Source: Lasiosphaeria ovina (Eukaryota; Ascomycota; Sordariomycetes; Sordariales; Lasiosphaeriaceae). From it: DNA of 64,000 nucleotides. The notes beneath the pieces were generated by a model. It was not told the origin of the DNA. It saw only the letters and a program-made list of their open reading frames with translations, and made no database searches. The first letter of the stretch is position 1; each line of letters starts with the position of its first letter. The position numbers and the translations under genes were made by a program. Of the stretch, positions 1 to 64,000 are shown one piece after another. Where the stretch lies: positions 8,060,001-8,124,000 of the forward strand of contig JAULSN010000001.1 in the NCBI GenBank assembly GCA_033439765.1. The letters are read 5' to 3'.

Positions 1-247
1 CTGTCTGGCTTTTGGCTATTTGACGTGTTGCGCCGGCCTGAACACTAGACCTATCCAAGGTATGTACACACGTCGAATCGTCTTGTTGAGTTAGCCCCTT
101 ACTTGGCTTGTTTGCTCCGCTTTGGTGGTGTGCCGGGACCCAGCACTCGGTGGTCGGAAGGCAGCTCGATTGGGGACCGGAGCGAGGCGGGCGGGAGAGC
201 ACAAACAAGACCAAGACCTCTCTCCAGGCATATTCCGGGGGTGGAGA

Positions 248-248
<1 letters not shown>

Positions 249-277
<29 letters not shown>
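249..277 (+). repeat. Poly-G tract, 29 nt
   Basis: An uninterrupted run of 29 G on the plus strand, about 1.75 kb upstream of the velvet start codon. Such a run could form G-quadruplex structure if transcribed, but its exact length is also prone to sequencing error. Confidence 0.95.
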
Positions 278-278
<1 letters not shown>

Positions 279-761
279 GAGGGACACCTCAGTGGCGGCC
301 ATCCTAAGCACCATTGCAATCCCTTAGACTTTGGCCTACCTTGCCCCGGTCCCAAGGGCTCTGTCCCTTGGGTTGCTCTCCTACCCTGGGCGGCGGCCTG
401 CCCTTTGCTACCTAAGCTCCGTCTCCCGCCTGGTCTCTTCTACCGTCCGTCTCTAAGTGTCTAGTGCCGTCTAGTGGTGTCCATCCAGTCAGTCTAGCTG
501 GCTGGCAGCACGTCTCCAAATCCGGCCGCTTCCAACCCTCCGCGACCCGCAGCCGCATCATCGCCTACCTACCCTTACCTGATACGTGCAGTTGCACTTA
601 CACTTGCACTTGCAGACTGCAGATACCTGAAGCATTCCATCTAACCGTTTGCCTGTCCGTCTTGTATGTACAGTGCCCTCCACGATCCGACGTCAACTTC
701 TCTCGAGGCTTGCTTGCTTGCCGGCATTGTCCAGCATCTAGCCCTGCCTGCCTGCGAGCGG

Positions 762-790
762 TCCCATCCCATCCCATCCCATCCCATCCC
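762..790 (+). repeat. TCCCA pentanucleotide repeat
   Basis: Five perfect TCCCA units followed by a partial sixth, in the pyrimidine-rich region upstream of the velvet gene. A related GGGAT run occurs near 14922-14936. Confidence 0.9.
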
Positions 791-2027
791 CGCCCTCTGA
801 GACGACCGACACCTCGCCCAAAGGACAAAGCTAGCAACCGTACCTCACGCGCTGCATTACACCACGAGCCCTCGGCAGAGTAGGCCCCACCTCGACCACG
901 CCCCCTTGCGGACCTGCATTGCTTACTTGCTCCAGTTCCCCTCACCCAATACGTTCACGCCCTTGGTGCCCACACCTGTCCTTCTCTCACCCACTTCCAA
1001 GCTCTCTCTCTGCAGCTTTATTATACCTCCTCCCCGGCGCCGCTCCCGTCCGTGTAACTTTGCTGCCCTCCTCTTGGTTGTCAACGTTCTTCGACTATAA
1101 GCCACCTCTCGCAGCTCCTGCCTGTCCTTTGCACTCCCTCCCTCTCCACGTCTCTGGAGCCTGTCGATACCTCAGCTCTTCACGGCATAGTAAATAAACA
1201 TACCCGGTATAAACCGGAGCACTACCCGGTGCCAGCGACCTCGGTTGACACGCCTTGGAACCCGAAGCAACCGAGTTTGTATTTTTTGGATTTTTATTTT
1301 GGGTCTCTTCCCTTACGACAAGAGTCTACAACAAACGAGCCTCTCGACTACTGGAGCAATAGGCACCTACCTGCCCGCCCACTTAACCTCGAAGCACGAG
1401 CGCAGACTTGAGGGCCAGCGAGAAAGAAGCGAGCGAGATCGCGTCATGCCACAGCCCCAGTTCCGAACCTACCTCGACCTCTCCCTCGCAAACAGCTGAA
1501 GGAAGGCGCAAATTTGCTCCCGCCTCTCAACACGTGTCTGCCCCCAAGGTTCCTTCTTTGTGGCCAGCAGCTGGTCTTGCCAAAGTCAAGCTTTCGGGTT
1601 AGACTTTGTGGCGCCTCTCAGCCGTGGGTTTCTCAATATCACGATCAACCTTGTGTGTTCTCAACAAGACCCGCCATTCTTTGCCAAACTCGAGGCAAGC
1701 TGAAAAAAGAGGTTCGTTATGGTTCCAGGCTCGGAGGAAGCTCTGTGCATTTGATATTAATTTCTCCTCCCGCCCACCCCTCATGTCGGGTTGTTCTCGC
1801 CTGTTCCAAACTCTTGGAACTCGTTGTACTCATACATCACCATCCCTGATTACCTACTCAAACTCTGAATATTACAACGCCTCCCAAAACTAGGACTAAC
1901 AACTTGGTCCTCGTGTCTAGCTTTGCCCCACAGCAACCACAGATATCTGAACCACGGTTCTTTGAAGAAGGACGGACGACACGTTTGGCGGACCACCCAG
2001 AAACGTGCCTCCTGCATTGTCGGCGGC

Positions 2028-3305
2028 ATGGCGTACACACTCCACGATACCGACTACACCCTGGTGGTGCGGCAACAGCCCGAGAGGGCCCGGGTCGCCA
2101 TCGGCAAGGAGAAAGGTATGATTGGCCGCCTCCAGGCCCCATCCCGTGCCTTTCACAGGGAGGGCCACGACGACTTAGGTGGGGAGCATCTGTAAACTAA
2201 TTTTTAAGACGCAGACCGCAAGCCGATCGACCCCTATCCCATTGTCCAGCTCAACGTCAGCCCTCGAAAGGACCCGGGCAAGACGTTCCTGCAGAATCCC
2301 TACCTCATGTTGACGGCGAGGCTGCTCCGCGCCCACAAGGACGGCGAGAGCCCGCCAAACGGCTCGGACCTGCTGCCCGAGGCCAAGGAGAACGACCTCC
2401 TAGGCACCGTCGTCTCGTCTCTATACAGCCTCAAGGACACGGATAACACACAGGGCGGTTTCTTCGTGTTTGGAGACCTCTCGGTGCGGAAGGAGGGCAT
2501 ATATAAGCTCGAGTTCATACTTTTCGAGCTTAAGATGAGCACGCGGGAGTGCCTGATGCGGGCGCGGACCGAGTCGAAAAAGTTTAAAGTCTATCCGCAC
2601 AAGGAGTTTCCCGGACTGGACGAGTCGACGTTTTTGACGCGGTCCTTCAGCGACCAGGGCGTGCGCCTCCGCCTCCGCAAGGACTCGAGGAACGTGACGA
2701 CGAGAAAGCGCAACCTCAAGATTGCCCACACGTTTGGCGATATGAGAGACTCGGTTGCGCACCAGCAGCAGCAGTATGGGCCCAACCACGGCAGCCCCGA
2801 GGTGAGCCCCATCGGCCAGCCGCACCACCTGCGCCGCTCGAGCAGCCTGCACGATTCGGGGGTCGCCGTGGGACACATGGACCGGTCCAGGGGCTCGATG
2901 GGCCCGCAGGGCAGCCCCTACTTCAGCGAGTCGCCACAGAGCATGCGGGGCGAGTACGGCGGCGCGTACGGCTACGCGGGCGGCTACGACGAGCGGTCCA
3001 ACAAGCGGCAGCGGACAATGGATTCTGGCGACGGCAACCACAACTACGACAGCGGGTATTCGCCCTACGCGCAAGCCGGCCCGCGGACGGTGCCGGACCC
3101 CATGGCGCAATACCCCATCTCGAGCAGCTTCGCCGTGCCGCCCACCCAGACCGCCATGGCCGGCCTGCCCATCCCGAGCCATCCCACACACTACAGCAGC
3201 GCTCCGAGAACACACGATGGCCAGCTCCACCCGGAGCGCGGCGTTGAGCTCCATGTCAACACCTTCTCGCCCTACACAAATTTCCCGCCAGACTCGCAAC
3301 TGTAG
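2028..3305 (+). CDS. Velvet-domain transcription regulator (VosA/VelC type)
   Basis: Velvet proteins are fungal DNA-binding regulators that couple sporulation and secondary metabolism and act in the nucleus as homo- or heterodimers. Two exons, 2028-2115 and 2215-3305, give 392 aa; the 99-nt intron splits an Asp codon and restores EKDRKPID. The velvet domain covers about residues 8-190: VRQQPERARVA, DRKPIDPYPIVQL, GGFFVFGDLSVRKEG and STFLTRSFSDQGVRLRLRKD are visible. A basic RKRN stretch and a low-complexity tail with a KRQR motif follow, as expected for nuclear import. The FVFGDLSV and FLTRSFSDQG motifs place it with VosA/VelC rather than VeA or VelB; which of the two needs a tree. The start was chosen because it precedes the domain directly. 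It converges on the Artemis-type gene, with 163 nt between stops. Confidence 0.9.
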
Positions 3306-3468
3306 TGTAACCACTGCTGCTGCCTGCTACCGCAACGGCTTTTGACGCGTTTGATATACCCGTTACCTTTTTCTTTTTTATTCTCGTATTAATTTTCGTA
3401 ATCCATCACCCACCCTGATCTTACTGGATAGCGCGCCACGCGTTTGTTTGGATTCTTCCTTGCATAAT

Positions 3469-6439
3469 TTACTCCCCAAGCACTGTGTCGGGTACAAAAT
3501 GGTTGTCGGAAGTGCATAGCAGCCCAATTTGGGTGCCAGTTTTGTTTTTGGCGTTTCCAAGAATTGCTCGGAAAGCATTGACGCGGGCCTCGAGGGCGTA
3601 GGGAGACAAAGACGAAGCCTGGGAAGAAGATTGTGGCATACAATAAGCGAGGTCGGCCTCTTCGGGACTCGACGAGTCATGTTCTTGTGGGTTAGGTTCT
3701 TGGGCTGGGCGGCGTTTTCGAGGAGGGTTGGTTGGCTGGGACTCGACGGAAGATACCTCCGAAGCGCTGCTGCTGCGACGGCGACGGCGGCCATGTTGCT
3801 GGGATAATTGTTGCTCGTCTGGCTGGGTCGGCAGTGTACCCAACAGTGGTACAGAATGTTGCTGCCGGCTTGGTGCCAGGGAGCCAATGGCGTCTTGTTC
3901 TTTTTGGATTTTCTCATGCCCCTGTTGCTCGTTTTCTTGCTGTTGTTGTTCGTGATGGTTAATACTCGGCAAGGACGGCTCAGCAACGCTGCTCGAGGTG
4001 GTGGTGGTGCTAGCTTGGCTGTCCCAAGCGGGTAGCGGCCCCAAGATAGAGGCCAATTTTGCATATTCTGGCTTCATGAGCTCGTCGTGTCGAAATTTCA
4101 CGCTCTCGCCAGAGCATAGGCGACCGAAGAGGTCGGCAATTGTGATGTCTGGGTTTTAAAAATATTAGATTATTATATCCTCGATTTTCTTTCGCCCGAT
4201 GCCTTTTTTCATGAATTGATGGTGTCATGTTTTCAGCTGAGGAAAAGATGGGGATTAAACGTAGCTAATTGGAATAATACTTGCGTTTTTCGTACCACTC
4301 GGCTGGCGAGACAGTGCATGGCCAGACATCTCTGGGCCGGAAAGCCCCAACGAGATGGCACAGCTCCTGGTAGGACGAGTGTCGAGAGTAGGGGAATGTG
4401 ATGACGCTTGGCAAGGTCTCTCTTTCTCTGTCGTTGTCGTCTCCTATTAATTCTGGGCGGCCCTGCTGGTATTGGTTGTTGCTTTTGCCTGTTGAGGCCG
4501 GTGGCTGCTGCTGTCTGTAGGGCATTGATTTCTGGGCGATGGCTTCGAGGGCGGCCCGCAGTTCCGTCTCGTTGTTGTCACTGAAGTTCGAGAAGCCAAC
4601 GTCGAGTGGGATTTTGCGGCCGGCTGCAGCGGCGTTGAGTAGGAAGAGGCGGATTTGTTCCTTGTCCTTAGAGTTCTCACTAGCTTTGTTGTCATTGGCG
4701 GTGACGGCGAGAGAGGACAGGGTTTGTGGGTTCTCGACAGTATTGGGGGAAATTCTGTATAGGAGGTTAGTTGGTGAGATAATTGGTTTGGTGTCTTTTC
4801 TTGAACTGTATCAGAAGTTTAAAGGAAGGGGCAAGTACGAAACAACGCAGTTGAGATCTAAGCAACTCACATGTCGAGAAGAGGCTCGATATCCGAGGGC
4901 GAGAGATAATCTAGCTCAACCTCGCGCTCTAGGTCGTCGCCGCCGCCGCCAACGCCGACCTCTGCAATGTCCTGTCCGTCGGGGAGGCGGGCGGTAATGG
5001 GCTGGATCCAGACAACCCCCCCGCGGCTGGACTTTTCCACGATCGTCTGGCAGTAGTTGCCTTTCTCGCAGCTGTGGAGACGAATACGCTCCCCGTTTAC
5101 GTCAACATCGTGGAGCGTCGTTAGACAGCCGGGGTGATGCGTGTTGCCGCAAATGAAGCCAACCAGCGGTGCGGCTTCAGGGCACAGGTGGAATTGCTGT
5201 TGCTGCTGTTGCGGTAGCCTTGCGGTTCCTGTGCTGGTGTTGCTGTTGTCAGAGCGTCCTTTTTCCACGAGAGAGCTATAAATGAGCATTTTGTACTCGT
5301 CGACGTGGATCTGTATTTCCTTTGTCAGCTTATTGAATCATTGAGGCTTCTTGCATGTGGCGAGCATTGTAGAGAATGGACATGAGCAGGTAGACAAACC
5401 GACCTTGCTATTGAGAGCCTTGGAGAGAACAATCCAAACATCTTCGTATCTAATATACGCCTTAGCACGGGTTCAGAGAGGAGTTTAATATGTCAGACAT
5501 ACCCATAGGTCCAGGCCTGAAAATGAAAAATTGTGTCGGCAGGGTATCCGGCTACCTTCTCCAGTAGCTCACGCAGGCCGTCGGATTTGGGTGGGAATTC
5601 GACGTCATCATCGATGAAGGAGGTGTCGAGGTATATGGTGTCAATGGTTTTAAAGCCGTATGAGTACTCGATCAACGAAGGCGACCTCACAAGCGTGTTT
5701 ACAAACCACGGCTCGCTGCGGATGTCGCCTGTGTAGAGAGCAGCCTTGCCCTGGCCTTCGAATACTAGTCGATCACCAACAGTTCAGTACATATAGCCGC
5801 GGTGCCGAGCAGTGCGAGCAGACGTACAAATCATCACAGCTCCGGGACAATGGTTGGCGTTGAAAAGAGTGACCCGGATATGGTTACCGGGCTCAAGCTC
5901 CAGGGTCGTTGGCGTATCCAACGGCAGGGGTTTCTTTACACTTTGTGTCAGCGATGGTAATACCGATTATGCAGGATTGTTATTGGATGTTATCCTACGA
6001 GCAAGGTTTTGAGGTGCTTATATCTCTGGATCCGGGCCTCCAAGATGCCCTTGGCATAGTTTATGCGGCAGGGGAACCTCTCGAGGCGGAGAAGCATCTC
6101 CTTGGTAGCTGCGGAACAATAGACGCTACCGAGGCCAGTCAGAAGGTTTCTTAGGACTCTCACCATGCGAGGGTAGGCATAGACAAGATTGCATAGTGTC
6201 TCCAGTGTCTTACAAGGGCGACCGCAGGCTCTCAAGACCCGCGAGGTGGTCGCTGTGCACATGGCTCAGGAAACATGCCAGCGGCGGGCGAAGATGTGCG
6301 TGGTTACGAAAAAAGTCAACTACAGCACAATACGGGTCTCGTCAGAAACCGAACTCGGGCATTTATTGCAAGTGCGAGGAGCGGGAAACATGCCTCTGAT
6401 ATCGGGAAACTCGGCCACCAGGCCGTTGAAGGTCGACAT
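3469..6439 (-). CDS. Artemis/SNM1-type metallo-beta-lactamase, beta-CASP DNA nuclease
   Basis: A predicted DNA-repair nuclease of the DCLRE1 (SNM1/Artemis) family, which trims DNA ends during end joining or crosslink repair. Nine exons give 760 aa: 6439-6394, 6319-6214, 6125-5999, 5933-5828, 5764-5503, 5449-5404, 5310-4871, 4754-4285 and 4148-3469. The N-terminus MSTFNGLVAEFPDIR is followed by the metal motif HVHSDH, then NANHCPGAVMI, YTGDIRSEPW, the beta-CASP motif LDTSF and FHFQAWTYGYEDVW. VVWIQPI carries the Val typical of DNA-specific members. The region of TFPYSRHSSYQEL and FRPRDVWPCTV ends the DRMBL part. The C-terminal 220 residues are Gln/Ser-rich and poorly conserved, closing on a short acidic GE end. 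There is no zinc finger before the catalytic domain, so it is closer to Artemis than to Pso2. Introns 1 and 8 appear to be GC-AG introns. Confidence 0.9.
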
Positions 6440-7756
6440 GGCGAGCAATAAATCCGGTCCCGTCTCCCAGAACCCCAAAGGTATTGGTGGCGTCGTTGCA
6501 ACTGCTAGCAGCGGTCGCGCGGGTGCAACCAAGCTAAATCGTGAATGAGGTACGTATTAGGTCTCTACGAACAAGGTGTTCGTACTAATAAGCACTTTGT
6601 CCAATTCCCTTTCCCTGGCTCTCGAGACTCTTAGAAGAATCCCAACTTTTCCGGATAGAATGCACATGTCTCAAGCAGAATGTGAATGATGAATACTGAG
6701 GTGCCTGGAACTTAGTCCAGCCTCGGCAGCTTCCGCCGTTAAAGTTTTTTGGATCGCGCTGTTGCCTTTTCTGCAAAGACGCGACGAGCAGGCGGCAGGT
6801 CCGCCCAGGACTAAGCATTTAGGCCCACAGCGAAGCGCTGTCAGGTGAGTCCGCATGATGTCGTCACTCCCACCTCAATTCGGGGCACTTGTAGCTGTGT
6901 TTCTGTACAAAGTACCTTATATTAGCTTCCAACTAAAGATCCAGAGTACATATAGGCATTTTGTCACAATATCGGGAGTGAAAGAGGAACAGGTAGGCAA
7001 TTACCGAGTAAAGAGGGACCTAAAAGAACAGAGTCCAGCCCATCTTCTTCAAGCCACCCCTCGGTTATCTGACCCGAGCCGTTTAAAGAGCCAAACCCCG
7101 CTTGGCATCACCCCCTTCCCCTCCCCCCACACACACATCCATTTGGATCCATGGGTCTCCCACGTTGACGGAAAGTTTGGTCTAGGTACTGTACTGTCTA
7201 CACTGGTGGTAATTTCGATGCGTGAAAATCCAGTAAGATACCTATGCTGGTACTGTACCCATTACCGATAACTCAGCCGATCAGTGCAGGCACGGTCCGC
7301 ATTTAGCTTGTTAATGGCGTTTCATGGAGGAATGGTGCCTTGCTTCCGGCGCCTCGCCAAGACTTCGCAGGGCTGAGACATCGACAATGACCTGTGCTTT
7401 GGGCGGTCTTCTTTCAGTTGCGGGGCTTGAAACCGGGGGTTCGCGCTATAAACCGCCCGTGCACCTCCAGTCCTCCACAGCCAGCTACCTAGGTAAGGTA
7501 CCCCTGTCGTGGAGCCAAGCCGTCTCAGCTTCGCTGGCCAGATCACTATGGGATGACAACCAACGGGGCAGTGTGCTTACGTTGGAAACACCGAGCGCTC
7601 AACCCGCGATGGGATGGAAGCTCGACTTCTTTCTGCTGCGTGCTCAGCCAGCAACAAACACACGGAAGAGAATACACGGGAACCTGCCGATAAGAAGCTT
7701 CAATTCGACTCAATCGGCCTCGGGAATGACGGCAGCTGCAGCCGCCAGTCCATGAG
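6440..7756. other. Intergenic, divergent promoter region
   Basis: About 1.3 kb between the divergent Artemis-type gene and the P450 gene. The small open frames show no family motif, signal peptide or splice structure. A TACCTAGGTA palindrome lies near 7488 and GTACTGTAC near 7190. Both promoters must be here, but no specific site can be assigned. Confidence 0.5.
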
Positions 7757-9534
7757 ATGCGCGCCATAACATCGTCCATCAGCTCCCAGCTGCTCGAGTC
7801 GCTAACTCTTGGTCGCTTTGTCTGTGCAGCCTTCGTCTTCACGATCACCTCTTTTGTCATCGACTTTACATGGAAGCCTCGATACCCCAAGTCGCTGCCC
7901 CGCGTCGGGAACGGCGGCGGCATCTTGGGCACCGTCAGGAACTGGTTCGGCTACATAATGCACTTCAACGAGTGGGTTGACGAGGGCTACGAGAAGGTCA
8001 GCACGCTCGCGCATTCTGCCCCCTGATTCCACGCTTTTGACTCAAGGCACTCGACTTACACCAGCGCAGTATTCGAAAAAGAACCGTGCCTTCGTTGTCC
8101 CCTCTGCTCCGAGCCGCCCCGACGAGATCGTGGTCCCCCGTTCGCAGACTACCTGGCTCCTCGAGTTCCCCGACCACATCGTGTCCACCAAGGAGTCGCA
8201 CAGGGATTTGCTATACAACGACTACCAATTCTTTGGCGTCGACGACCAGTTCCCCATCATAACTATGCACAAGCACCTGGCAAGAAACTTGGTGGGTCTT
8301 ATTCCCGGCGTCCAGGACGAGGCCAGCGGCGCCATCGATGCCACCTTCGGGACCGACACAGAGAACTGGAAGTCGCTTAATCTGTGGGAAGCCTGGCTCG
8401 GCATCGTCCCCAGGGTCACCAACCGCATACTAGTCGGCGAAGTGACATGCAAGAATCAGGAGTTCCTCAAGAACCATGTCGCCTTTGCCGACGACGTGGT
8501 GCGGAACAGCTTCATTCTCAACATGTTCCCCAAGATTCTGCAGCCTTTCGTCGCTCCCCTTATAGTTCTGCCGAACCGGTGGCACTGGTACAAGACATAC
8601 CGAGAGGTGAGGCCCCTCGTCGAACAACGCCTGCACGATATGGAGCGAAAGCTCGCCGGCGACCCCAAGTACGACGAGTGGGAGCCGGAGGAGAACCTCG
8701 TCACGTGGCTGATCCGCCAGGCTCATGCCGATGGACGGGTCGAGGAGCTAAATGCTTCCATGATTTCCAAGCGCCTGCTGCCAGTTGAGTTTGCCGCCAT
8801 CCATACGACCGTCATCACGGGCCACGGGATTCTGCTGGACCTTCTCTCCGCAGACCCAGCCAAGGGGTATCTGGACGCCCTTCGGGAAGAGACGAGTCGC
8901 GAGCTCGGGGCCGAGGGAGGCTGCTGGTCCAAGAATGCCCTATCACGACTTCACCGGACCGACAGTGCGATCCGCGAGAGCATGCGAGTTAGCCACTTTG
9001 CCACGGGCTTGACCCACCGCAAAGTCATCACCAAGGAGGGCATCACGAACACGGTCGAGGGCTGGCACGTCCCGCGCGGCTCGTACCTGATGCTAGACTT
9101 AGCCGGGACGCACCACGACGCCGACCTGTACGAGAACCCTGATGTTTACGACCCCTTCCGCTTCTCGCGAGAACGCGAGGAGTACAAAGCGCGCCCGCAG
9201 GACCAGAAAGACCCGGCCGAAGCGCTCCGCGTGCAGAGGCTGGGCATGGTGACAACGAGCGACGAGTTTCTGGCTTTTAGCCACGGGAGACATGCCTGGT
9301 AAGGCCTTTTTTCTCTTTTATTTTTAGTATTGTTAACTGACAGTGCCTTTTCTTCCTGCTAGCCCTGGGCGGTTTTTTGTGGCTCATGAGCTCAAAATGA
9401 TCTTAGCATACCTCCTCGAAAACTACGACATCAAGCCCCTGGCCGAAAGACCAAAGCCGCTGTGGATTGGCCAAACCATCATTCCCCCGGTTGACGTCAA
9501 AATTGAGATAAGAAGGCGCAAGGGAACGGTTTGA
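7757..9534 (+). CDS. Cytochrome P450 monooxygenase
   Basis: A microsomal haem-thiolate monooxygenase of unknown substrate. Three exons, 7757-7996, 8070-9298 and 9363-9534, give 546 aa, normal for a fungal P450. A hydrophobic anchor lies at about residues 20-38. The I-helix reads EFAAIHTTVIT: the usual acidic residue before Thr is replaced by His, a variant I know from fungal tailoring P450s of the ent-kaurene oxidase kind. The K-helix ExxR is AIRESMR, and the haem loop FSHGRHACPGRF is completed across the last intron, which splits the haem Cys codon. No terpene cyclase, polyketide synthase or other tailoring enzyme is next to it, so there is no sign of a metabolite cluster here. Family assignment is secure; subfamily and substrate are not. 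Confidence 0.93.
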
Positions 9535-9716
9535 ATAGACAGGCACTTTTGGATCGAGACCCTTAACGAGACTTAGACGGTATTGCATCGCTGTCATATA
9601 AATAGGTACGCATTATATATCGGGGATCTACTCATTGGGCGTGTCATAGATGGGCTAGCAGTATGTGTATAGACAACCAAGAAGAAATGTGTAGCTCTGG
9701 CGCGTAATCATTCGTC

Positions 9717-12434
9717 TCAGTCATGGAACTGGCCCTCTGGTATATACCGCCACTTCGAGATGTAGGCGGGCGTTGTCCCGTTCCCGCCATTGCTCGTGCA
9801 GTACACGCCAAGGATTGTCCCTATATGCAAAACGCGGTGTCAGCTCTTCTTGCGCTGGCCATATATTGCTCTTCGATGCACGGCGGATAGGGGAGTTCAG
9901 CAAAAGTACGGCCAATAGACGATAGGGTCATGGGCATAGCCCCTGAAGCCATCGTGAGCAGGTAAACAAACAAACAGCTATGCATACCTGTAAAGCCCCA
10001 GCTGACGGCATCGTTGGGCGCCGACGCAATAGTCTGCATCGCCGACCGCGCGCCCGCCGGCCCCACGGAAAACGTAAAGTGCGTCGTGTTGGCCGCCTTG
10101 ATCTCCAGCGTCAGGTCCAGAGTCGCATTGCCGCTGCCGCTGCCGCTGCCGCTGCCGCCGCCGTTACGCCACCACGCCCTCGGCAGCCGCGCCACCACGG
10201 GCTCCGGCACCGCCGTCGACGACGACATGCCGCGGAACCGCACGTGCGGCACGAGCTCGTCGGGCCCTTTTTTTCCCTGTCCGCCCTCCTCTTTGGCTCC
10301 TGCCGGCCCCGGAAACGCGGTCGTGCCGGCGGTGGTGTTGGCCGGGAGCAGCACGACGCCCAGGTCGAGGTGGTGGTTCTGCGCCAGGAACGCCGTCACG
10401 CCCGCCTCCACCTCTACCTCTCTGTCGGACGGCGGCGGCGCAAACGACACGTCGACGCTGAACGAGAACAGCGTGTCCTGCTGCCGCCGCCCCACAAACG
10501 TCTGCCCCCCGCCCACCCCCCCCGCGTAGTTGCCGTTCAGCGCCGTCAGGTTGAGCGCCGATGGCCGCAAGCGGAGCGTCCCGAGCCGCTCCGCAGGCGA
10601 CACGGTGTAGGCGCCGCCGCGCGGGAAGCGCCAGTGCGTGAAGTGCGGTGGTAGTGGGGAGTCGGGCGGGAAGGAGGTGATGAGGTCGCCTTGGTTGATG
10701 TATGGTCTGGTTGGTGGGTTAGTTGTTTCTGTTTTCTTCTCTTTTGTGGAATAGGAAAAGGGAGGGTTCACTCCGGCTGCTATTTTCTTTTCTTTTCTTT
10801 TCTTTTCTTTTCTTTTCCTTTGCATTTTAAAGGGGGGTAGTTACCCTGTCCCACCAATGTCATCACCGCCGTCATCATCTCCTGAAGAGGCACGAGCCGG
10901 CAGCGCCCAGCCGCTCATCTCACCACTGATAGGCGAAAAGACTGGCCAGTCCTTACCGGAGGTCCACTGCACCGGAGTCAGGACCGTCTCCCTTCCCATC
11001 GGGTAGTTGACGTATTCTGGTCCCGACCGGGTGGACAGAGCCGCGGCCCACCTTAGTGTTGTGGCCTCACAGGTAAGCACAAGTCCGTTCACGTTTTGTT
11101 GGCTCTGACGGGCGGTTCTCTCACCAGTTTCCAGCGTGGTCCTGGAACAGGTCGGCATGGCCGACCGTCTGGACTGGTGATGACAAGCTTGTAAGCTTTT
11201 GTGTTCTCTGCTGGTGTGGGAATAGCGCAACGTACAGTAGCTAGTCGTGTTGGCATTCGTCAAGACGGGGTTCGCTGGGTTCGCCTCAAACGGCCCACTG
11301 ATGCTCTTGGACCGAGCCATGGTGACCATGTGATTCAGCCCGGTGCCTCCTGTACTCGGTGAAGTGACATATTAGTCAGTTTGAGACGTTGAGCTTGGAA
11401 CTCCCGGGAGAACTCGAACCTTCTGCGGCCAAAAGGTAGTAGAAGCCATCTCTCCTGTAGATGTGTGGCCCTTCAGGAGCCTGGATATGCCATGGATTCG
11501 GCTTCAGTATGTGCGTAATAAAGTTTGCTGTCAAGGGCGTGTGCATCTGGGCTTACCAGGCCGCCGGTTCCGTTCCAGATTGTGCGCCACTCGCCCACTT
11601 TTCCCGCGTCCAGGTCAGCCTCGGCTTGTTGTATTGCCGGACTGAAATAGGAGAACATGACAGGGGGTCAGCGTGTTTACTTGTTCGAGATAAATATGTA
11701 GGAGCCACTCACCCAACCTGCCACGCGTGAGCACCCGTGATGTATACCTTGCCGTCTACGTCCCAGAAGGGCTCGGTATCATAGCCGGTGAAATTGAAGT
11801 GGACTGGGTCAGACCACGAGGCCGGCTTGAACGGATCCTTTGCCTTGAAGATGAGCTAGGCCAGTATGTCAGCCAGAGAGCTATCTTTTGGGGCTCTGCA
11901 CAGGCGGGACTCGGTTACGTTATCCCATCTGGAGAAGTCAGACTGTGGGCGGTCGTCATCGACCAGAGTTGTGACAACCCAGAAGGTGTCTTTGTGGAAT
12001 CTCAGAGCCGGTGCCCATATTCCGCTTTTGAGGCCTTTTGTCAGTTACGTCACCTAGGAGAGCACACCCAGGTTTATGCCACGGGGTACCTGTGGTGGCA
12101 GAGCCTACCTGGTGGACCTATTGGTCTCACCGAGTCTTGGAAGCTGCTCTGGTCGGTCCAGAACATGGCCGATCAACTTCCAGCTTTGCAGGTCCTTGCT
12201 CGCGTGGATGGGGATTCCGGGGAAGGCGTTGAAGCTGGACGAGGCGCAGAAGAATGTGTTGTTGCGCTCGGGCACAAAGATGCAGCTGGGATCCGGGTGG
12301 AAGCCGGGCAATATGGGGTTGCAATACGTGGAATTGGCTGCTGTAGCTGCTGTTCCTATTCCTGTTCCTGCATGACCCAGTGATCTGGATATGCCGGCCG
12401 AGAAACACAACAGCAGCTTTAATAGGTGAGACAT
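9717..12434 (-). CDS. Secreted glycoside hydrolase family 43 (beta-xylosidase/arabinofuranosidase type)
   Basis: A predicted extracellular enzyme releasing xylose or arabinose from hemicellulose. Ten exons give 633 aa: 12434-12131, 12034-11919, 11855-11713, 11641-11557, 11480-11420, 11349-11236, 11173-11125, 11051-10845, 10706-9988 and 9820-9717. The start precedes a signal peptide (MSHLLKLLLCFSAGI). The five-bladed propeller follows: NPILPGFHPDPS holds the general base Asp, YDTEPFWDVDGKVYITGAH the supporting Asp region, and APEGPHIYRRDGFYYLL the general acid Glu. From about residue 360 a beta-sandwich domain typical of two-domain fungal GH43s follows, with a Gly-Ser linker. The exon 2 acceptor (AAAAG) has no pyrimidine tract and is the weakest junction. 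Xylosidase versus arabinofuranosidase cannot be decided from sequence. Confidence 0.88.
10783..10817 (+). repeat. TTTTC pentanucleotide repeat inside a GH43 intron
   Basis: Seven perfect TTTTC units on the plus strand (GAAAA on the coding strand) within the intron 10707-10844 of the GH43 gene. It lies close to the donor side and does not enter an exon. Confidence 0.95.
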
Positions 12435-13527
12435 TCTGCCCTGGTCCGTCATCCTTCTACCAGCCCAAGATGCTCCAGGTTGAACCATCCAACCCTTCTA
12501 GCCACCAACTGCGAACAGAAAAGGGATTTAAATACCCCGGGCTACCTATTGTCAAGAAGCTCTAATCCCGCCCCGCCGAGGAGGCCATAGGGGGGAAGAT
12601 ATCGGGCGGTGCATTGCCGGGTAAAGAGCTGGGGTAAACAAGACTCTGAAAAACAGTTGCTTCTGGCCTAAAGTCCCTAGGCCGAACCGATTAGGCACCT
12701 GGCTAAGCAGGCGTTGTGTAGAGATTATGTCCTACCCTTCGCCGATGTCTTCTATTTTGGGGATTTGGCCTCAACGCAATCTCGACTCTCGACTTTATTG
12801 TAGCTACTCGTATGCACATACCAGCCAGTATTTGTGCCTTTCCCTGCTTTTTATATTTTTATATTTTTATATTTTTAAAACCAAAATTCACCCATGATGC
12901 TGCAACCCAATGGTGTTTCCATATTAAATATTTTTAGCGAGAATTGTTGCTTGTGGCACGCGCATCGTGAACTTTTGTTGTTGATGTTGGTAGTGAGTGG
13001 CCGCCCTTTTATTATGAGCCACTAAAAACGGCAAAGGGGCTTCGCGGGAACCAGAAGCTCCAGTGACTTGGCGTAACCTAAATGTCTTGCCGCCCTTAGA
13101 CAGCTGTTCAAATTGGAGACCAGCTGCCTGCTAGTGGCAACATTCAAGGCTGGCCTGGAAGCCGCCACTGAAACGTTTGGTTGGCCACAGGCCGACTTCA
13201 GCCCGCCCTGCCTCGGAGTATTCCACACCAAACCCATACGCTGCCACGAGCCGTGAAGACGTGCAAGAAACCGTTGCGACAAAGTTTCCGTTCCTCCCAG
13301 GCCCTCAAGCGACTCAAATCCTGGCTACGCTGCTGGCCGGCGAAAGCAATGACGAGCCCACATCCCCCGCCGTTACGGACATGACAGAAAACCCCGGCAC
13401 ATAGAAACAATAGCCGGCGAAAACGAGCATATCGACGAACACGATCCTGTCGCAATCCATTATTTCGATCTTATCTTCTAGATATCCGACCCCTTGAACT
13501 TCCAGAGACAACTGGACATTCGCCAAG
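12435..13527. other. Intergenic, divergent promoter region
   Basis: Between the GH43 and Saf4 genes. It holds an AT-rich run of about three TATATTTTT-like units at 12850-12880. No open frame here is supportable; both neighbouring promoters should lie within it. Confidence 0.5.
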
Positions 13528-14682
13528 ATGCAGGGCTTTAATATGGGGCGCTATGTCCCGCCGGACCAGGAGGGCGTCGTGTCGGGCAACAAGCTGAACA
13601 AGAAGCACGCCCTCGGCGCGCGCGCAGCCAAGCTGGCGTCGCAGGGCATCCTGACGGTGCGGTTCGAGATGCCGTTTGCCGTGTGGTGCGAACACTGCCC
13701 GAAGCCGACCGTCATCGGCCAGGGCGTGCGCTTCAACGCCGAGAAGAAGCGCGTGGGCAGCTACTTCACAACGCCCATCTGGTCCTTCCGCATGCGCCAC
13801 ACGGCCTGCGGCGGCGAGATAGACATCCACACGGACCCCCAAAACACGGCATACATCGTTGTATCGGGCGGCAAGCGTCGCGACACGGGCGGCGACAACG
13901 ACGACAGCCTGGTCAAGGCGGGCGAGTTCGTCATCACGACGGCAGCAGAGCGCGCCGAGCAGCGCGAGACGGCGTTCGGAAAGCTCGAACAGACCATTGC
14001 CGACCGCCAGCGGCTGCTTGACGCAACCCATCGCGTGGGCGAGCTTCACGACGCCGCTGCGCGCCAGTGGGACGACCCTTACTTCCAGAACCAGCGGCTG
14101 CGGAAGGCGTTCCGCGTCGGGCGCCACGAAAGGGAAAAGGACGCGGCGACCACGGAGGACCTGCGGGACCGGATGAGCTTGGGGATCGAACTACTACCGG
14201 GTACCGAGGACGACGCTCGACGGGCCGCCCTAATTGACTTTGGTGGGCCTGACATGGAAAACGACGGCCCAGTCACAAAGGCCCTGGCGCGGCCGCTATT
14301 TGAGAGAACGACGGCAACTGACCACCAAGGGAAGCAAAAGGTCAGCGATGAGGGAAGACGAAGTCGCAACATCGCTCTGGCGTCGAAAAAGACGGCGCAG
14401 AGAAAACTGAAAGCCGAGGTGGCCGCTTCCAAGATGCGCGAGAGCCTCGTCTCGGAGATCGTCGGCAACACCCGGGCAGCACGGGATCCCTTCCTCGATT
14501 TTGGCAGCAGCAAGGACAAGGATACGCCGAAAGGGACAGTCTTGATCCCTGGGCTCAAGAGGAAACGCGGGCCCGAAGAGGTGCCCCGCCGCCCCCCAGA
14601 TGGTGCCCAGGAGCCTCGGAAAGCTGTGGCCGAAACCACCACCACCAACGCACTGGTGAACTATAATTCCGATTCAGACTAG
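13528..14682 (+). CDS. Yju2/CWC16-family splicing factor, Saf4/CCDC130 type
   Basis: A nuclear pre-mRNA splicing factor of the CWC16 family. A single exon of 384 aa starts MQGFNMGRYVPPDQEG, the characteristic N-terminus of the Saf4/CCDC130 branch. The conserved block ILTVRFEMPFAVWCEHC and RFNAEKKRVGSY then TTPIWSFRMRHTACGGEI contains the zinc-site region. The first Cys pair is intact (CEHC); the second reads HTAC rather than CxxC, so one ligand may be His. TDPQNTAYIV, a charged coiled-coil middle and a low-complexity tail rich in Lys, Arg and Glu follow. The sister paralogue Yju2/CCDC94 starts differently (MSERKVLNKYYPPDF), which is why I favour Saf4. It runs tail-to-tail with the Ubc8 gene, about 850 nt away. 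Confidence 0.92.
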   Translation: MQGFNMGRYVPPDQEGVVSGNKLNKKHALGARAAKLASQGILTVRFEMPFAVWCEHCPKPTVIGQGVRFNAEKKRVGSYFTTPIWSFRMRHTACGGEIDIHTDPQNTAYIVVSGGKRRDTGGDNDDSLVKAGEFVITTAAERAEQRETAFGKLEQTIADRQRLLDATHRVGELHDAAARQWDDPYFQNQRLRKAFRVGRHEREKDAATTEDLRDRMSLGIELLPGTEDDARRAALIDFGGPDMENDGPVTKALARPLFERTTATDHQGKQKVSDEGRRSRNIALASKKTAQRKLKAEVAASKMRESLVSEIVGNTRAARDPFLDFGSSKDKDTPKGTVLIPGLKRKRGPEEVPRRPPDGAQEPRKAVAETTTTNALVNYNSDSD

Positions 14683-15535
14683 GTCGGGAAATGAGTTAAT
14701 GGCGACCCTAGACTAATGACCTTTATATTTTCTACTACTCGTTTATTGTCATGTCATGTATATATATAGGCGGTAGACACAAAAACAATGATACCCATGG
14801 GCGGACTATTACAAGGTTATTCCATCATTCATTCGAAACCCAGCTCGAGTTATCGAAACTATCACCGCTCTCGTAGGCTGAAGTAACAGGCATATTGACA
14901 AACCAGAACAGTCCTTCAAGGGATGGGATGGGATAGGGTCATATATGTGTATATATCTACTTTGCCTCAAGACAACATGTAGGATATTGCAGCCGCTATC
15001 TTGGCAGTATGCATGTAAACACGACACGAACACCAAATTCTGGTATTTGGGTGGGTACATTTGGGTACGTATTGCTCACCACAAAAAAGAAAACTCCCGA
15101 CCAAAACAAGAACAAGAAGAAAATGGGGTGGAGAGTAACTGATGGATGAGTGCGCCCCAAACTAGACCACCCAAATCATTGCGTACCTAGGCACTGAGCA
15201 AAGATCCAGTTTGTACAAAACGAGAGGAGTGATAAAACACCCTATATTGATGGTTCACAAATGCTAGAACAAACAAATACTTGCCCTGGCTTTAAACCTG
15301 TGGCAGCCAAGTGACCAAAACCTAATTCATGTATAACGCCCCCTCCGATAGCCATTGCCGGGAAAGAAAGAAGCAAAAAAAGAGAAAAACACCTGTTCCC
15401 ATGAAAATCCCAACAAAAGAAACGTATGTTGCCAGGCTGTCAGTCCGCCTCTCCATTTCTCTGCGGGTAATGTGGTACTCAGAAAAGCAAGAAAAATGCT
15501 CAGATCGCCGTGGGCATACCCACCGTCACTACAAA
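14683..15535. other. Intergenic between convergent genes
   Basis: It holds the 3' ends of the Saf4 and Ubc8 genes. A GGGAT-type repeat occurs near 14922-14936. No gene is seen. Confidence 0.5.
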
Positions 15536-16900
15536 TCATACGTCGTCCATCTGTCCTGCTGCTTGTTGCTCCTCCTCGTCGTCATCATCGTCAAAACTTG
15601 CAACGGAAGACATTTCGTCGTCCTCCTCGCTCTCGACGCCGGCCTCGTCGGCCGCTTCCTTGGTCGCGTATCTCTGGACGTATTCTGGAACCAAAGTCAG
15701 CCATAGCCTTTTCTCCTTCACATCCATATTCATACCTTTGACCTTGATGTCGTAGCTCTTGGGCTCGCGCATTAGCAAGGCAGCTGCCTCTCCGTTCAGC
15801 GGGTCGGTCGGGTTCGGGTAGCGCAGCAGCTGCGGCAAGAACACCTCGAAGATATTTATCATCTCGAAAATCGGGGACCACGTCTGGTTGATGACGTCCA
15901 AGCAGACCGACCCAGACCTAGAATGAAATTCCAACTCTTAGTCCCGGTTCGAGTTTCCAAGCTTCGACATTGACTTGGGAGGGTGAGGTGTTGAACGGGC
16001 GGGTGAGCAGGCAAATGGACTCTTGTTCCTGCCATGCCGAATTCGTCTGGAAACCACTGTAGACATCTTCTGTCCCTTGCCCTCCAGTTTTCTGATTCCG
16101 CCCCCATCCCCCATGTGCTTTTCTTTTCGCTTCCGACCTGGTATTTTCCAACTTACAGTTCATCGATGTTTGGGTGGAAAATGCGGTTCACGAAGCCGAT
16201 GCTGGGTGACTTATATGGGTACTGGTCCGGCAACTCAACATGGACTTTCCAGACCCCGCCTTCAAAAGGAGCTATGACATTCGCGCATAAGCAAAGAGGA
16301 ACTGGAATCGGCATGGCCGTCATGGGGGAACCAACTTTCGGCAGGGCCCTTGAATCGCACATAGAACTCTTGCCTGTAGGCCGGGCGGAGTGGTTAGAAA
16401 GCGTGGTCGCGTCTTCGGATTATATTTGGTTGGTGTGGCGCAATGGCACGGCTGTGGAAATGGCGGTCGGGCATTTGCTTACACTGGATGGAGAAGCAAG
16501 CACCAGTTAGCTAAATCCGTCGCATGTCGTAGAGGTGAATGTAGTGAATGCCCCCGCACTCAGCAGTCTCAAAGGAGTGTTTAGACAAGATTCTGGGACA
16601 TACTGTTATCGTTGACCAAAGTTACCTCATAGTCGCTCATGAGCCTGGGGAGAAGCGTCAGTATATATGAATGGTGGAGGGTATACGGAACCGGGCCGGT
16701 AATCCGTGCGGGGGCCTTGGTTGCTTTGCCCTGGGGTCTTGAATGCCATACATCTTCATGACCTAGAGTAAAAAAGTAAAGTTCGCGGGTTAGTTTCGTG
16801 AGCATGGCGGAGGCTGTGAGGGAATGGCAGCCTCGGGTTTTGGGTCAAGCCTCAGTTCAAAGCTTACGTCTGTCTCTATACGGCGTCGTGGAGAGCTCAT
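15536..16900 (-). CDS. ubc8: Ubiquitin-conjugating enzyme E2, Ubc8/UBE2H type
   Basis: An E2 that passes ubiquitin from E1 to substrates; in yeast Ubc8 works with the GID ligase in turnover of gluconeogenic enzymes. Eight exons are proposed, 189 aa: 16900-16868, 16762-16752 (11 nt), 16644-16604, 16483 (1 nt), 16373-16336, 16271-16157, 15917-15736 and 15684-15536. The product starts [15 protein letters not shown], runs through [28 protein letters not shown] and [19 protein letters not shown] (catalytic Cys), and ends in an acidic tail, matching yeast Ubc8 and human UBE2H. Without the 1-nt exon the best alternative is a 226-nt intron with donor AT|GTCCCA, which inserts one Ser (NDNSMQEF) and skips two good splice sites. 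Family identity does not depend on that choice. Confidence 0.92.
16483..16483 (-). other. ubc8: Candidate single-nucleotide exon of the Ubc8 gene
   Basis: On the coding strand the sequence is CCATCCAG, then T, then GTAAGC. Upstream, exon 3 ends AAC-A before a perfect donor GTATGT (16603); downstream, exon 5 begins G-CAA after CCTACAG (16374). A+T+G restores the conserved Met of NDNMQEF. The two flanking introns are 120 and 109 nt, like their neighbours (105 and 107 nt). Each has its own CTAAC branch site 20-25 nt before its acceptor (GCTAACT and TCTAACC). Confidence 0.7.
16752..16762 (-). other. ubc8: 11-nt microexon of the Ubc8 gene
   Basis: The exon GTCATGAAGAT sits between acceptor CTCTAG and donor GTATGG and encodes Val-Met-Lys plus two bases of the next codon. 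Joined to its neighbours it gives IETDVMKMLMSDYEV, which matches the invariant N-terminal helix of Ubc8-type E2s. Confidence 0.85.
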
Positions 16901-18781
16901 CTTGGCTGCAGGCGATGGAGCTGGGTCGTCTGTGAGTGGAGGGGCGATTAATCATTCTGGTTAGTTTAAATCGTTGAGAAGGGCGACCACGGAAGGCAGG
17001 GCTTTGCGGGCTTGAGGACCTTTGGGACGACGGAGGGGTAACAGAGGCAAATGGCAGGGCGAATATGGAACTATAATGAGCTTAAGGTAATACTCTACCT
17101 TTATAGAACTCTGTAGATGGAGAGCCAAATGACAAGGAGAGGATCCGCTTGCTACGGTACCTGGTGAGAAGGAGGTGTCGTCGATTCCCAGATGGGGGTC
17201 GAGTTGAAAGGGTATGTAGGTAATTAACGGTCGGAAGATGGGTTACGAGAGGGAGGATGGGTGACGGGTTTTGACAGTGACCGCACGCCACGGCACGACG
17301 TCAGGCCTCTGTTCGGGTGCTGAATGATAAGCCCTTGTTCGAGCGATTATGCACTAGCGGGCACGATAAGGATTCGCTCCCCAACCTGTCCACTGAACTC
17401 CACAGCTCCGCTGCCGACCAGTCAGTCAACGACAGCTGTTTCTACGTGTTTCAAGACACCAAGATATTATGGGATCGAATCGAAGGACTGGGTATTTGAG
17501 GAGTCTAAGCTTCGACGAAACTGCGTCAAGTTCAATCAATCTACACATTTAACGGCGGAGGCGAACGACACGTGGTCACGCGCCAGCCGTTTAGTGGGGG
17601 TTTGGCCATGCCCAGCCATTCCTCGCGTTGGATACCTTGCCTTACAAACCTTAGGTTTTAAAGAACCTAACGTTAACGTCGCATGTTCACGCTAGCCTCT
17701 ATCCTTTGTCCCAGCCGCTGAATCCGGCAGCATGTGAAGCCCGTCTTTTTTCACAGCACCCAGCCTACTCCAGCACGGTCTAGATGCTGTCCGCCCGGGT
17801 CAGCGCAAGGGCAGCCCTTATACATGGATTGATCCCGAACTATAATAAGAGTTCGGCTTCCACTGCAAGTTTTTACACAGCTAACTCAAAGTGTGAGAAA
17901 ACGGTAAATTCCCTGCACACTTGCCTCCCTACACTATGCGTGTGTCCTAAGCCTGTCCTGCCAAAGAACCTAGGCGCCGCTGGGACATGAAGGCGGAATA
18001 GTTCGGATAAAGAGAATAGCATGGTCACGCGCCTTGGGGGAAGGCAGTACTAGCCCTCTGTCACATTCTGCCCCGTATCTTTACTTGGTGCACATCGCTC
18101 GGTATTGCCGTAGGCTACGGAGTATCGAGTAGACATCCCTCAGGTAGTTGCTAGCGTGGCTCATACAAGTGCGGCGTTCCAAAAATCAGCAGGGAACAAA
18201 GTTATGATTTAGGGGCTGAGATTCACGCTGAAGATGAACACGATTGCATTTAGCACTATTTCCACACCCAAACTGCAGTTGCGTTTCACTGAGGAACGAG
18301 GCTGAAGGGATCTGTGGGGAGAAGACGAAACTACACGTGTATGGAGCTGCATGTGCTAGCACGTGTGCCCCACTAGCCGATCCCCAGTTCCTCGGTTCTG
18401 CCAAAATCCACCCCAGCTTGGAAAGGGCTGTGGCGCCGCGGCGCGTGGGCTTTCGTCCAATCAAGGGCGCTAGGGACCGCGGCTTAGTGCGTACCGAATC
18501 AACCGAGCGAGAGCGCTGGCTGGCTGGAGTACTGGAGAACTCCAAGGAATTTTGAGAGATACTCAATTGTACGCAGCAAAAACCATCATGACCTTTTGAA
18601 TAAAAGCTGCGCAAATTCGCCCCAACCATGGTCTCCAACTATTCCCCTTTTCTTTTCTCGCTTGCAAGTGCAGGCTGTCAATTATTTCAGAACACCAAAA
18701 ATCCAATTTTTCCCTTCCCTTTTTCCGTTTTCTTTTTGGCGCATAGACAGCCAAAGTGCAGAGGCGGTACCTAAGTCACAC
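16901..18781. other. Intergenic, divergent promoter region
   Basis: About 1.9 kb between the Ubc8 and PanB genes. None of the short frames is convincing. TACGGAGTA occurs at 18116-18124. A T- and C-rich stretch at 18640-18740 probably belongs to the PanB leader. Confidence 0.5.
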
Positions 18782-19843
18782 ATGCACCTCACGTCAATAG
18801 CAAGGTCGTGTGCAATTCTGCCCAGAAGCACACGACCATCTCACCATGCACTAGCTAGGCCTCTCTTTGCACTATCTCAGACCAGACAGAGCTCACACTC
18901 TCCCATGGGCACGCCGCCGGCAAATCCGAGGAAGAAAGTCACCGTTGGTACACTCCGCTCCCTGCACAAGAGGGGTGAACCTATCACCATGATCACTGCC
19001 CACGACTTTCCCAGCGCCCACGTCGCTGATGCCGCAGGCATGGACATGGTCTTGGTTGGCGACAGTCTCGCCATGGTTGCCTTGGGCATGGAAGACACAA
19101 GTGAGATAGTGCTGGAAGAGATGTTGCTCCACTGCCGGTCTGTTGCCCGCGCCACCAAGGCTGCGTTCACTGTATGTATATTTATGTCGCATAGCTCCCT
19201 CTCAATCACTGACCAATGCATCATCTCTCAGGTCGGCGACCTCCCCATGGGGAGCTATGAGATCGCTCCGCAACAGGCCCTCGAGACGGCGATCCGCTTC
19301 ATCAAGGAGGGTCGCATGCAGGGAATCAAACTCGAGGGAGGCAAGGAGATGGCTCCCACTATCGCCAAGATTACCACCGCTGGTATTCCTGTCCTTGGTC
19401 ATGTCGGCCTGACTCCACAACGGCAGAACGCTCTTGGAGGTTTCCGTGTCCAGGGCAAAACGGCGTTTGGAGCAGTAAAGGTACTGGAAGATGCCCTCGC
19501 CGTTCAAGAGGCGGGATGCTTCGCTGTTGTCCTAGAGGCCGTCCCTGCCGAAGTCGCGGTTATTGTGACTCGCAAACTGTCCATCCCTACCATCGGAATC
19601 GGCGCTGGCAACGGCTGTTCCGGGCAGGTTCTTGTTCAGGTCGACATGACTGGCAACTTTCCGCCTGGGAGGTTTCTCCCCAAATTCGTCAAGAAGTATG
19701 GAGACGTCTGGGCCGAGAGCCTGAAGGCCATAGAAGCGTACCGAGACGATGTCAAGAGTCGGCAGTACCCTGCCCCTGAGCACACGTACCAGATTCCTAA
19801 AGATGAGTTGGTGGTATTCGCGGAGCATGCCGATAAGGTATAA
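18782..19843 (+). CDS. panB: 3-methyl-2-oxobutanoate (ketopantoate) hydroxymethyltransferase
   Basis: It catalyses the first committed step of pantothenate synthesis, adding a hydroxymethyl group from methylene-tetrahydrofolate to 2-oxoisovalerate. Yeast Ecm31 is the counterpart. Two exons, 18782-19171 and 19232-19843, give 333 aa. The first 40 or so residues are Arg/Ser-rich and lack acids, fitting a mitochondrial presequence. The barrel starts at KKVTVGTLRSLHKRGEPITM. VLVGDSLAMVALG carries the metal-binding Asp region, VGDLPMGSYE is formed across the intron, IKLEGG follows, and GHVGLTPQ and GIGAGNGCSGQVLV are diagnostic. The 60-nt intron is in frame and stop-free, so an unspliced message would code for 20 extra residues. 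An in-frame upstream Met-like start exists, but the chosen ATG gives the expected targeting peptide. Confidence 0.95.
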   Translation: MHLTSIARSCAILPRSTRPSHHALARPLFALSQTRQSSHSPMGTPPANPRKKVTVGTLRSLHKRGEPITMITAHDFPSAHVADAAGMDMVLVGDSLAMVALGMEDTSEIVLEEMLLHCRSVARATKAAFTVCIFMSHSSLSITDQCIISQVGDLPMGSYEIAPQQALETAIRFIKEGRMQGIKLEGGKEMAPTIAKITTAGIPVLGHVGLTPQRQNALGGFRVQGKTAFGAVKVLEDALAVQEAGCFAVVLEAVPAEVAVIVTRKLSIPTIGIGAGNGCSGQVLVQVDMTGNFPPGRFLPKFVKKYGDVWAESLKAIEAYRDDVKSRQYPAPEHTYQIPKDELVVFAEHADKV

Positions 19844-20099
19844 CGTTAGGACGGTTGGTGCGGCATTCGTTAAATTTGGGAGTGTTAATGGGTACAGTAT
19901 AGCGTTCTGGTCGCATTGCATCTATGGGCGTCTAGGGAGGAATTCTGAGAGCATCTTTATCAATACCGTTTGTCGATGGTTAGCATCATCCCCATTTAAG
20001 ACCTGGGCCTGGGAAAGGGCCTTGTGTCAAAGTCTTATTTGATAACAGATACTCTTGCGTCCGCGAGGGCGACGAATATGATGAGGATGCGGCGACTTA

Positions 20100-20615
20100 C
20101 TAGCCAAATGCTGGCGTCATTGAGTACGATATGTTGAGTTGGTTATTCGAGTCTTTGAAGCACTAAGAAATGCCCGTCAGTTGATCGGGATACTCTGGGC
20201 TCAACCAAACAGAACTCACCATCCAGAGGTTCCCAATAACTTCGTCCAGAGCGGGCGCGAAGGTATTGTTTACGTACAAAAACACGCTCTCTGTGTCTTG
20301 TACTCTCAACTTCTTGCGAACATAGCTCACGGCTGCGTCGAAACGCCACCCGCTATTGACCGTGACTACCTCAACTGGAAGGGGGGGCGCAGCGCCAACC
20401 GGTCTGAAGCGCACCTTGACCTTTTCCTGTGGAAACCCTCCTGCAGCTGCAAGAGCGGCTGTTGCATCGTGCGGCAAGGCCATCAAAACGGTGGACGCAG
20501 ACATAGTCAAAGGCAGGTCTGGCGAGCCACGTCCGTCGAGGACAGGGGAAACAGTCGGCAGCGCGTCAGACTCGCTGGAAGGTGATGCCATGGCGTTTGA
20601 AGGTGGAAATGCCAT
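20100..20615 (-). CDS. atg12: Ubiquitin-like autophagy protein Atg12
   Basis: Atg12 is conjugated through its C-terminal Gly to a Lys of Atg5; the Atg12-Atg5-Atg16 complex promotes Atg8 lipidation on the growing autophagosome. Two exons, 20615-20220 and 20162-20100, give 152 aa. A Ser/Pro-rich, presumably disordered N-terminus of about 60 residues precedes the ubiquitin fold: [27 protein letters not shown] and [16 protein letters not shown]. The short second exon supplies CFKDSNNQL and [10 protein letters not shown], ending in the essential Gly directly before the stop, so no processing protease is needed. An open frame extends upstream, but the chosen Met precedes a normal Atg12 N-terminus. 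It converges with the panB gene, 256 nt between stops. Confidence 0.95.
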
Positions 20616-23068
20616 TTTTGGTGTCGGTTTGAAGTAGTGAAGCTGGTCGATCTTTCGCTGTGAGGAGAAACAGGAGTACGGACAATACGCCCGTGAAATG
20701 GAATAGAAAAGTGACACACGGAACCGACTCGATGAGGTTGAGCTGGAGCCTTAGCTTGCTGGTTGCGCAGATCTGCTGGTTGCGGGGGGAAGATGGCGAA
20801 GCCACTGCCTACAGGGTTCGCTCTGCGTTAGATGTGGGGGTGACAAGGAGTGCTGCTGGGTTAGGGTTGGAAGTCTCCGAATGACGGGACCCTTCTAATT
20901 TAGATTTACGTCTGCACAGAATACCTTGGTAAGACTTTCCATACCCAATCATAAATTAGTTCACCAGTTGAGTACAATCGTGGCTCGTAGCCGAATAGCC
21001 TGGTACAACAGGCGACGAGAATAAGTGTAGTTGAAGGATTGCTGATAATGACAGTCAAGCTATCGATGTATCGTAAACTGTCGTCTTTTTTTTTCGGGTG
21101 TTTGCACTTGGGGTTTCTAACTCAGGTACGGTGCTGTTCCTCTGAACTCTTACACTGTACTTTGAGTACCTAGTTCCTCGATTTTTCAAGGCAGCTTAGC
21201 ATCATTCCAAGTCCTCAGTAGGCAACTTGGTTACGGAAAATCAAGAAAACCCGAGGGGACGCAGCCACCCCAACTTCGAAAGTCTAAAGTTCTAGACCGC
21301 AGGCCAAAGTAAGGCTGACAATGACTGACACGGCGCAGGGCCCAATCAGGACGAGCCGTTAGGAAGCCACTGCCGTCTTGGTAGTGGGGCCTTGGAAAGG
21401 CTGCGAGGGGGTCTCTGGACAAAAAGTGGCATGATTCCAAGAGCAAATGGGCTCAAAATTAAAGATTCTGCATCAAGGTCCCAGACCCCGATTGGTTTTC
21501 CGCGCCCGAGGAGCATCTTTGGGTGAACTCCTCATAGCAGCAGTCAGGCCATCTCAAGTTTTCTACAGCTTCTAAACTGCACGAGCCCAATTGCTTCCCG
21601 CCTTCTTTTCGCGCTGGTCCCTTGCCCCCGTTTTTGGTGTGACTTGATGGTCGATTTTGTCGCTCTTCCCCCTCCCTCTAGGGCCTAATTCCAACCCTCG
21701 GGCTTGCGAGCGAGCAGATCAGACCTTAACGGCGCGCCAAAACCAGCCCGTGGTGCCGTCCCAGGAGTGGACTTACTTCTGGCCCTGTTACAAGGTACAT
21801 GCAAACCTTACCTTAGGGTACCTCAGTTAGTTGGCAGGTGCTCGTCGGGTTAGCAAGACTTAGGTTGTCTAGGATGCCGTAACTTCCAGTCCTGACTGCC
21901 TTCTCTGTCGGCTGCCCGCCCTTCCCTTCCACACACACGCACGCACACGCACACGCGCAACACATACACATGCCCGACCTTCCATTACATATCGCACGCA
22001 ACCACTTGGTACCTGGACTACCTTACCTACATCCGCTCGACCATCCCAGTCCCGGCCGGATACCCGAACTCAGTCGGGTAAGTACCTACCTTGCCTACCT
22101 CAGCTCCAATCGCCCCCTCGGCCAACTGCCGCTGCCTTACAGCGGCTGGAACATCCTCCTCCGGGTCGTCACGGGAGTTAGCTTCTGCAACGGCCGCCGC
22201 CGCCGCCTGTCTGTCTGCTTATCTGCTTGTGTTCGCGCCGGCCTCTTTTTTTACCGCAGTTGAGCTCCCCCGTCGTGTATCCGTATTCTGGTCTTGCAAC
22301 TCAACCGGCACCGCACCGCAGGTCCTGTCTGTCTTGTCCTACGATAATCTTCCGCCCTCATCCACCACCTGTCCCTCCTGGCTTTTCGGGTTCGTGGGTC
22401 TTTGACTAGCCAACCACACCAAGGGGCGCCAGTTTTGTGTCCTTGTTGCGCGCTGGTCGGCTATCCCGGTTGACCTGATCAGTTCTCGGTCGTCCTGCAT
22501 ACCGTGATCCCGTCGCATACCGTCTCAGGGAATTCGCTGTTGTGTGTTGAACAGCCAGCTCATGACATCGGCCTGCCGCACTGCAAGTCTATGAGTGTCT
22601 TAGCAGTCGCCACCTCTACATCCTCGCCCTCAATCTACGGCCCAAAACAGCTGTGATCAACATTTCCTGCTACTGCTCAAGGCCCTAACGCAATACTCAT
22701 CCTGTCAGTCTTCATTGGGAATACCAAACTGGTTTTCGTCGATCTGCCCGGTTCGGTAATCTGGTCTATCCCACGCTCTTGGTATTGGCTGTCCCCCTAG
22801 GCCAGCCCCTGTCCAGAAGCAATCGGCCGTCTGCGGCCCACCGGTCTGGGCTAGGACTGGAGGTCTCTGGACACTCACTGTCTTTATAGAGTCTGACTGA
22901 GACCGACGCTGCACCTCCAAGTCTCTCTTTCCAACACCCATTCCACCATCGTGTGTTAAAGGGGCTAGGTGCGAGATTTTGAAGCCCCGGGAGATACCCA
23001 AGCACCGTTGTGCTCGCCACCTCACACCTTTTCCGCAAGCCGTGCCCAGTCGGGATGCTTAGGTGACG
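20616..23068. other. Intergenic, divergent promoter region and long leader of the bHLH gene
   Basis: About 2.4 kb. The half nearest the bHLH gene is pyrimidine-rich with repeated CTACCTACCTTGCCTACC-like stretches (about 22019-22100), typical of a long fungal leader. Small frames with ATG are present but none is recognisable. Confidence 0.5.
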
Positions 23069-24727
23069 ATGGATTCAGACCCGCTTAGACACCTTGAATT
23101 CTTCTCGGTACCTAACAATCAGGTATGGGTATTCCGATACATGCGGCCGAACCCCCCCCCCCCAGGGGAGACCTCGCGAGTTAACACTCCTTAGACGATC
23201 AATCCCGTCGATCAATCCTTTTCCTTGGCAGGCGCTCGTCCCCAATCGACAAACGCATGGGATGCACCGACATCATTAAATATGGAGGCCGGCCTTTCCG
23301 GTCCGCCTTCGACGGCGCCGACGTCCCTGTCCTTAGATTCCCTTGCTCAGACATCTTCATCAACTGGACTCACAAGCTTGTCGCCGAACCCTGCCTCGAC
23401 ACCACGGCCACCTATATACGGCGGTCAGTCGAGGCGAGCGTTTCCTTCAAGAGCATCCATATCAAGGGAGGGGAACGAGAGAAAACGATCAAGGGTGAGA
23501 ACAGAACCGGCCCCCTTTGACTCGGTGGATTACTGGATCCAATTCGACAACGACGACTCCCTTGCCGATATTCCTGAGGGCATGGAGGCTCCTAGGCCAG
23601 ATATCAAAGGGAGGGGGAAAGCCTCTTCGACTCAGCGGTAAGTGTAGATGCGAAGATAACGATGGCGCAAGCTATATTCTTTCTGCCGCATTTGGCTGTT
23701 TCGTGAAACTGACATACTCAGGCCGGCTCCTCCCGCCCCTCGTCGGACAAACTCGGCATCATCGTCCAGGAGAGAAAATACAACGAAGACCGAGGAGTTC
23801 TTCGATGATAGTGCTTTGGATAATGCTTTGTCGGATTACGATGACGACGAAGACGAGGGCTTCTCGTCAATGAATCTTGCCGACCATCTCTCCAAGATAG
23901 ACTCTGCACCGCCCACCGACGTCCCGCCCCGGGAAGGCCTTTACTCGACACCTTTGAGCTGGGAGAAGCCTCAGCCTGGACTGCGGATGGACTCTTTAAT
24001 CGGTCTCAATAGTCCGGCCCTGAACGAGGCCGAGCAGCGGCGGCTAATTGCCATTGCTATGAACCCTGGACCAAGCATGGGCGGGCTTGGGTCAAACCTC
24101 AACTTCAACTTCGGTGGCATGAATTCCGGTCTCAACACGACGCTTGGGATGGGTTTAGGAGGCTTGAGCCAAGATCCAGACTCGGTATCGATGCAGAGGC
24201 CATTTGGAGCGCAACAACGGCCAGCACCGCCCTATCCGCCAAAGAGGCAAGGTAGCGTGAGCGAGAAAGGCAAAGAGAAGCCGAAGCTGGGTGATCGGAC
24301 GGCGCATAACGACATTGAAAGGAAATATCGGACAAACCTGAAGGATAGGATTGCCGAACTGCGAGATGCTGTCCCGGCGCTTCATACAATATCAGAAAAT
24401 GGCGGAGACGATGATGGGTCGCAACCTTCAAGGGCGGCCAAAGTCAGCAAGGTTAGTCTCTTACTCGAGTCCCTCTTATCTGAATATTTGGGCTCTCCCA
24501 GCTGCAGGGTGGGTGAGAAAGCTAACAAGCTGAAGGGCACTGTCCTTACCAAAGCAACTGAGTACATACAGTATCTTGAACGAAAGAACAAGCAAATTGC
24601 GCAAGAGCACCGAGAGCTCTCGCGGAGACTTCAGGCGTTTGAGCAGCTGCTCCACGCGTCGGCGAGAGCAACTTACCAAATGCCGACCTATAGCAGGACA
24701 CTGTTTGACCCAAGAGGCTTCTGCTGA
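23069..24727 (+). CDS. bHLH transcription factor of the SREBP (Tyr) type, no membrane segments
   Basis: A predicted nuclear DNA-binding factor. Four exons, 23069-23122, 23195-23637, 23722-24451 and 24536-24727, give 472 aa. The basic region HNDIERKYRTNLKDRIAEL has the Tyr that distinguishes SREBP-type factors, then loop and helix 2 (GTVLTKATEYIQYLERKNK) and a coiled-coil extension ending near residue 450. Ser/Pro-rich and acidic stretches (DDDEDEGFSS) fill the N-terminal 300 residues. No transmembrane helices follow, so it resembles the soluble fungal SrbB group rather than SrbA/Sre1. Exon 1 is a prediction: MDSDPLRHLEFFSVPNNQ joins in frame through acceptor CTCCTTAG at 23194. If it is wrong, the protein could start at Met 23282. 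The last intron is in frame. Confidence 0.87.
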
Positions 24728-25572
24728 TCCTTTGGTATCATTCTGCTTTGCTGGTTTTTCCTACAATGGCTGGAGGCTGAAGGTCGTGTCGACCGAAACT
24801 TTGCAAGCATACTCGCTGTATCTCAAAGCTAAAAACGGCCGAAAAGACTTTGTGCATATTAATCTGGGAGTTTGGCTCTGGGGTTTTGGTAGTTTTACAT
24901 TTCATGAGCATGGATTCCAAAATGAGGAATTGGGGGAAGGCCAATGCCTCAAATCTGCCAGGCCAGCCGAGCTCTTGTCTCGACAGGCCCCGAACATGGT
25001 ATTTCAACGTACATCTTGTATTACTCACCGGCGTTGCGTTTCCATTCTACCGCGCGCACTGTGTAGGAGCATATATGGCAGTCAATAAACAGTATTAGCA
25101 TCGCGAATATTAGTCGGTTTCATGCGGCTTTCGATAACTGCTATTAACAGAACGAAAGGAAGAAGGAAGGTAAAAAATGAGACACGCGCACATCTGTCTC
25201 GGTGATATACGTGTGAGCAAAGGAAAAGTTGGAAAGAGTTGACGGATTGCCTTGTCCGTCTTTGAGAGGTTATTCAGGAAGGAAGGCAATATCGAGATGG
25301 TAAAGGAGTGGTTTCAGAGGAGGCGAATAACTGCTGGGGAGCAAATACGCGATATGAATTGTTATGTTGCCCCTTTACGTTGCCCAAATCCTCCTGAAGA
25401 TTTCTCTTTTAATTTTCTTTTCGGGTGATTATATTTAAATCACTCTTGCTTCATTTAGTTATACACAGAAGTAGCACGTTGTACATTCGTCTTTTATAAG
25501 GTTACAGATTCTTTTGGTTAATAACCACAGCAGAGAGCCAGGGAGGGGCCTGTGACGGAGCAAAGGGTATTA
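24728..25572. other. Intergenic between convergent genes
   Basis: It holds the 3' ends of the bHLH and Icp55-type genes. The part near 25380-25510 is AT-rich, as expected for polyadenylation regions. No gene is seen. Confidence 0.5.
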
Positions 25573-27318
25573 TCACTTGTTCCTCAGAGCCTCGATGTCG
25601 ACGACCTCCTTGACGGCCTCAACGGTCAGGTTCAGGGGCGCGTCGTCCAGAACGCAGACGCTGTCCTCGATGCGCACGGCCAGGCCGCGGAAGTGTTTGG
25701 GCCACCGCTCGTCATCGACGGGCACGTAGACGCCCGGCTCGATGGTGACGCAGTGGCCCGCGCGGAGGACGCACGACCGCCCGTAGCCCGGCACGTCGTG
25801 CACGTCGAGCCCGACATAGTGGCCGACGTGGTGCGGGAACAACACGTCGATGCCGGCCGACATGGAGAAGTCAAAGCCCAGCTGCTTGAGCTCGTCGCGT
25901 AGCGCCTGCGCCGTCGTGTGGTGGATCTGGTCCAGCGTCAGCCCGGCGTCCGCGCGGCAGAGGCTCACGCCCGCCCGCTGCACGCGTAGCACGGTTTCGT
26001 AAAGGTCGCGCTGCGGCGCGGAGAAGACGTTGCCGCCCCCCCCGCGGCCTGTCGGCCACACGCGCGTGATGTCGGCCACGTATCCGCCGTACTCGCCGCC
26101 CGCGTCCACCAGCACCGTCTCGTCGGCGGCGAGCTGCGCCGTGTTGTGCACGTAGTGGATCTTGCACCCACGCGCCCCGCCCGCCACCACGGGCACGTAC
26201 GCCGGCCCCGAGCACCCGTCGCTGTGGAAGCGGTACTCGAGGAACGCCTGCAGCTGCGCCTCGTCGGTCCACGCGCGCCGCATGGCGTCGGTCAGGGCTC
26301 GCCCGGATACCCGCCCGGCCTGCCGCATGTTGGCGATCTCTGCGGGCGACTTGATGGCGCGCAGCTGGTTGACCAGGGGCTGGAGCGGCCGGGTGCTGGA
26401 GCTGTTTCTAGAGGTCGCGTGGTGGGCGACAGTAGCGGCAACGGCGCGCGCTGTCGTTGACTGCTGGTGGTAGCGCTTCGCGGTGCTGTTGAGATCGATG
26501 TCGGTGTAGGTGCGGTTCGCGCCCTGCAGGAGCTGCGGCAGAAGGGTGTCCAGCTGGGAAATGTCGCCGGCGACGTCGGCGTTGAAGACGTCTTCGGCAG
26601 CCTGCAGGCCGCTCCAAGGGCCGCCCCACTGCTCGGCACGCGGGTCCTTGGGGCGGCAGAACAGGTGGAAGGACAGGTCGCCCAGGTTGGGACCGGTCCG
26701 GCGGATCACGGCCACCGAGAACGGTTCCAAGAACCCGGTCAGGTACATGAAGTTGGTCTCTTGGCGAAATGGGAAGAAGACTGCCCCGGACCGGTACAGC
26801 AGGTCGGCCGACGCCAGCACCGCCACGTCGCCGTCCTGCGGCAGGTTCAACGCCAGCGCGGCGCGCCGATCGGCGTACTCCTGGGCGCTGATGCCGGGGG
26901 TTACTGGGAGAGGTTGTGTCAGCGCTGGGTTGGTTTTTCTTTATTCATGGCATTAGGAGTGGGTGGCTCTCTTCCTAGCCCCTTTTCCTCGATATTTTTA
27001 TTTATTCTTTTAAAAAATATTTTGTTCAAAGGGGGACATACTTTCACCGGCTTTGAGAATATGAGGGTGGGTTTCATGCACGGGCTGGCCAAACTCGAGC
27101 TGAGCTGCCGAAACAGTGGTAGCGGTGGCATAACTCCTCCTTTGACCTGGTGTTCCCGCTCTGGCTAGAGGAGATGAAGAGCATGTCCGCCATGACGGCT
27201 TGACCTGTCCTGCTGATGCGCTTCTTGCCGCCGCCGCTGCTGCTGCCCCAAGATGGCCAGGTCCCTGTCGCCGCGATATTACAGAAACATGCCGCAAAGC
27301 GGCCTGTGGAAGCTGCAT
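25573..27318 (-). CDS. icp55: Xaa-Pro aminopeptidase, mitochondrial Icp55 type
   Basis: Icp55 removes one residue from proteins already cut by the mitochondrial processing peptidase, stabilising them. Two exons, 27318-27042 and 26903-25573, give 535 aa. The N-terminus is rich in Arg, Ala and Ser with almost no acids, a mitochondrial presequence. FGQPVHETHPHILKAGE, joined across the intron to TPGISAQEYADRR, is typical of the family. The metallopeptidase M24B core carries all ligands: VDAGGEYGGYVADITR (two Asp), HHVGHYVGLDVHD (His), TIEPGVYVP (Glu) and VRIEDSV (Glu). The coding strand is very GC-rich, which creates long antisense frames that are not genes. It is divergent from the Dbf4 gene, about 1 kb between starts. 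Confidence 0.93.
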
Positions 27319-28319
27319 GTCAAAGTGATAAGATTATATGAGCAGAAGTGAGACTCCACGTGAGAACAAATCTCAAAAGTTGACCGATCTAGTGAGCTGG
27401 AGGTGGTGCGGGCGTTCGTCCGTCCTTGTCTTCAGTAATAATGCAGAAGGCGCCTCAGAGGCAAGAAATTCCCCGTACCCATCACCCGAATTGCCGTTTT
27501 CTCTCCTTCCCGGAACCGACAGTGCACGCTCTTACAAAGGCAACTTGGAACACACAAAATTTCTTATAAATCAATCAATCGGGATTCGGTAGCAAAATCT
27601 TCTGGAAATATAAAAAGTTGATTTACAGCAATATATTTTGCTTCTGGTTTGACCAGACACCGAAAAGACTCCCAGGGAACAGGTTGATTGACAAGACCTG
27701 CCAGTGCCAGGAAGTGTCAGGACAGCCAAGAGGCGCCAATAGCGGGTCGTTGCTCTGCGCGACGGCAGGCTCGCAGCTGGCACCGCGCATGTGGGGCAAT
27801 TTTTGTTTTGCTGGTATGAAGCGGGCTTAGCTCAGTCGGTGGGGGGGAGCTCGGACACGGTTTGTTGCTTGCTTTTGATGTCGCTGGGCTGCCCACTAAA
27901 AGTCGCTTCCGCCCACACACCACTGAAGCAAACCTCCAGACACGCCTCTCCCGACTCTTCTCTCCGGTCTGGTTTGAGAGGCTGCTGGTTGGCTGTTGTG
28001 TGCCATTGAGCGTCCTGGTTGCTGCATCGCCTGCTGCTCTTTCCTCAAGACTCGCTCAATGCGCTGCGTGTGCTAATTTTTCTTTTGGTTTGGCCTGCGA
28101 GACTCGACGCGTTTCGCTTGCCCCGGTTTTCGCGCGTCCAGCCAAGGGCCAAGACCAGCGCCAACCCCAGCCAACCCCTCCCCCAGCGACCAGCAACCGT
28201 CCAGCGTCGAGCGTGTGTTGACCTGCTCTGTCCACGCCCGACTCGCACGACCGACCACCAAGGCTCGCCACCCCCACCACCACCCCCCCCCCCCCATAGC
28301 ATGCTGAGTGGGAATACAT
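27319..28319. other. Intergenic, divergent promoter region
   Basis: Between the Icp55-type and Dbf4 genes. At 27820-27860 the sequence GCGGGCTTAGCTCAGTCGGT resembles the 5' half of a tRNA, but no T-arm follows. The last 300 nt are C-rich, with a poly-C run at 28284-28295 directly before the Dbf4 start region. Confidence 0.5.
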
Positions 28320-30487
28320 ATGGCAACAGTATCCATATCCCCCGTTGCCGTCCAATTTCCTGCCATGTCGTCGACTCGGAGAGTGCCTCTCTCGAGCAAT
28401 CCTAATGCCGCCAATTCCCCCCTCCGCGCACCGCCTCTGTACTCACTCCAGGCCAACAAGAAGTCCCGTTCCCATGCCGAGCTTATGCGCGAGGAGGCCT
28501 ATGGCCAGCCGCCTCCGGCAAAGCGCCAGATGGTCGACCTGGGCATCCAACGCTCGACCGTCTCTCCGTCGCGCGCGAGGCCGGCTAGGACCATCGTGCA
28601 CCGCGCTGTCTCCAAAGCCTCAGCACTAGGCACGGCGGCGGCAGAACGGGCCGCTCAGAACGCCCCGGTGTGCAAGCCCTCGGAGAAGGAGCTCGATAAC
28701 ATTCGCCAATGGCAGACGCAGATTCGTGCTCGCTTCCCTAAGATGGTGTTCTACTTTGAGAGCATCTCCGACGAGCAACGCCACAAACTCGCCAAGCAGG
28801 TGACGCAACTAGGTGCTGTGAGTAAATCGTGCTGGCTCCTTTGCCTGCTTTGAAGTTTTGGCGATGTGGTAAAACTGACATGTACTTCCTGCAGCGCGAG
28901 GAAAAGTTCTTCTCCATCAACATCACCCATGTTGTCACGACCCGGCCGATCCCTCCCGCGAAGGTGAATCGGGACGAGAACGATCCCGCGGCTGACGGCC
29001 ATGCGAACGTGGAGCAGCCCAAGACGATCGATCCGTCTCTTCTTAACCGGACAGCTGATCTAGGCATACCGTCGACATCGACAACCTCGGTCAGGAGGAA
29101 GCTGCTCTTCGATACTGCCTCGAGTCGGAGGATCCCGTTGCAGGCTCAAGAAGATACTATCAAACGCCCCAAGGCACGTAATACGGACGTCCTGCACCGT
29201 GCTCGCGAGATGGACAAAAGGATATGGTCGCTGGAGAAGCTGCAGAAGATCCTGGACATGGTCCAGGAGCCAGACCCGTATAAAAGCGCAGTACTGGGTC
29301 AGGGCCGTGGGACCTCGCAAGGCGGCCCCAACTCCAAAGCAGTGGAACAGTCCAACTTGCTCCAGCTTCTTCAGAACGAGCGTTTCCATGGGCCGTCGGA
29401 CCGAGATCCTACCGTGGCCAGCAAGGACCTCCATATCTTCAAGGGTCCTTATATCTATGTGTACGATGTAGAGGAGAAGTTGAAGCCCATCATGGTCAGA
29501 GAGTACGCCAAGGTCGCGGACAAAAAAGACGGGGAGTGGCCCCAGTTCCGGGTCGCTTCCCAGGGACGCTGTCCATTCGTCGAGGACTACGAACCTGTGG
29601 ACAGGGAGAACCGTGTGCAAACACGGACCAAAGAGCGAACTGGAAAGGCCGCTGTCGAGGTTGCTGCGCCGAGCCTAAAACCCCCCCAAGTTGAGCCCCC
29701 GAAGCCCGTCACGGGAAAACGAACTCTGGCAGAGATGGAAGAAACACAGCACCGAGTTGCCCCGGTAGCTGTCATGACTGCTGCTGAACCGTTTGACCGC
29801 GCCAAACTTTCCAATGCTCCCTCGCTGGATTTCAGGACCCAGAATGCATTCAGGAGCCACGCAAAGACTGGACGTTTTCTGGCGGGAGAGCCTGTCGCGT
29901 CTGGTGTGCAGCCGTCAAATGTGACGTCGGCAATCCGCTCTCAGATGATTTCATCTACCACGGGCGTGCTTGGGGCCAAAGCCGGCACGAGCAAGGAGAT
30001 ACACGGACTCCAGCGCAAGGTGCTGCAAAAAGCCAGCACGCCCGTGGTATCTCAGGACTTGAGCTCTCGTCGGCTGGCGGAGATGAGCCATGATAGCAAC
30101 ACGTTCATCCGGTCTGCAAGCCTTAGTAGGGCTACGCATCGGAAACTAGATGCGGTCGAGGAAGACGAGTCGGCGCAGCAAAAGGCCAAGCTCCGGAGGA
30201 CGGCGAGTGTCCCTGTTCCTCAAGCCAAGCAGAAGGCGCGTGACCCCAAGCCGGGTTACTGCGAGAACTGCCAGGACAAGTTTGAGGATTTTGATGATGT
30301 AAGTGTGAAGATTCTCGCTTTTCTAGTTTTGATGTTCGACGTACTGACACTGGTTTTTTAGCACATTGTTTCTCGCAAGCACCGGAAGTTCGCGGATAAC
30401 GACGATAATTGGGCCCAGCTCGACGCTCTCCTCAGCCAGCTGACGCGCGTGCCTCGCTACCAACATGAAGAAGAAGACGAATGGTAA
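28320..30487 (+). CDS. dbf4: Dbf4, regulatory subunit of the Cdc7 (DDK) kinase
   Basis: Dbf4 activates Cdc7 kinase, which phosphorylates the MCM helicase to fire replication origins. Three exons, 28320-28817, 28895-30298 and 30362-30487, give 675 aa. A BRCT-like motif N spans the first intron (FPKMVFYFESISDEQRHKL, then FFSINITHVVTTRPIP). Motif M reads LHIFKGPYIYVYDVEEK, with GEWPQFRVASQGRCPFVEDY. The motif C zinc finger (GYCENCQDKFEDFDD then HIVSRKHRKFA) is split by the second intron between its Cys and His pairs. Long stretches between are disordered. The first in-frame ATG is 28320; a second, at 28365, gives MSSTRRVPLSSNP and is also plausible. A short out-of-frame ATG at 28301 lies just upstream and could act as an upstream frame. 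Confidence 0.94.
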
Positions 30488-32101
30488 TCAATCGAGCTCG
30501 TTCCGTCTTTCCTGTCCGTGAGTACTCTGTACATGCATACATGCGCGCACCCGTTACATCCAACACAGTCCGTGTCCTCCGGTCCAGGGGCTCGGTGCTG
30601 CCTCGCTTTGCCAACCTACCTACCTGTGCTATATACAACAAACACGATGGCATCTGTCGCTTTTCTGTAAGGTTCTCTGAGAAGGTCCTTTGCAGCACAT
30701 GGCTTGCTTTGTGCACAAATCTTTTTTTGCTTCTTGTACGGCGGATGGCCTCTATCGGATTACAAGTTTTTATACCATTTCTCTGTTCTTTATTTTATAT
30801 ATAACTTTCTCGTCTGGCTTGCAAGTCCAAGGAAAAACACAACCAGCAGCATTGCATCGCGCGGCATTTTCTCCGGCACGGCGGCGGGCATGGAAAGGGT
30901 TTCGCGAATTCTTGGGGGCATTTTTCTGCGAAAGCAAGAACGCACAGGCATTTGGCATGGTGTTAACCGGAATCGCTTTGGTGTTTTTTGGGGGTGTGGT
31001 GAGATATTCCTCCCGCGACCTCTTTTTTTTATTTATTTAAGTTCTCCTCTCGTTCTTGACACAGAGCAAGGCCATGGAGATGTTATCAAGTGTCTCGAAA
31101 GCTGGGTAGATACAGGGCTGGGAAGCATGGGCAGTTGGACGAGGCGGGTATGTCGGTGCTATGGCGGTGGTGCCTTGTGGGGTGGACGTCAGAGTAATGT
31201 TTGGAATACAACAATACGAAGTAGATGGGGGGAGTAACTGACCGAGTAAAGACTGGGAGAGGAGAGGAAGGAGAGTTATTGTGGGCCGAGCACGGCGGAG
31301 CGATTTGTAGTTAAAGACAAACACTACTACTACCAGTCTACTAGTTTACTATAGTAATTGCTCTATGCATTGTGTATACGTACTGTATGTACCTATTCGC
31401 GTTTTCTTGTTCTTTCGGTGTCCTTCTGGACGGGATTCCGAACCAAAGCCGTCAGGGCGGGTTGATTCATTCCGCCCGCCTATTGATCCTTGGAATACGC
31501 CCCTACACGGGAATCAGGAACAGATCATGGCGCGCTTCTTGACATTGTTTCCGCAGGCATGTACTCCGTATCCTACAACGGTACTGATTACGCCGTTCTA
31601 TCATTGGCGGTTGAATTGAAGTGAAGCCAGCCACCATCCCGAGCCATCTGGCCTATCATGGCCGGCGAAAAAGTTCCCGCTCTAGCCTACCAATTATGAT
31701 GAAATGGCTTCCATTTCCGGGTAGCTGTAGCATCTCGCTGCCAATGGGAGTATACTGATACATTACATCTCTATTAGTATATATAACTCATCGGTGTCGA
31801 CCATCGCCCACCTTTCCTCAATCTAGGACAGCCCACCGTGAGCAGCTTAGCGTCGTCGTATCTCACGCGCCGAATAATAGAGTAGATGCTCTGGTCTGTT
31901 CACGATATTCATACATTGACTAGCTGCCTTTCATGTAAGAGGCTTTTGTTTCGCTTTCCACCCTTCGTCCCTTCCTCGCTGGCGAGCCGAGCTTGCCCAA
32001 CGGCAAACAGAATTAATCCACTCGGCACGTCGCCTACACCACCTTGACTGCCCTTTTTTCCCCGTTGGCGAGGACGAGACGAGACGAGACGAGGGCCAAA
32101 A
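30488..32101. other. Intergenic
   Basis: About 1.6 kb between the Dbf4 stop and the dehydrogenase start. An open frame at 30704-31237 is hydrophobic only because of T-rich 3' sequence and has no family features. TACTCCGTA occurs at 31562-31570. A GACGA repeat lies at 32073-32093, just before the next start codon. Confidence 0.5.
32073..32093 (+). repeat. GACGA pentanucleotide repeat, 5' leader
   Basis: Four GACGA units plus a G, ending 8 nt before the start codon of the dehydrogenase gene. Confidence 0.9.
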
Positions 32102-33759
32102 ATGGCATCGCTGTTTGGCGCGCTCCAGCGCAACTGGAGAATGATCAACCCTCCCACGCCGCTGCCACCAAAGGCCGAGAATGCTTTGCGCATTGGCATC
32201 CTAGGTGCAGCCAACATCGCGTAGGTTCCTTCTTTGCGTCGTCTTTGTTTTTGTCTCCGTGGCTGATACAGCTTCATAGCCCCATGGCCCTGATCAACCC
32301 GGCCAAGCTCCATCCCGAGGTCATCGTGCAGGCTATCGCTGCCCGCGACAAGACCAAGGCGGCTGCCTATGCGAAGAAGCACGGCATTCCTCAGGTCTTG
32401 GGCAGCTACCAAGGTTTGTTTCTTTTTTTTTTGGCTTTTTTGGCTTTTTTGGTTTTTTTTTTAACCCTTTCAATGTTGGCCCTCGCGGCGACACACACAC
32501 CATGGAGCAATACTAACAGCCCCTCCCCCCCAGAAATCCTCGACGACCCGTCCATTGACGCCGTCTACATCCCGCTGCCAAACGGGCTGCACTTTGAGTG
32601 GGCGCTCAAGGCCCTGGCCAAGGGAAAGCATGTCCTGCTCGAGAAGCCAGCCTTCTCCAACGCGGCCGAGGCCGAAAGGCTCTTGCAGTCTCCCAAGCCG
32701 CAGCAGCAGCCTGCCCCGGTCCTCCTCGAGGCTTTCCACTACCGATTTCACCCCGCGTGGGCACGCTTTCTGTCCTTTGTCGACCAGCCCAACATTGCCC
32801 ATGCCACGGCCAGCTTGAACCTTGCCTCAATGTTGTTCGCTAAGGACGACATCAGATTCCGCTATGACCTGTCCGGCGGCGCCCTCATGGACCTCACCTA
32901 TACCATGTCGGTTCTGCGCGGCGTCTACGGCACCGAGCCCGAGGAATGGTACGTGTAGTTCTTAATTTGGTTCCGTCTTGTGGCTTGTTGCCTTTGTTTT
33001 CTTGTCTCCAGGGGTTGGTTACCTAGGCAGTTAGCCCGTCAGATCGCTCTAAACCGTGCTTACACCTCCCCACAACGAAAGGTAAAGGGGGAAAGCTAAC
33101 AAAAACACAACGGGGTCAGCACGAGCTGCGAGGTGGGAACTATGGAGCCGCCCAACGAACTCTGCGACTACAAGTACGACGGCACGTGGCGTTTTCCCAA
33201 CGGCGGCACAGGGGAGATGCACGGTACGCTGCGGGGCGGCCTGGTCCAGATGCTCCGCAGCCTGCCGTCGGTAACGGTGACGCACCGGGCCGTGGCCGTG
33301 GAGCCGCACGAGTACGCCAAGTCGCCGTCGGCGGCGGCCCCGACCGCGGGCCAGGAGACGGTGCGCACCCGCACGGTGACGCTAAACAACTACATCATGC
33401 CGACCCTGTGGCACCGCATCGACGTCGTCGACGACTTTGTCGTCCGCGACAAGACCACGCTCGAGCCCATCCGCCGCTGGAGCGCCAAGCAGACGGCAAA
33501 GGCCTACACGCGCCGCGACGCCGGCCTGCCCGAAGACGACGCCGCCGCCGCCGCCGCCGCAGCCAGCCAGCCGTCGTGGTCCACGTACAAGCACCAGCTC
33601 GACGCCTTTGTCGACCGCATCCGCGGCCGCCCGGGCACCGGCGCCTGGGTCACCGCCGAGGACACCCTCAACCAGATGCGCATGATCGACATGGCCTACA
33701 GCAAGGCTGGTTTGGCGCTGCGCCCGACCAGCAGCTTTGATCCGGCGCTGGCGGTGTGA
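32102..33759 (+). CDS. Gfo/Idh/MocA-family oxidoreductase (dihydrodiol/xylose dehydrogenase type)
   Basis: A predicted cytosolic NAD(P)-dependent dehydrogenase acting on a sugar or trans-dihydrodiol. Four exons, 32102-32220, 32280-32413, 32534-32948 and 33120-33759, give 435 aa. The Rossmann motif RIGILGAANIAPMALI is assembled over intron 1, and the catalytic-site motif GKHVLLEKPAFSNAAEAERL is intact. AFHYRFHPAWARF and SGGALMDLTYTMSVLR match fungal dihydrodiol/D-xylose 1-dehydrogenase-like proteins. The third intron (171 nt) splits a Cys codon; the exon following begins TSCEVGTMEPPN. A GCC repeat gives an Ala run around 33541-33566 inside a variable loop. Substrate cannot be assigned from sequence. 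The next gene, an MFS protein, is on the same strand but about 730 nt away. Confidence 0.88.
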
Positions 33760-34485
33760 TGGAACTAGTGAGAGGGCGGATTGGCTTTTCTTTTTTTTTT
33801 TTTTTTTGGCTGTATATCATCGTCACGTATACTCATGTTCATGTCGGACCACCCTACCACCCCTCGCCAATAAGGCAGTTGATGAAGTTAATGATCCAGC
33901 AGAATACCGAAGAGACTGTGGGTTGTAGGAGTGAGCCAGCAGTATTATTGTTCCATTATAATGGAGGGAGTGGAAACCCGTGGGGAGTGGTGGTTGGTTT
34001 CTTTTAATTACCTGGTTTCACTCATATATATTCCAATGCACATATCTTGAGTTCCTAACTACATACAACGCCGAATCCGCCGGAAGTAGTGAATTGGCGA
34101 ATGCTTGTCACCAGCTCAAAATACGTCGTCACTGGTGAGAACTGGTTTTTTTCTCTTTCAGTCAGCCCCAACTCAATTCTCAAACAGCCAACGTCGCAGC
34201 CCACGCGCCTCCCGCGCCGCCGCCGGGTAAACCAGCACTGCGCTCGTCCCACGAAAGGCCACATGTTTCATTCAGCACCTTGTCATTATTTCTATCAGAG
34301 CCCCCAAAAAACGTATCTCATGTAAATTTTATTTTCCCCGACTTCCTGATTTGGCTCCTTGGATGATTCGCTAGTCAAGAGAAAAAGGAAAAGGGAAAGA
34401 AAGGAATAAAAGGGGTAAATTTATTGGTTCACCTACACAGTCTCTTTCGACATACCCAAGCTGGATTGGACCCGAATGATTCATC
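33760..34485. other. Intergenic
   Basis: About 730 nt between two plus-strand genes. It contains a 17-nt T run near 33790 (probable 3' region of the dehydrogenase) and an A/G-rich stretch at 34378-34420 just before the MFS start. No gene is seen. Confidence 0.5.
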
Positions 34486-34599
34486 ATGGAAATCTACACG
34501 CTCAACCTGGCCGGCCTGCTGGTTCTGTGCGGCGCGCTGTTCGCCGCACAACGGCGGCAGCAGCACAGGGCAGAATCCAGATCAGAGTCGACAGACAAT

Positions 34600-34670
<71 letters not shown>

Positions 34671-36162
34671 CCTGAACAAGAAAACCAAGACGACCCCCGG
34701 AACGGAATCTTTACCTCCGCACTCCCGCCGCTCCTTCCTCACCGTCTACGCGCTGGTCATGGCCGCCGACTGGCTGCAGGGCCCGTTCCTGTACGCGCTG
34801 TACCGCGACGAGCACGGCGTGGCGGCGGCGACGGTGCCGGCGCTGTTCACGGCCGGGTTCACGGCGGGCGCGGCGAGCGGCAGCGTGCTGGGCTCGGTGG
34901 CGGACCGGCGCGGGCGCAAGGCCGCGTGCCTGTTTTTCTGCGTCGCGTACGCGCTCTCGTGCGTGCTGACGGCGTTCCCGCACCCGTCTGCGGCCGTGCT
35001 CCTGCCCATGCTGTTCGCCGGCCGCGTGCTCGGCGGTGTTGGGACGAGTTTGTTGTTTACGGCCTTTGAGAGCTGGCTTGTGGCTGATTTCCATCATCAT
35101 CATGCCCGTGGTGGTGGTGGTGGTGGTGGTGGTGGTGGGGAGCTGGCTGAGACGTTTGGCCTCATGAGCACCCTCAACAGTGCCGTCGCCATCCTCAGTG
35201 GTGTTGGTAGTGAGTGGCTGGTGGCGGCGACGGGGACGAGAAAGGCGCCGTTTGCGGCCAGCGTGGTGCTCCTGGCTGTGGCGTTTGGGCTGATCTGGAC
35301 GCAGTGGGTGAGTTGTCGTTTGCTGTTGTTGTTGCCCCTGGCTCTGTTTGTGCCGGACGGACTCTGTGCCACCATGTTGCAAAGATGATATGGTCTGTCA
35401 CAACACGGGAAATAGATACAAGACACTAACGCCAGCCAGCGCGAAAACTACGGTGAAACAGGGCCCGCCACGCAGCCTTCGCCAGGACAGCCGACGCACA
35501 AACTCCCAAAAGACAAACAGCTCTGGACAGTCCTGGCCAGCCCCAAGGTCCTCTCGCTCGGGCTCGCCTCGACCGTGTTCGAAGGGTCCATGTACCTCTT
35601 TGTGTTCTTCTGGACGCCGGCCCTCAAGTCGGCGCGCGCGTCCTCGTCGCCGGAGAAAGACCTCCCGTACGGCGTGATATTCGCAAGCTTCATGGCCGCC
35701 GCGCTGGCGGCCTCGCTAGCCTTCGGCATGGTCACCACGGCCACCACCACTGCTGCCCGCCACGCGCGCCTGCTGGTGGCCATCCTCGGCACCGCGGCGG
35801 CTTGCTTCTTTCTCGTCTCGTCCCGGACGGTGGCGGCAGCAGCGCCCTCCGAGCAGGCCACCTTCTGGGTCTTTTGCCTCTTTGAGGCCACCGTCGGCGT
35901 GTACTGGCCGTGCATTGGGTGTCTACGCGGGGCTGTCGTCGACGACGCCGTGCGAGCGCGCGTCTACGGCCTGTTGCGGGTCCCGCTGAATATTTTTGTT
36001 GTCGTATCGCTGCTGCTCACCCGCGCGGGCGGTGCAGATGCCTTCAAGAACGTGTTTGCCGGGTGTGGGTTGCTCTTGCTGGCGACTTGCGGCGCGCTTT
36101 GGCTGGGGCAGGGTGTGACAGAAAGACGGGCCAAGCAAGTTACCAGCAGCCGACGAGATTAG
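34486..36162 (+). CDS. MFS membrane protein, MFSD5 (molybdate-anion transporter) type
   Basis: A predicted major-facilitator membrane transporter; animal and plant MFSD5/MOT2 proteins have been linked to molybdate uptake. Two exons, 34486-35307 and 35440-36162, give 514 aa. One hydrophobic segment lies at residues 6-20, then a disordered loop with 21 consecutive Ser and several Asn. The transporter core starts at about residue 82: VYALVMAADWLQGPFLYALY, then the loop motif GSVADRRGRKAACL, GRVLGGVGTSLLFTAFESW and, in exon 2, STVFEGSMYLFVFFWTPAL, the family hallmark. About 11-12 membrane segments are expected. A His run followed by a Gly run (35093-35140) lies in another loop. Neither repeat interrupts a helix. 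Confidence 0.88.
34600..34662 (+). repeat. AGC trinucleotide repeat coding for 21 Ser
   Basis: Twenty-one perfect AGC codons in frame, in the loop between the first hydrophobic segment and the transporter core of the MFSD5-type gene. Codon purity suggests recent expansion by slippage. Confidence 0.97.
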
Positions 36163-36321
36163 GCCTCAGTGAGGCATATCATGATTTGCACTGCACTTGA
36201 CGCGCGACAAAATATGCCAAGGGGATAGCAGCGGCGGCCATGACAAAAATTACACAAAAAGAGCTCCAGCCTGGAGACTGAAGACAAAACACAATAACTA
36301 TCTCTAACATAATCGGAATCC

Positions 36322-37649
36322 TCAACCGCAATAAGTTCCATCCTTTCGCGGCTGCCCAATCACCGGCTCGAGCAGTTTCGGCAGCAGCACCGCGGCGTCG
36401 CCGGCAAATGCAAAGTCATTCTTCTTCAGCTTGGCAAGGTTCTGGGGCAGCTCTGCCTCCAAATTGATAGTCACAACACTGGTGCTGCCGCTGCGGGCTT
36501 GCCCGGCATAGCCCGCGGCCGGGTAGACGACGGCGCTGGTGCCGATGACGAGAACGATGTCGACCACGTCTTGCTTGATCCAGGCGTCGATGGCGTCCAG
36601 CATATTCCCGTCAAGGCTCTCGTCGAACCAGACGACGCCCGGGCGCTGTAGGCCGTTACTGCACTGGGGGCACTTTGGGATCTCGGAAACCGGTATTTCG
36701 GCCAACTCGTGGTCGGGGTCCAGCAGCGGGAGCGTCTTGTCCGGCTCAACGTCCTCGGCGGCTGCGGCCAGGGCAGGGCAGAATGGGTCGTCGAAGTTGT
36801 CATGCTGAATCCAGCCGCAGCCTTCGCCGTCTTCCTCGTTCAAGTCGATGCACTTGACGTCAAAGAGGGAGCCGTGAAGCAACTTGATCTGCTCCGAGGG
36901 GTGGCCAGCACGTGGGTGGAGATCTGTTGTGGTCAGTGTAAGACAGATATAAAAGGGGGGCCGCCTATCGGCCCGATCCATCATCCCCTGCCCGATGGAG
37001 TAAGGGGGAAAAACCGGTGTAGATAGATAATACAAATCACAAAACATAGCCTGGCCTGATGATCAAGCCCAGGGCAGGGGGGTTTTTTTTTTTTTTTTTT
37101 TTTCGAATACGATAGAAGATGCTTCCTTGCTCGCGGTCGACTGGCCCATACCAAGATGACACAATCAAGAATAGAAAGGACAAACTCACTATCCACATTC
37201 TGCGACAGGCACAGGAAGTTGCTGTTCTTCCTTGCGAGCGCAGCCAGCGCAAAGTGCCCTGCATTCGGCGTCGCATTCAGGGCCATATGGCGTCTCTGCG
37301 ATCGCTCGCCGGCAATGCGCCAGGGGGTCAGCCAGCCCGTTACTCTCGTGACAATACCCACACTCACTCAACCCCAAGCCCCTAGCCCAACAAAATGCAC
37401 AAAAAGCAACAACGCAGAATCACAACACGCACGCACATAGGCATAGAACAACCAGACGAGGCCGGGGTCTTTGACGAAAGCCGACGGCGTCGCGAGGTCC
37501 GTGGCGCGATGGTTCCGCCACAGGCCACCGGCGCCGCGGAAGGTGGGCAGGCCCGAGGCCGCGGAGAGGCCGGCGCCGCAGACGGCGAGGATGCGCTTGC
37601 TGCGGGCGAGCTTCTCGTGGAAGGCGCTAACGTCGTTATACTTGGGCAT
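36322..37649 (-). CDS. Sir2-family NAD-dependent deacylase, SIRT5-type (class III)
   Basis: A predicted lysine deacylase. Three exons, 37649-37437, 37295-37190 and 36923-36322, give 306 aa. NAD-binding motifs are GAGLSAASGLPTFRG and LCLSQNVDNLHPRAGH, and LLHGSLFDVKC includes the catalytic His and the first zinc ligand region; KCPQCSNGLQRPGVVWFDE follows with the second Cys pair. IVLVIGTSAVVYPAAGY is the C-terminal NAD-binding strand. Joining exons 1 and 2 forms FYAYRRHM, with the Tyr-x-x-Arg pair that in human SIRT5 (Tyr102/Arg105) recognises succinyl- and malonyl-lysine. Desuccinylase or demalonylase activity is therefore inferred. No clear mitochondrial presequence is seen. The gene ends 159 nt from the stop of the MFSD5-type gene, in convergent orientation. 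Confidence 0.92.
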
Positions 37650-38697
37650 GGCCGCGGTTTTGGGGTTTTTTTTGGTATGGAGCTAGGAAGAAACAGACCC
37701 AGAGAAAATAAGAAAAGAAAATCCCAAGTTATTGGAAAAGAAGAAGGAAGAGGTAAAATCATAAAAGATAACTGCCAGCAGGCTGATGGCAATACCTAAC
37801 ACATGATTGGATGCCTAGAAAGAACTTCGGCGAGGAAGTCTGAGGAGAGAGTTTGAGCACTCTCCGGTCCGTTGCCCCTCACATCCGCGCATCTTGCAGC
37901 GAATCTCGCCAGGGCCGCATGCGCATGCCAAGACTAGGTACGTATCTCGGCCGGTGACTCGTCGCCGGAGTGAGATCTGCCTACCTTATATATACCTTGT
38001 ATATCTAGGTATCTTATCTTCTCACGAACTGCAAGTCTGATTTCACGAGAAGTTGGCCGGTTTCAGAGAACATCGACACGAGTACAGAGACCAAGACATC
38101 AAGAGCATGTAGAGCATAGGTAACAGACTTTTTGAGAACCATGCTTCGCTTCCATTCTCATAAAAAAATATGCTGATTCGCTGGCAAGAAACAATTGAAG
38201 TATCATCTCTCTAGACGAGAGTCCCCCCACCGCCCAAACATAAGAAAAAGCCGACTAAAAGAAAAAGCTGTCTCTCCGACATTTGTGCAATGTCCATCAA
38301 TGATACTGATGCCCGTATCATATGTTAGAGGTAATGTATATATATGAATGTCCCTTCCGACCGCAAAACATGCAGAATGCAATTAGCACACACGGCTAGC
38401 CCCATCCCGCTTCATCTCTCTACCTCTTAGCGAGATACAACCAGTATTAAACTTCGTACGTCATAAGTGACTTCTCTTCTTCAACGACCTAGCCCAAGCT
38501 TGAGCGTGGCGGGGCGTGGCTAGCAACAAGCCCGTCATGTTCATCATCGAGCCCATGCGAAAAACGTAAAACGCTTCCATGTCCGGTTGGCTGGTCTGGT
38601 AAATGATTGTGGGGAAAGCGCAAAATAGCTCGGCGTTGTGGTCCGAAAAGAGGGAGAGAGAATCAAGAGTTGAGGCTCGGAATTATGTTTGGCCTTT
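37650..38697. other. Intergenic
   Basis: About 1 kb between the sirtuin start and the GH16 stop. AT-rich stretches such as ATGTATATATATGAATG near 38333-38349 fit a 3' region. No gene is seen. Confidence 0.5.
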
Positions 38698-39015
38698 TTA
38701 AAGTGCCAAAACACCAACGAGGATGGCGGCACCCATCACAGCGACGTTTCCGAGCGTCAGAGCAACCTTGCCCGCCGCACTCGGTGGCGCGGAAGCGCCG
38801 TTCTTCGCTGTTCCTGTTGTCTGCGCTCCCGAGAGCGTGTTGGAGTTGGGGACAGTGGTGTCAGTGGAGCTGGTTGAAACCGAAGACGAGACTGACGACG
38901 ACGAAGTGACGGTCGTTAGCGTAGAGTGGGTCGAGGAGCTCGAGGTGGTGCCTTTGGTCGAAGTGGTGGCGGGAGCCGAGGTGGTAGACGACTTGGTGGT
39001 GCTGCCAGACGAGGA

Positions 39016-39060
<45 letters not shown>

Positions 39061-40034
39061 GCCTGTGCTGCCGCTACCGCCAACGACCTTGATGCTCTGC
39101 CAAGTGCCACTCTTGTCCGTGTACTGGTACTCGCTGGCGTCCTTAGGGCCCGTGACGCCGTCGCCACCCATGTAGTCCTGGATGCGGATGGTCTCGTAGG
39201 CGCCTACGAAGGGGGCGTTCGCAAAGTTGGCCAGGCCGCCAGCCCATTCAATAGTGCCCGGGGCGGCTGTCTTGAGACCTCCAACCCAGGTTCCCAGCTT
39301 GATCTGCATAGGCGTCTGGGGGTAGCCCGAGCAGCCCTTAGCATCGGCCGCGTTCAGTGTCCGCACCACCACGCCGTTGATTTCCCAGTTGAGCCTCGTG
39401 GGGGTCCAGTCGATCGAGTACGTGTTGAAGTTGGACTGCGGGTTGGCGATCGGCGAGAAGCCGCCACGGTCGTAGACTGTGGTGCAGCCTTTGCTGAAGT
39501 AGTTGGTCTGGGCCTGGGCCGTGTCGCTTCCAACCCACTCCCAGTCGATCTCGTCCAGGTCGTCCGACTGAAGGACGAAGCTAGTAACAATTCCCGCCCC
39601 CGGTGCGGCCCTGACCTTGACATCAATCCTGCCAAAGAAGATGTACTTGTCACCACTCGACATGGTCGGGGCATCACTGTCCTTGTTGATGGTGAAGATG
39701 GCGCCATTGTCCTTGTCGTAGGTGACCTTGGTCCCTGCAAGGTTCTCCAAGAACGCGTTCTCGCCCTTCCGGAAATCGATATCGATGACCTTACCGCCAA
39801 CAGCCTTGGGATTTGGGCAAGCTAATGTTGAGCCAAGTTAGCTTACCTCATTCCTGGGCCACCCCCAAGCACCAACAGCACATCGAAAACAGCAACCACA
39901 ACGACAACAACAACAACCACACTGCCAGAAAAAGTTCAAGACTTACTCTCTTTTGTGGGATTACACGCAGTAAACGTCTGGCCCGAAACGAGCGTTGCAG
40001 CCAGAGCGGCTGTGGTGAAGAGCTTGTGCAGCAT
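38698..40034 (-). CDS. GPI-anchored GH16 chitin-glucan transglycosylase, Crh type
   Basis: Crh enzymes link chitin to beta-glucan in the fungal cell wall. Two exons, 40034-39947 and 39821-38698, give 403 aa. A signal peptide (MLHKLFTTAALAATLVSGQ) is followed by TACNPTKE and, over the intron, CPNPKAVGG. The GH16 domain has the catalytic motif DEIDWEWVG with both Glu residues. A Trp- and Tyr-rich second half (YSIDWTPTRLNWEING) follows. From about residue 270 the chain is Ser/Thr-rich, as expected for a heavily O-glycosylated stalk, and ends in a hydrophobic segment, the signal for a GPI anchor (Gly-Ala-Ser region before AAGKVALTLGNVAV). A pure AGC repeat enlarges the Ser stalk. There is no chitin-binding module. 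Confidence 0.93.
39016..39057 (-). repeat. AGC trinucleotide repeat coding for Ser in the Crh stalk
   Basis: Fourteen perfect AGC codons on the coding strand within the Ser/Thr-rich linker of the Crh-type gene. Length variation here would change stalk length without touching the catalytic domain. Confidence 0.95.
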
Positions 40035-43000
40035 CTTGCCCGAGCTAGATGGTTCTCGAGCTGTACGATAGCGTAATATCAAGAGCAATGCAAAAGCGAA
40101 GTCGACAGAGTTGGGATTCTATGTTTGTTTTGGTGGTGAGCAAGTGTGGGGGGAGCTTCTCGAAGAGGCAGTCGGCAATGAGTAGTGTAGAGCTGGTGGG
40201 CGGTTGCTGCAGTAATAAACAGAAGGGGTTGGTCTGACTGGTCTATCTGTCGAGAAATCGAGAGAAGGCGCGAGTGAGTAAGACCAACCGCAACAACGAC
40301 GAAACGACAAATACAAACTGCTAACGGAGCGAGTGTGTGATAGCGAGCAAGCAGATCTAAGAATGAAAACGAACGATGTCTTTAACGAGAGACTGAATGT
40401 TGCTTCTCAAATAGGGGAAAAAAAAGGATTTTGACGAAGACGGCGAGGAGACGCCAGGAGTTATTAAAGATCTAGGGAAGGTGGAAACGAGCCTGGGGCA
40501 TGGGGGAGGCACAGCCCGCCCTGGAGAGGTCGCTGTCATTTTTTCGTCTTTGCGCCGCGACTCCCTGAAAACGACGCGCCGGCGACCAGAGCAGCCCTGC
40601 CCCGATTCCCGCCAATGTCACCAGGCGATGCCGCCAAGGGACCCCTTCTGCACAACACGAGAGCGTTCGCCGGCCAATCGGCTGCATGACTTGGTCGCTT
40701 CAAGGGTCCCATTTCAGGAATGCTCCATCAGAGTGTGGCGCTGCTGACCCTTTTCAATCCCCACCACGAATGCATGCCAAGGGGGGAAGGAGGTTTCCCC
40801 TTGGGCTAGCAGCCTGGGTGGTCCCTTGGCCTACCGTCCGATTTAGTGCATAGCCCCCAACCCACCTAATTTCTGGCGTGACCGACACGAACAAAAAAGA
40901 ATCAGGAGGCCACCAGTCATTTCGCCATAGAGTTTAAGATACGCCGAGAATAGTAGTTGAAAGAAAACGGCCTTGGTTTTCTTGGACAGCTGGCGGCCGA
41001 CCGACGGCGTGCCGTTGGGATATGAACCATTTTCGAGATGATCTTCTGTGCCCCCAGGATTGTGCACCTGGGATTGAGACATCCCGCATGTGTCCAACAA
41101 CAAACCTAAACCGTTTGCAGCTTCCCCGGGCCAGATCCCGTTCTAGTACGGAGTACTGCGTACTTAAGGTAGTAGCAGGGTAACACACGTAGGACGTATT
41201 ACCGTGCAACCCACACCACGGCAACTGGAGTTGCTAGCATGCCTTACACAGCGTTCAAACTCCCAGATCCGAGTACGTTTTGGATGATGTAGTCTAGTGG
41301 CATGTTATGATGTTGTGCCTGGTGAGTGTGACTGCCGCAGCTTTGCAGACCACCTACAAGATTAGATGGTATTTGATGAGGCTTCCGTTGCCTTTTGAGC
41401 ACCATATTATTAGTCATCGACACCGACGTCCCGATTTTGCAAAAGCGAAATTCAAATCCGACCGAGGATCCGAGGCAACCAGCTGGTAGATTGTCAACGG
41501 CGCAGCTGTAATGGCAAAGTGCATGTGCTAATTTTGCGTCCCTCGCTGATTCTGAATGCCTTCGACAGGATCAGTATGTGTTTAAGTTTGTGGGAAAACT
41601 TGCGGTTCTGGATTCCGCCAGGTCGAGGCTGCCCCTGACGCCGATCTACCGATTCCGATTCCGGGTGTGCTCTGCTTGTGCTTTGTCCAGGAACCGGGTG
41701 GGAGGAAATGATCGACCAATCATCCGCCTTCTCAAGTCACGAAAACGGTCCAGCTCGCTGGTTGCGGGGCAGCTGAGGACGGCAGGGCAGGTGCGTATAG
41801 CGAAGGTGGGGCGAGGGCATGGCAACCCAGGGAGTCCCAGGGCAACCAACCCGAACGCCGCCCTCACTCGGCGAGCAAACTGGGCGATCTCCGTTATGCG
41901 AAACAGGAGCAAGTCGTGGCCGGCCCGTTTGCCTGTTGCTGAAACAGGGGGAAACCAGCAGGTGCCACCAAAGCCGTCTTACTTCGACTTGAGGACCAGC
42001 ATCAGATCACTAAATTTGTATGGACTTATCGAGTGCGCGAGAAAGAACATGGAAAGGAGGAAGCCGGAAAGACCTCAAGGCAAAAACGAAGCCGTAGGGT
42101 TTCCAAGCCATGGCATCATTTGGCATCTTTGGCCATTCCGTAACCCATCGATCCGAACAGTGGAGAGATGGAAAATATCAGGCGCTGACGTGTGCCAACT
42201 CGGCTCTGTCGGGCGCTCGTCAGTGACCCGGCCGAGAGGCTCATGACCAGGTGGCCACCACGTTTGTTTGCGGCGGCATGAGACCATCACCTATTCGCAA
42301 CGTTCCATCTCCCAAGTGCGTGCTGACAGTGCACAATGCAAACCTTAAATTTCTGTGTAGACCGAGTACGGACACTGGAGATATTTTAAGCACCTAATTA
42401 AGGTATCCATCCGCACGCAGTCTTTTTCCTGCCTTTCGGGTATTCGGCGTCTACCATAGCCCAATCCAATAGCTCCTGTCCTATTATTCACATTACTTAC
42501 CAAAAGCAGAAGTCATTCGCATTGCCGGGAGCAGAGAGGCGAGATCCGGGAGCCAACGGTTTTTCGTATTGGCAAACCCGCCAAATCATGCACGGTGGCT
42601 GAGCACGACGGTGGGGGAAAAAAAATCCTCCACATCACCACAAGACAGTAGCAAACCACCTCGTGCTTTTGCTTTCAGTATACGAAAGGGTGATGCCTCC
42701 CAGCCACCTGTCTAGACTCGCGCTGTCGGCATATCCGCCTTCGTTTGCCTTTGACACGAAATGGAGCGAGCCTTCGGTTCCCTTTGTCACGTTTCCGACT
42801 TCGCCGGCTTCCATGCATCAAAATACATCTCCGCAGTGGGATTAGCGTGCAACTAGACAGGAAGACGTGCTGCTTAAAATAAACCCCTTAGCTTCGATCT
42901 ATCTCGATCTTTCTCGAAATCTTTGACAGATAACGCCACCCGATGAGAACCAGGCAACCGGTCGGTCCACCACCCGGTTAGCTTCGGGCCGTTGTGCACA

Positions 43001-45019
43001 CCTCGAGCCACGCAGCCAGTTGCGGATACTGTTTGTTGGGTTTAAGTTCTAACGTCTATAATTATTTGCCACGAGGCAAAGCCGTCAGTTGAGTAGGTAC
43101 TCGGTGGCTTCAGTTGCACGGTGCCCGTCAGACAGACACCTTTTGAGATTCGTTACACTGCAAATATTTTCGCGTACCTCCTGCCCAGCCTCTCACACCT
43201 TCATGTTGAACTCATCGATAAGGTTGCGCCAACCAGGCTTTGTTCCACTTATAACTTTTTGGATTGCTCTGGGATATCCAGCATGCCTTGGGAAGCCGTC
43301 TTGGAAGTTCATGATGGGTGCGGGAGACAACTGCGACCAATCCACCCGACTTTCTGTCTCCCTCGGTAGGTATGCCTTGGCTAAATGAACAGGATCCCGC
43401 TCTATAAGTGCCTTGGGTGTTTACCTTGTTATTACTATGCAAGTAACCAGGAAACCAAGCCGCCTGCCTCTTCCCCAAAATCCGACCAACAATTTCCTAA
43501 CTAGGCTCTGCCACTCCTCCGGCTTTGGTGGTAAATACCCCCGGAGATCCTACAGGGCGCTGCTTTGCTTTTCTCGCAGGGGATACAGCAGGCGAGCGAC
43601 ACAGCTCTCTGGCTCCTCAATTTGGAAGAATAATAGGGGCTTAATGATAAATCTTCGCATGCGAATTTAAGGAGGCAGTGTTGCTACGCCTTACTTGCCT
43701 AGACAACGTGAGGTCTTTTGGCGACGGTATTGTTTACCGTGTTTGACTCCCGTCTTCCCGTCTCTTGCCTAGCTTTTACGGCTCGTGTCTCTCTCTCTGG
43801 AAGTTTGGGTTTCAGTCTGCGGCATGTTCAACGGCGCTGTGTTTACTCGGGTGGTACTGCCAACAAAAATAAACAATTATATGCTTCCTAAAAAATCATG
43901 AGCAAGGTTGGTGTACTGCAACAACAAACAAACCCTTGTTAAACAGTCCATTTGCCGTCGTTGGCGGTCTCAACTGGGACCAGCAGGGAAGGGTTTCTCA
44001 ATGTGAGTCTGTTGTCACGGCCACGACGCAATGGGGGTTGGGAACCTCCCGCGGCGCTCCGTCTGTCTCACTTATTTCGTACCTCCTCACACGGCCACCT
44101 TCGTGGCCTCCTGAGTCGTCTCCAACAGTGTCTCTCTCGGCCTATTGAGGGTCGTGAAACTCGCTCACCGCTTCTGTGGCCCGTTGAAGCAAGGAGGCTC
44201 GATCACGTTTATAATGAGCGAGATCACGGTGTTGAACTCTCCCGCCTTAGGTACGGTAGGTACCTAGAAATACTGAGAATCATGTCTAGAATCATCGAAT
44301 GAAGACTTCACACATCGGGCACCTCCCTAGTTGACTTCAACTGCGCGGTCGTGTTGCCGTCACATTCATTAACTTAACTCGTCCCGAGACTGAATGAGCC
44401 GCTCAAATGCAAAACCGAGAACAGAGTCTCACTGTCCGAGTTTCGAACTGACTCTTCAAGCTCGACACCAAAGCTCGGCTACAGAAGACACTTGGTGGCG
44501 GCGGAGGCGGCGTTGGCGATGGAGGCACTGAACCACCGCTGGACCACATTGTAACTCTGTTACCTGTCAGCCAAGGCTATGTTCAGCAGGTACATTGGTT
44601 GTGAAAGATAAAATCCCCAGTACTTCACATCGCAGTTCCTTATATGGAGACTCTGATACATACGGCATCTTCCAATGCCTCTTTTCGGAATCAAGCAAAG
44701 CACTGAAATAGACTTGGACTTCCATTAAAACCTTACAACCCCTAATACACTCCTAATAATAGAAAGGCAAAAGGTCAAATATCTCAGGCAGGGATGTCTG
44801 TCAATATATTCGCTCGATGCTCCTCGTCTCTCTCTCTACTACACATATAATCGCTTTTCGTTAACCCAAATCCCACACCAAACAGCAAAACAAAACAAAA
44901 GACAGAACTCCCAGACATAAATATCGAGTCAAGCGATACCACACCACTTTGCACGCATTTTAAACCCCCACCAACGGTCCTCATCAAACTCTTCCTGGTA
45001 TCCCCCGGTCCAATCCATA
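40035..45019. other. 5 kb without a recognisable gene
   Basis: The first few hundred bases are the promoter of the Crh-type gene (T- and A-runs near 40410-40430). Beyond that no frame has family motifs, splice structure or a signal peptide; the longest, about 220 codons from 41578, starts with GTG and looks random. Base composition appears mixed rather than strongly AT-biased, so this is not an obvious RIP-degraded transposon. TACGGAGTA occurs at 41147-41155. Confidence 0.5.
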
Positions 45020-47461
45020 TCAAAGTATAAGCCGATAATTTATGGTATCGGCCATCTCGCTGAGACCAACATTCCGTAGTCGCCTTCGGGGGTCGACAAT
45101 CTCTACCGGTTTGGCACCGACGGCCATCCTTGAGCCGTCTGCAAGTGCCATCGCCGCGAGGAGGGATATATGCCGGTTGTTCATGTGTACATAGTACCAG
45201 CGTAGCAAGAGTGACAAGACAAAGTTGAGAAACATGAACGCCGCGCAGATCACTAAGCCCTTGGTGTAATGTGGACCATCATAGACCGGGAACATCCTCG
45301 TTCCGAGCAAAGGCCCGGTCTGGCTAAGGTACCCAAAGATAGACATGCCGGCACCACGTGCCGTGTCGGTGGGCTGGTTGTTGAGGGACCATGGGAGGAT
45401 GTTTGCGATAGCCGAGAACACGCCCGCAGCGGCCAAAAAGATAGACGCATAGCGGCCAAGCGTGTTGTCCAATGGCAGCGTAGCCAGGAGAATGTAGCCC
45501 AAGCTACCAACCAGCGAGAGTGCCGCGATTGTATAACCGCGTTGCTTGAACTTGTCCGCAAACCACGTGCTGAGGATGCAGACGACAAAAGCAAATAAGT
45601 ACGGAGGCGCCGTTAGCCCCTGCGAGGCAACTTTTGAGAAGCCCATGGTCGTCAGGATGGTCGGCAAGAAGACGGGCAGGGATGCGAACGACACGTTGCA
45701 GCAAAATCCCATGAGTCCGTGGACAACTGTCTGTGGGTCTACCATCGTTTTCCATATTTGTTTTGGTTTAATATTACTCCACCCCATCCTGTGTTGGCCG
45801 GTCTTGCCGCTCTGCATAATTGTGCGTTGTTCGGCGATTTTCTTTTGGTACGCTTTCAAAAAGAAAGCTTCCTCCGGCGACTTAGGTAGGAAGATAGCGA
45901 GAGCAATGGCTAGAAGGACGGGCGGAATTCCTTCGGCGATGAAGAGTAGCCTCCACCCAGCAAGGTACGGGCTGTGCAAGTAACTGACAATGGCGTAAGC
46001 GAGGAGCCCTCCGAATGATGTTGCCAGGGGTGCGGCCGACAAGTAGATACCGACCCGGAGGCCGATTTCCTCTCGCCGGTAGAAGTAACTCAGAATGACT
46101 GGGATCCCGGGGGCAAAGCAAGCTTCGGCAACGCCGAGGAGACACCGGCAGATCATCATGCCTGCCCAGTTCTTCACGACACTCTGGAGAGCCGATATTG
46201 AACCCCTATTGTGCCTGTAAGCGTACGATCTTACCACGTGTGGTATGTATACGTGCTTTCGTCGATTGTGCATACCAGGCGAAGATCATAGCAGCTGCCC
46301 AGAAACCTATGGCAGGTGTCAAGTAGTATAATTGTTAGCCGTGAAACTAGCTAAAGCTTGCAAGGGATGTCGTGAGAACGGGAAAGGGGGGTGGGCAAAG
46401 GAGAGAAAAAATGCTCACGCATCTGGGGTCCCTGCCACAGAATATGAAATCCCGAAAAGGCAACTATGTAAAAAAGTCAAATCTCAAATCAAGCCTGATT
46501 TGTTTTCTTTTGCCGTGGCAGATGGGGCGAGGCAGCCGTACTGTAAGGGATATAGTAGATTGTCAAAAGCCACTGTAAGCACCCGAGTTAGATACGAAGA
46601 GTCTGAACAGCCTTGCAGTGCCGCCAAATAACGGAACAGATGAGAATAACACACCTCGAACTGGTTGTCGTCAAATCTCAAATCGGCACCCATGCCGCCC
46701 GTCTGGGCATTGCCAATGTTGGAGCGGTCGAGGATTGCGAACATGTAAGACAGAAATACAATGGGCATGATGAAGCGGTCGAACTTCCTCCTCACTTCTT
46801 TCTCCACGATGGGATTGATTGCATGGACCGTCAGCAAGTACTCGTCACTTGCCGGGTTAGGCAACATGGCAAGTTGCTGGGCAAGTTGCTGGGCTGACTT
46901 CTGGGTTGACTGTTGGGCTGGTTGCTGGGCTGGCACCATGGCAGGTTGTTGGGCTGGCTGCTGGGCTGGCGTAATGGTAAGTTCCTGGGCTGGCTGCTGG
47001 GTTGGCATAATGGCAGGTTGCTGGGCAGAGTGCTGGGCTGGCACAATGGCAGATTGCTGGGCTGGCTGCTGGGCTGGCGTAATGGTAAGTTCCTGGGCTG
47101 GCTGCTGGGCTGGCATAATTGCAGGTTGCTGGGCTGGCTGCTGGGCTGGCGTAATGGCAGGTTGCTGGGCTGGCTGCTGGGCTGGCACAATGGCAGGTTG
47201 CTGGGCAGAGTGCTGGGCTGGTTGGCTGGCTGGCACGATGGAAGGTGGCTGCCAGGCTGACTGCCAGTCTATCCGCCAGGCTGGAGGCTCGGCCGGTCGC
47301 TGGCCGGGTTGCTGGTCCGGCTGTTGCTTCGTGTCTTGGTCAGGCTCCTGCTGCCCCGGTGATGGCACCAGTTCGTCATGGGCCGAGTCATTGTCTTGCG
47401 AATTCTCCGCTTTCGAGGACCCGACGCTGCTGAAGCTGAATTTGGAGAGACGGCGAGCCAT
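45020..47461 (-). CDS. MFS transporter of the allantoate-permease (Dal5) type with repetitive N-terminal tail
   Basis: A predicted plasma-membrane anion/organic-acid importer of the anion:cation symporter family. Five exons, 47461-46655, 46572-46542, 46463-46419, 46306-46276 and 46214-45020, give 702 aa, about 200 more than usual. Residues 1-75 are charged and Gln-rich, then about ten 12-residue repeats (consensus PAQQPAITPAQQ) run to about residue 200. The transporter core follows: VRRKFDRFIMPIVFLSYMF, LDRSNIGNAQ, and over the small exons IPYIAFSGFHILWQGPQMR. CLLGVAEACFAPG and GWRLLFIAEGIP match Dal5-type carriers. Three exons are only 31-45 nt. The start was chosen for the good ATG context (CAACCATGG); the frame stays open upstream to about 47711, so a longer N-terminus is possible. 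Confidence 0.85.
46871..47245 (-). repeat. Coding minisatellite, 36-bp units, in the MFS transporter
   Basis: About ten tandem units of 36 bp encode 12-residue Pro-Ala-Gln repeats. Units differ at the hydrophobic triplet (AIV, AIT, AIM, LTI), and a higher-order pattern is visible: the unit containing ELTITP occurs twice, three units apart. Reading frame is kept throughout, indicating that it is translated. Confidence 0.93.
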
Positions 47462-48635
47462 GGTTGTTGCCGGTGCTTCTGCTGTTGCGACTTCTCGCAA
47501 TTGTTCGGGGCTGGGATACGTGCCAAGGAAGACTTGATACAGTCGGTAGGTGCTCCAAGGCACAAAACACAGCTTTCCAACTTGCTCTTGTTCTTTCGGG
47601 AACAAGGCCGTCACGGCGGCAGTGAAGTATGGGAATGACACACTGATAATGATTGACAACGAGCGAGAGGAGGATATAGATACCTCAGATAACAGAGTAT
47701 GGGGAGGCGGTAGCTATGCTCCTGTGGGGGCGAGATGATACAAGCAAGAGAAAGGCAGCCAGAAAAGAAACGAAGAAAAAAGGCGTTGTTGGGGAGCACA
47801 ACATACGAGAAGCGTCTCGACCATGGATTTTCCTGCCTTGCTCGGCCAGTTGCGCCTCCTCTCCATGCTGTATTTCCAGCGAGTGTAAGGTACGTCGATC
47901 TTGGACCCGGGCGGCGACCACTGGTTCCTCCCCCAGAAATGGCCCACCTCGTCGCGGTGGACGTGTGGGACGGGCCATGGCCATCGATGCTCTTGCCATC
48001 CATGGAACTTCCAGGTTGGCAGTGAGTCGGCATGCTGTTGTACTCGCTACACAACGAGAACTGATAAAGTCTTCGATTGGCACTGGCAGTTAACCCAACC
48101 TAGGTTAAGGAGGTAAGGAGGTAGTACCAACCTCGCCAATAGCAGCCCCAGCCCGTTCCTTCCCCAGAAAATTAGAAGCTGAAGACGGATGAGGCCGTAC
48201 AAGCAACCTAAATGTCTACCTTAATTCTAATGAAAGCTTGACCAACGAATCAGAGGGGCTGCAGACGCTTGTTTGGGCAACTGCGAGGCAATCCAGACCC
48301 ACACATCAGGACCGACCCCGGCCATCCAATGTTCCCGTCAAGCTGCCGCTGCGGTGCCGGGCACAACTGGGGGGGGCCCTTTCCGCGGGCCGGCCTTCAT
48401 GAGAGATCTTGCCAATCCCCGCATTGGTTTCTGTCAGGAAGCGACTTCCATTCTCCAGCGTGCCAAGGCATCTTTGAGCACACCAGACCTGTTCTGTCGC
48501 CAACGGAGAACAGACCGGCCATCCTGGGACACACACATAGGTCTATGCTACCGGTTTCTTCAAAACGACGACTGACGAAATATTTCTTCCGACCCAAAAC
48601 ATCTCATTACTACTTATTAATTACCTGCTCCATCC
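47462..48635. other. Promoter/leader region of the MFS gene, with a possible unassigned coding exon
   Basis: On the minus strand a frame from about 48050 to 47807 reads through GHFWGRNQW, DVPYTRWKYSMERRRNWP and KSMVETLL, and ends at a strong donor GTATGT (47806). It looks more protein-like than its surroundings, but I recognise no family. It may be an exon of a small unknown gene or part of the MFS transcript. The rest, to 48635, shows nothing. Confidence 0.35.
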
Positions 48636-49614
48636 ATGAGTTCATGTACGGGCCATCCACCACCCCTTTTGCCCGCGGCGGGGTCCCTTATAGAAGACTA
48701 TCACTTGGGATGTGTCCTGAGGTCCATTGCAAAAAGGGTAGCAGAACTCTCGGGCAATTACACAGACCCTCAGTACACGTCGGAGACCCGTCCCTTGGCA
48801 AGCTTTGGGAGAATGAAGGCACGTTCTTTTGCCACTTCAGACAGCTATCATATAAACCCAAATGTTTACGCCAAGCGCACCCACTCTCACGAAGCCAACG
48901 CTATCTATTGCATGCAGCGCCACGGAATGCCAACACCACAGATATTGTCCTACCACCCAGCACCGGAACTAAACTGCTACTTCATCAGCATGGAGAAGAA
49001 GAGGGGATGGACATCGCTCAGGGAATTCCTCGAAGAGTGTAACTTCGATGAGGCCCAGAATATCACGACCGAGCTACGCAATTATCTCTCCCACATGAGA
49101 ACGATCTGTGGCTCTTGGGTTGGGTCCCTGAACAACACTGATATGACGGCACATGACGCTGCCGGCCCTGTTCGAGACGCATGGTTCCACGCCCTTGATC
49201 CCACAACGGATAGTCAGTTGTGCAGGTGGTATCCGGACGAACACAGCTTCTGGATGGGGATCCGGAAATGTGTTGAGGCGAGGGGGGGGGGCGAGGAATC
49301 CAGCTACTGGCAGAGCATTGGCCTTTATGGACATCTCTCCGAGGAGCGATCAACGCAGCCAAGTCTGCTTTACAAACGGCAATATTACCCCAGACAACAT
49401 TATGGTCGGGAACGGCAGGATTGTTGCTATCCTGGACTGGAGCCAGAGCGGCTTCTATCCGGAATACTAGGAGTATGTCAAGGCAGTCCAAGGCAACCCG
49501 GACTTCTATTTCGCTTCGCATCGAAACGTCATCATAAATTGTCTCCAGCACTACGCAGCAGAAGCGACAATCCTGGCACAGCCCATGACACTCATGTCAA
49601 ATTCACAGGGATGA
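48636..49614 (+). pseudogene. Decayed aminoglycoside-phosphotransferase-like (APH/kinase-fold) gene
   Basis: The first frame (from ATG 48636) carries HEANAIYCMQRHGMPTPQ, a stretch typical of fungal APH-like kinases, and continues to KCVEAR at about 49281. There a run of ten G (49282-49291) coincides with a switch of the conserved signal to another frame, which reads FTNGNITPDNIMVGNGRI and then AILDWSQSGFYPEY. An in-frame TAG (49468-49470) stands where the family has Trp, and family-like sequence goes on as EYVKAVQGNPDFYF to 49614. The catalytic His-Gly-Asp of the HGDL motif reads Asn-Gly-Asn. Frameshift, nonsense codon and lost catalytic residues together indicate a pseudogene; a sequencing error in the G run would explain only the first. 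Upstream exons are not excluded. Confidence 0.7.
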
Positions 49615-50756
49615 GGGGAAATCCCGTAGAGAGCACAGAAAAGAGACCGAGAACCCCCATGCTATGGTGGTGTTGTTGAGGTTGAAGGACCTCCCATCAG
49701 CGTATCAACTTTGCCCCTTTTTTTCTGTAAATATCTGTGTGTGTATGGGTGTGGTTGTTGCACAAGATAGCGGAATCACCTAGATCATAGACTCAGCGGC
49801 TTGCCACAAGATATTTTTTTTTCCAGACCGACAGGTAGAAAATTCCCAGAACGGTCAATGATAGCCCGATTTTTTTTCTTTTCTTTTTGGTTTTCCGTCC
49901 AAAACAAAACGCAATTCCGCTACTTTTAAATCTTCTCTGTCGTCTATCCTATCGGTGCTGATATCTCTGACCAGGGCGGTACCTAGGTCCATGTCGGCTT
50001 GGGTGTGCAGATGATGAGTAAGACGCCACGGCCTTCCGGTGCTCACTTCTGGCACACTACCGGTACCTCACTCACCTTGAGTGCCTCGCGAGGGATACGA
50101 AAGAAGGTACGTACACCCCAGTACTTGGTTGCGCACAGTGTAGGTATGTCGTGTATGTATTACGTATGGTACACCATCCCACGGTTGAACGGTATGTACT
50201 TGTACCTAACAACTAACGTGCCCATCCATGTTTCACATCCGCCGCTGATTGTATTGTACATACCTAAGGAGTCTGTACTGTCCAGCTCGAGAGAGCCTTG
50301 TATTCCTCCATACTGAGCCGGAAGCGTACATATACGCACCTTCTTCTGAGGTCGATCGTAATAAGAACGAGAAGGTGCCACTGGCAGTGCTGTTGGCTGT
50401 GTGTCACGGCTATGGTGGTTTGTGGGATAGTATCCGTGTGTGTCCCGAGGGAGTGTACAAGCGAAAGGTAACGGTAACGTAAGGCACGGTAAGGCCGCTG
50501 CGGTTGATCTGTATCCCTACTTCTGCTGGTATGTATGTACATGCGTATTGTGCCGGGGAAGAAGCTCTTCGGCTAAAAAATAAAATAAGAATGATAATGG
50601 CAATAATAAGCAGCCACAGTTACTACTACGCCTTGGCTTGCCTTCCCAGAGACCCTGACCGGCAGAGTGGGACAGACATAGAGATAGGATTCAAAGTTAA
50701 CAGAACGTTTATCGTGCATCACGCTACGGCAGTGTGGTAAGACAAGGCGTGGTGTC

Positions 50757-50764
50757 TGTGTGTG

Positions 50765-50803
<39 letters not shown>

Positions 50804-50829
50804 GTGTGTGTGCGTGTGTGTGTGTGTGT
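50757..50829 (+). repeat. GT dinucleotide microsatellite
   Basis: About 36 TG units with a few CG interruptions. Both strands are open through it, which produces meaningless Val/Cys and Thr/His frames. Confidence 0.97.
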
Positions 50830-52126
50830 CATCCGTCGCCGCCGCCTCACTTTCCCTCAACTTCTAAACTACCTACACCCGTCTCTTGGGGTGGTACTGT
50901 ACCGCCACAGCCGGCCGGCCAGCCCAGCCTTGTTTTGGCCCTTCTTCCCTGCCCTGGGTTTCCTCGCCTAGCTGGCGGCTGTCCCTGTACCTTTATGACG
51001 TACTGTACGTACACAAAAGGGTAGGGAAGGAATGTCTGTACAGGACGCTATCCGCCTCGTGGGGGTCTGGCTGCGATTCCGCTGAGACTGGGATCTGGGC
51101 TTGTTTCCGATGGAATTTGGCCGCTTATCGTTTTCCCCCCTTTCTTAGGGTAGTTGATCGGCAATTTACCCCTGCGCTTGGGAAGGAAGCTGGTCTTTTT
51201 ATTATTTTTCTTCATTCATTTTACCTCTCTTTCTCTTCACACGAGGACCTTATTCCCCCCTTTTTGTCCTTCAAGGATGCTGTCAAGTCACTTACAGAGT
51301 TTTATACGTACTCCTTATCGTATGTAGACTACCCTAGGGAGACAGGCACGTGATGGTCAAGGCCGGCTATGCAGCAGCGTTGTGTACATCCTTATTCTGT
51401 GTAGTGTGATGGTTACGCCGCGGAATCACAAGCTACAAACGCCTCAGGCGCTCGCCGTGTAAGAAGAACTAAGATCCACGGAAGGCGGGATGTAACCGAA
51501 CCAACCATCTCAGCCCAAAGCCCGATGTCTGGATTCCCGGGTCTGTTTGCGTGTCTGCCTGTCAGTCTGGCTGTCAGTCTCTCATCGGAGGTTCAGAAGA
51601 GTAATGTGATAGTTCGCGCTGACACACACACCCACACACCCATCCGCCCACCCACCAGCTCTGTACTCTGCAGTGAGGGGTGGGGGTCGTTTCTCAAAAG
51701 TTTTACTCGGTAGCTTTGGTAAAAATGACAATTGAGTTGAATCAAGCAAAAGGAAAAAGAAAAGAAAAAAAAGAAACGCAGAATCGAACCACAAACCCGG
51801 GATTGCGATCCCCGGCCCCCCAAAAAAGCACTGTGTCATGACGTTGGCGGTAGGTAGGTATCGTAATCCTTTTTTCTTCTTCTTTTGGAGCAAGAGACCG
51901 GAGGCGCCCGGTGCGCCAAGAGTTTGCCCTGCCCTGCCTTTGTCGGTGACCGGCCGTTTGGGGCGGCACCCACGACGAAGTGGGGAAAATGCCGGACCGG
52001 GAAACCTTCCCCTTGCCTTGGCCCCCCTTCACCACCGTAGAGGTTCACCCTCTCTCTGCTCTGCCTTGAACTGCAAAGGAAAAGCAAGGGGCGCGCAAAG
52101 GAAATGTTCGGACCACCTACACTCAC

Positions 52127-52143
52127 CCCCCCCCCCCCCCCCC
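52127..52143 (+). repeat. Poly-C tract, 17 nt
   Basis: Uninterrupted C run in the gene-free region; its exact length is uncertain in most sequencing chemistries. A similar run lies at 63359-63374. Confidence 0.95.
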
Positions 52144-55100
52144 TCCCTTCTCGAACATTTTCTCTTCTAGTTCCCGGCTTCCCGCTCTTGTGTCATGTCA
52201 TGTAGGTACGGGCTGGACGGCACCTGGCCTTTTCATCAGGCCCGCATGCAAGGTGGCCGACGTTGACGCATTGTTTGGGAAATTTTTGCGTCGCTCGTGA
52301 CATGCTGCAGCATGTATTTGCAAGCCTGCGTCAGGGTCTGTCCCCTCTCGCGCTCAGCGAACCTTGTTGATTTCTTTGGCAGCCTGGGCAAGCTCGTAAA
52401 GTGGCGGTGTAAAATCGCAATGGTGGTGCATGACAACCTGGAAAGTTTAAAAAAAAAAGGTCCAAGGCCAAGGCATGTAGGTAGAGGAACTTGTCGGACT
52501 TCCGTAGAGATGGCGCGATGTAATTCGCTAAGCAAACGAGGAAAAAGTGACATGGCTTAATACTTCCCGCTTAACCAAAACGGGCAATGGAAGTCGGCCT
52601 CCTCCCCTTTTATGTGCTGCAGTAAACAAAGCAGTGAAGATGGGAAAAAATCCCCCAGAAATGGAAAAAAGGGAAACGAACAATAATAAACCTGTGTTAT
52701 AGTAGACCCCTGGGTAGCGTACAATAATCAGCTGCTTGTTGTAAGCAGTGGATTTCGGACAGTATACAAGAGAGGGCGAAGGAGAAGATCTCCTGAAGCC
52801 AAGTTACTTCTCAACCTTGCCCTCGACACAATCCCGGTGGCTTTGTGTTCGCAGTGATGGACTGGCGGAGAGGCAATCAATTCCGTAAATCCCAGACACT
52901 AGCCATGCCAGTGTTGCATGGTTCGTATTTGGGCACGCAGCTGATGATCGACTCTCGCCTTGGGGGTTCGATCCTGCTTACCGGGATATTGGGATCGGGT
53001 GCGGCGGCAGAAGATCAAATTGGCATCGCGCCTTGCGCGAGCAGAACAATGAATCATTCGCCCGGGCGAATGTCCGTACCAATGGGGTGGCCTGATAAAG
53101 TTGAAGCCCGACAGAGGCTGGGCTCAAATGGAGACGAGGCACCGGTTTGCACTGCGCAGTGCGACCAGCATCGAAACCTATCATCTTCGAGTTTAGCCAT
53201 CATATGACAAATCTGGAGAATGAATAAACGCGACCCCCGGCCAGAAAGGTGACGGTAGAAGAACACATTATTCCTTCATCGAGGTTGGTTGTTTGTATGG
53301 CAAGGGTGCAAATCCTGGCTCCGGTGTAAGGGATATCTCGAAAGGGTAGGTCTTTCGAGCACCGGGAGTTATTGAATATCCAGGAGGTGTTAAACTACGT
53401 AGCTGAAAGGGCGGGCAACTTCGACAGACAACTAGGCTGAGTATGGACACACGACGCTCGTTTCCGGTTGCCTTGCGATGCCTACAATTCCCGAAACCGC
53501 ATCCAAGCTCACTTTTGGGAACCACGACGATGAGGTCTAGGCGAATATTGATCGTGAAAAAGGACTCGAAATAGCGACATTAACTAAGATTAATCTTCAG
53601 CGACAATCATCCTTGTCTTGATACGCGTGTTTAGCTGTGGGGGATTTTATATCATCAGTCTTTGCATAGTGGCCAACCATTATTTTGGGGGATTAGATCC
53701 TGGCCTGCATTCGACAATAGTTATTGGAAGAGAGTTGGAGCAAGCCAGCCACGGTTATAGCCGGGTAGGTTCGGTCTCGAGGGGACTTTTGACATGGCTG
53801 CTATCCTTGCCCATTGGATGCTGAACCTGTTGACAACCCCAGGTCTGCCAATACGCGTCGTGGACAAAGACGAAAGCCTCGGCAACGAACAGCGGGACTG
53901 GTTGGTTCAAATATCTGGTTCGTCCCAACCTTCCCGACATATAACCGCTCGGCCACATCTGGAGCACCCCTCCAAGCCACGTGGAGGAACTCTTTTGGTT
54001 GCCAGGGAGCACGGATGGCTCCCATCCCGCCGCGTCGGATGAACTCCGCCGGCAAGCCTCGGCCACCTCGTGGGCCTCATTGGCTCGCAGGGAGGAGAAA
54101 GGGGGCAGTCTGAGCGCATTCCCCGCGCTGACACAACCAATGAGGAGGTAAAGACGGCGCCGAAGGCCTCGTCGCCGTTGCTTAAATCGACATGTTCCCC
54201 CCGCGCCCCCGTTCTTGCCATTGGGCTTGCGCTCGCCTCGGCCTGTCCTTGTTGAATCCCCGTCACCCCTCAGCTGTGCGGCTGGTCCGTAGATCTGGGT
54301 TCTGGCCTTGGGTCATGCAGACGGCTAAGCACAGCGGGAAGGGCTCTGGGCAGGGGTTCTTGGTTTACTGAGAGGCTGGTCAGGATGCGACAGAACAACC
54401 AGGGTGTCCGGGGTTGACACACCGAAGCCAATGTATGACATGTTTATATTCTCCTATTGGGCCGGCCGGCCGGGAGCTGTGCTCGATGCTGTTTGTGGGA
54501 TGAGCTGCACCCCCTTTGCCTCGGCTAAGGGCCTCGGTAAGTATAGCTTGGTGGCGGCTGGTGCTCGGTACTAGTCGGGCTGATGCCGAATTGACGTTGT
54601 GCTTGAGGCCAACGATTGAGATAGCTGAGCACAAGTCACTAGGCGGTTTCGAAAGCGACTGGGCGTGGTCGGCCCAGATTACCACAGTGATGACTATCAA
54701 TTTGACGGCTTTCCTCTGGGCTCGAGCAGTCTGGTCCGCGCAGCATTGTTCTCGTCCCCTCGTGTTTCGAGCATCGTGCCCTGCTTCTCTGCTCTGGGAG
54801 CCATGGAGTCGAACATAGTATGAAGTTTGATCCAAGGCACAGTACGATTGTGGGGAACCCTGCTGACATGCCTAGCATGGCACCATGATCCATGGCTGCA
54901 TGCAGCGGTGCGGTCGAGAGCAGGTCGGATGATGCGTGATCAAGAGGGGCAGGCCATGGCAGTAGAAATGAACCAAAAAAGAGACCCAAAGCGGTCGGCG
55001 GCAGCGGACAAGAGAAAATGAAAAGTGCCTCTACCTTGCCGAAGTGGAGCCTAGTCATCATCGGGAAGAGGAAGGCTCGGGTAGTATTGCCAGTTCAGTC

Positions 55101-58100
55101 TCTTGGTGAGTAAGATGACGCGACCCAGGAGATGTTAATTGGCTGGAATCGACGGCCTGCAACCTTGGAGGACTTGAGATTTTGAATCCTCTAGGATCGA
55201 TGGAGTGAGCAGATGGACCGACGGATGCATCGAGCCAAGAGTCGTTAGACATGCTCGGGCAAAGGAAAAGAAGAGAAGAGAGAAGACAGCTGTCGCGGCT
55301 GCTCTCGAGTCTATCTCGAGGGCTCGTTTTTTCGCGTAGCGTAACGCGGCAAGCGTTATCCGGTACGGGCTTGTTAGTAGTTCTAGGCCAAAGAGATCCA
55401 AGCTGTCGGAACCTGCTGTGGCGGCTGTGGCTTGCATCCTTCTCCCAGTTGTTCTGGAAAATCACTATCCGTACGAAGACGAACTCGCTAAAGAAGGATC
55501 GCAGGTTTACCGTTGGAAGAAACCCGGTATAGGCGCTGTGTTGTGCGACGATCCAGTATCAGCTCGGTCGTGTTGGTATGTATTCTACATACGGGGCAGG
55601 ACGGAGTACAGTACGAAGGACTCTGTAGATCTATCCGTATGTGGGTCATTGGGCCCTTTCGCGGAATCTTGAAATACGTAATTAAATCAACGTGGGGGTG
55701 TTGAAGATACCAGGTACCTTCGTTAGTTCCACTTCAAGTTGTTTTGGGCGAAAACAGCGTCCAATACTGGTGTAATAAAAGCATTGCCCAGTACTCCGTA
55801 CTGTACATGTGATACCCGACCGGGCAGATACTTGGATGACGGCAAATAACCTGAACTTCGCTCTGGCCAACCTCCAAGTTGTTCGTCAGCTTCAGGAACT
55901 ACCCAGGGACGATCTACGAATCCGCACCGTCTACTGCAGCCTGGGCAAAGCACTTTACATTTTACATTTGTAACTTCATATGCAGTCACAGCAACTTGGC
56001 CTTAGATTTGTGCCTATTCCGTACACGAGTACATGAGGCAGGCACCTTCAATGCTCGTGCCACTCGAGATTGGAAAGCGCAGGACAACGCACGTCAAACG
56101 TCCACTGTGACAAATGCACAGTGTAGAATGGCGTATGAACCGTGCAAATCAGACGGTTTACAACAAGGTACTGAGGTACCGACATGGGTCAAAGAGATGA
56201 TGATGTCTCAAATGGAGAGCTAGAAAAATAGCCCATCTAACATTATTTTTGCGCAGGTACCATTTGATTGATCCATTTTCGTGGTATTTCCCTTTTCCTG
56301 ATTTGGGTTTATTTTCATTTCCCCCTTTTGTCTTTGCACTTGCTGAGCAGTGGGTGATAGGATATAGTGCAGTGAACCGGGCGGTGGCGACGGGGAGTCA
56401 GTCGAGGGACCCCCACCGAATTGCCGCGCTTGAATTCCCAGATCCCAGAACCACGTTGCTGGACCCGGGCGTTTGGGCGAGACCTGGGGATTCGGAGTGG
56501 GAGCAGCGGAGCGCACTGACCTGAGCCATGACTGATTTTTGCTGGCAGGCATGCGGGAGGTGGGGGCGCCCAACCAAATCGCAGTTGCGCTGGGCTGCCC
56601 TGACCAGATTTTCCTCGATTGCCTTCTCAAGGTTCCCTTTTACACATCTCTAGCCTTGGAGCGGAGACTCTCCGGAGAAACGCTAGGCTTTCATGCCCCC
56701 CTTAGCTCCTCACTCGTGTTCTTTTTCCCGGACATGTTTTTAAATGCACCATATAGCACCATTATTATTGGCATTGGGTACCGCTGGATTTGGAAGGTCG
56801 ACGCTCGAAGTCTCATGTGCCTGCTGCTTCCCTGACAACCAACGACGCCTGCCTTCCATGCATGGAATGAGATGACAATGACGGGAGTGTGCGGACAAGA
56901 GAAAAGGACTAGGTCCTGGACGATGCCGCCAAGTCGCCACAAGTCATCCTCGCAGCGCAAAAATACAATGGATGTACAGCATCGAGACGGAAGCAACGTC
57001 AGGCAGGCGGGCAGCGAGCTAGACGACGACGAGTATATTTCCATGCCGAGAACAGCGACTGATGCAGGCTGAGTGGCCGACAAAAGCGGTTCAAAAAGTG
57101 TCACCTGCCCCTCCAAAAGGCTGCCCCCCCCCCCTGTTTGCCCCTCCATGCGCCTCGCTACTATGCCACTGGGGCTCCTCATTGACCAGTCACAGCGCAC
57201 GCCCTTGTTGCAGACGAACACGGACATCCATGGAGACTCTGACAACTCGAGGTAGGCTCCATCGCGCTTCCTCCCTCTGGACCGACTGGCCAGGCGCCTG
57301 CCTCATTGACGTAGTCTAGTACATACAGTACATACACAGGGTACACAACGGGCTTCGTGTTCTTCGCCTTGGGCCAAATTTACAAACAGACCAAAGACGG
57401 GAGATGGTTAGGCTGACCTGAGTAGTTCAAGTCTACACTCCAGCCGCTGACGCCTCAGGATTGATTTCGCTGCTTGGCACATCATGATGGACGTCCGGCC
57501 ATGCAGCTTCCATGCGCGTAGTTTCGAACTGGGGAATGGTCTGCCTGCCGTCTCTGGGCGAGGGGCCGTCGTTGTCGAGTCGACACGGCTCACTGACATC
57601 AGACGAAAGCCAATCCAATCCCGTCGGCACTACGCAGTACTCGGTATGCAAATTGGTTTCCAGAATCAAACGTCCCCGGTATGAAACAGAGCATGCACCA
57701 ATCGCCTGATCCTGAGTCTCTCAATCCATCAACCCGTCCATGGCACACGCAAGGAAGGCCCTCTCTTCAGGTCTCGATTGGCGCTAAGCTGTCCAGATGA
57801 CCATCACGACCAGCTGTTGACAAACCGAATCCATCAGCCGACCGTTGGCTTACAGTTCGTTCCTACCGTCCTCGTTTTTCCCTAATTGAGGTTCCCGATC
57901 CAGTGGATATGGCCCTCAGTCGTCTGCTGGCGAATGAAAGAGTCCCTCACCGGTCCCGGATAAGAACACCCACCAGAAAATGTCGCCCAAAGCCAATTGA
58001 GCGGGAAAATATTGGGCGCCGGTTCCGCGGTTGAGCCTCCACAGGCACGACACAAGACTCGCTCATCCAATTATAGGTCGATTGATGGATCATGCCGGAG

Positions 58101-60043
58101 AACCCCGCCATAGATATTTGGGAACATCTTCACTACCTCGACCCTCTCTGATACTGGCGAGAGAGCCGTTTCTCCTTCAGTACCTCCCCAGTATCCTATG
58201 GGCGGAGAGAATTGGGCATACATGAAACTCTGAGAGAGACACATCATCCCGGGCGGCGTCTGGCCGCGGGTTTGGCGGTGTTACCCTTCTTGGAACCGGT
58301 CCGACTTCTTACGTATTCTCCGGGCCCGTCGAAGGTGCTTTTCATCACAATCGACCTCCTTTTGGCCTCTCTGTTTACACTACCCGGGTTGGCATTGAAG
58401 TTGGAAGCCGCCAGTCACTTCTTCGCCGCCGACTTGTAAGCTGCCCAAACTTCTCCATGGCTACTCTGACTATAGAGAAAGCAGTCAGACATTCACCTCT
58501 CGCGGCGGCCTAGAAACGAGGGCCATTCAATTTCATCTACCGCATGTACCAAACATACTTGATGCCGACGTCGTACTGTGTGCTATGTGCGTATAGGCGC
58601 TTTTCTACTGCGTCGACACAGTATTATCGTGGGTTCTATCATGGACGTGGATGTATTCCGCTCTGCAACACTCTCCGCAATATACGCGCTCCCTGCGGCG
58701 GATGGAACTGCACACCTACCTACGTGGTGTTCAACGGTCCTGCACATTCCCGCCGACTGCAATTCCGTGCGGTAAAGATCTCCATTCTGAAGTCAACAGG
58801 CTCGCTTGGTGGCTGTTTGCAACCGTGTGAAACCGACAGGACAATTGCAGGATTCGGGCACGCCTGTAATGCACCGTCGGTTTAATCGACGGTGCCCCAA
58901 AGCAGGTTCGTCCAACTGGACTGTAATACGTACATACACGCACGCCTGTACAGATCTAGGGAATGTGATACGAAGCTTTTCCAAGAAGCCTCACCAGCCA
59001 GCAAAGCCGGAGCGGATCCCGCGGCGCGCCAAAACGTGCTTCTTGTTCGGGAACAACCGGATGATGTCGTGTCTGCTCAGCTGGAGATGTCAACATTCGC
59101 GCGAGGTTCGGCTGTGTGTCCCAGTCCCCATGAATAGGGGCCGTCCCGGTCGGAACAGGACATGGACATCTGCAGGTGTTCCCGTGCCCAGGTGGCCATT
59201 CTCCGCATTGAAAACCAGGTGGAGTTGGAGGCAATCATCCCCAGCAGCCGAGGTGCCATCACCATTTCCACCCATGCAGCGGTGCCTGTCAGGCTTGTCA
59301 GGCTAACCCCCACACAGCAGGCCGCGTTTTCCTTGACAGATCCTGGATCGTGTGCTCCGCCGTGCTCGGGCCTCTTTTCCCGGACCCGCCAGGCTCCAGA
59401 CAAACCCCCAGATTTGGTACCTTTGTGGCAAGGATGGCTCCTCGCGAGCCCGCACTGTGCGCTTGTAAGTATACGTATACAGTACACTACACTCCAAGGA
59501 AGAGGTGCGCGGGCGGGTTTCACCCTATGCAGAAACGACGGCCCTCGCGTCAGTTATTCCTGGCTTCTCAGAATGTCTAGCGCTCAGCTCACCCTGCCCT
59601 GCCCCCGGGAGCTCCAGACGCTGCCCTGTCCGTGGTTCGGAGTTGGGCGACGGCGGGCTCCCTCATGCCTGGGCCCTGGAGTCCTCATGGAACGCCACCA
59701 AGCCAGGAAGGGCTAAGGCGTCCCAGGCGAACAAGGAAAGAAGGGGGAAAAAAGGAAAAATTGTTGGAAAAAAGAAAATACACTGCTATCACCTCAACGC
59801 TTCCGGCATCGACCCATTACTTGTCATCGACTACCACTCCCTGCCTCGTCTTCCTCGGCTGGTCTGCCAGATCTCCTCTAGCTCGTCTTATACATATATC
59901 CTCCCCGTCCCCCCCAAAAGCCCGGATGGATTTTTCTTGTCTTCTGCCAAACTCACACGCTTCTTTGCCATCTTCGCTTCACACTCGCACTTCCACACAC
60001 GACACCACCCATTGTGCACTTCCAACCAGCCTCATACTTCACC

Positions 60044-61180
60044 ATGTCTCCCCACAATGACGCCCCTTCTCCCACAAGCAGCTTCACGGCCGGCTTCAAC
60101 AGGATATCGTTCCGCTCTACGGCTTCCTCGTCCCTCATGACTGGACATCTTGCTCCTGTTGACACACACTCGCCCTTGAGCAGCTCATACAGCAGCAGCT
60201 CTCTGGACGCATCGACTTTCCACATGGCTCGGCCGCTTGTGCCCGGCGTCTACGTGCCAACCATGTGCTTCTTCGACGAAGACACTGAGGACGTGGACAC
60301 GGCCACCATCGCGCACCATGCCGTACGGCTTGCTCGGGCCGGTGTGACCGGGCTTGCCACCCAGGGCTCTAACGGAGAGGCCGTCCACCTCACCCACTCC
60401 GAGAGGCAGCTGGTCACGGCCACCACGCGGAAGGCCCTCAATGACGCGGGCTACTCCCACATGCCAATCATTGTTGGCTGCGGCGCCCAGAGCACGCGCG
60501 AGGCTATCCAGTACTGCCGGGAGGCATGGGAAGCGGGTGGCGACTACGCCCTTGTGCTCCCGCCATCCTACTACGCGCCGCTGTTCGCCCCGGCCTCGCA
60601 GACCATCGTCGATTACTTCAATGCTGTGGCGGATGCCTCGCCCATTCCCCTGATCATTTACAACTTTCCCGGCGCCGTGGGCGGCATGGACCTGTCGTCA
60701 GACATGATCATCCAGCTTTCCGGGCACCCGAACATCGTGGGCGTTAAGCTCACGTGTGGCAACACGGGAAAGCTGAACCGCGTTGCTGCAGCCACGCGCA
60801 AACTCACCAAGAATTTCGACCCCAGCAACCCCGAGTTCCTGGTTCTCGCGGGCTCCGCAGACTTTTCCATCCAGTCTCTTGTGGCTGGCGGCCATGGAAT
60901 CCTGGCCGGCCTGGCCAACATTGCCCCCAAAGCATGCATCCAAACCATTGAGCTCTACAAGCAGGGAAAACAGACCCAGGCCCAAGAAGTGCAAGAGATC
61001 GTCTCGGAAGGTGACTGGACCGCCATTCAAGGCGGAGTTGTCGGCGTCAAGGCTGGCCTGCAGAGCTGGATGGGATATGGAGGCTACGCGAGAAGTCCCC
61101 TGCCCAAGCCGACTACCGAACAGGCCAAAAAGTGGAAGGAGGGCTTCAGAGACCTCGTCCTATTGGAGAAGTCGCTGTAA
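60044..61180 (+). CDS. DapA-family class I aldolase/lyase (HOGA/KDG aldolase-like)
   Basis: A member of the dihydrodipicolinate-synthase superfamily, whose members cleave or form 2-oxo acids through a lysine Schiff base. In fungi these enzymes usually act in sugar-acid or hydroxyproline breakdown, since lysine is made by the aminoadipate route; true DapA function is therefore unlikely. A single exon gives 378 aa. Residues 1-60 are Ser/Thr-rich and not part of the barrel. MARPLVPGVYVPTMCFF starts the barrel, followed by GLATQGSNGEAVHLTHSER, IIVGCGAQSTREAI, LIIYNFPGAVGG with the catalytic Tyr and NIVGVKLTCGNTGKL with the Schiff-base Lys. The Met at 60224 is an alternative start and would give about 318 residues, the usual family length. 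Both key residues are present, so it should be active. Confidence 0.9.
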   Translation: MSPHNDAPSPTSSFTAGFNRISFRSTASSSLMTGHLAPVDTHSPLSSSYSSSSLDASTFHMARPLVPGVYVPTMCFFDEDTEDVDTATIAHHAVRLARAGVTGLATQGSNGEAVHLTHSERQLVTATTRKALNDAGYSHMPIIVGCGAQSTREAIQYCREAWEAGGDYALVLPPSYYAPLFAPASQTIVDYFNAVADASPIPLIIYNFPGAVGGMDLSSDMIIQLSGHPNIVGVKLTCGNTGKLNRVAAATRKLTKNFDPSNPEFLVLAGSADFSIQSLVAGGHGILAGLANIAPKACIQTIELYKQGKQTQAQEVQEIVSEGDWTAIQGGVVGVKAGLQSWMGYGGYARSPLPKPTTEQAKKWKEGFRDLVLLEKSL

Positions 61181-64000
61181 ATTCACGCGCCTCCCCCCTT
61201 CACGACCCATGATGTCCATGAGCTACCCCAAACATCGGCATTAGCGAGTCTTCTTGTTCTTTTATCCTTGTCGTTTCCTTTTATTTTCATTTATACCCCC
61301 CATCAGACAAAGCATGGCTTATGCCCTTTTTTCTTGAGCTTTGCCGATGAGAAAATTCAGCATACACAGTGACGTCCATGTTTCGGGACGGAAGATGGCA
61401 TAGAGGAACCTCCTCAATTGGGAAGAGAAGGACACGATTTCGGCGTTTTTTTCTTTCTTTTCTTTTCAGAGTGTTCCATTTCAGTAGCACGGGACAAAGT
61501 TGGGAAAAGAAAAATAGAAAGCTCGTCTCGGCGTTTATAAAATCAAGGAATCATCACATGGGTCCCCTCCTGGGCCGATGCTGTCTTTGCGGTACAACCA
61601 GCGGTCTGTGTATGACCAGGGAAAAAGTACATCCTTTCCACGGAACTCGGTTTCACGCGGTGCTCCGTCACCTCCCCTCCCCTCCCAACTCCTTTCTTGC
61701 CGGAAGTTATTTGCCTGGCTATTGTTTCTCTTTCCCTCACCGCCATATACTTGTTCAGATTTGGTATGGAATTCAACAGAGCCATGCTCCTCATAGCATT
61801 TTGAGAATTATCCACCCATGACGCGCCCTGATGCTTGTTGTGTTTGACATTTTCGCAAGGTATTCCTGTCCCTCGACGAGGTATTCAGACTGGGAGGTCG
61901 CCGGGCGAAATTAACAAAACAATAGCACTGTTGCCGCCGCCCTCACTAGTTTCGCCGCACCGCCATTTCACTTGGTTGAGATTATTGATATCCATTTTGC
62001 ATTAACCCACACAGTTCAGGGCTGATTCACCACGACAAACCCGTACCCGAATTTTCGGGGGAAAACAAGAACCTACAGCCCTACCCGCAACCTCGTCTAT
62101 CAGAGTCATCCTCCGAGTGCCAGCAACTATTTTGGATAGCCTATCACCTCAAGGAGAAAGGCCACACCTATGCCGGATTCCTCCGCGATTAATGGAACGG
62201 CTCAAAGAACCGTTCAGCAGACCAGTCTGGCGTCCTGGTTTGACGCCGAATTTCGTAACGGCACATGAACTCTCAAGGTCACAGAGTCAAACTCCATTCT
62301 GCGGCGCGGAAGGCCTATCAGCCCCTTGAGCTGTTCCTAGGAAAGGTGTGCTGGCCTCGTCCGAAGGAGTAGCACGCCGTAGGAAACACAGCAGCAAACA
62401 AACATGACCTACCCCCGCCAAGTCTTACCGCACATCTCTGGGTACCGGGATGGTGAGTTCTCAATGTTACCCAGTGTCACCGAAAAGCAAGACATCCGCT
62501 CGTGCAGCACAAGCTAGCCGGGCGCCTTGCTTGCTGCATCCGCCTGCAGAGCTCTCCTTCCGCGAGACAAGCCGCTCGCTCACGCCATGCGCTCTGCCAC
62601 GTATCGGATGGCTCCAGTGCTTGCTCAAGCACAACATCTTTGCTGGAGCTAGCCATTTGTGAAAGTGGCGTTTTAGCTCGGCATGAAGGGCTGAATTCGT
62701 TCGACGGAAGCTACCTCCAGAGACTTGGAATGCGGGGGACTAAGTCTATCTTGTGGTGGTTCCTGGACTCTCACTGGTGAGGGACGAGAGGGGAATGTTT
62801 CTTTTGGCTGTGGCTTCTGCAGTCTGCACCTCTTTTGGACACAGTCGAGAAGCGGGGTGAGAGAGAGGGAGAGGAAGACCTGAGAGAAAAAAGGCCTCAT
62901 TGTCGGACAATAACTGGACCACCCTCACACTCTCTCTGCAACGACACGATGTCCGCGTACGACCAATGCACTTGGCTCTGGCCAGGCGTGATATCCGGCG
63001 TCTTACGCGGATAACCCGGGACCGACAGATGGCGGAAGTAGCGCTTGTGCCATGGCCCGCCCAGACAGGAACGCATGAGGAGGCGCAAGCCACGCTTGCC
63101 CGTCGGGCTCGATACCGTTGGGCGCCTTGTTGGGCTCCATCCTTTGCTTGCTTTTTTTTGTTTAAAGTGTTAGTAATGTCAAACCTCCTTGCATATCGCC
63201 AACATCCATTGACTGATACGACAACACAGATTGCCCCCCACGAATTCCAGAGAAAGAGGGACACAGAAAAAAAGAAACAACAACTGTCATCGCCAGCAAT
63301 ACCGAGAGTCGAAGACCGGGCTGAATTTGCCATATGCGGGAATGGCGGAAGGATCCGCCCCCCCCCCCCCCCCCTCCCTCCCCCTTTTGGCTTCTTACCG
63401 CCATGGCCTCATCGTCAACAATGGGCGGCCAACAGCAGCGAGATGACGAAGGTGCTACGTCCTGTTTCACTCAGCAGCGAGATGCGAATTCCCGTCCGGG
63501 CTAGGGTGTCTCCCGGCCCATGGACATGCAAGTCTCCCGGGGACCATGAGATTACAAGCGCCGACCCTCCTTTGGGGGAAGCATGCATACGACGATCACC
63601 GCCGCGTTGAATGTTACCAACAAACTTGCTTCTGGCCAAGAATGATGTTCTCTGTGCTCCCCTTTTAAGTTTTCTCTCTCGGTGCTCGAGACTGCCCATT
63701 GCTTCTGCAATCTTGTGCTCGAGGGCCACAAAGTTGGTGATACTGTTACCAAGCGAGCACCTCCGGCAGCGACTTGGTTCACCCGGCCGTGTGTGCGTGC
63801 GTGGGTGATGCCGAGGCTGAGAAAATGGCAGGCAGGGTTTGCTCTTCTGGGGAAGGGTGGGTTTTCCGGTTTTGCCACCCTTCTGATAAAAATGGAGAGG
63901 CAGCCCGTCCTTCAGCCAAGCCATTTTCACGGTTGACGGCGGTGTAGCCTGCAGCTCGCACGCGCACGCCTCCTTTCTCCTCTTCATGCCCGACTTTCTG
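61181..64000. other. 2.8 kb without a recognisable gene
   Basis: Frames of up to about 236 codons (for example 62900-63610 plus, 63415-63987 minus) overlap each other on opposite strands and carry no motif. They run through a poly-C tract at 63359-63374, which argues against coding. The first 300 nt are the 3' region of the aldolase gene. Confidence 0.5.

Follow-up and report, generated by a model that had tools for sequence, protein, structure and literature searches.

A probable one-nucleotide exon in UBC8 of Lasiosphaeria ovina, with signs of conservation across the Pezizomycotina

Exons of a single nucleotide have been described in a few systems, cited here from the passages retrieved for each article. 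Most land plants share the one-nucleotide exon of APC11, which annotations lack (PMC4674806, PMC8831610), and a further one in VPS55 is conserved across land plants and absent from reference annotations (PMC8831610). Among fungi, the exon of Fusarium CYP621A is presented in PMC12940212 as the first of its kind; reads support it in two Fusarium species, and an intronless relative served as a yardstick. Mitochondrial introns one base apart are found in placozoan cox1 and in rnl of Ophiostoma and Ceratocystis (PMC5436844, PMC12308204). Trichoderma Xlr2 has a 20-nt microexon, and the retrieved part of PMC11121469 states that functional microexons were previously undescribed in filamentous fungi. 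The initial annotation of the DNA analyzed here proposed a one-nucleotide exon in UBC8, citing Arabidopsis APC11 as a precedent and knowing of no fungal case. The precedent is published (PMC4674806), while the claim about fungi no longer holds because CYP621A has been in print since February 2026 (PMC12940212).

The window, a stretch of 64,000 nt from one L. ovina contig, was read on the minus strand from 15000 to 17700, and a spliced gene model was rebuilt from this interval. In this model the coding region of UBC8 comprises eight exons of 33, 11, 41, 1, 38, 115, 182 and 149 nt, all on the minus strand. Exon 1 (16868..16900) is followed by an 11-nt micro-exon, exon 2 (16752..16762), which encodes V-M-K and the AT of the next Met codon. 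Exon 3 (16604..16644, 41 nt) and exon 5 (16336..16373, 38 nt) flank the candidate one-nucleotide exon 4 at 16483, and exon 6 (16157..16271), exon 7 (15736..15917) and exon 8 (15536..15684, including the stop codon) complete the gene. When joined, the eight exons encode a 189-aa UBC8/UBE2H protein. It possesses a UBC core domain (PF00179, E = 1.2e-38), and its nearest solved chain is 8pmq_E (E2-24 kDa, 8.1e-71), presumably yeast Ubc8, with the UBE2H chains 8pjn_2 (4.1e-67) and 2z5d_A (2.8e-66) next. Further solved chains are 2onu_A (putative E2, 5.2e-61), 1yf9_A (ubiquitin carrier protein 4, 7.3e-55) and Ubc13 (from 1.8e-26). By its domain and by its closest solved chains the product is of the UBC8/UBE2H type, which we take to be the E2 of the GID/CTLH pathway.

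The convergent neighbour of UBC8 (13528-14682, plus strand) encodes a protein of the Saf4/Yju2 family (PF04502, E = 7.9e-68), whose members are splicing factors. Elsewhere in the window Pfam matches mark ordinary fungal genes for a velvet factor (2307-3305), a P450 (7977-9302), ketopantoate hydroxymethyltransferase (18596-19843), an M24 aminopeptidase P (25573-26850), a Dbf4-like protein (28829-30361) and a member of the DHDPS family (60014-61180). An open frame rich in PAQQPAQQ-type repeats (46484-47659, minus strand) adjoins an MFS transporter frame at 45020-46273.

The initial annotation read the joint between exons 3 and 5 as two introns separated by a single T, and the signals that it named are exact to the base. 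Exon 3 ends GATAAC-A in phase 1 and is followed at 16603 by the donor GTATGT. Intron 3 (16484..16603, 120 nt) contains a branch-site-like CTAAC at 16506..16510, its A lying 23 nt from the 3' end of the intron, and closes at 16484 with the acceptor CCATCCAG. The lone T follows at 16483, and the donor GTAAGC of intron 4 begins straight after it at 16482. Intron 4 (16374..16482, 109 nt) carries a second CTAAC at 16393..16397, with its A 20 nt from the 3' end, and the acceptor CCTACAG ending at 16374, after which exon 5 opens at 16373 with G-CAA-GAG in phase 2. A single base stands between YAG and GT, and both introns hold a branch-like motif, as expected of a spliceosomal one-nucleotide exon. The codon of Met-29 would be put together from the A of exon 3, the T of exon 4 as its middle base and the G of exon 5, giving NDNMQEF, the family sequence without a gap; 8pmq_E carries the equivalent ungapped NDSMQEF at this joint. 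Omission of the T from the model shifts the frame, and translation then meets a stop in exon 6 (coding nt 205), some 30 nt upstream of the exon 6/7 junction (nt 238), so the T is needed for the frame and for the conserved residue. The two introns had also been favoured for resembling in length those before the end of exon 3, which do measure 105 and 107 nt; this argument is weak and was dropped because intron 6 spans 239 nt.

The rarity of the arrangement was examined on both strands of 264 kb, made up of the window and twenty further 10-kb stretches of its contig, with a reversed/complemented control. The bare core YAG-N-GTRNG is common, with 70 real and 114 control matches, or 16 and 28 when the central base is T. 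With an upstream CTRAC added, 6 matches were found vs 3 in the control, and with T as the central base 2 vs 0. The whole composite (GTRNGT, CTRAC, YAG-N-GTRNG, CTRAC and YAG at intron-like spacing) occurs once in the 264 kb, at the UBC8 site, and never in the control. Across the 51.7-Mb genome, CTAAC - CAGTGTAAG - CTAAC with variable spacing has one match, a count that may be a lower bound, which is again the UBC8 site; the control has none. Because the composite and genome patterns were drawn up after the site was known, these counts show rarity and are not a significance test.

Single introns were then considered as a source of the same protein. Single GT-AG introns were enumerated by pairing each donor from exon 3 to 16520 with every AG located 40 nt or more downstream, almost as far as exon 5 extends. 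The frame stays open in eight, and NDNMQEF results from none of these single GT-AG introns. The best outcomes include NDNSMQEF and NDN-K-FYV, and both recur as joints in the listed models of Pezizomycotina described below (SM in 5/122, K-F(Y/F)V in 13/122). The first of them is the strongest competitor: a single 226-nt intron from a GTCCCA donor, whose first base is 16599, to CCTACAG, which preserves the frame and adds a serine. The initial annotation had the length and the inserted serine right, and its objection that the donor is poor must be qualified. GTCCCA begins with the GT at +5/+6 of GTATGT; any GTNNGT donor carries such a second GT, so its presence needs no explanation. In rough estimates of U1 pairing the competing donor scores -1.9 kcal/mol, the same as the donor of intron 2 (-1.9), with the intron 3 donor at -2.9. 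Given the 239 nt of intron 6, length by itself does not rule out a 226-nt intron, and the extra serine could be structurally tolerated because the loop varies in length, being one residue shorter in human UBE2H. Against the 226-nt intron, it leaves the internal acceptor-T-donor flanked by CTAAC motifs, with its single match in the genome, unaccounted for.

To compare the joint among relatives, three homologue searches were carried out. Each had more than 5,700 matches, and the 120 best from each search were listed, which gave 208 distinct entries. These comprise 122 genome-annotated Pezizomycotina, 25 named entries from outside the Pezizomycotina (two bear plant labels) and 61 entries without a species label. 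The unlabelled entries are DNA pieces of about 0.9 to 7.3 kb (P0030 has no size) and were taken to be spliced transcripts because they read uninterrupted from DNA too short for a seven-intron gene; some resemble rust sequences and not Pezizomycotina. The exon 3/5 joint is wrong in 103/122 listed Pezizomycotina entries and intact in 19/122. A scrambled joint was found in 0/25 of the listed named entries from outside the Pezizomycotina and in 0/61 of the listed unlabelled short-DNA entries. The last count, which covers an added serine as well as any other change at the joint, argues against the 226-nt intron. Intron loss or RNA-guided annotation may explain the 19 Pezizomycotina entries in which it is intact.

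Other joints served as controls. In the 122 listed Pezizomycotina the joints of exons 5/6, 6/7 and 7/8 are intact in 120, 121 and 120 entries, and those of the 11-nt exon 2 in 96 (exon 1/2) and 46 (exon 2/3). The same five joints, taken in gene order from exon 1/2, are intact in 23, 25, 25, 23 and 22 of the 25 listed entries from outside the Pezizomycotina and in 53, 58, 60, 57 and 61 of the 61 unlabelled ones. Three of the unlabelled entries start downstream of the exon 2/3 joint, and some of the misses in these two groups are truncated or variant sequences. This pattern suggests that annotators cope with ordinary introns and fail at micro-exons. Of the 102 scrambled entries compared, 59 have a partner among the listed unlabelled entries with 97% identity or more across about 110 residues, although such a partner need not come from the same species because the protein is so conserved. 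Relatives' DNA was also sought in viral contigs (69 pattern stretches, 0 relatives), and fungal DNA in prokaryote genomes (199 stretches, with 3 distant E2-like loci and no fungal DNA). The E2-like protein encoded on a Micrarchaeota metagenome contig (L001, 5001-5393) is 34% identical to UBC8 (E = 2e-13); weaker E2-like matches lie on two contigs from planctomycetes (L002, L003).

The wrong models bear an imprint of the DNA beneath them. If exon 3 ends AAC-A, the codon of the next residue must begin with A. An A-initial codon is possible for the first wrong residue in 102/102 parseable listed models, whereas 39% of the 709 interior inserted residues taken as background allow one; the motif is lost in the one remaining wrong model of the 103 (P0177). 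This test is necessary and not sufficient, because S and R also have codons without an initial A. If G-CAA opens the downstream exon, the residue just before Q needs a codon ending in G, and a G-final codon is possible in 82/82 parseable listed models for the residue before QEF (background 72% of interior residues). No p-value is given for either test because related species are non-independent samples. The commonest residue before Q is R (32 listed models), as expected from reading the acceptor AG-G-CAA.

Several kinds of error fit particular signals. S-x is inserted in 23 listed entries (SK 11, SM 5, SE 3, ST 2, SQ 1, SG 1), the outcome that splicing 4 nt late within GTNNGT would give, and the 13 listed entries with K-F(Y/F)V are as expected from an acceptor taken 5 nt late. 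Fourteen listed models keep M and read on. Twelve of these open with M-Y or M-F, which would follow if reading runs past the T into GTAY or GTTY, and the other two (MHPL, MSVTSM) bear no T-GTAY imprint. Five listed models change M to R and nothing else; our guess is that a read aligner forced the T onto a genomic G. Entries of the same species disagree, for example with MYV vs IR in Beauveria bassiana and MYVIL vs TRTV in Hortaea werneckii, as expected if annotators guess. In filamentous ascomycetes, many of the public UBC8 proteins (103/122 of those listed and genome-annotated) are consequently wrong at one defined place, where a rule-based correction is possible.

Together, a joint that among the listed entries is scrambled only in Pezizomycotina genome models and the imprints of the underlying DNA make it very likely that the one-nucleotide exon is real. 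Relatives' annotators reached many different wrong solutions at this joint, which an ordinary intron would not provoke, and the serine-inserting 226-nt intron is accordingly a very improbable reading. Slimmer still are the chances of a stwintron or of recursive splicing, in which the middle segment would be an intermediate and the T part of a split signal, or a zero-length recursive site. Such schemes share a stepwise element with the one-nucleotide exon, since an acceptor and a donor one base apart should be used in sequence. A [D1,2] stwintron is not known to keep a base between its two introns, whereas the T must be retained here to restore the frame and Met. In the [D1,2] stwintron, as the retrieved part of PMC12403724 defines it, the internal intron interrupts the donor of the external one between bases 1 and 2; in UBC8 both donors, GTATGT and GTAAGC, are whole and contiguous, and the T stays in the modelled product. 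Least credible of all is an assembly error, with a base missing at one ordinary intron, the T belonging to exon 3 or 5 and the internal block arising by chance: a one-base gap could imitate the phase mismatch, but the junction sequences are not homopolymers, the internal block has one match in the genome, and a fault in a single assembly cannot account for the same wrong joint in 103/122 listed, separately annotated Pezizomycotina entries.

The scrambled joint is spread widely among the listed Pezizomycotina. By class, it is found in 45/53 Sordariomycetes, 23/28 Dothideomycetes, 4/4 Leotiomycetes, 13/15 Eurotiomycetes, 5/7 Lecanoromycetes, 10/10 Pezizomycetes and 3/5 entries of other or uncertain class. 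For seven classes (the above six plus Coniocybomycetes), the placement of a scrambled species was checked in the taxonomy. The 25 listed outside entries, which we take to include Taphrinomycotina, Lipomyces, rust and smut fungi, and Mortierella-like and chytrid sequences, lack the scrambled joint. Because it occurs within the Pezizomycotina and is absent from these outside entries, a single origin of the one-nucleotide exon at the base of the Pezizomycotina would be the simplest reading. Judged from protein models, the exon was probably already present in their common ancestor and kept in most lineages.

We therefore favour, at a probability of roughly 0.94, an eight-exon UBC8 in which exon 4 is the single T at 16483 between two ordinary GT-AG introns, a structure most likely ancestral to the Pezizomycotina. 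From sequence comparison we infer that the exon is spliced in vivo, that it is conserved in the DNA of relatives and that its flanking introns are removed sequentially. Spliceosomes cannot sit at once on an acceptor and a donor one base apart, and with the intron 3 acceptor and the intron 4 donor so placed, the introns should be removed one after the other. Either order of removal would yield an identical mRNA. The enzyme would be made from the complete two-step product only, because skipping of the T shifts the frame into the stop in exon 6. We had expected U1 to pair better with the intron 4 donor once intron 3 was removed; the duplex estimate went the opposite way, from -7.5 kcal/mol in the precursor to -4.9 after removal, with oligos that differed in length. 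The U1 estimates separate neither the two orders of removal nor the competing donor from that of intron 2. A regulatory role of two-step UBC8 splicing is at most conceivable. The fuller proposal, that the exon is ancestral and was retained because two-step splicing, with its premature-stop product on T skipping, acts as a control point on the GID/CTLH E2, seems unlikely to us.

In the open-licence PMC literature no report of the UBC8 one-nucleotide exon was found among the matches listed, and the only fungal one-nucleotide exons among them were CYP621A and the mitochondrial cases. Within that literature and those matches, a single spliceosomal exon of this size from fungi precedes that of UBC8, which would be the first with an apparent range across a fungal subphylum and an apparent place in a conserved family of eukaryotic enzymes. 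The closest counterpart is CYP621A, which in the retrieved passages is likewise a nuclear spliceosomal one-nucleotide exon of a filamentous ascomycete that gene models miss, and likewise the middle base of a conserved codon with phase 1 and phase 2 flanks (PMC12940212). The CYP621A base is G and that of UBC8 is T; CYP621A, a P450 subfamily known from a single genus, seems to be seldom expressed (PMC12940212), whereas UBC8 is a ubiquitin-conjugating enzyme with an indirect, protein-level signal in seven classes. Plant APC11 is, like UBC8, a gene of the ubiquitin pathway, and its one-nucleotide exon is constitutive (PMC4674806, PMC8831610). Its base is A in Arabidopsis as against T in UBC8, and it was tested by reporter constructs (PMC4674806); as gene and kingdom differ, the two exons are presumed to be of independent origin. 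VPS55 is also another gene in another kingdom, and inclusion of its exon is alternative in early land plants (PMC8831610). Fungal stwintrons, in the sources retrieved, resemble the UBC8 pair in packing two U2 introns for removal in sequence, but they split a splice signal, whereas UBC8 has two whole donors and keeps one base. The mitochondrial introns are of group I or II, not spliceosomal as in UBC8 (PMC5436844, PMC12308204). The one-nucleotide exon is thus a kind of exon already known, and what UBC8 adds is its probable conservation throughout a subphylum.
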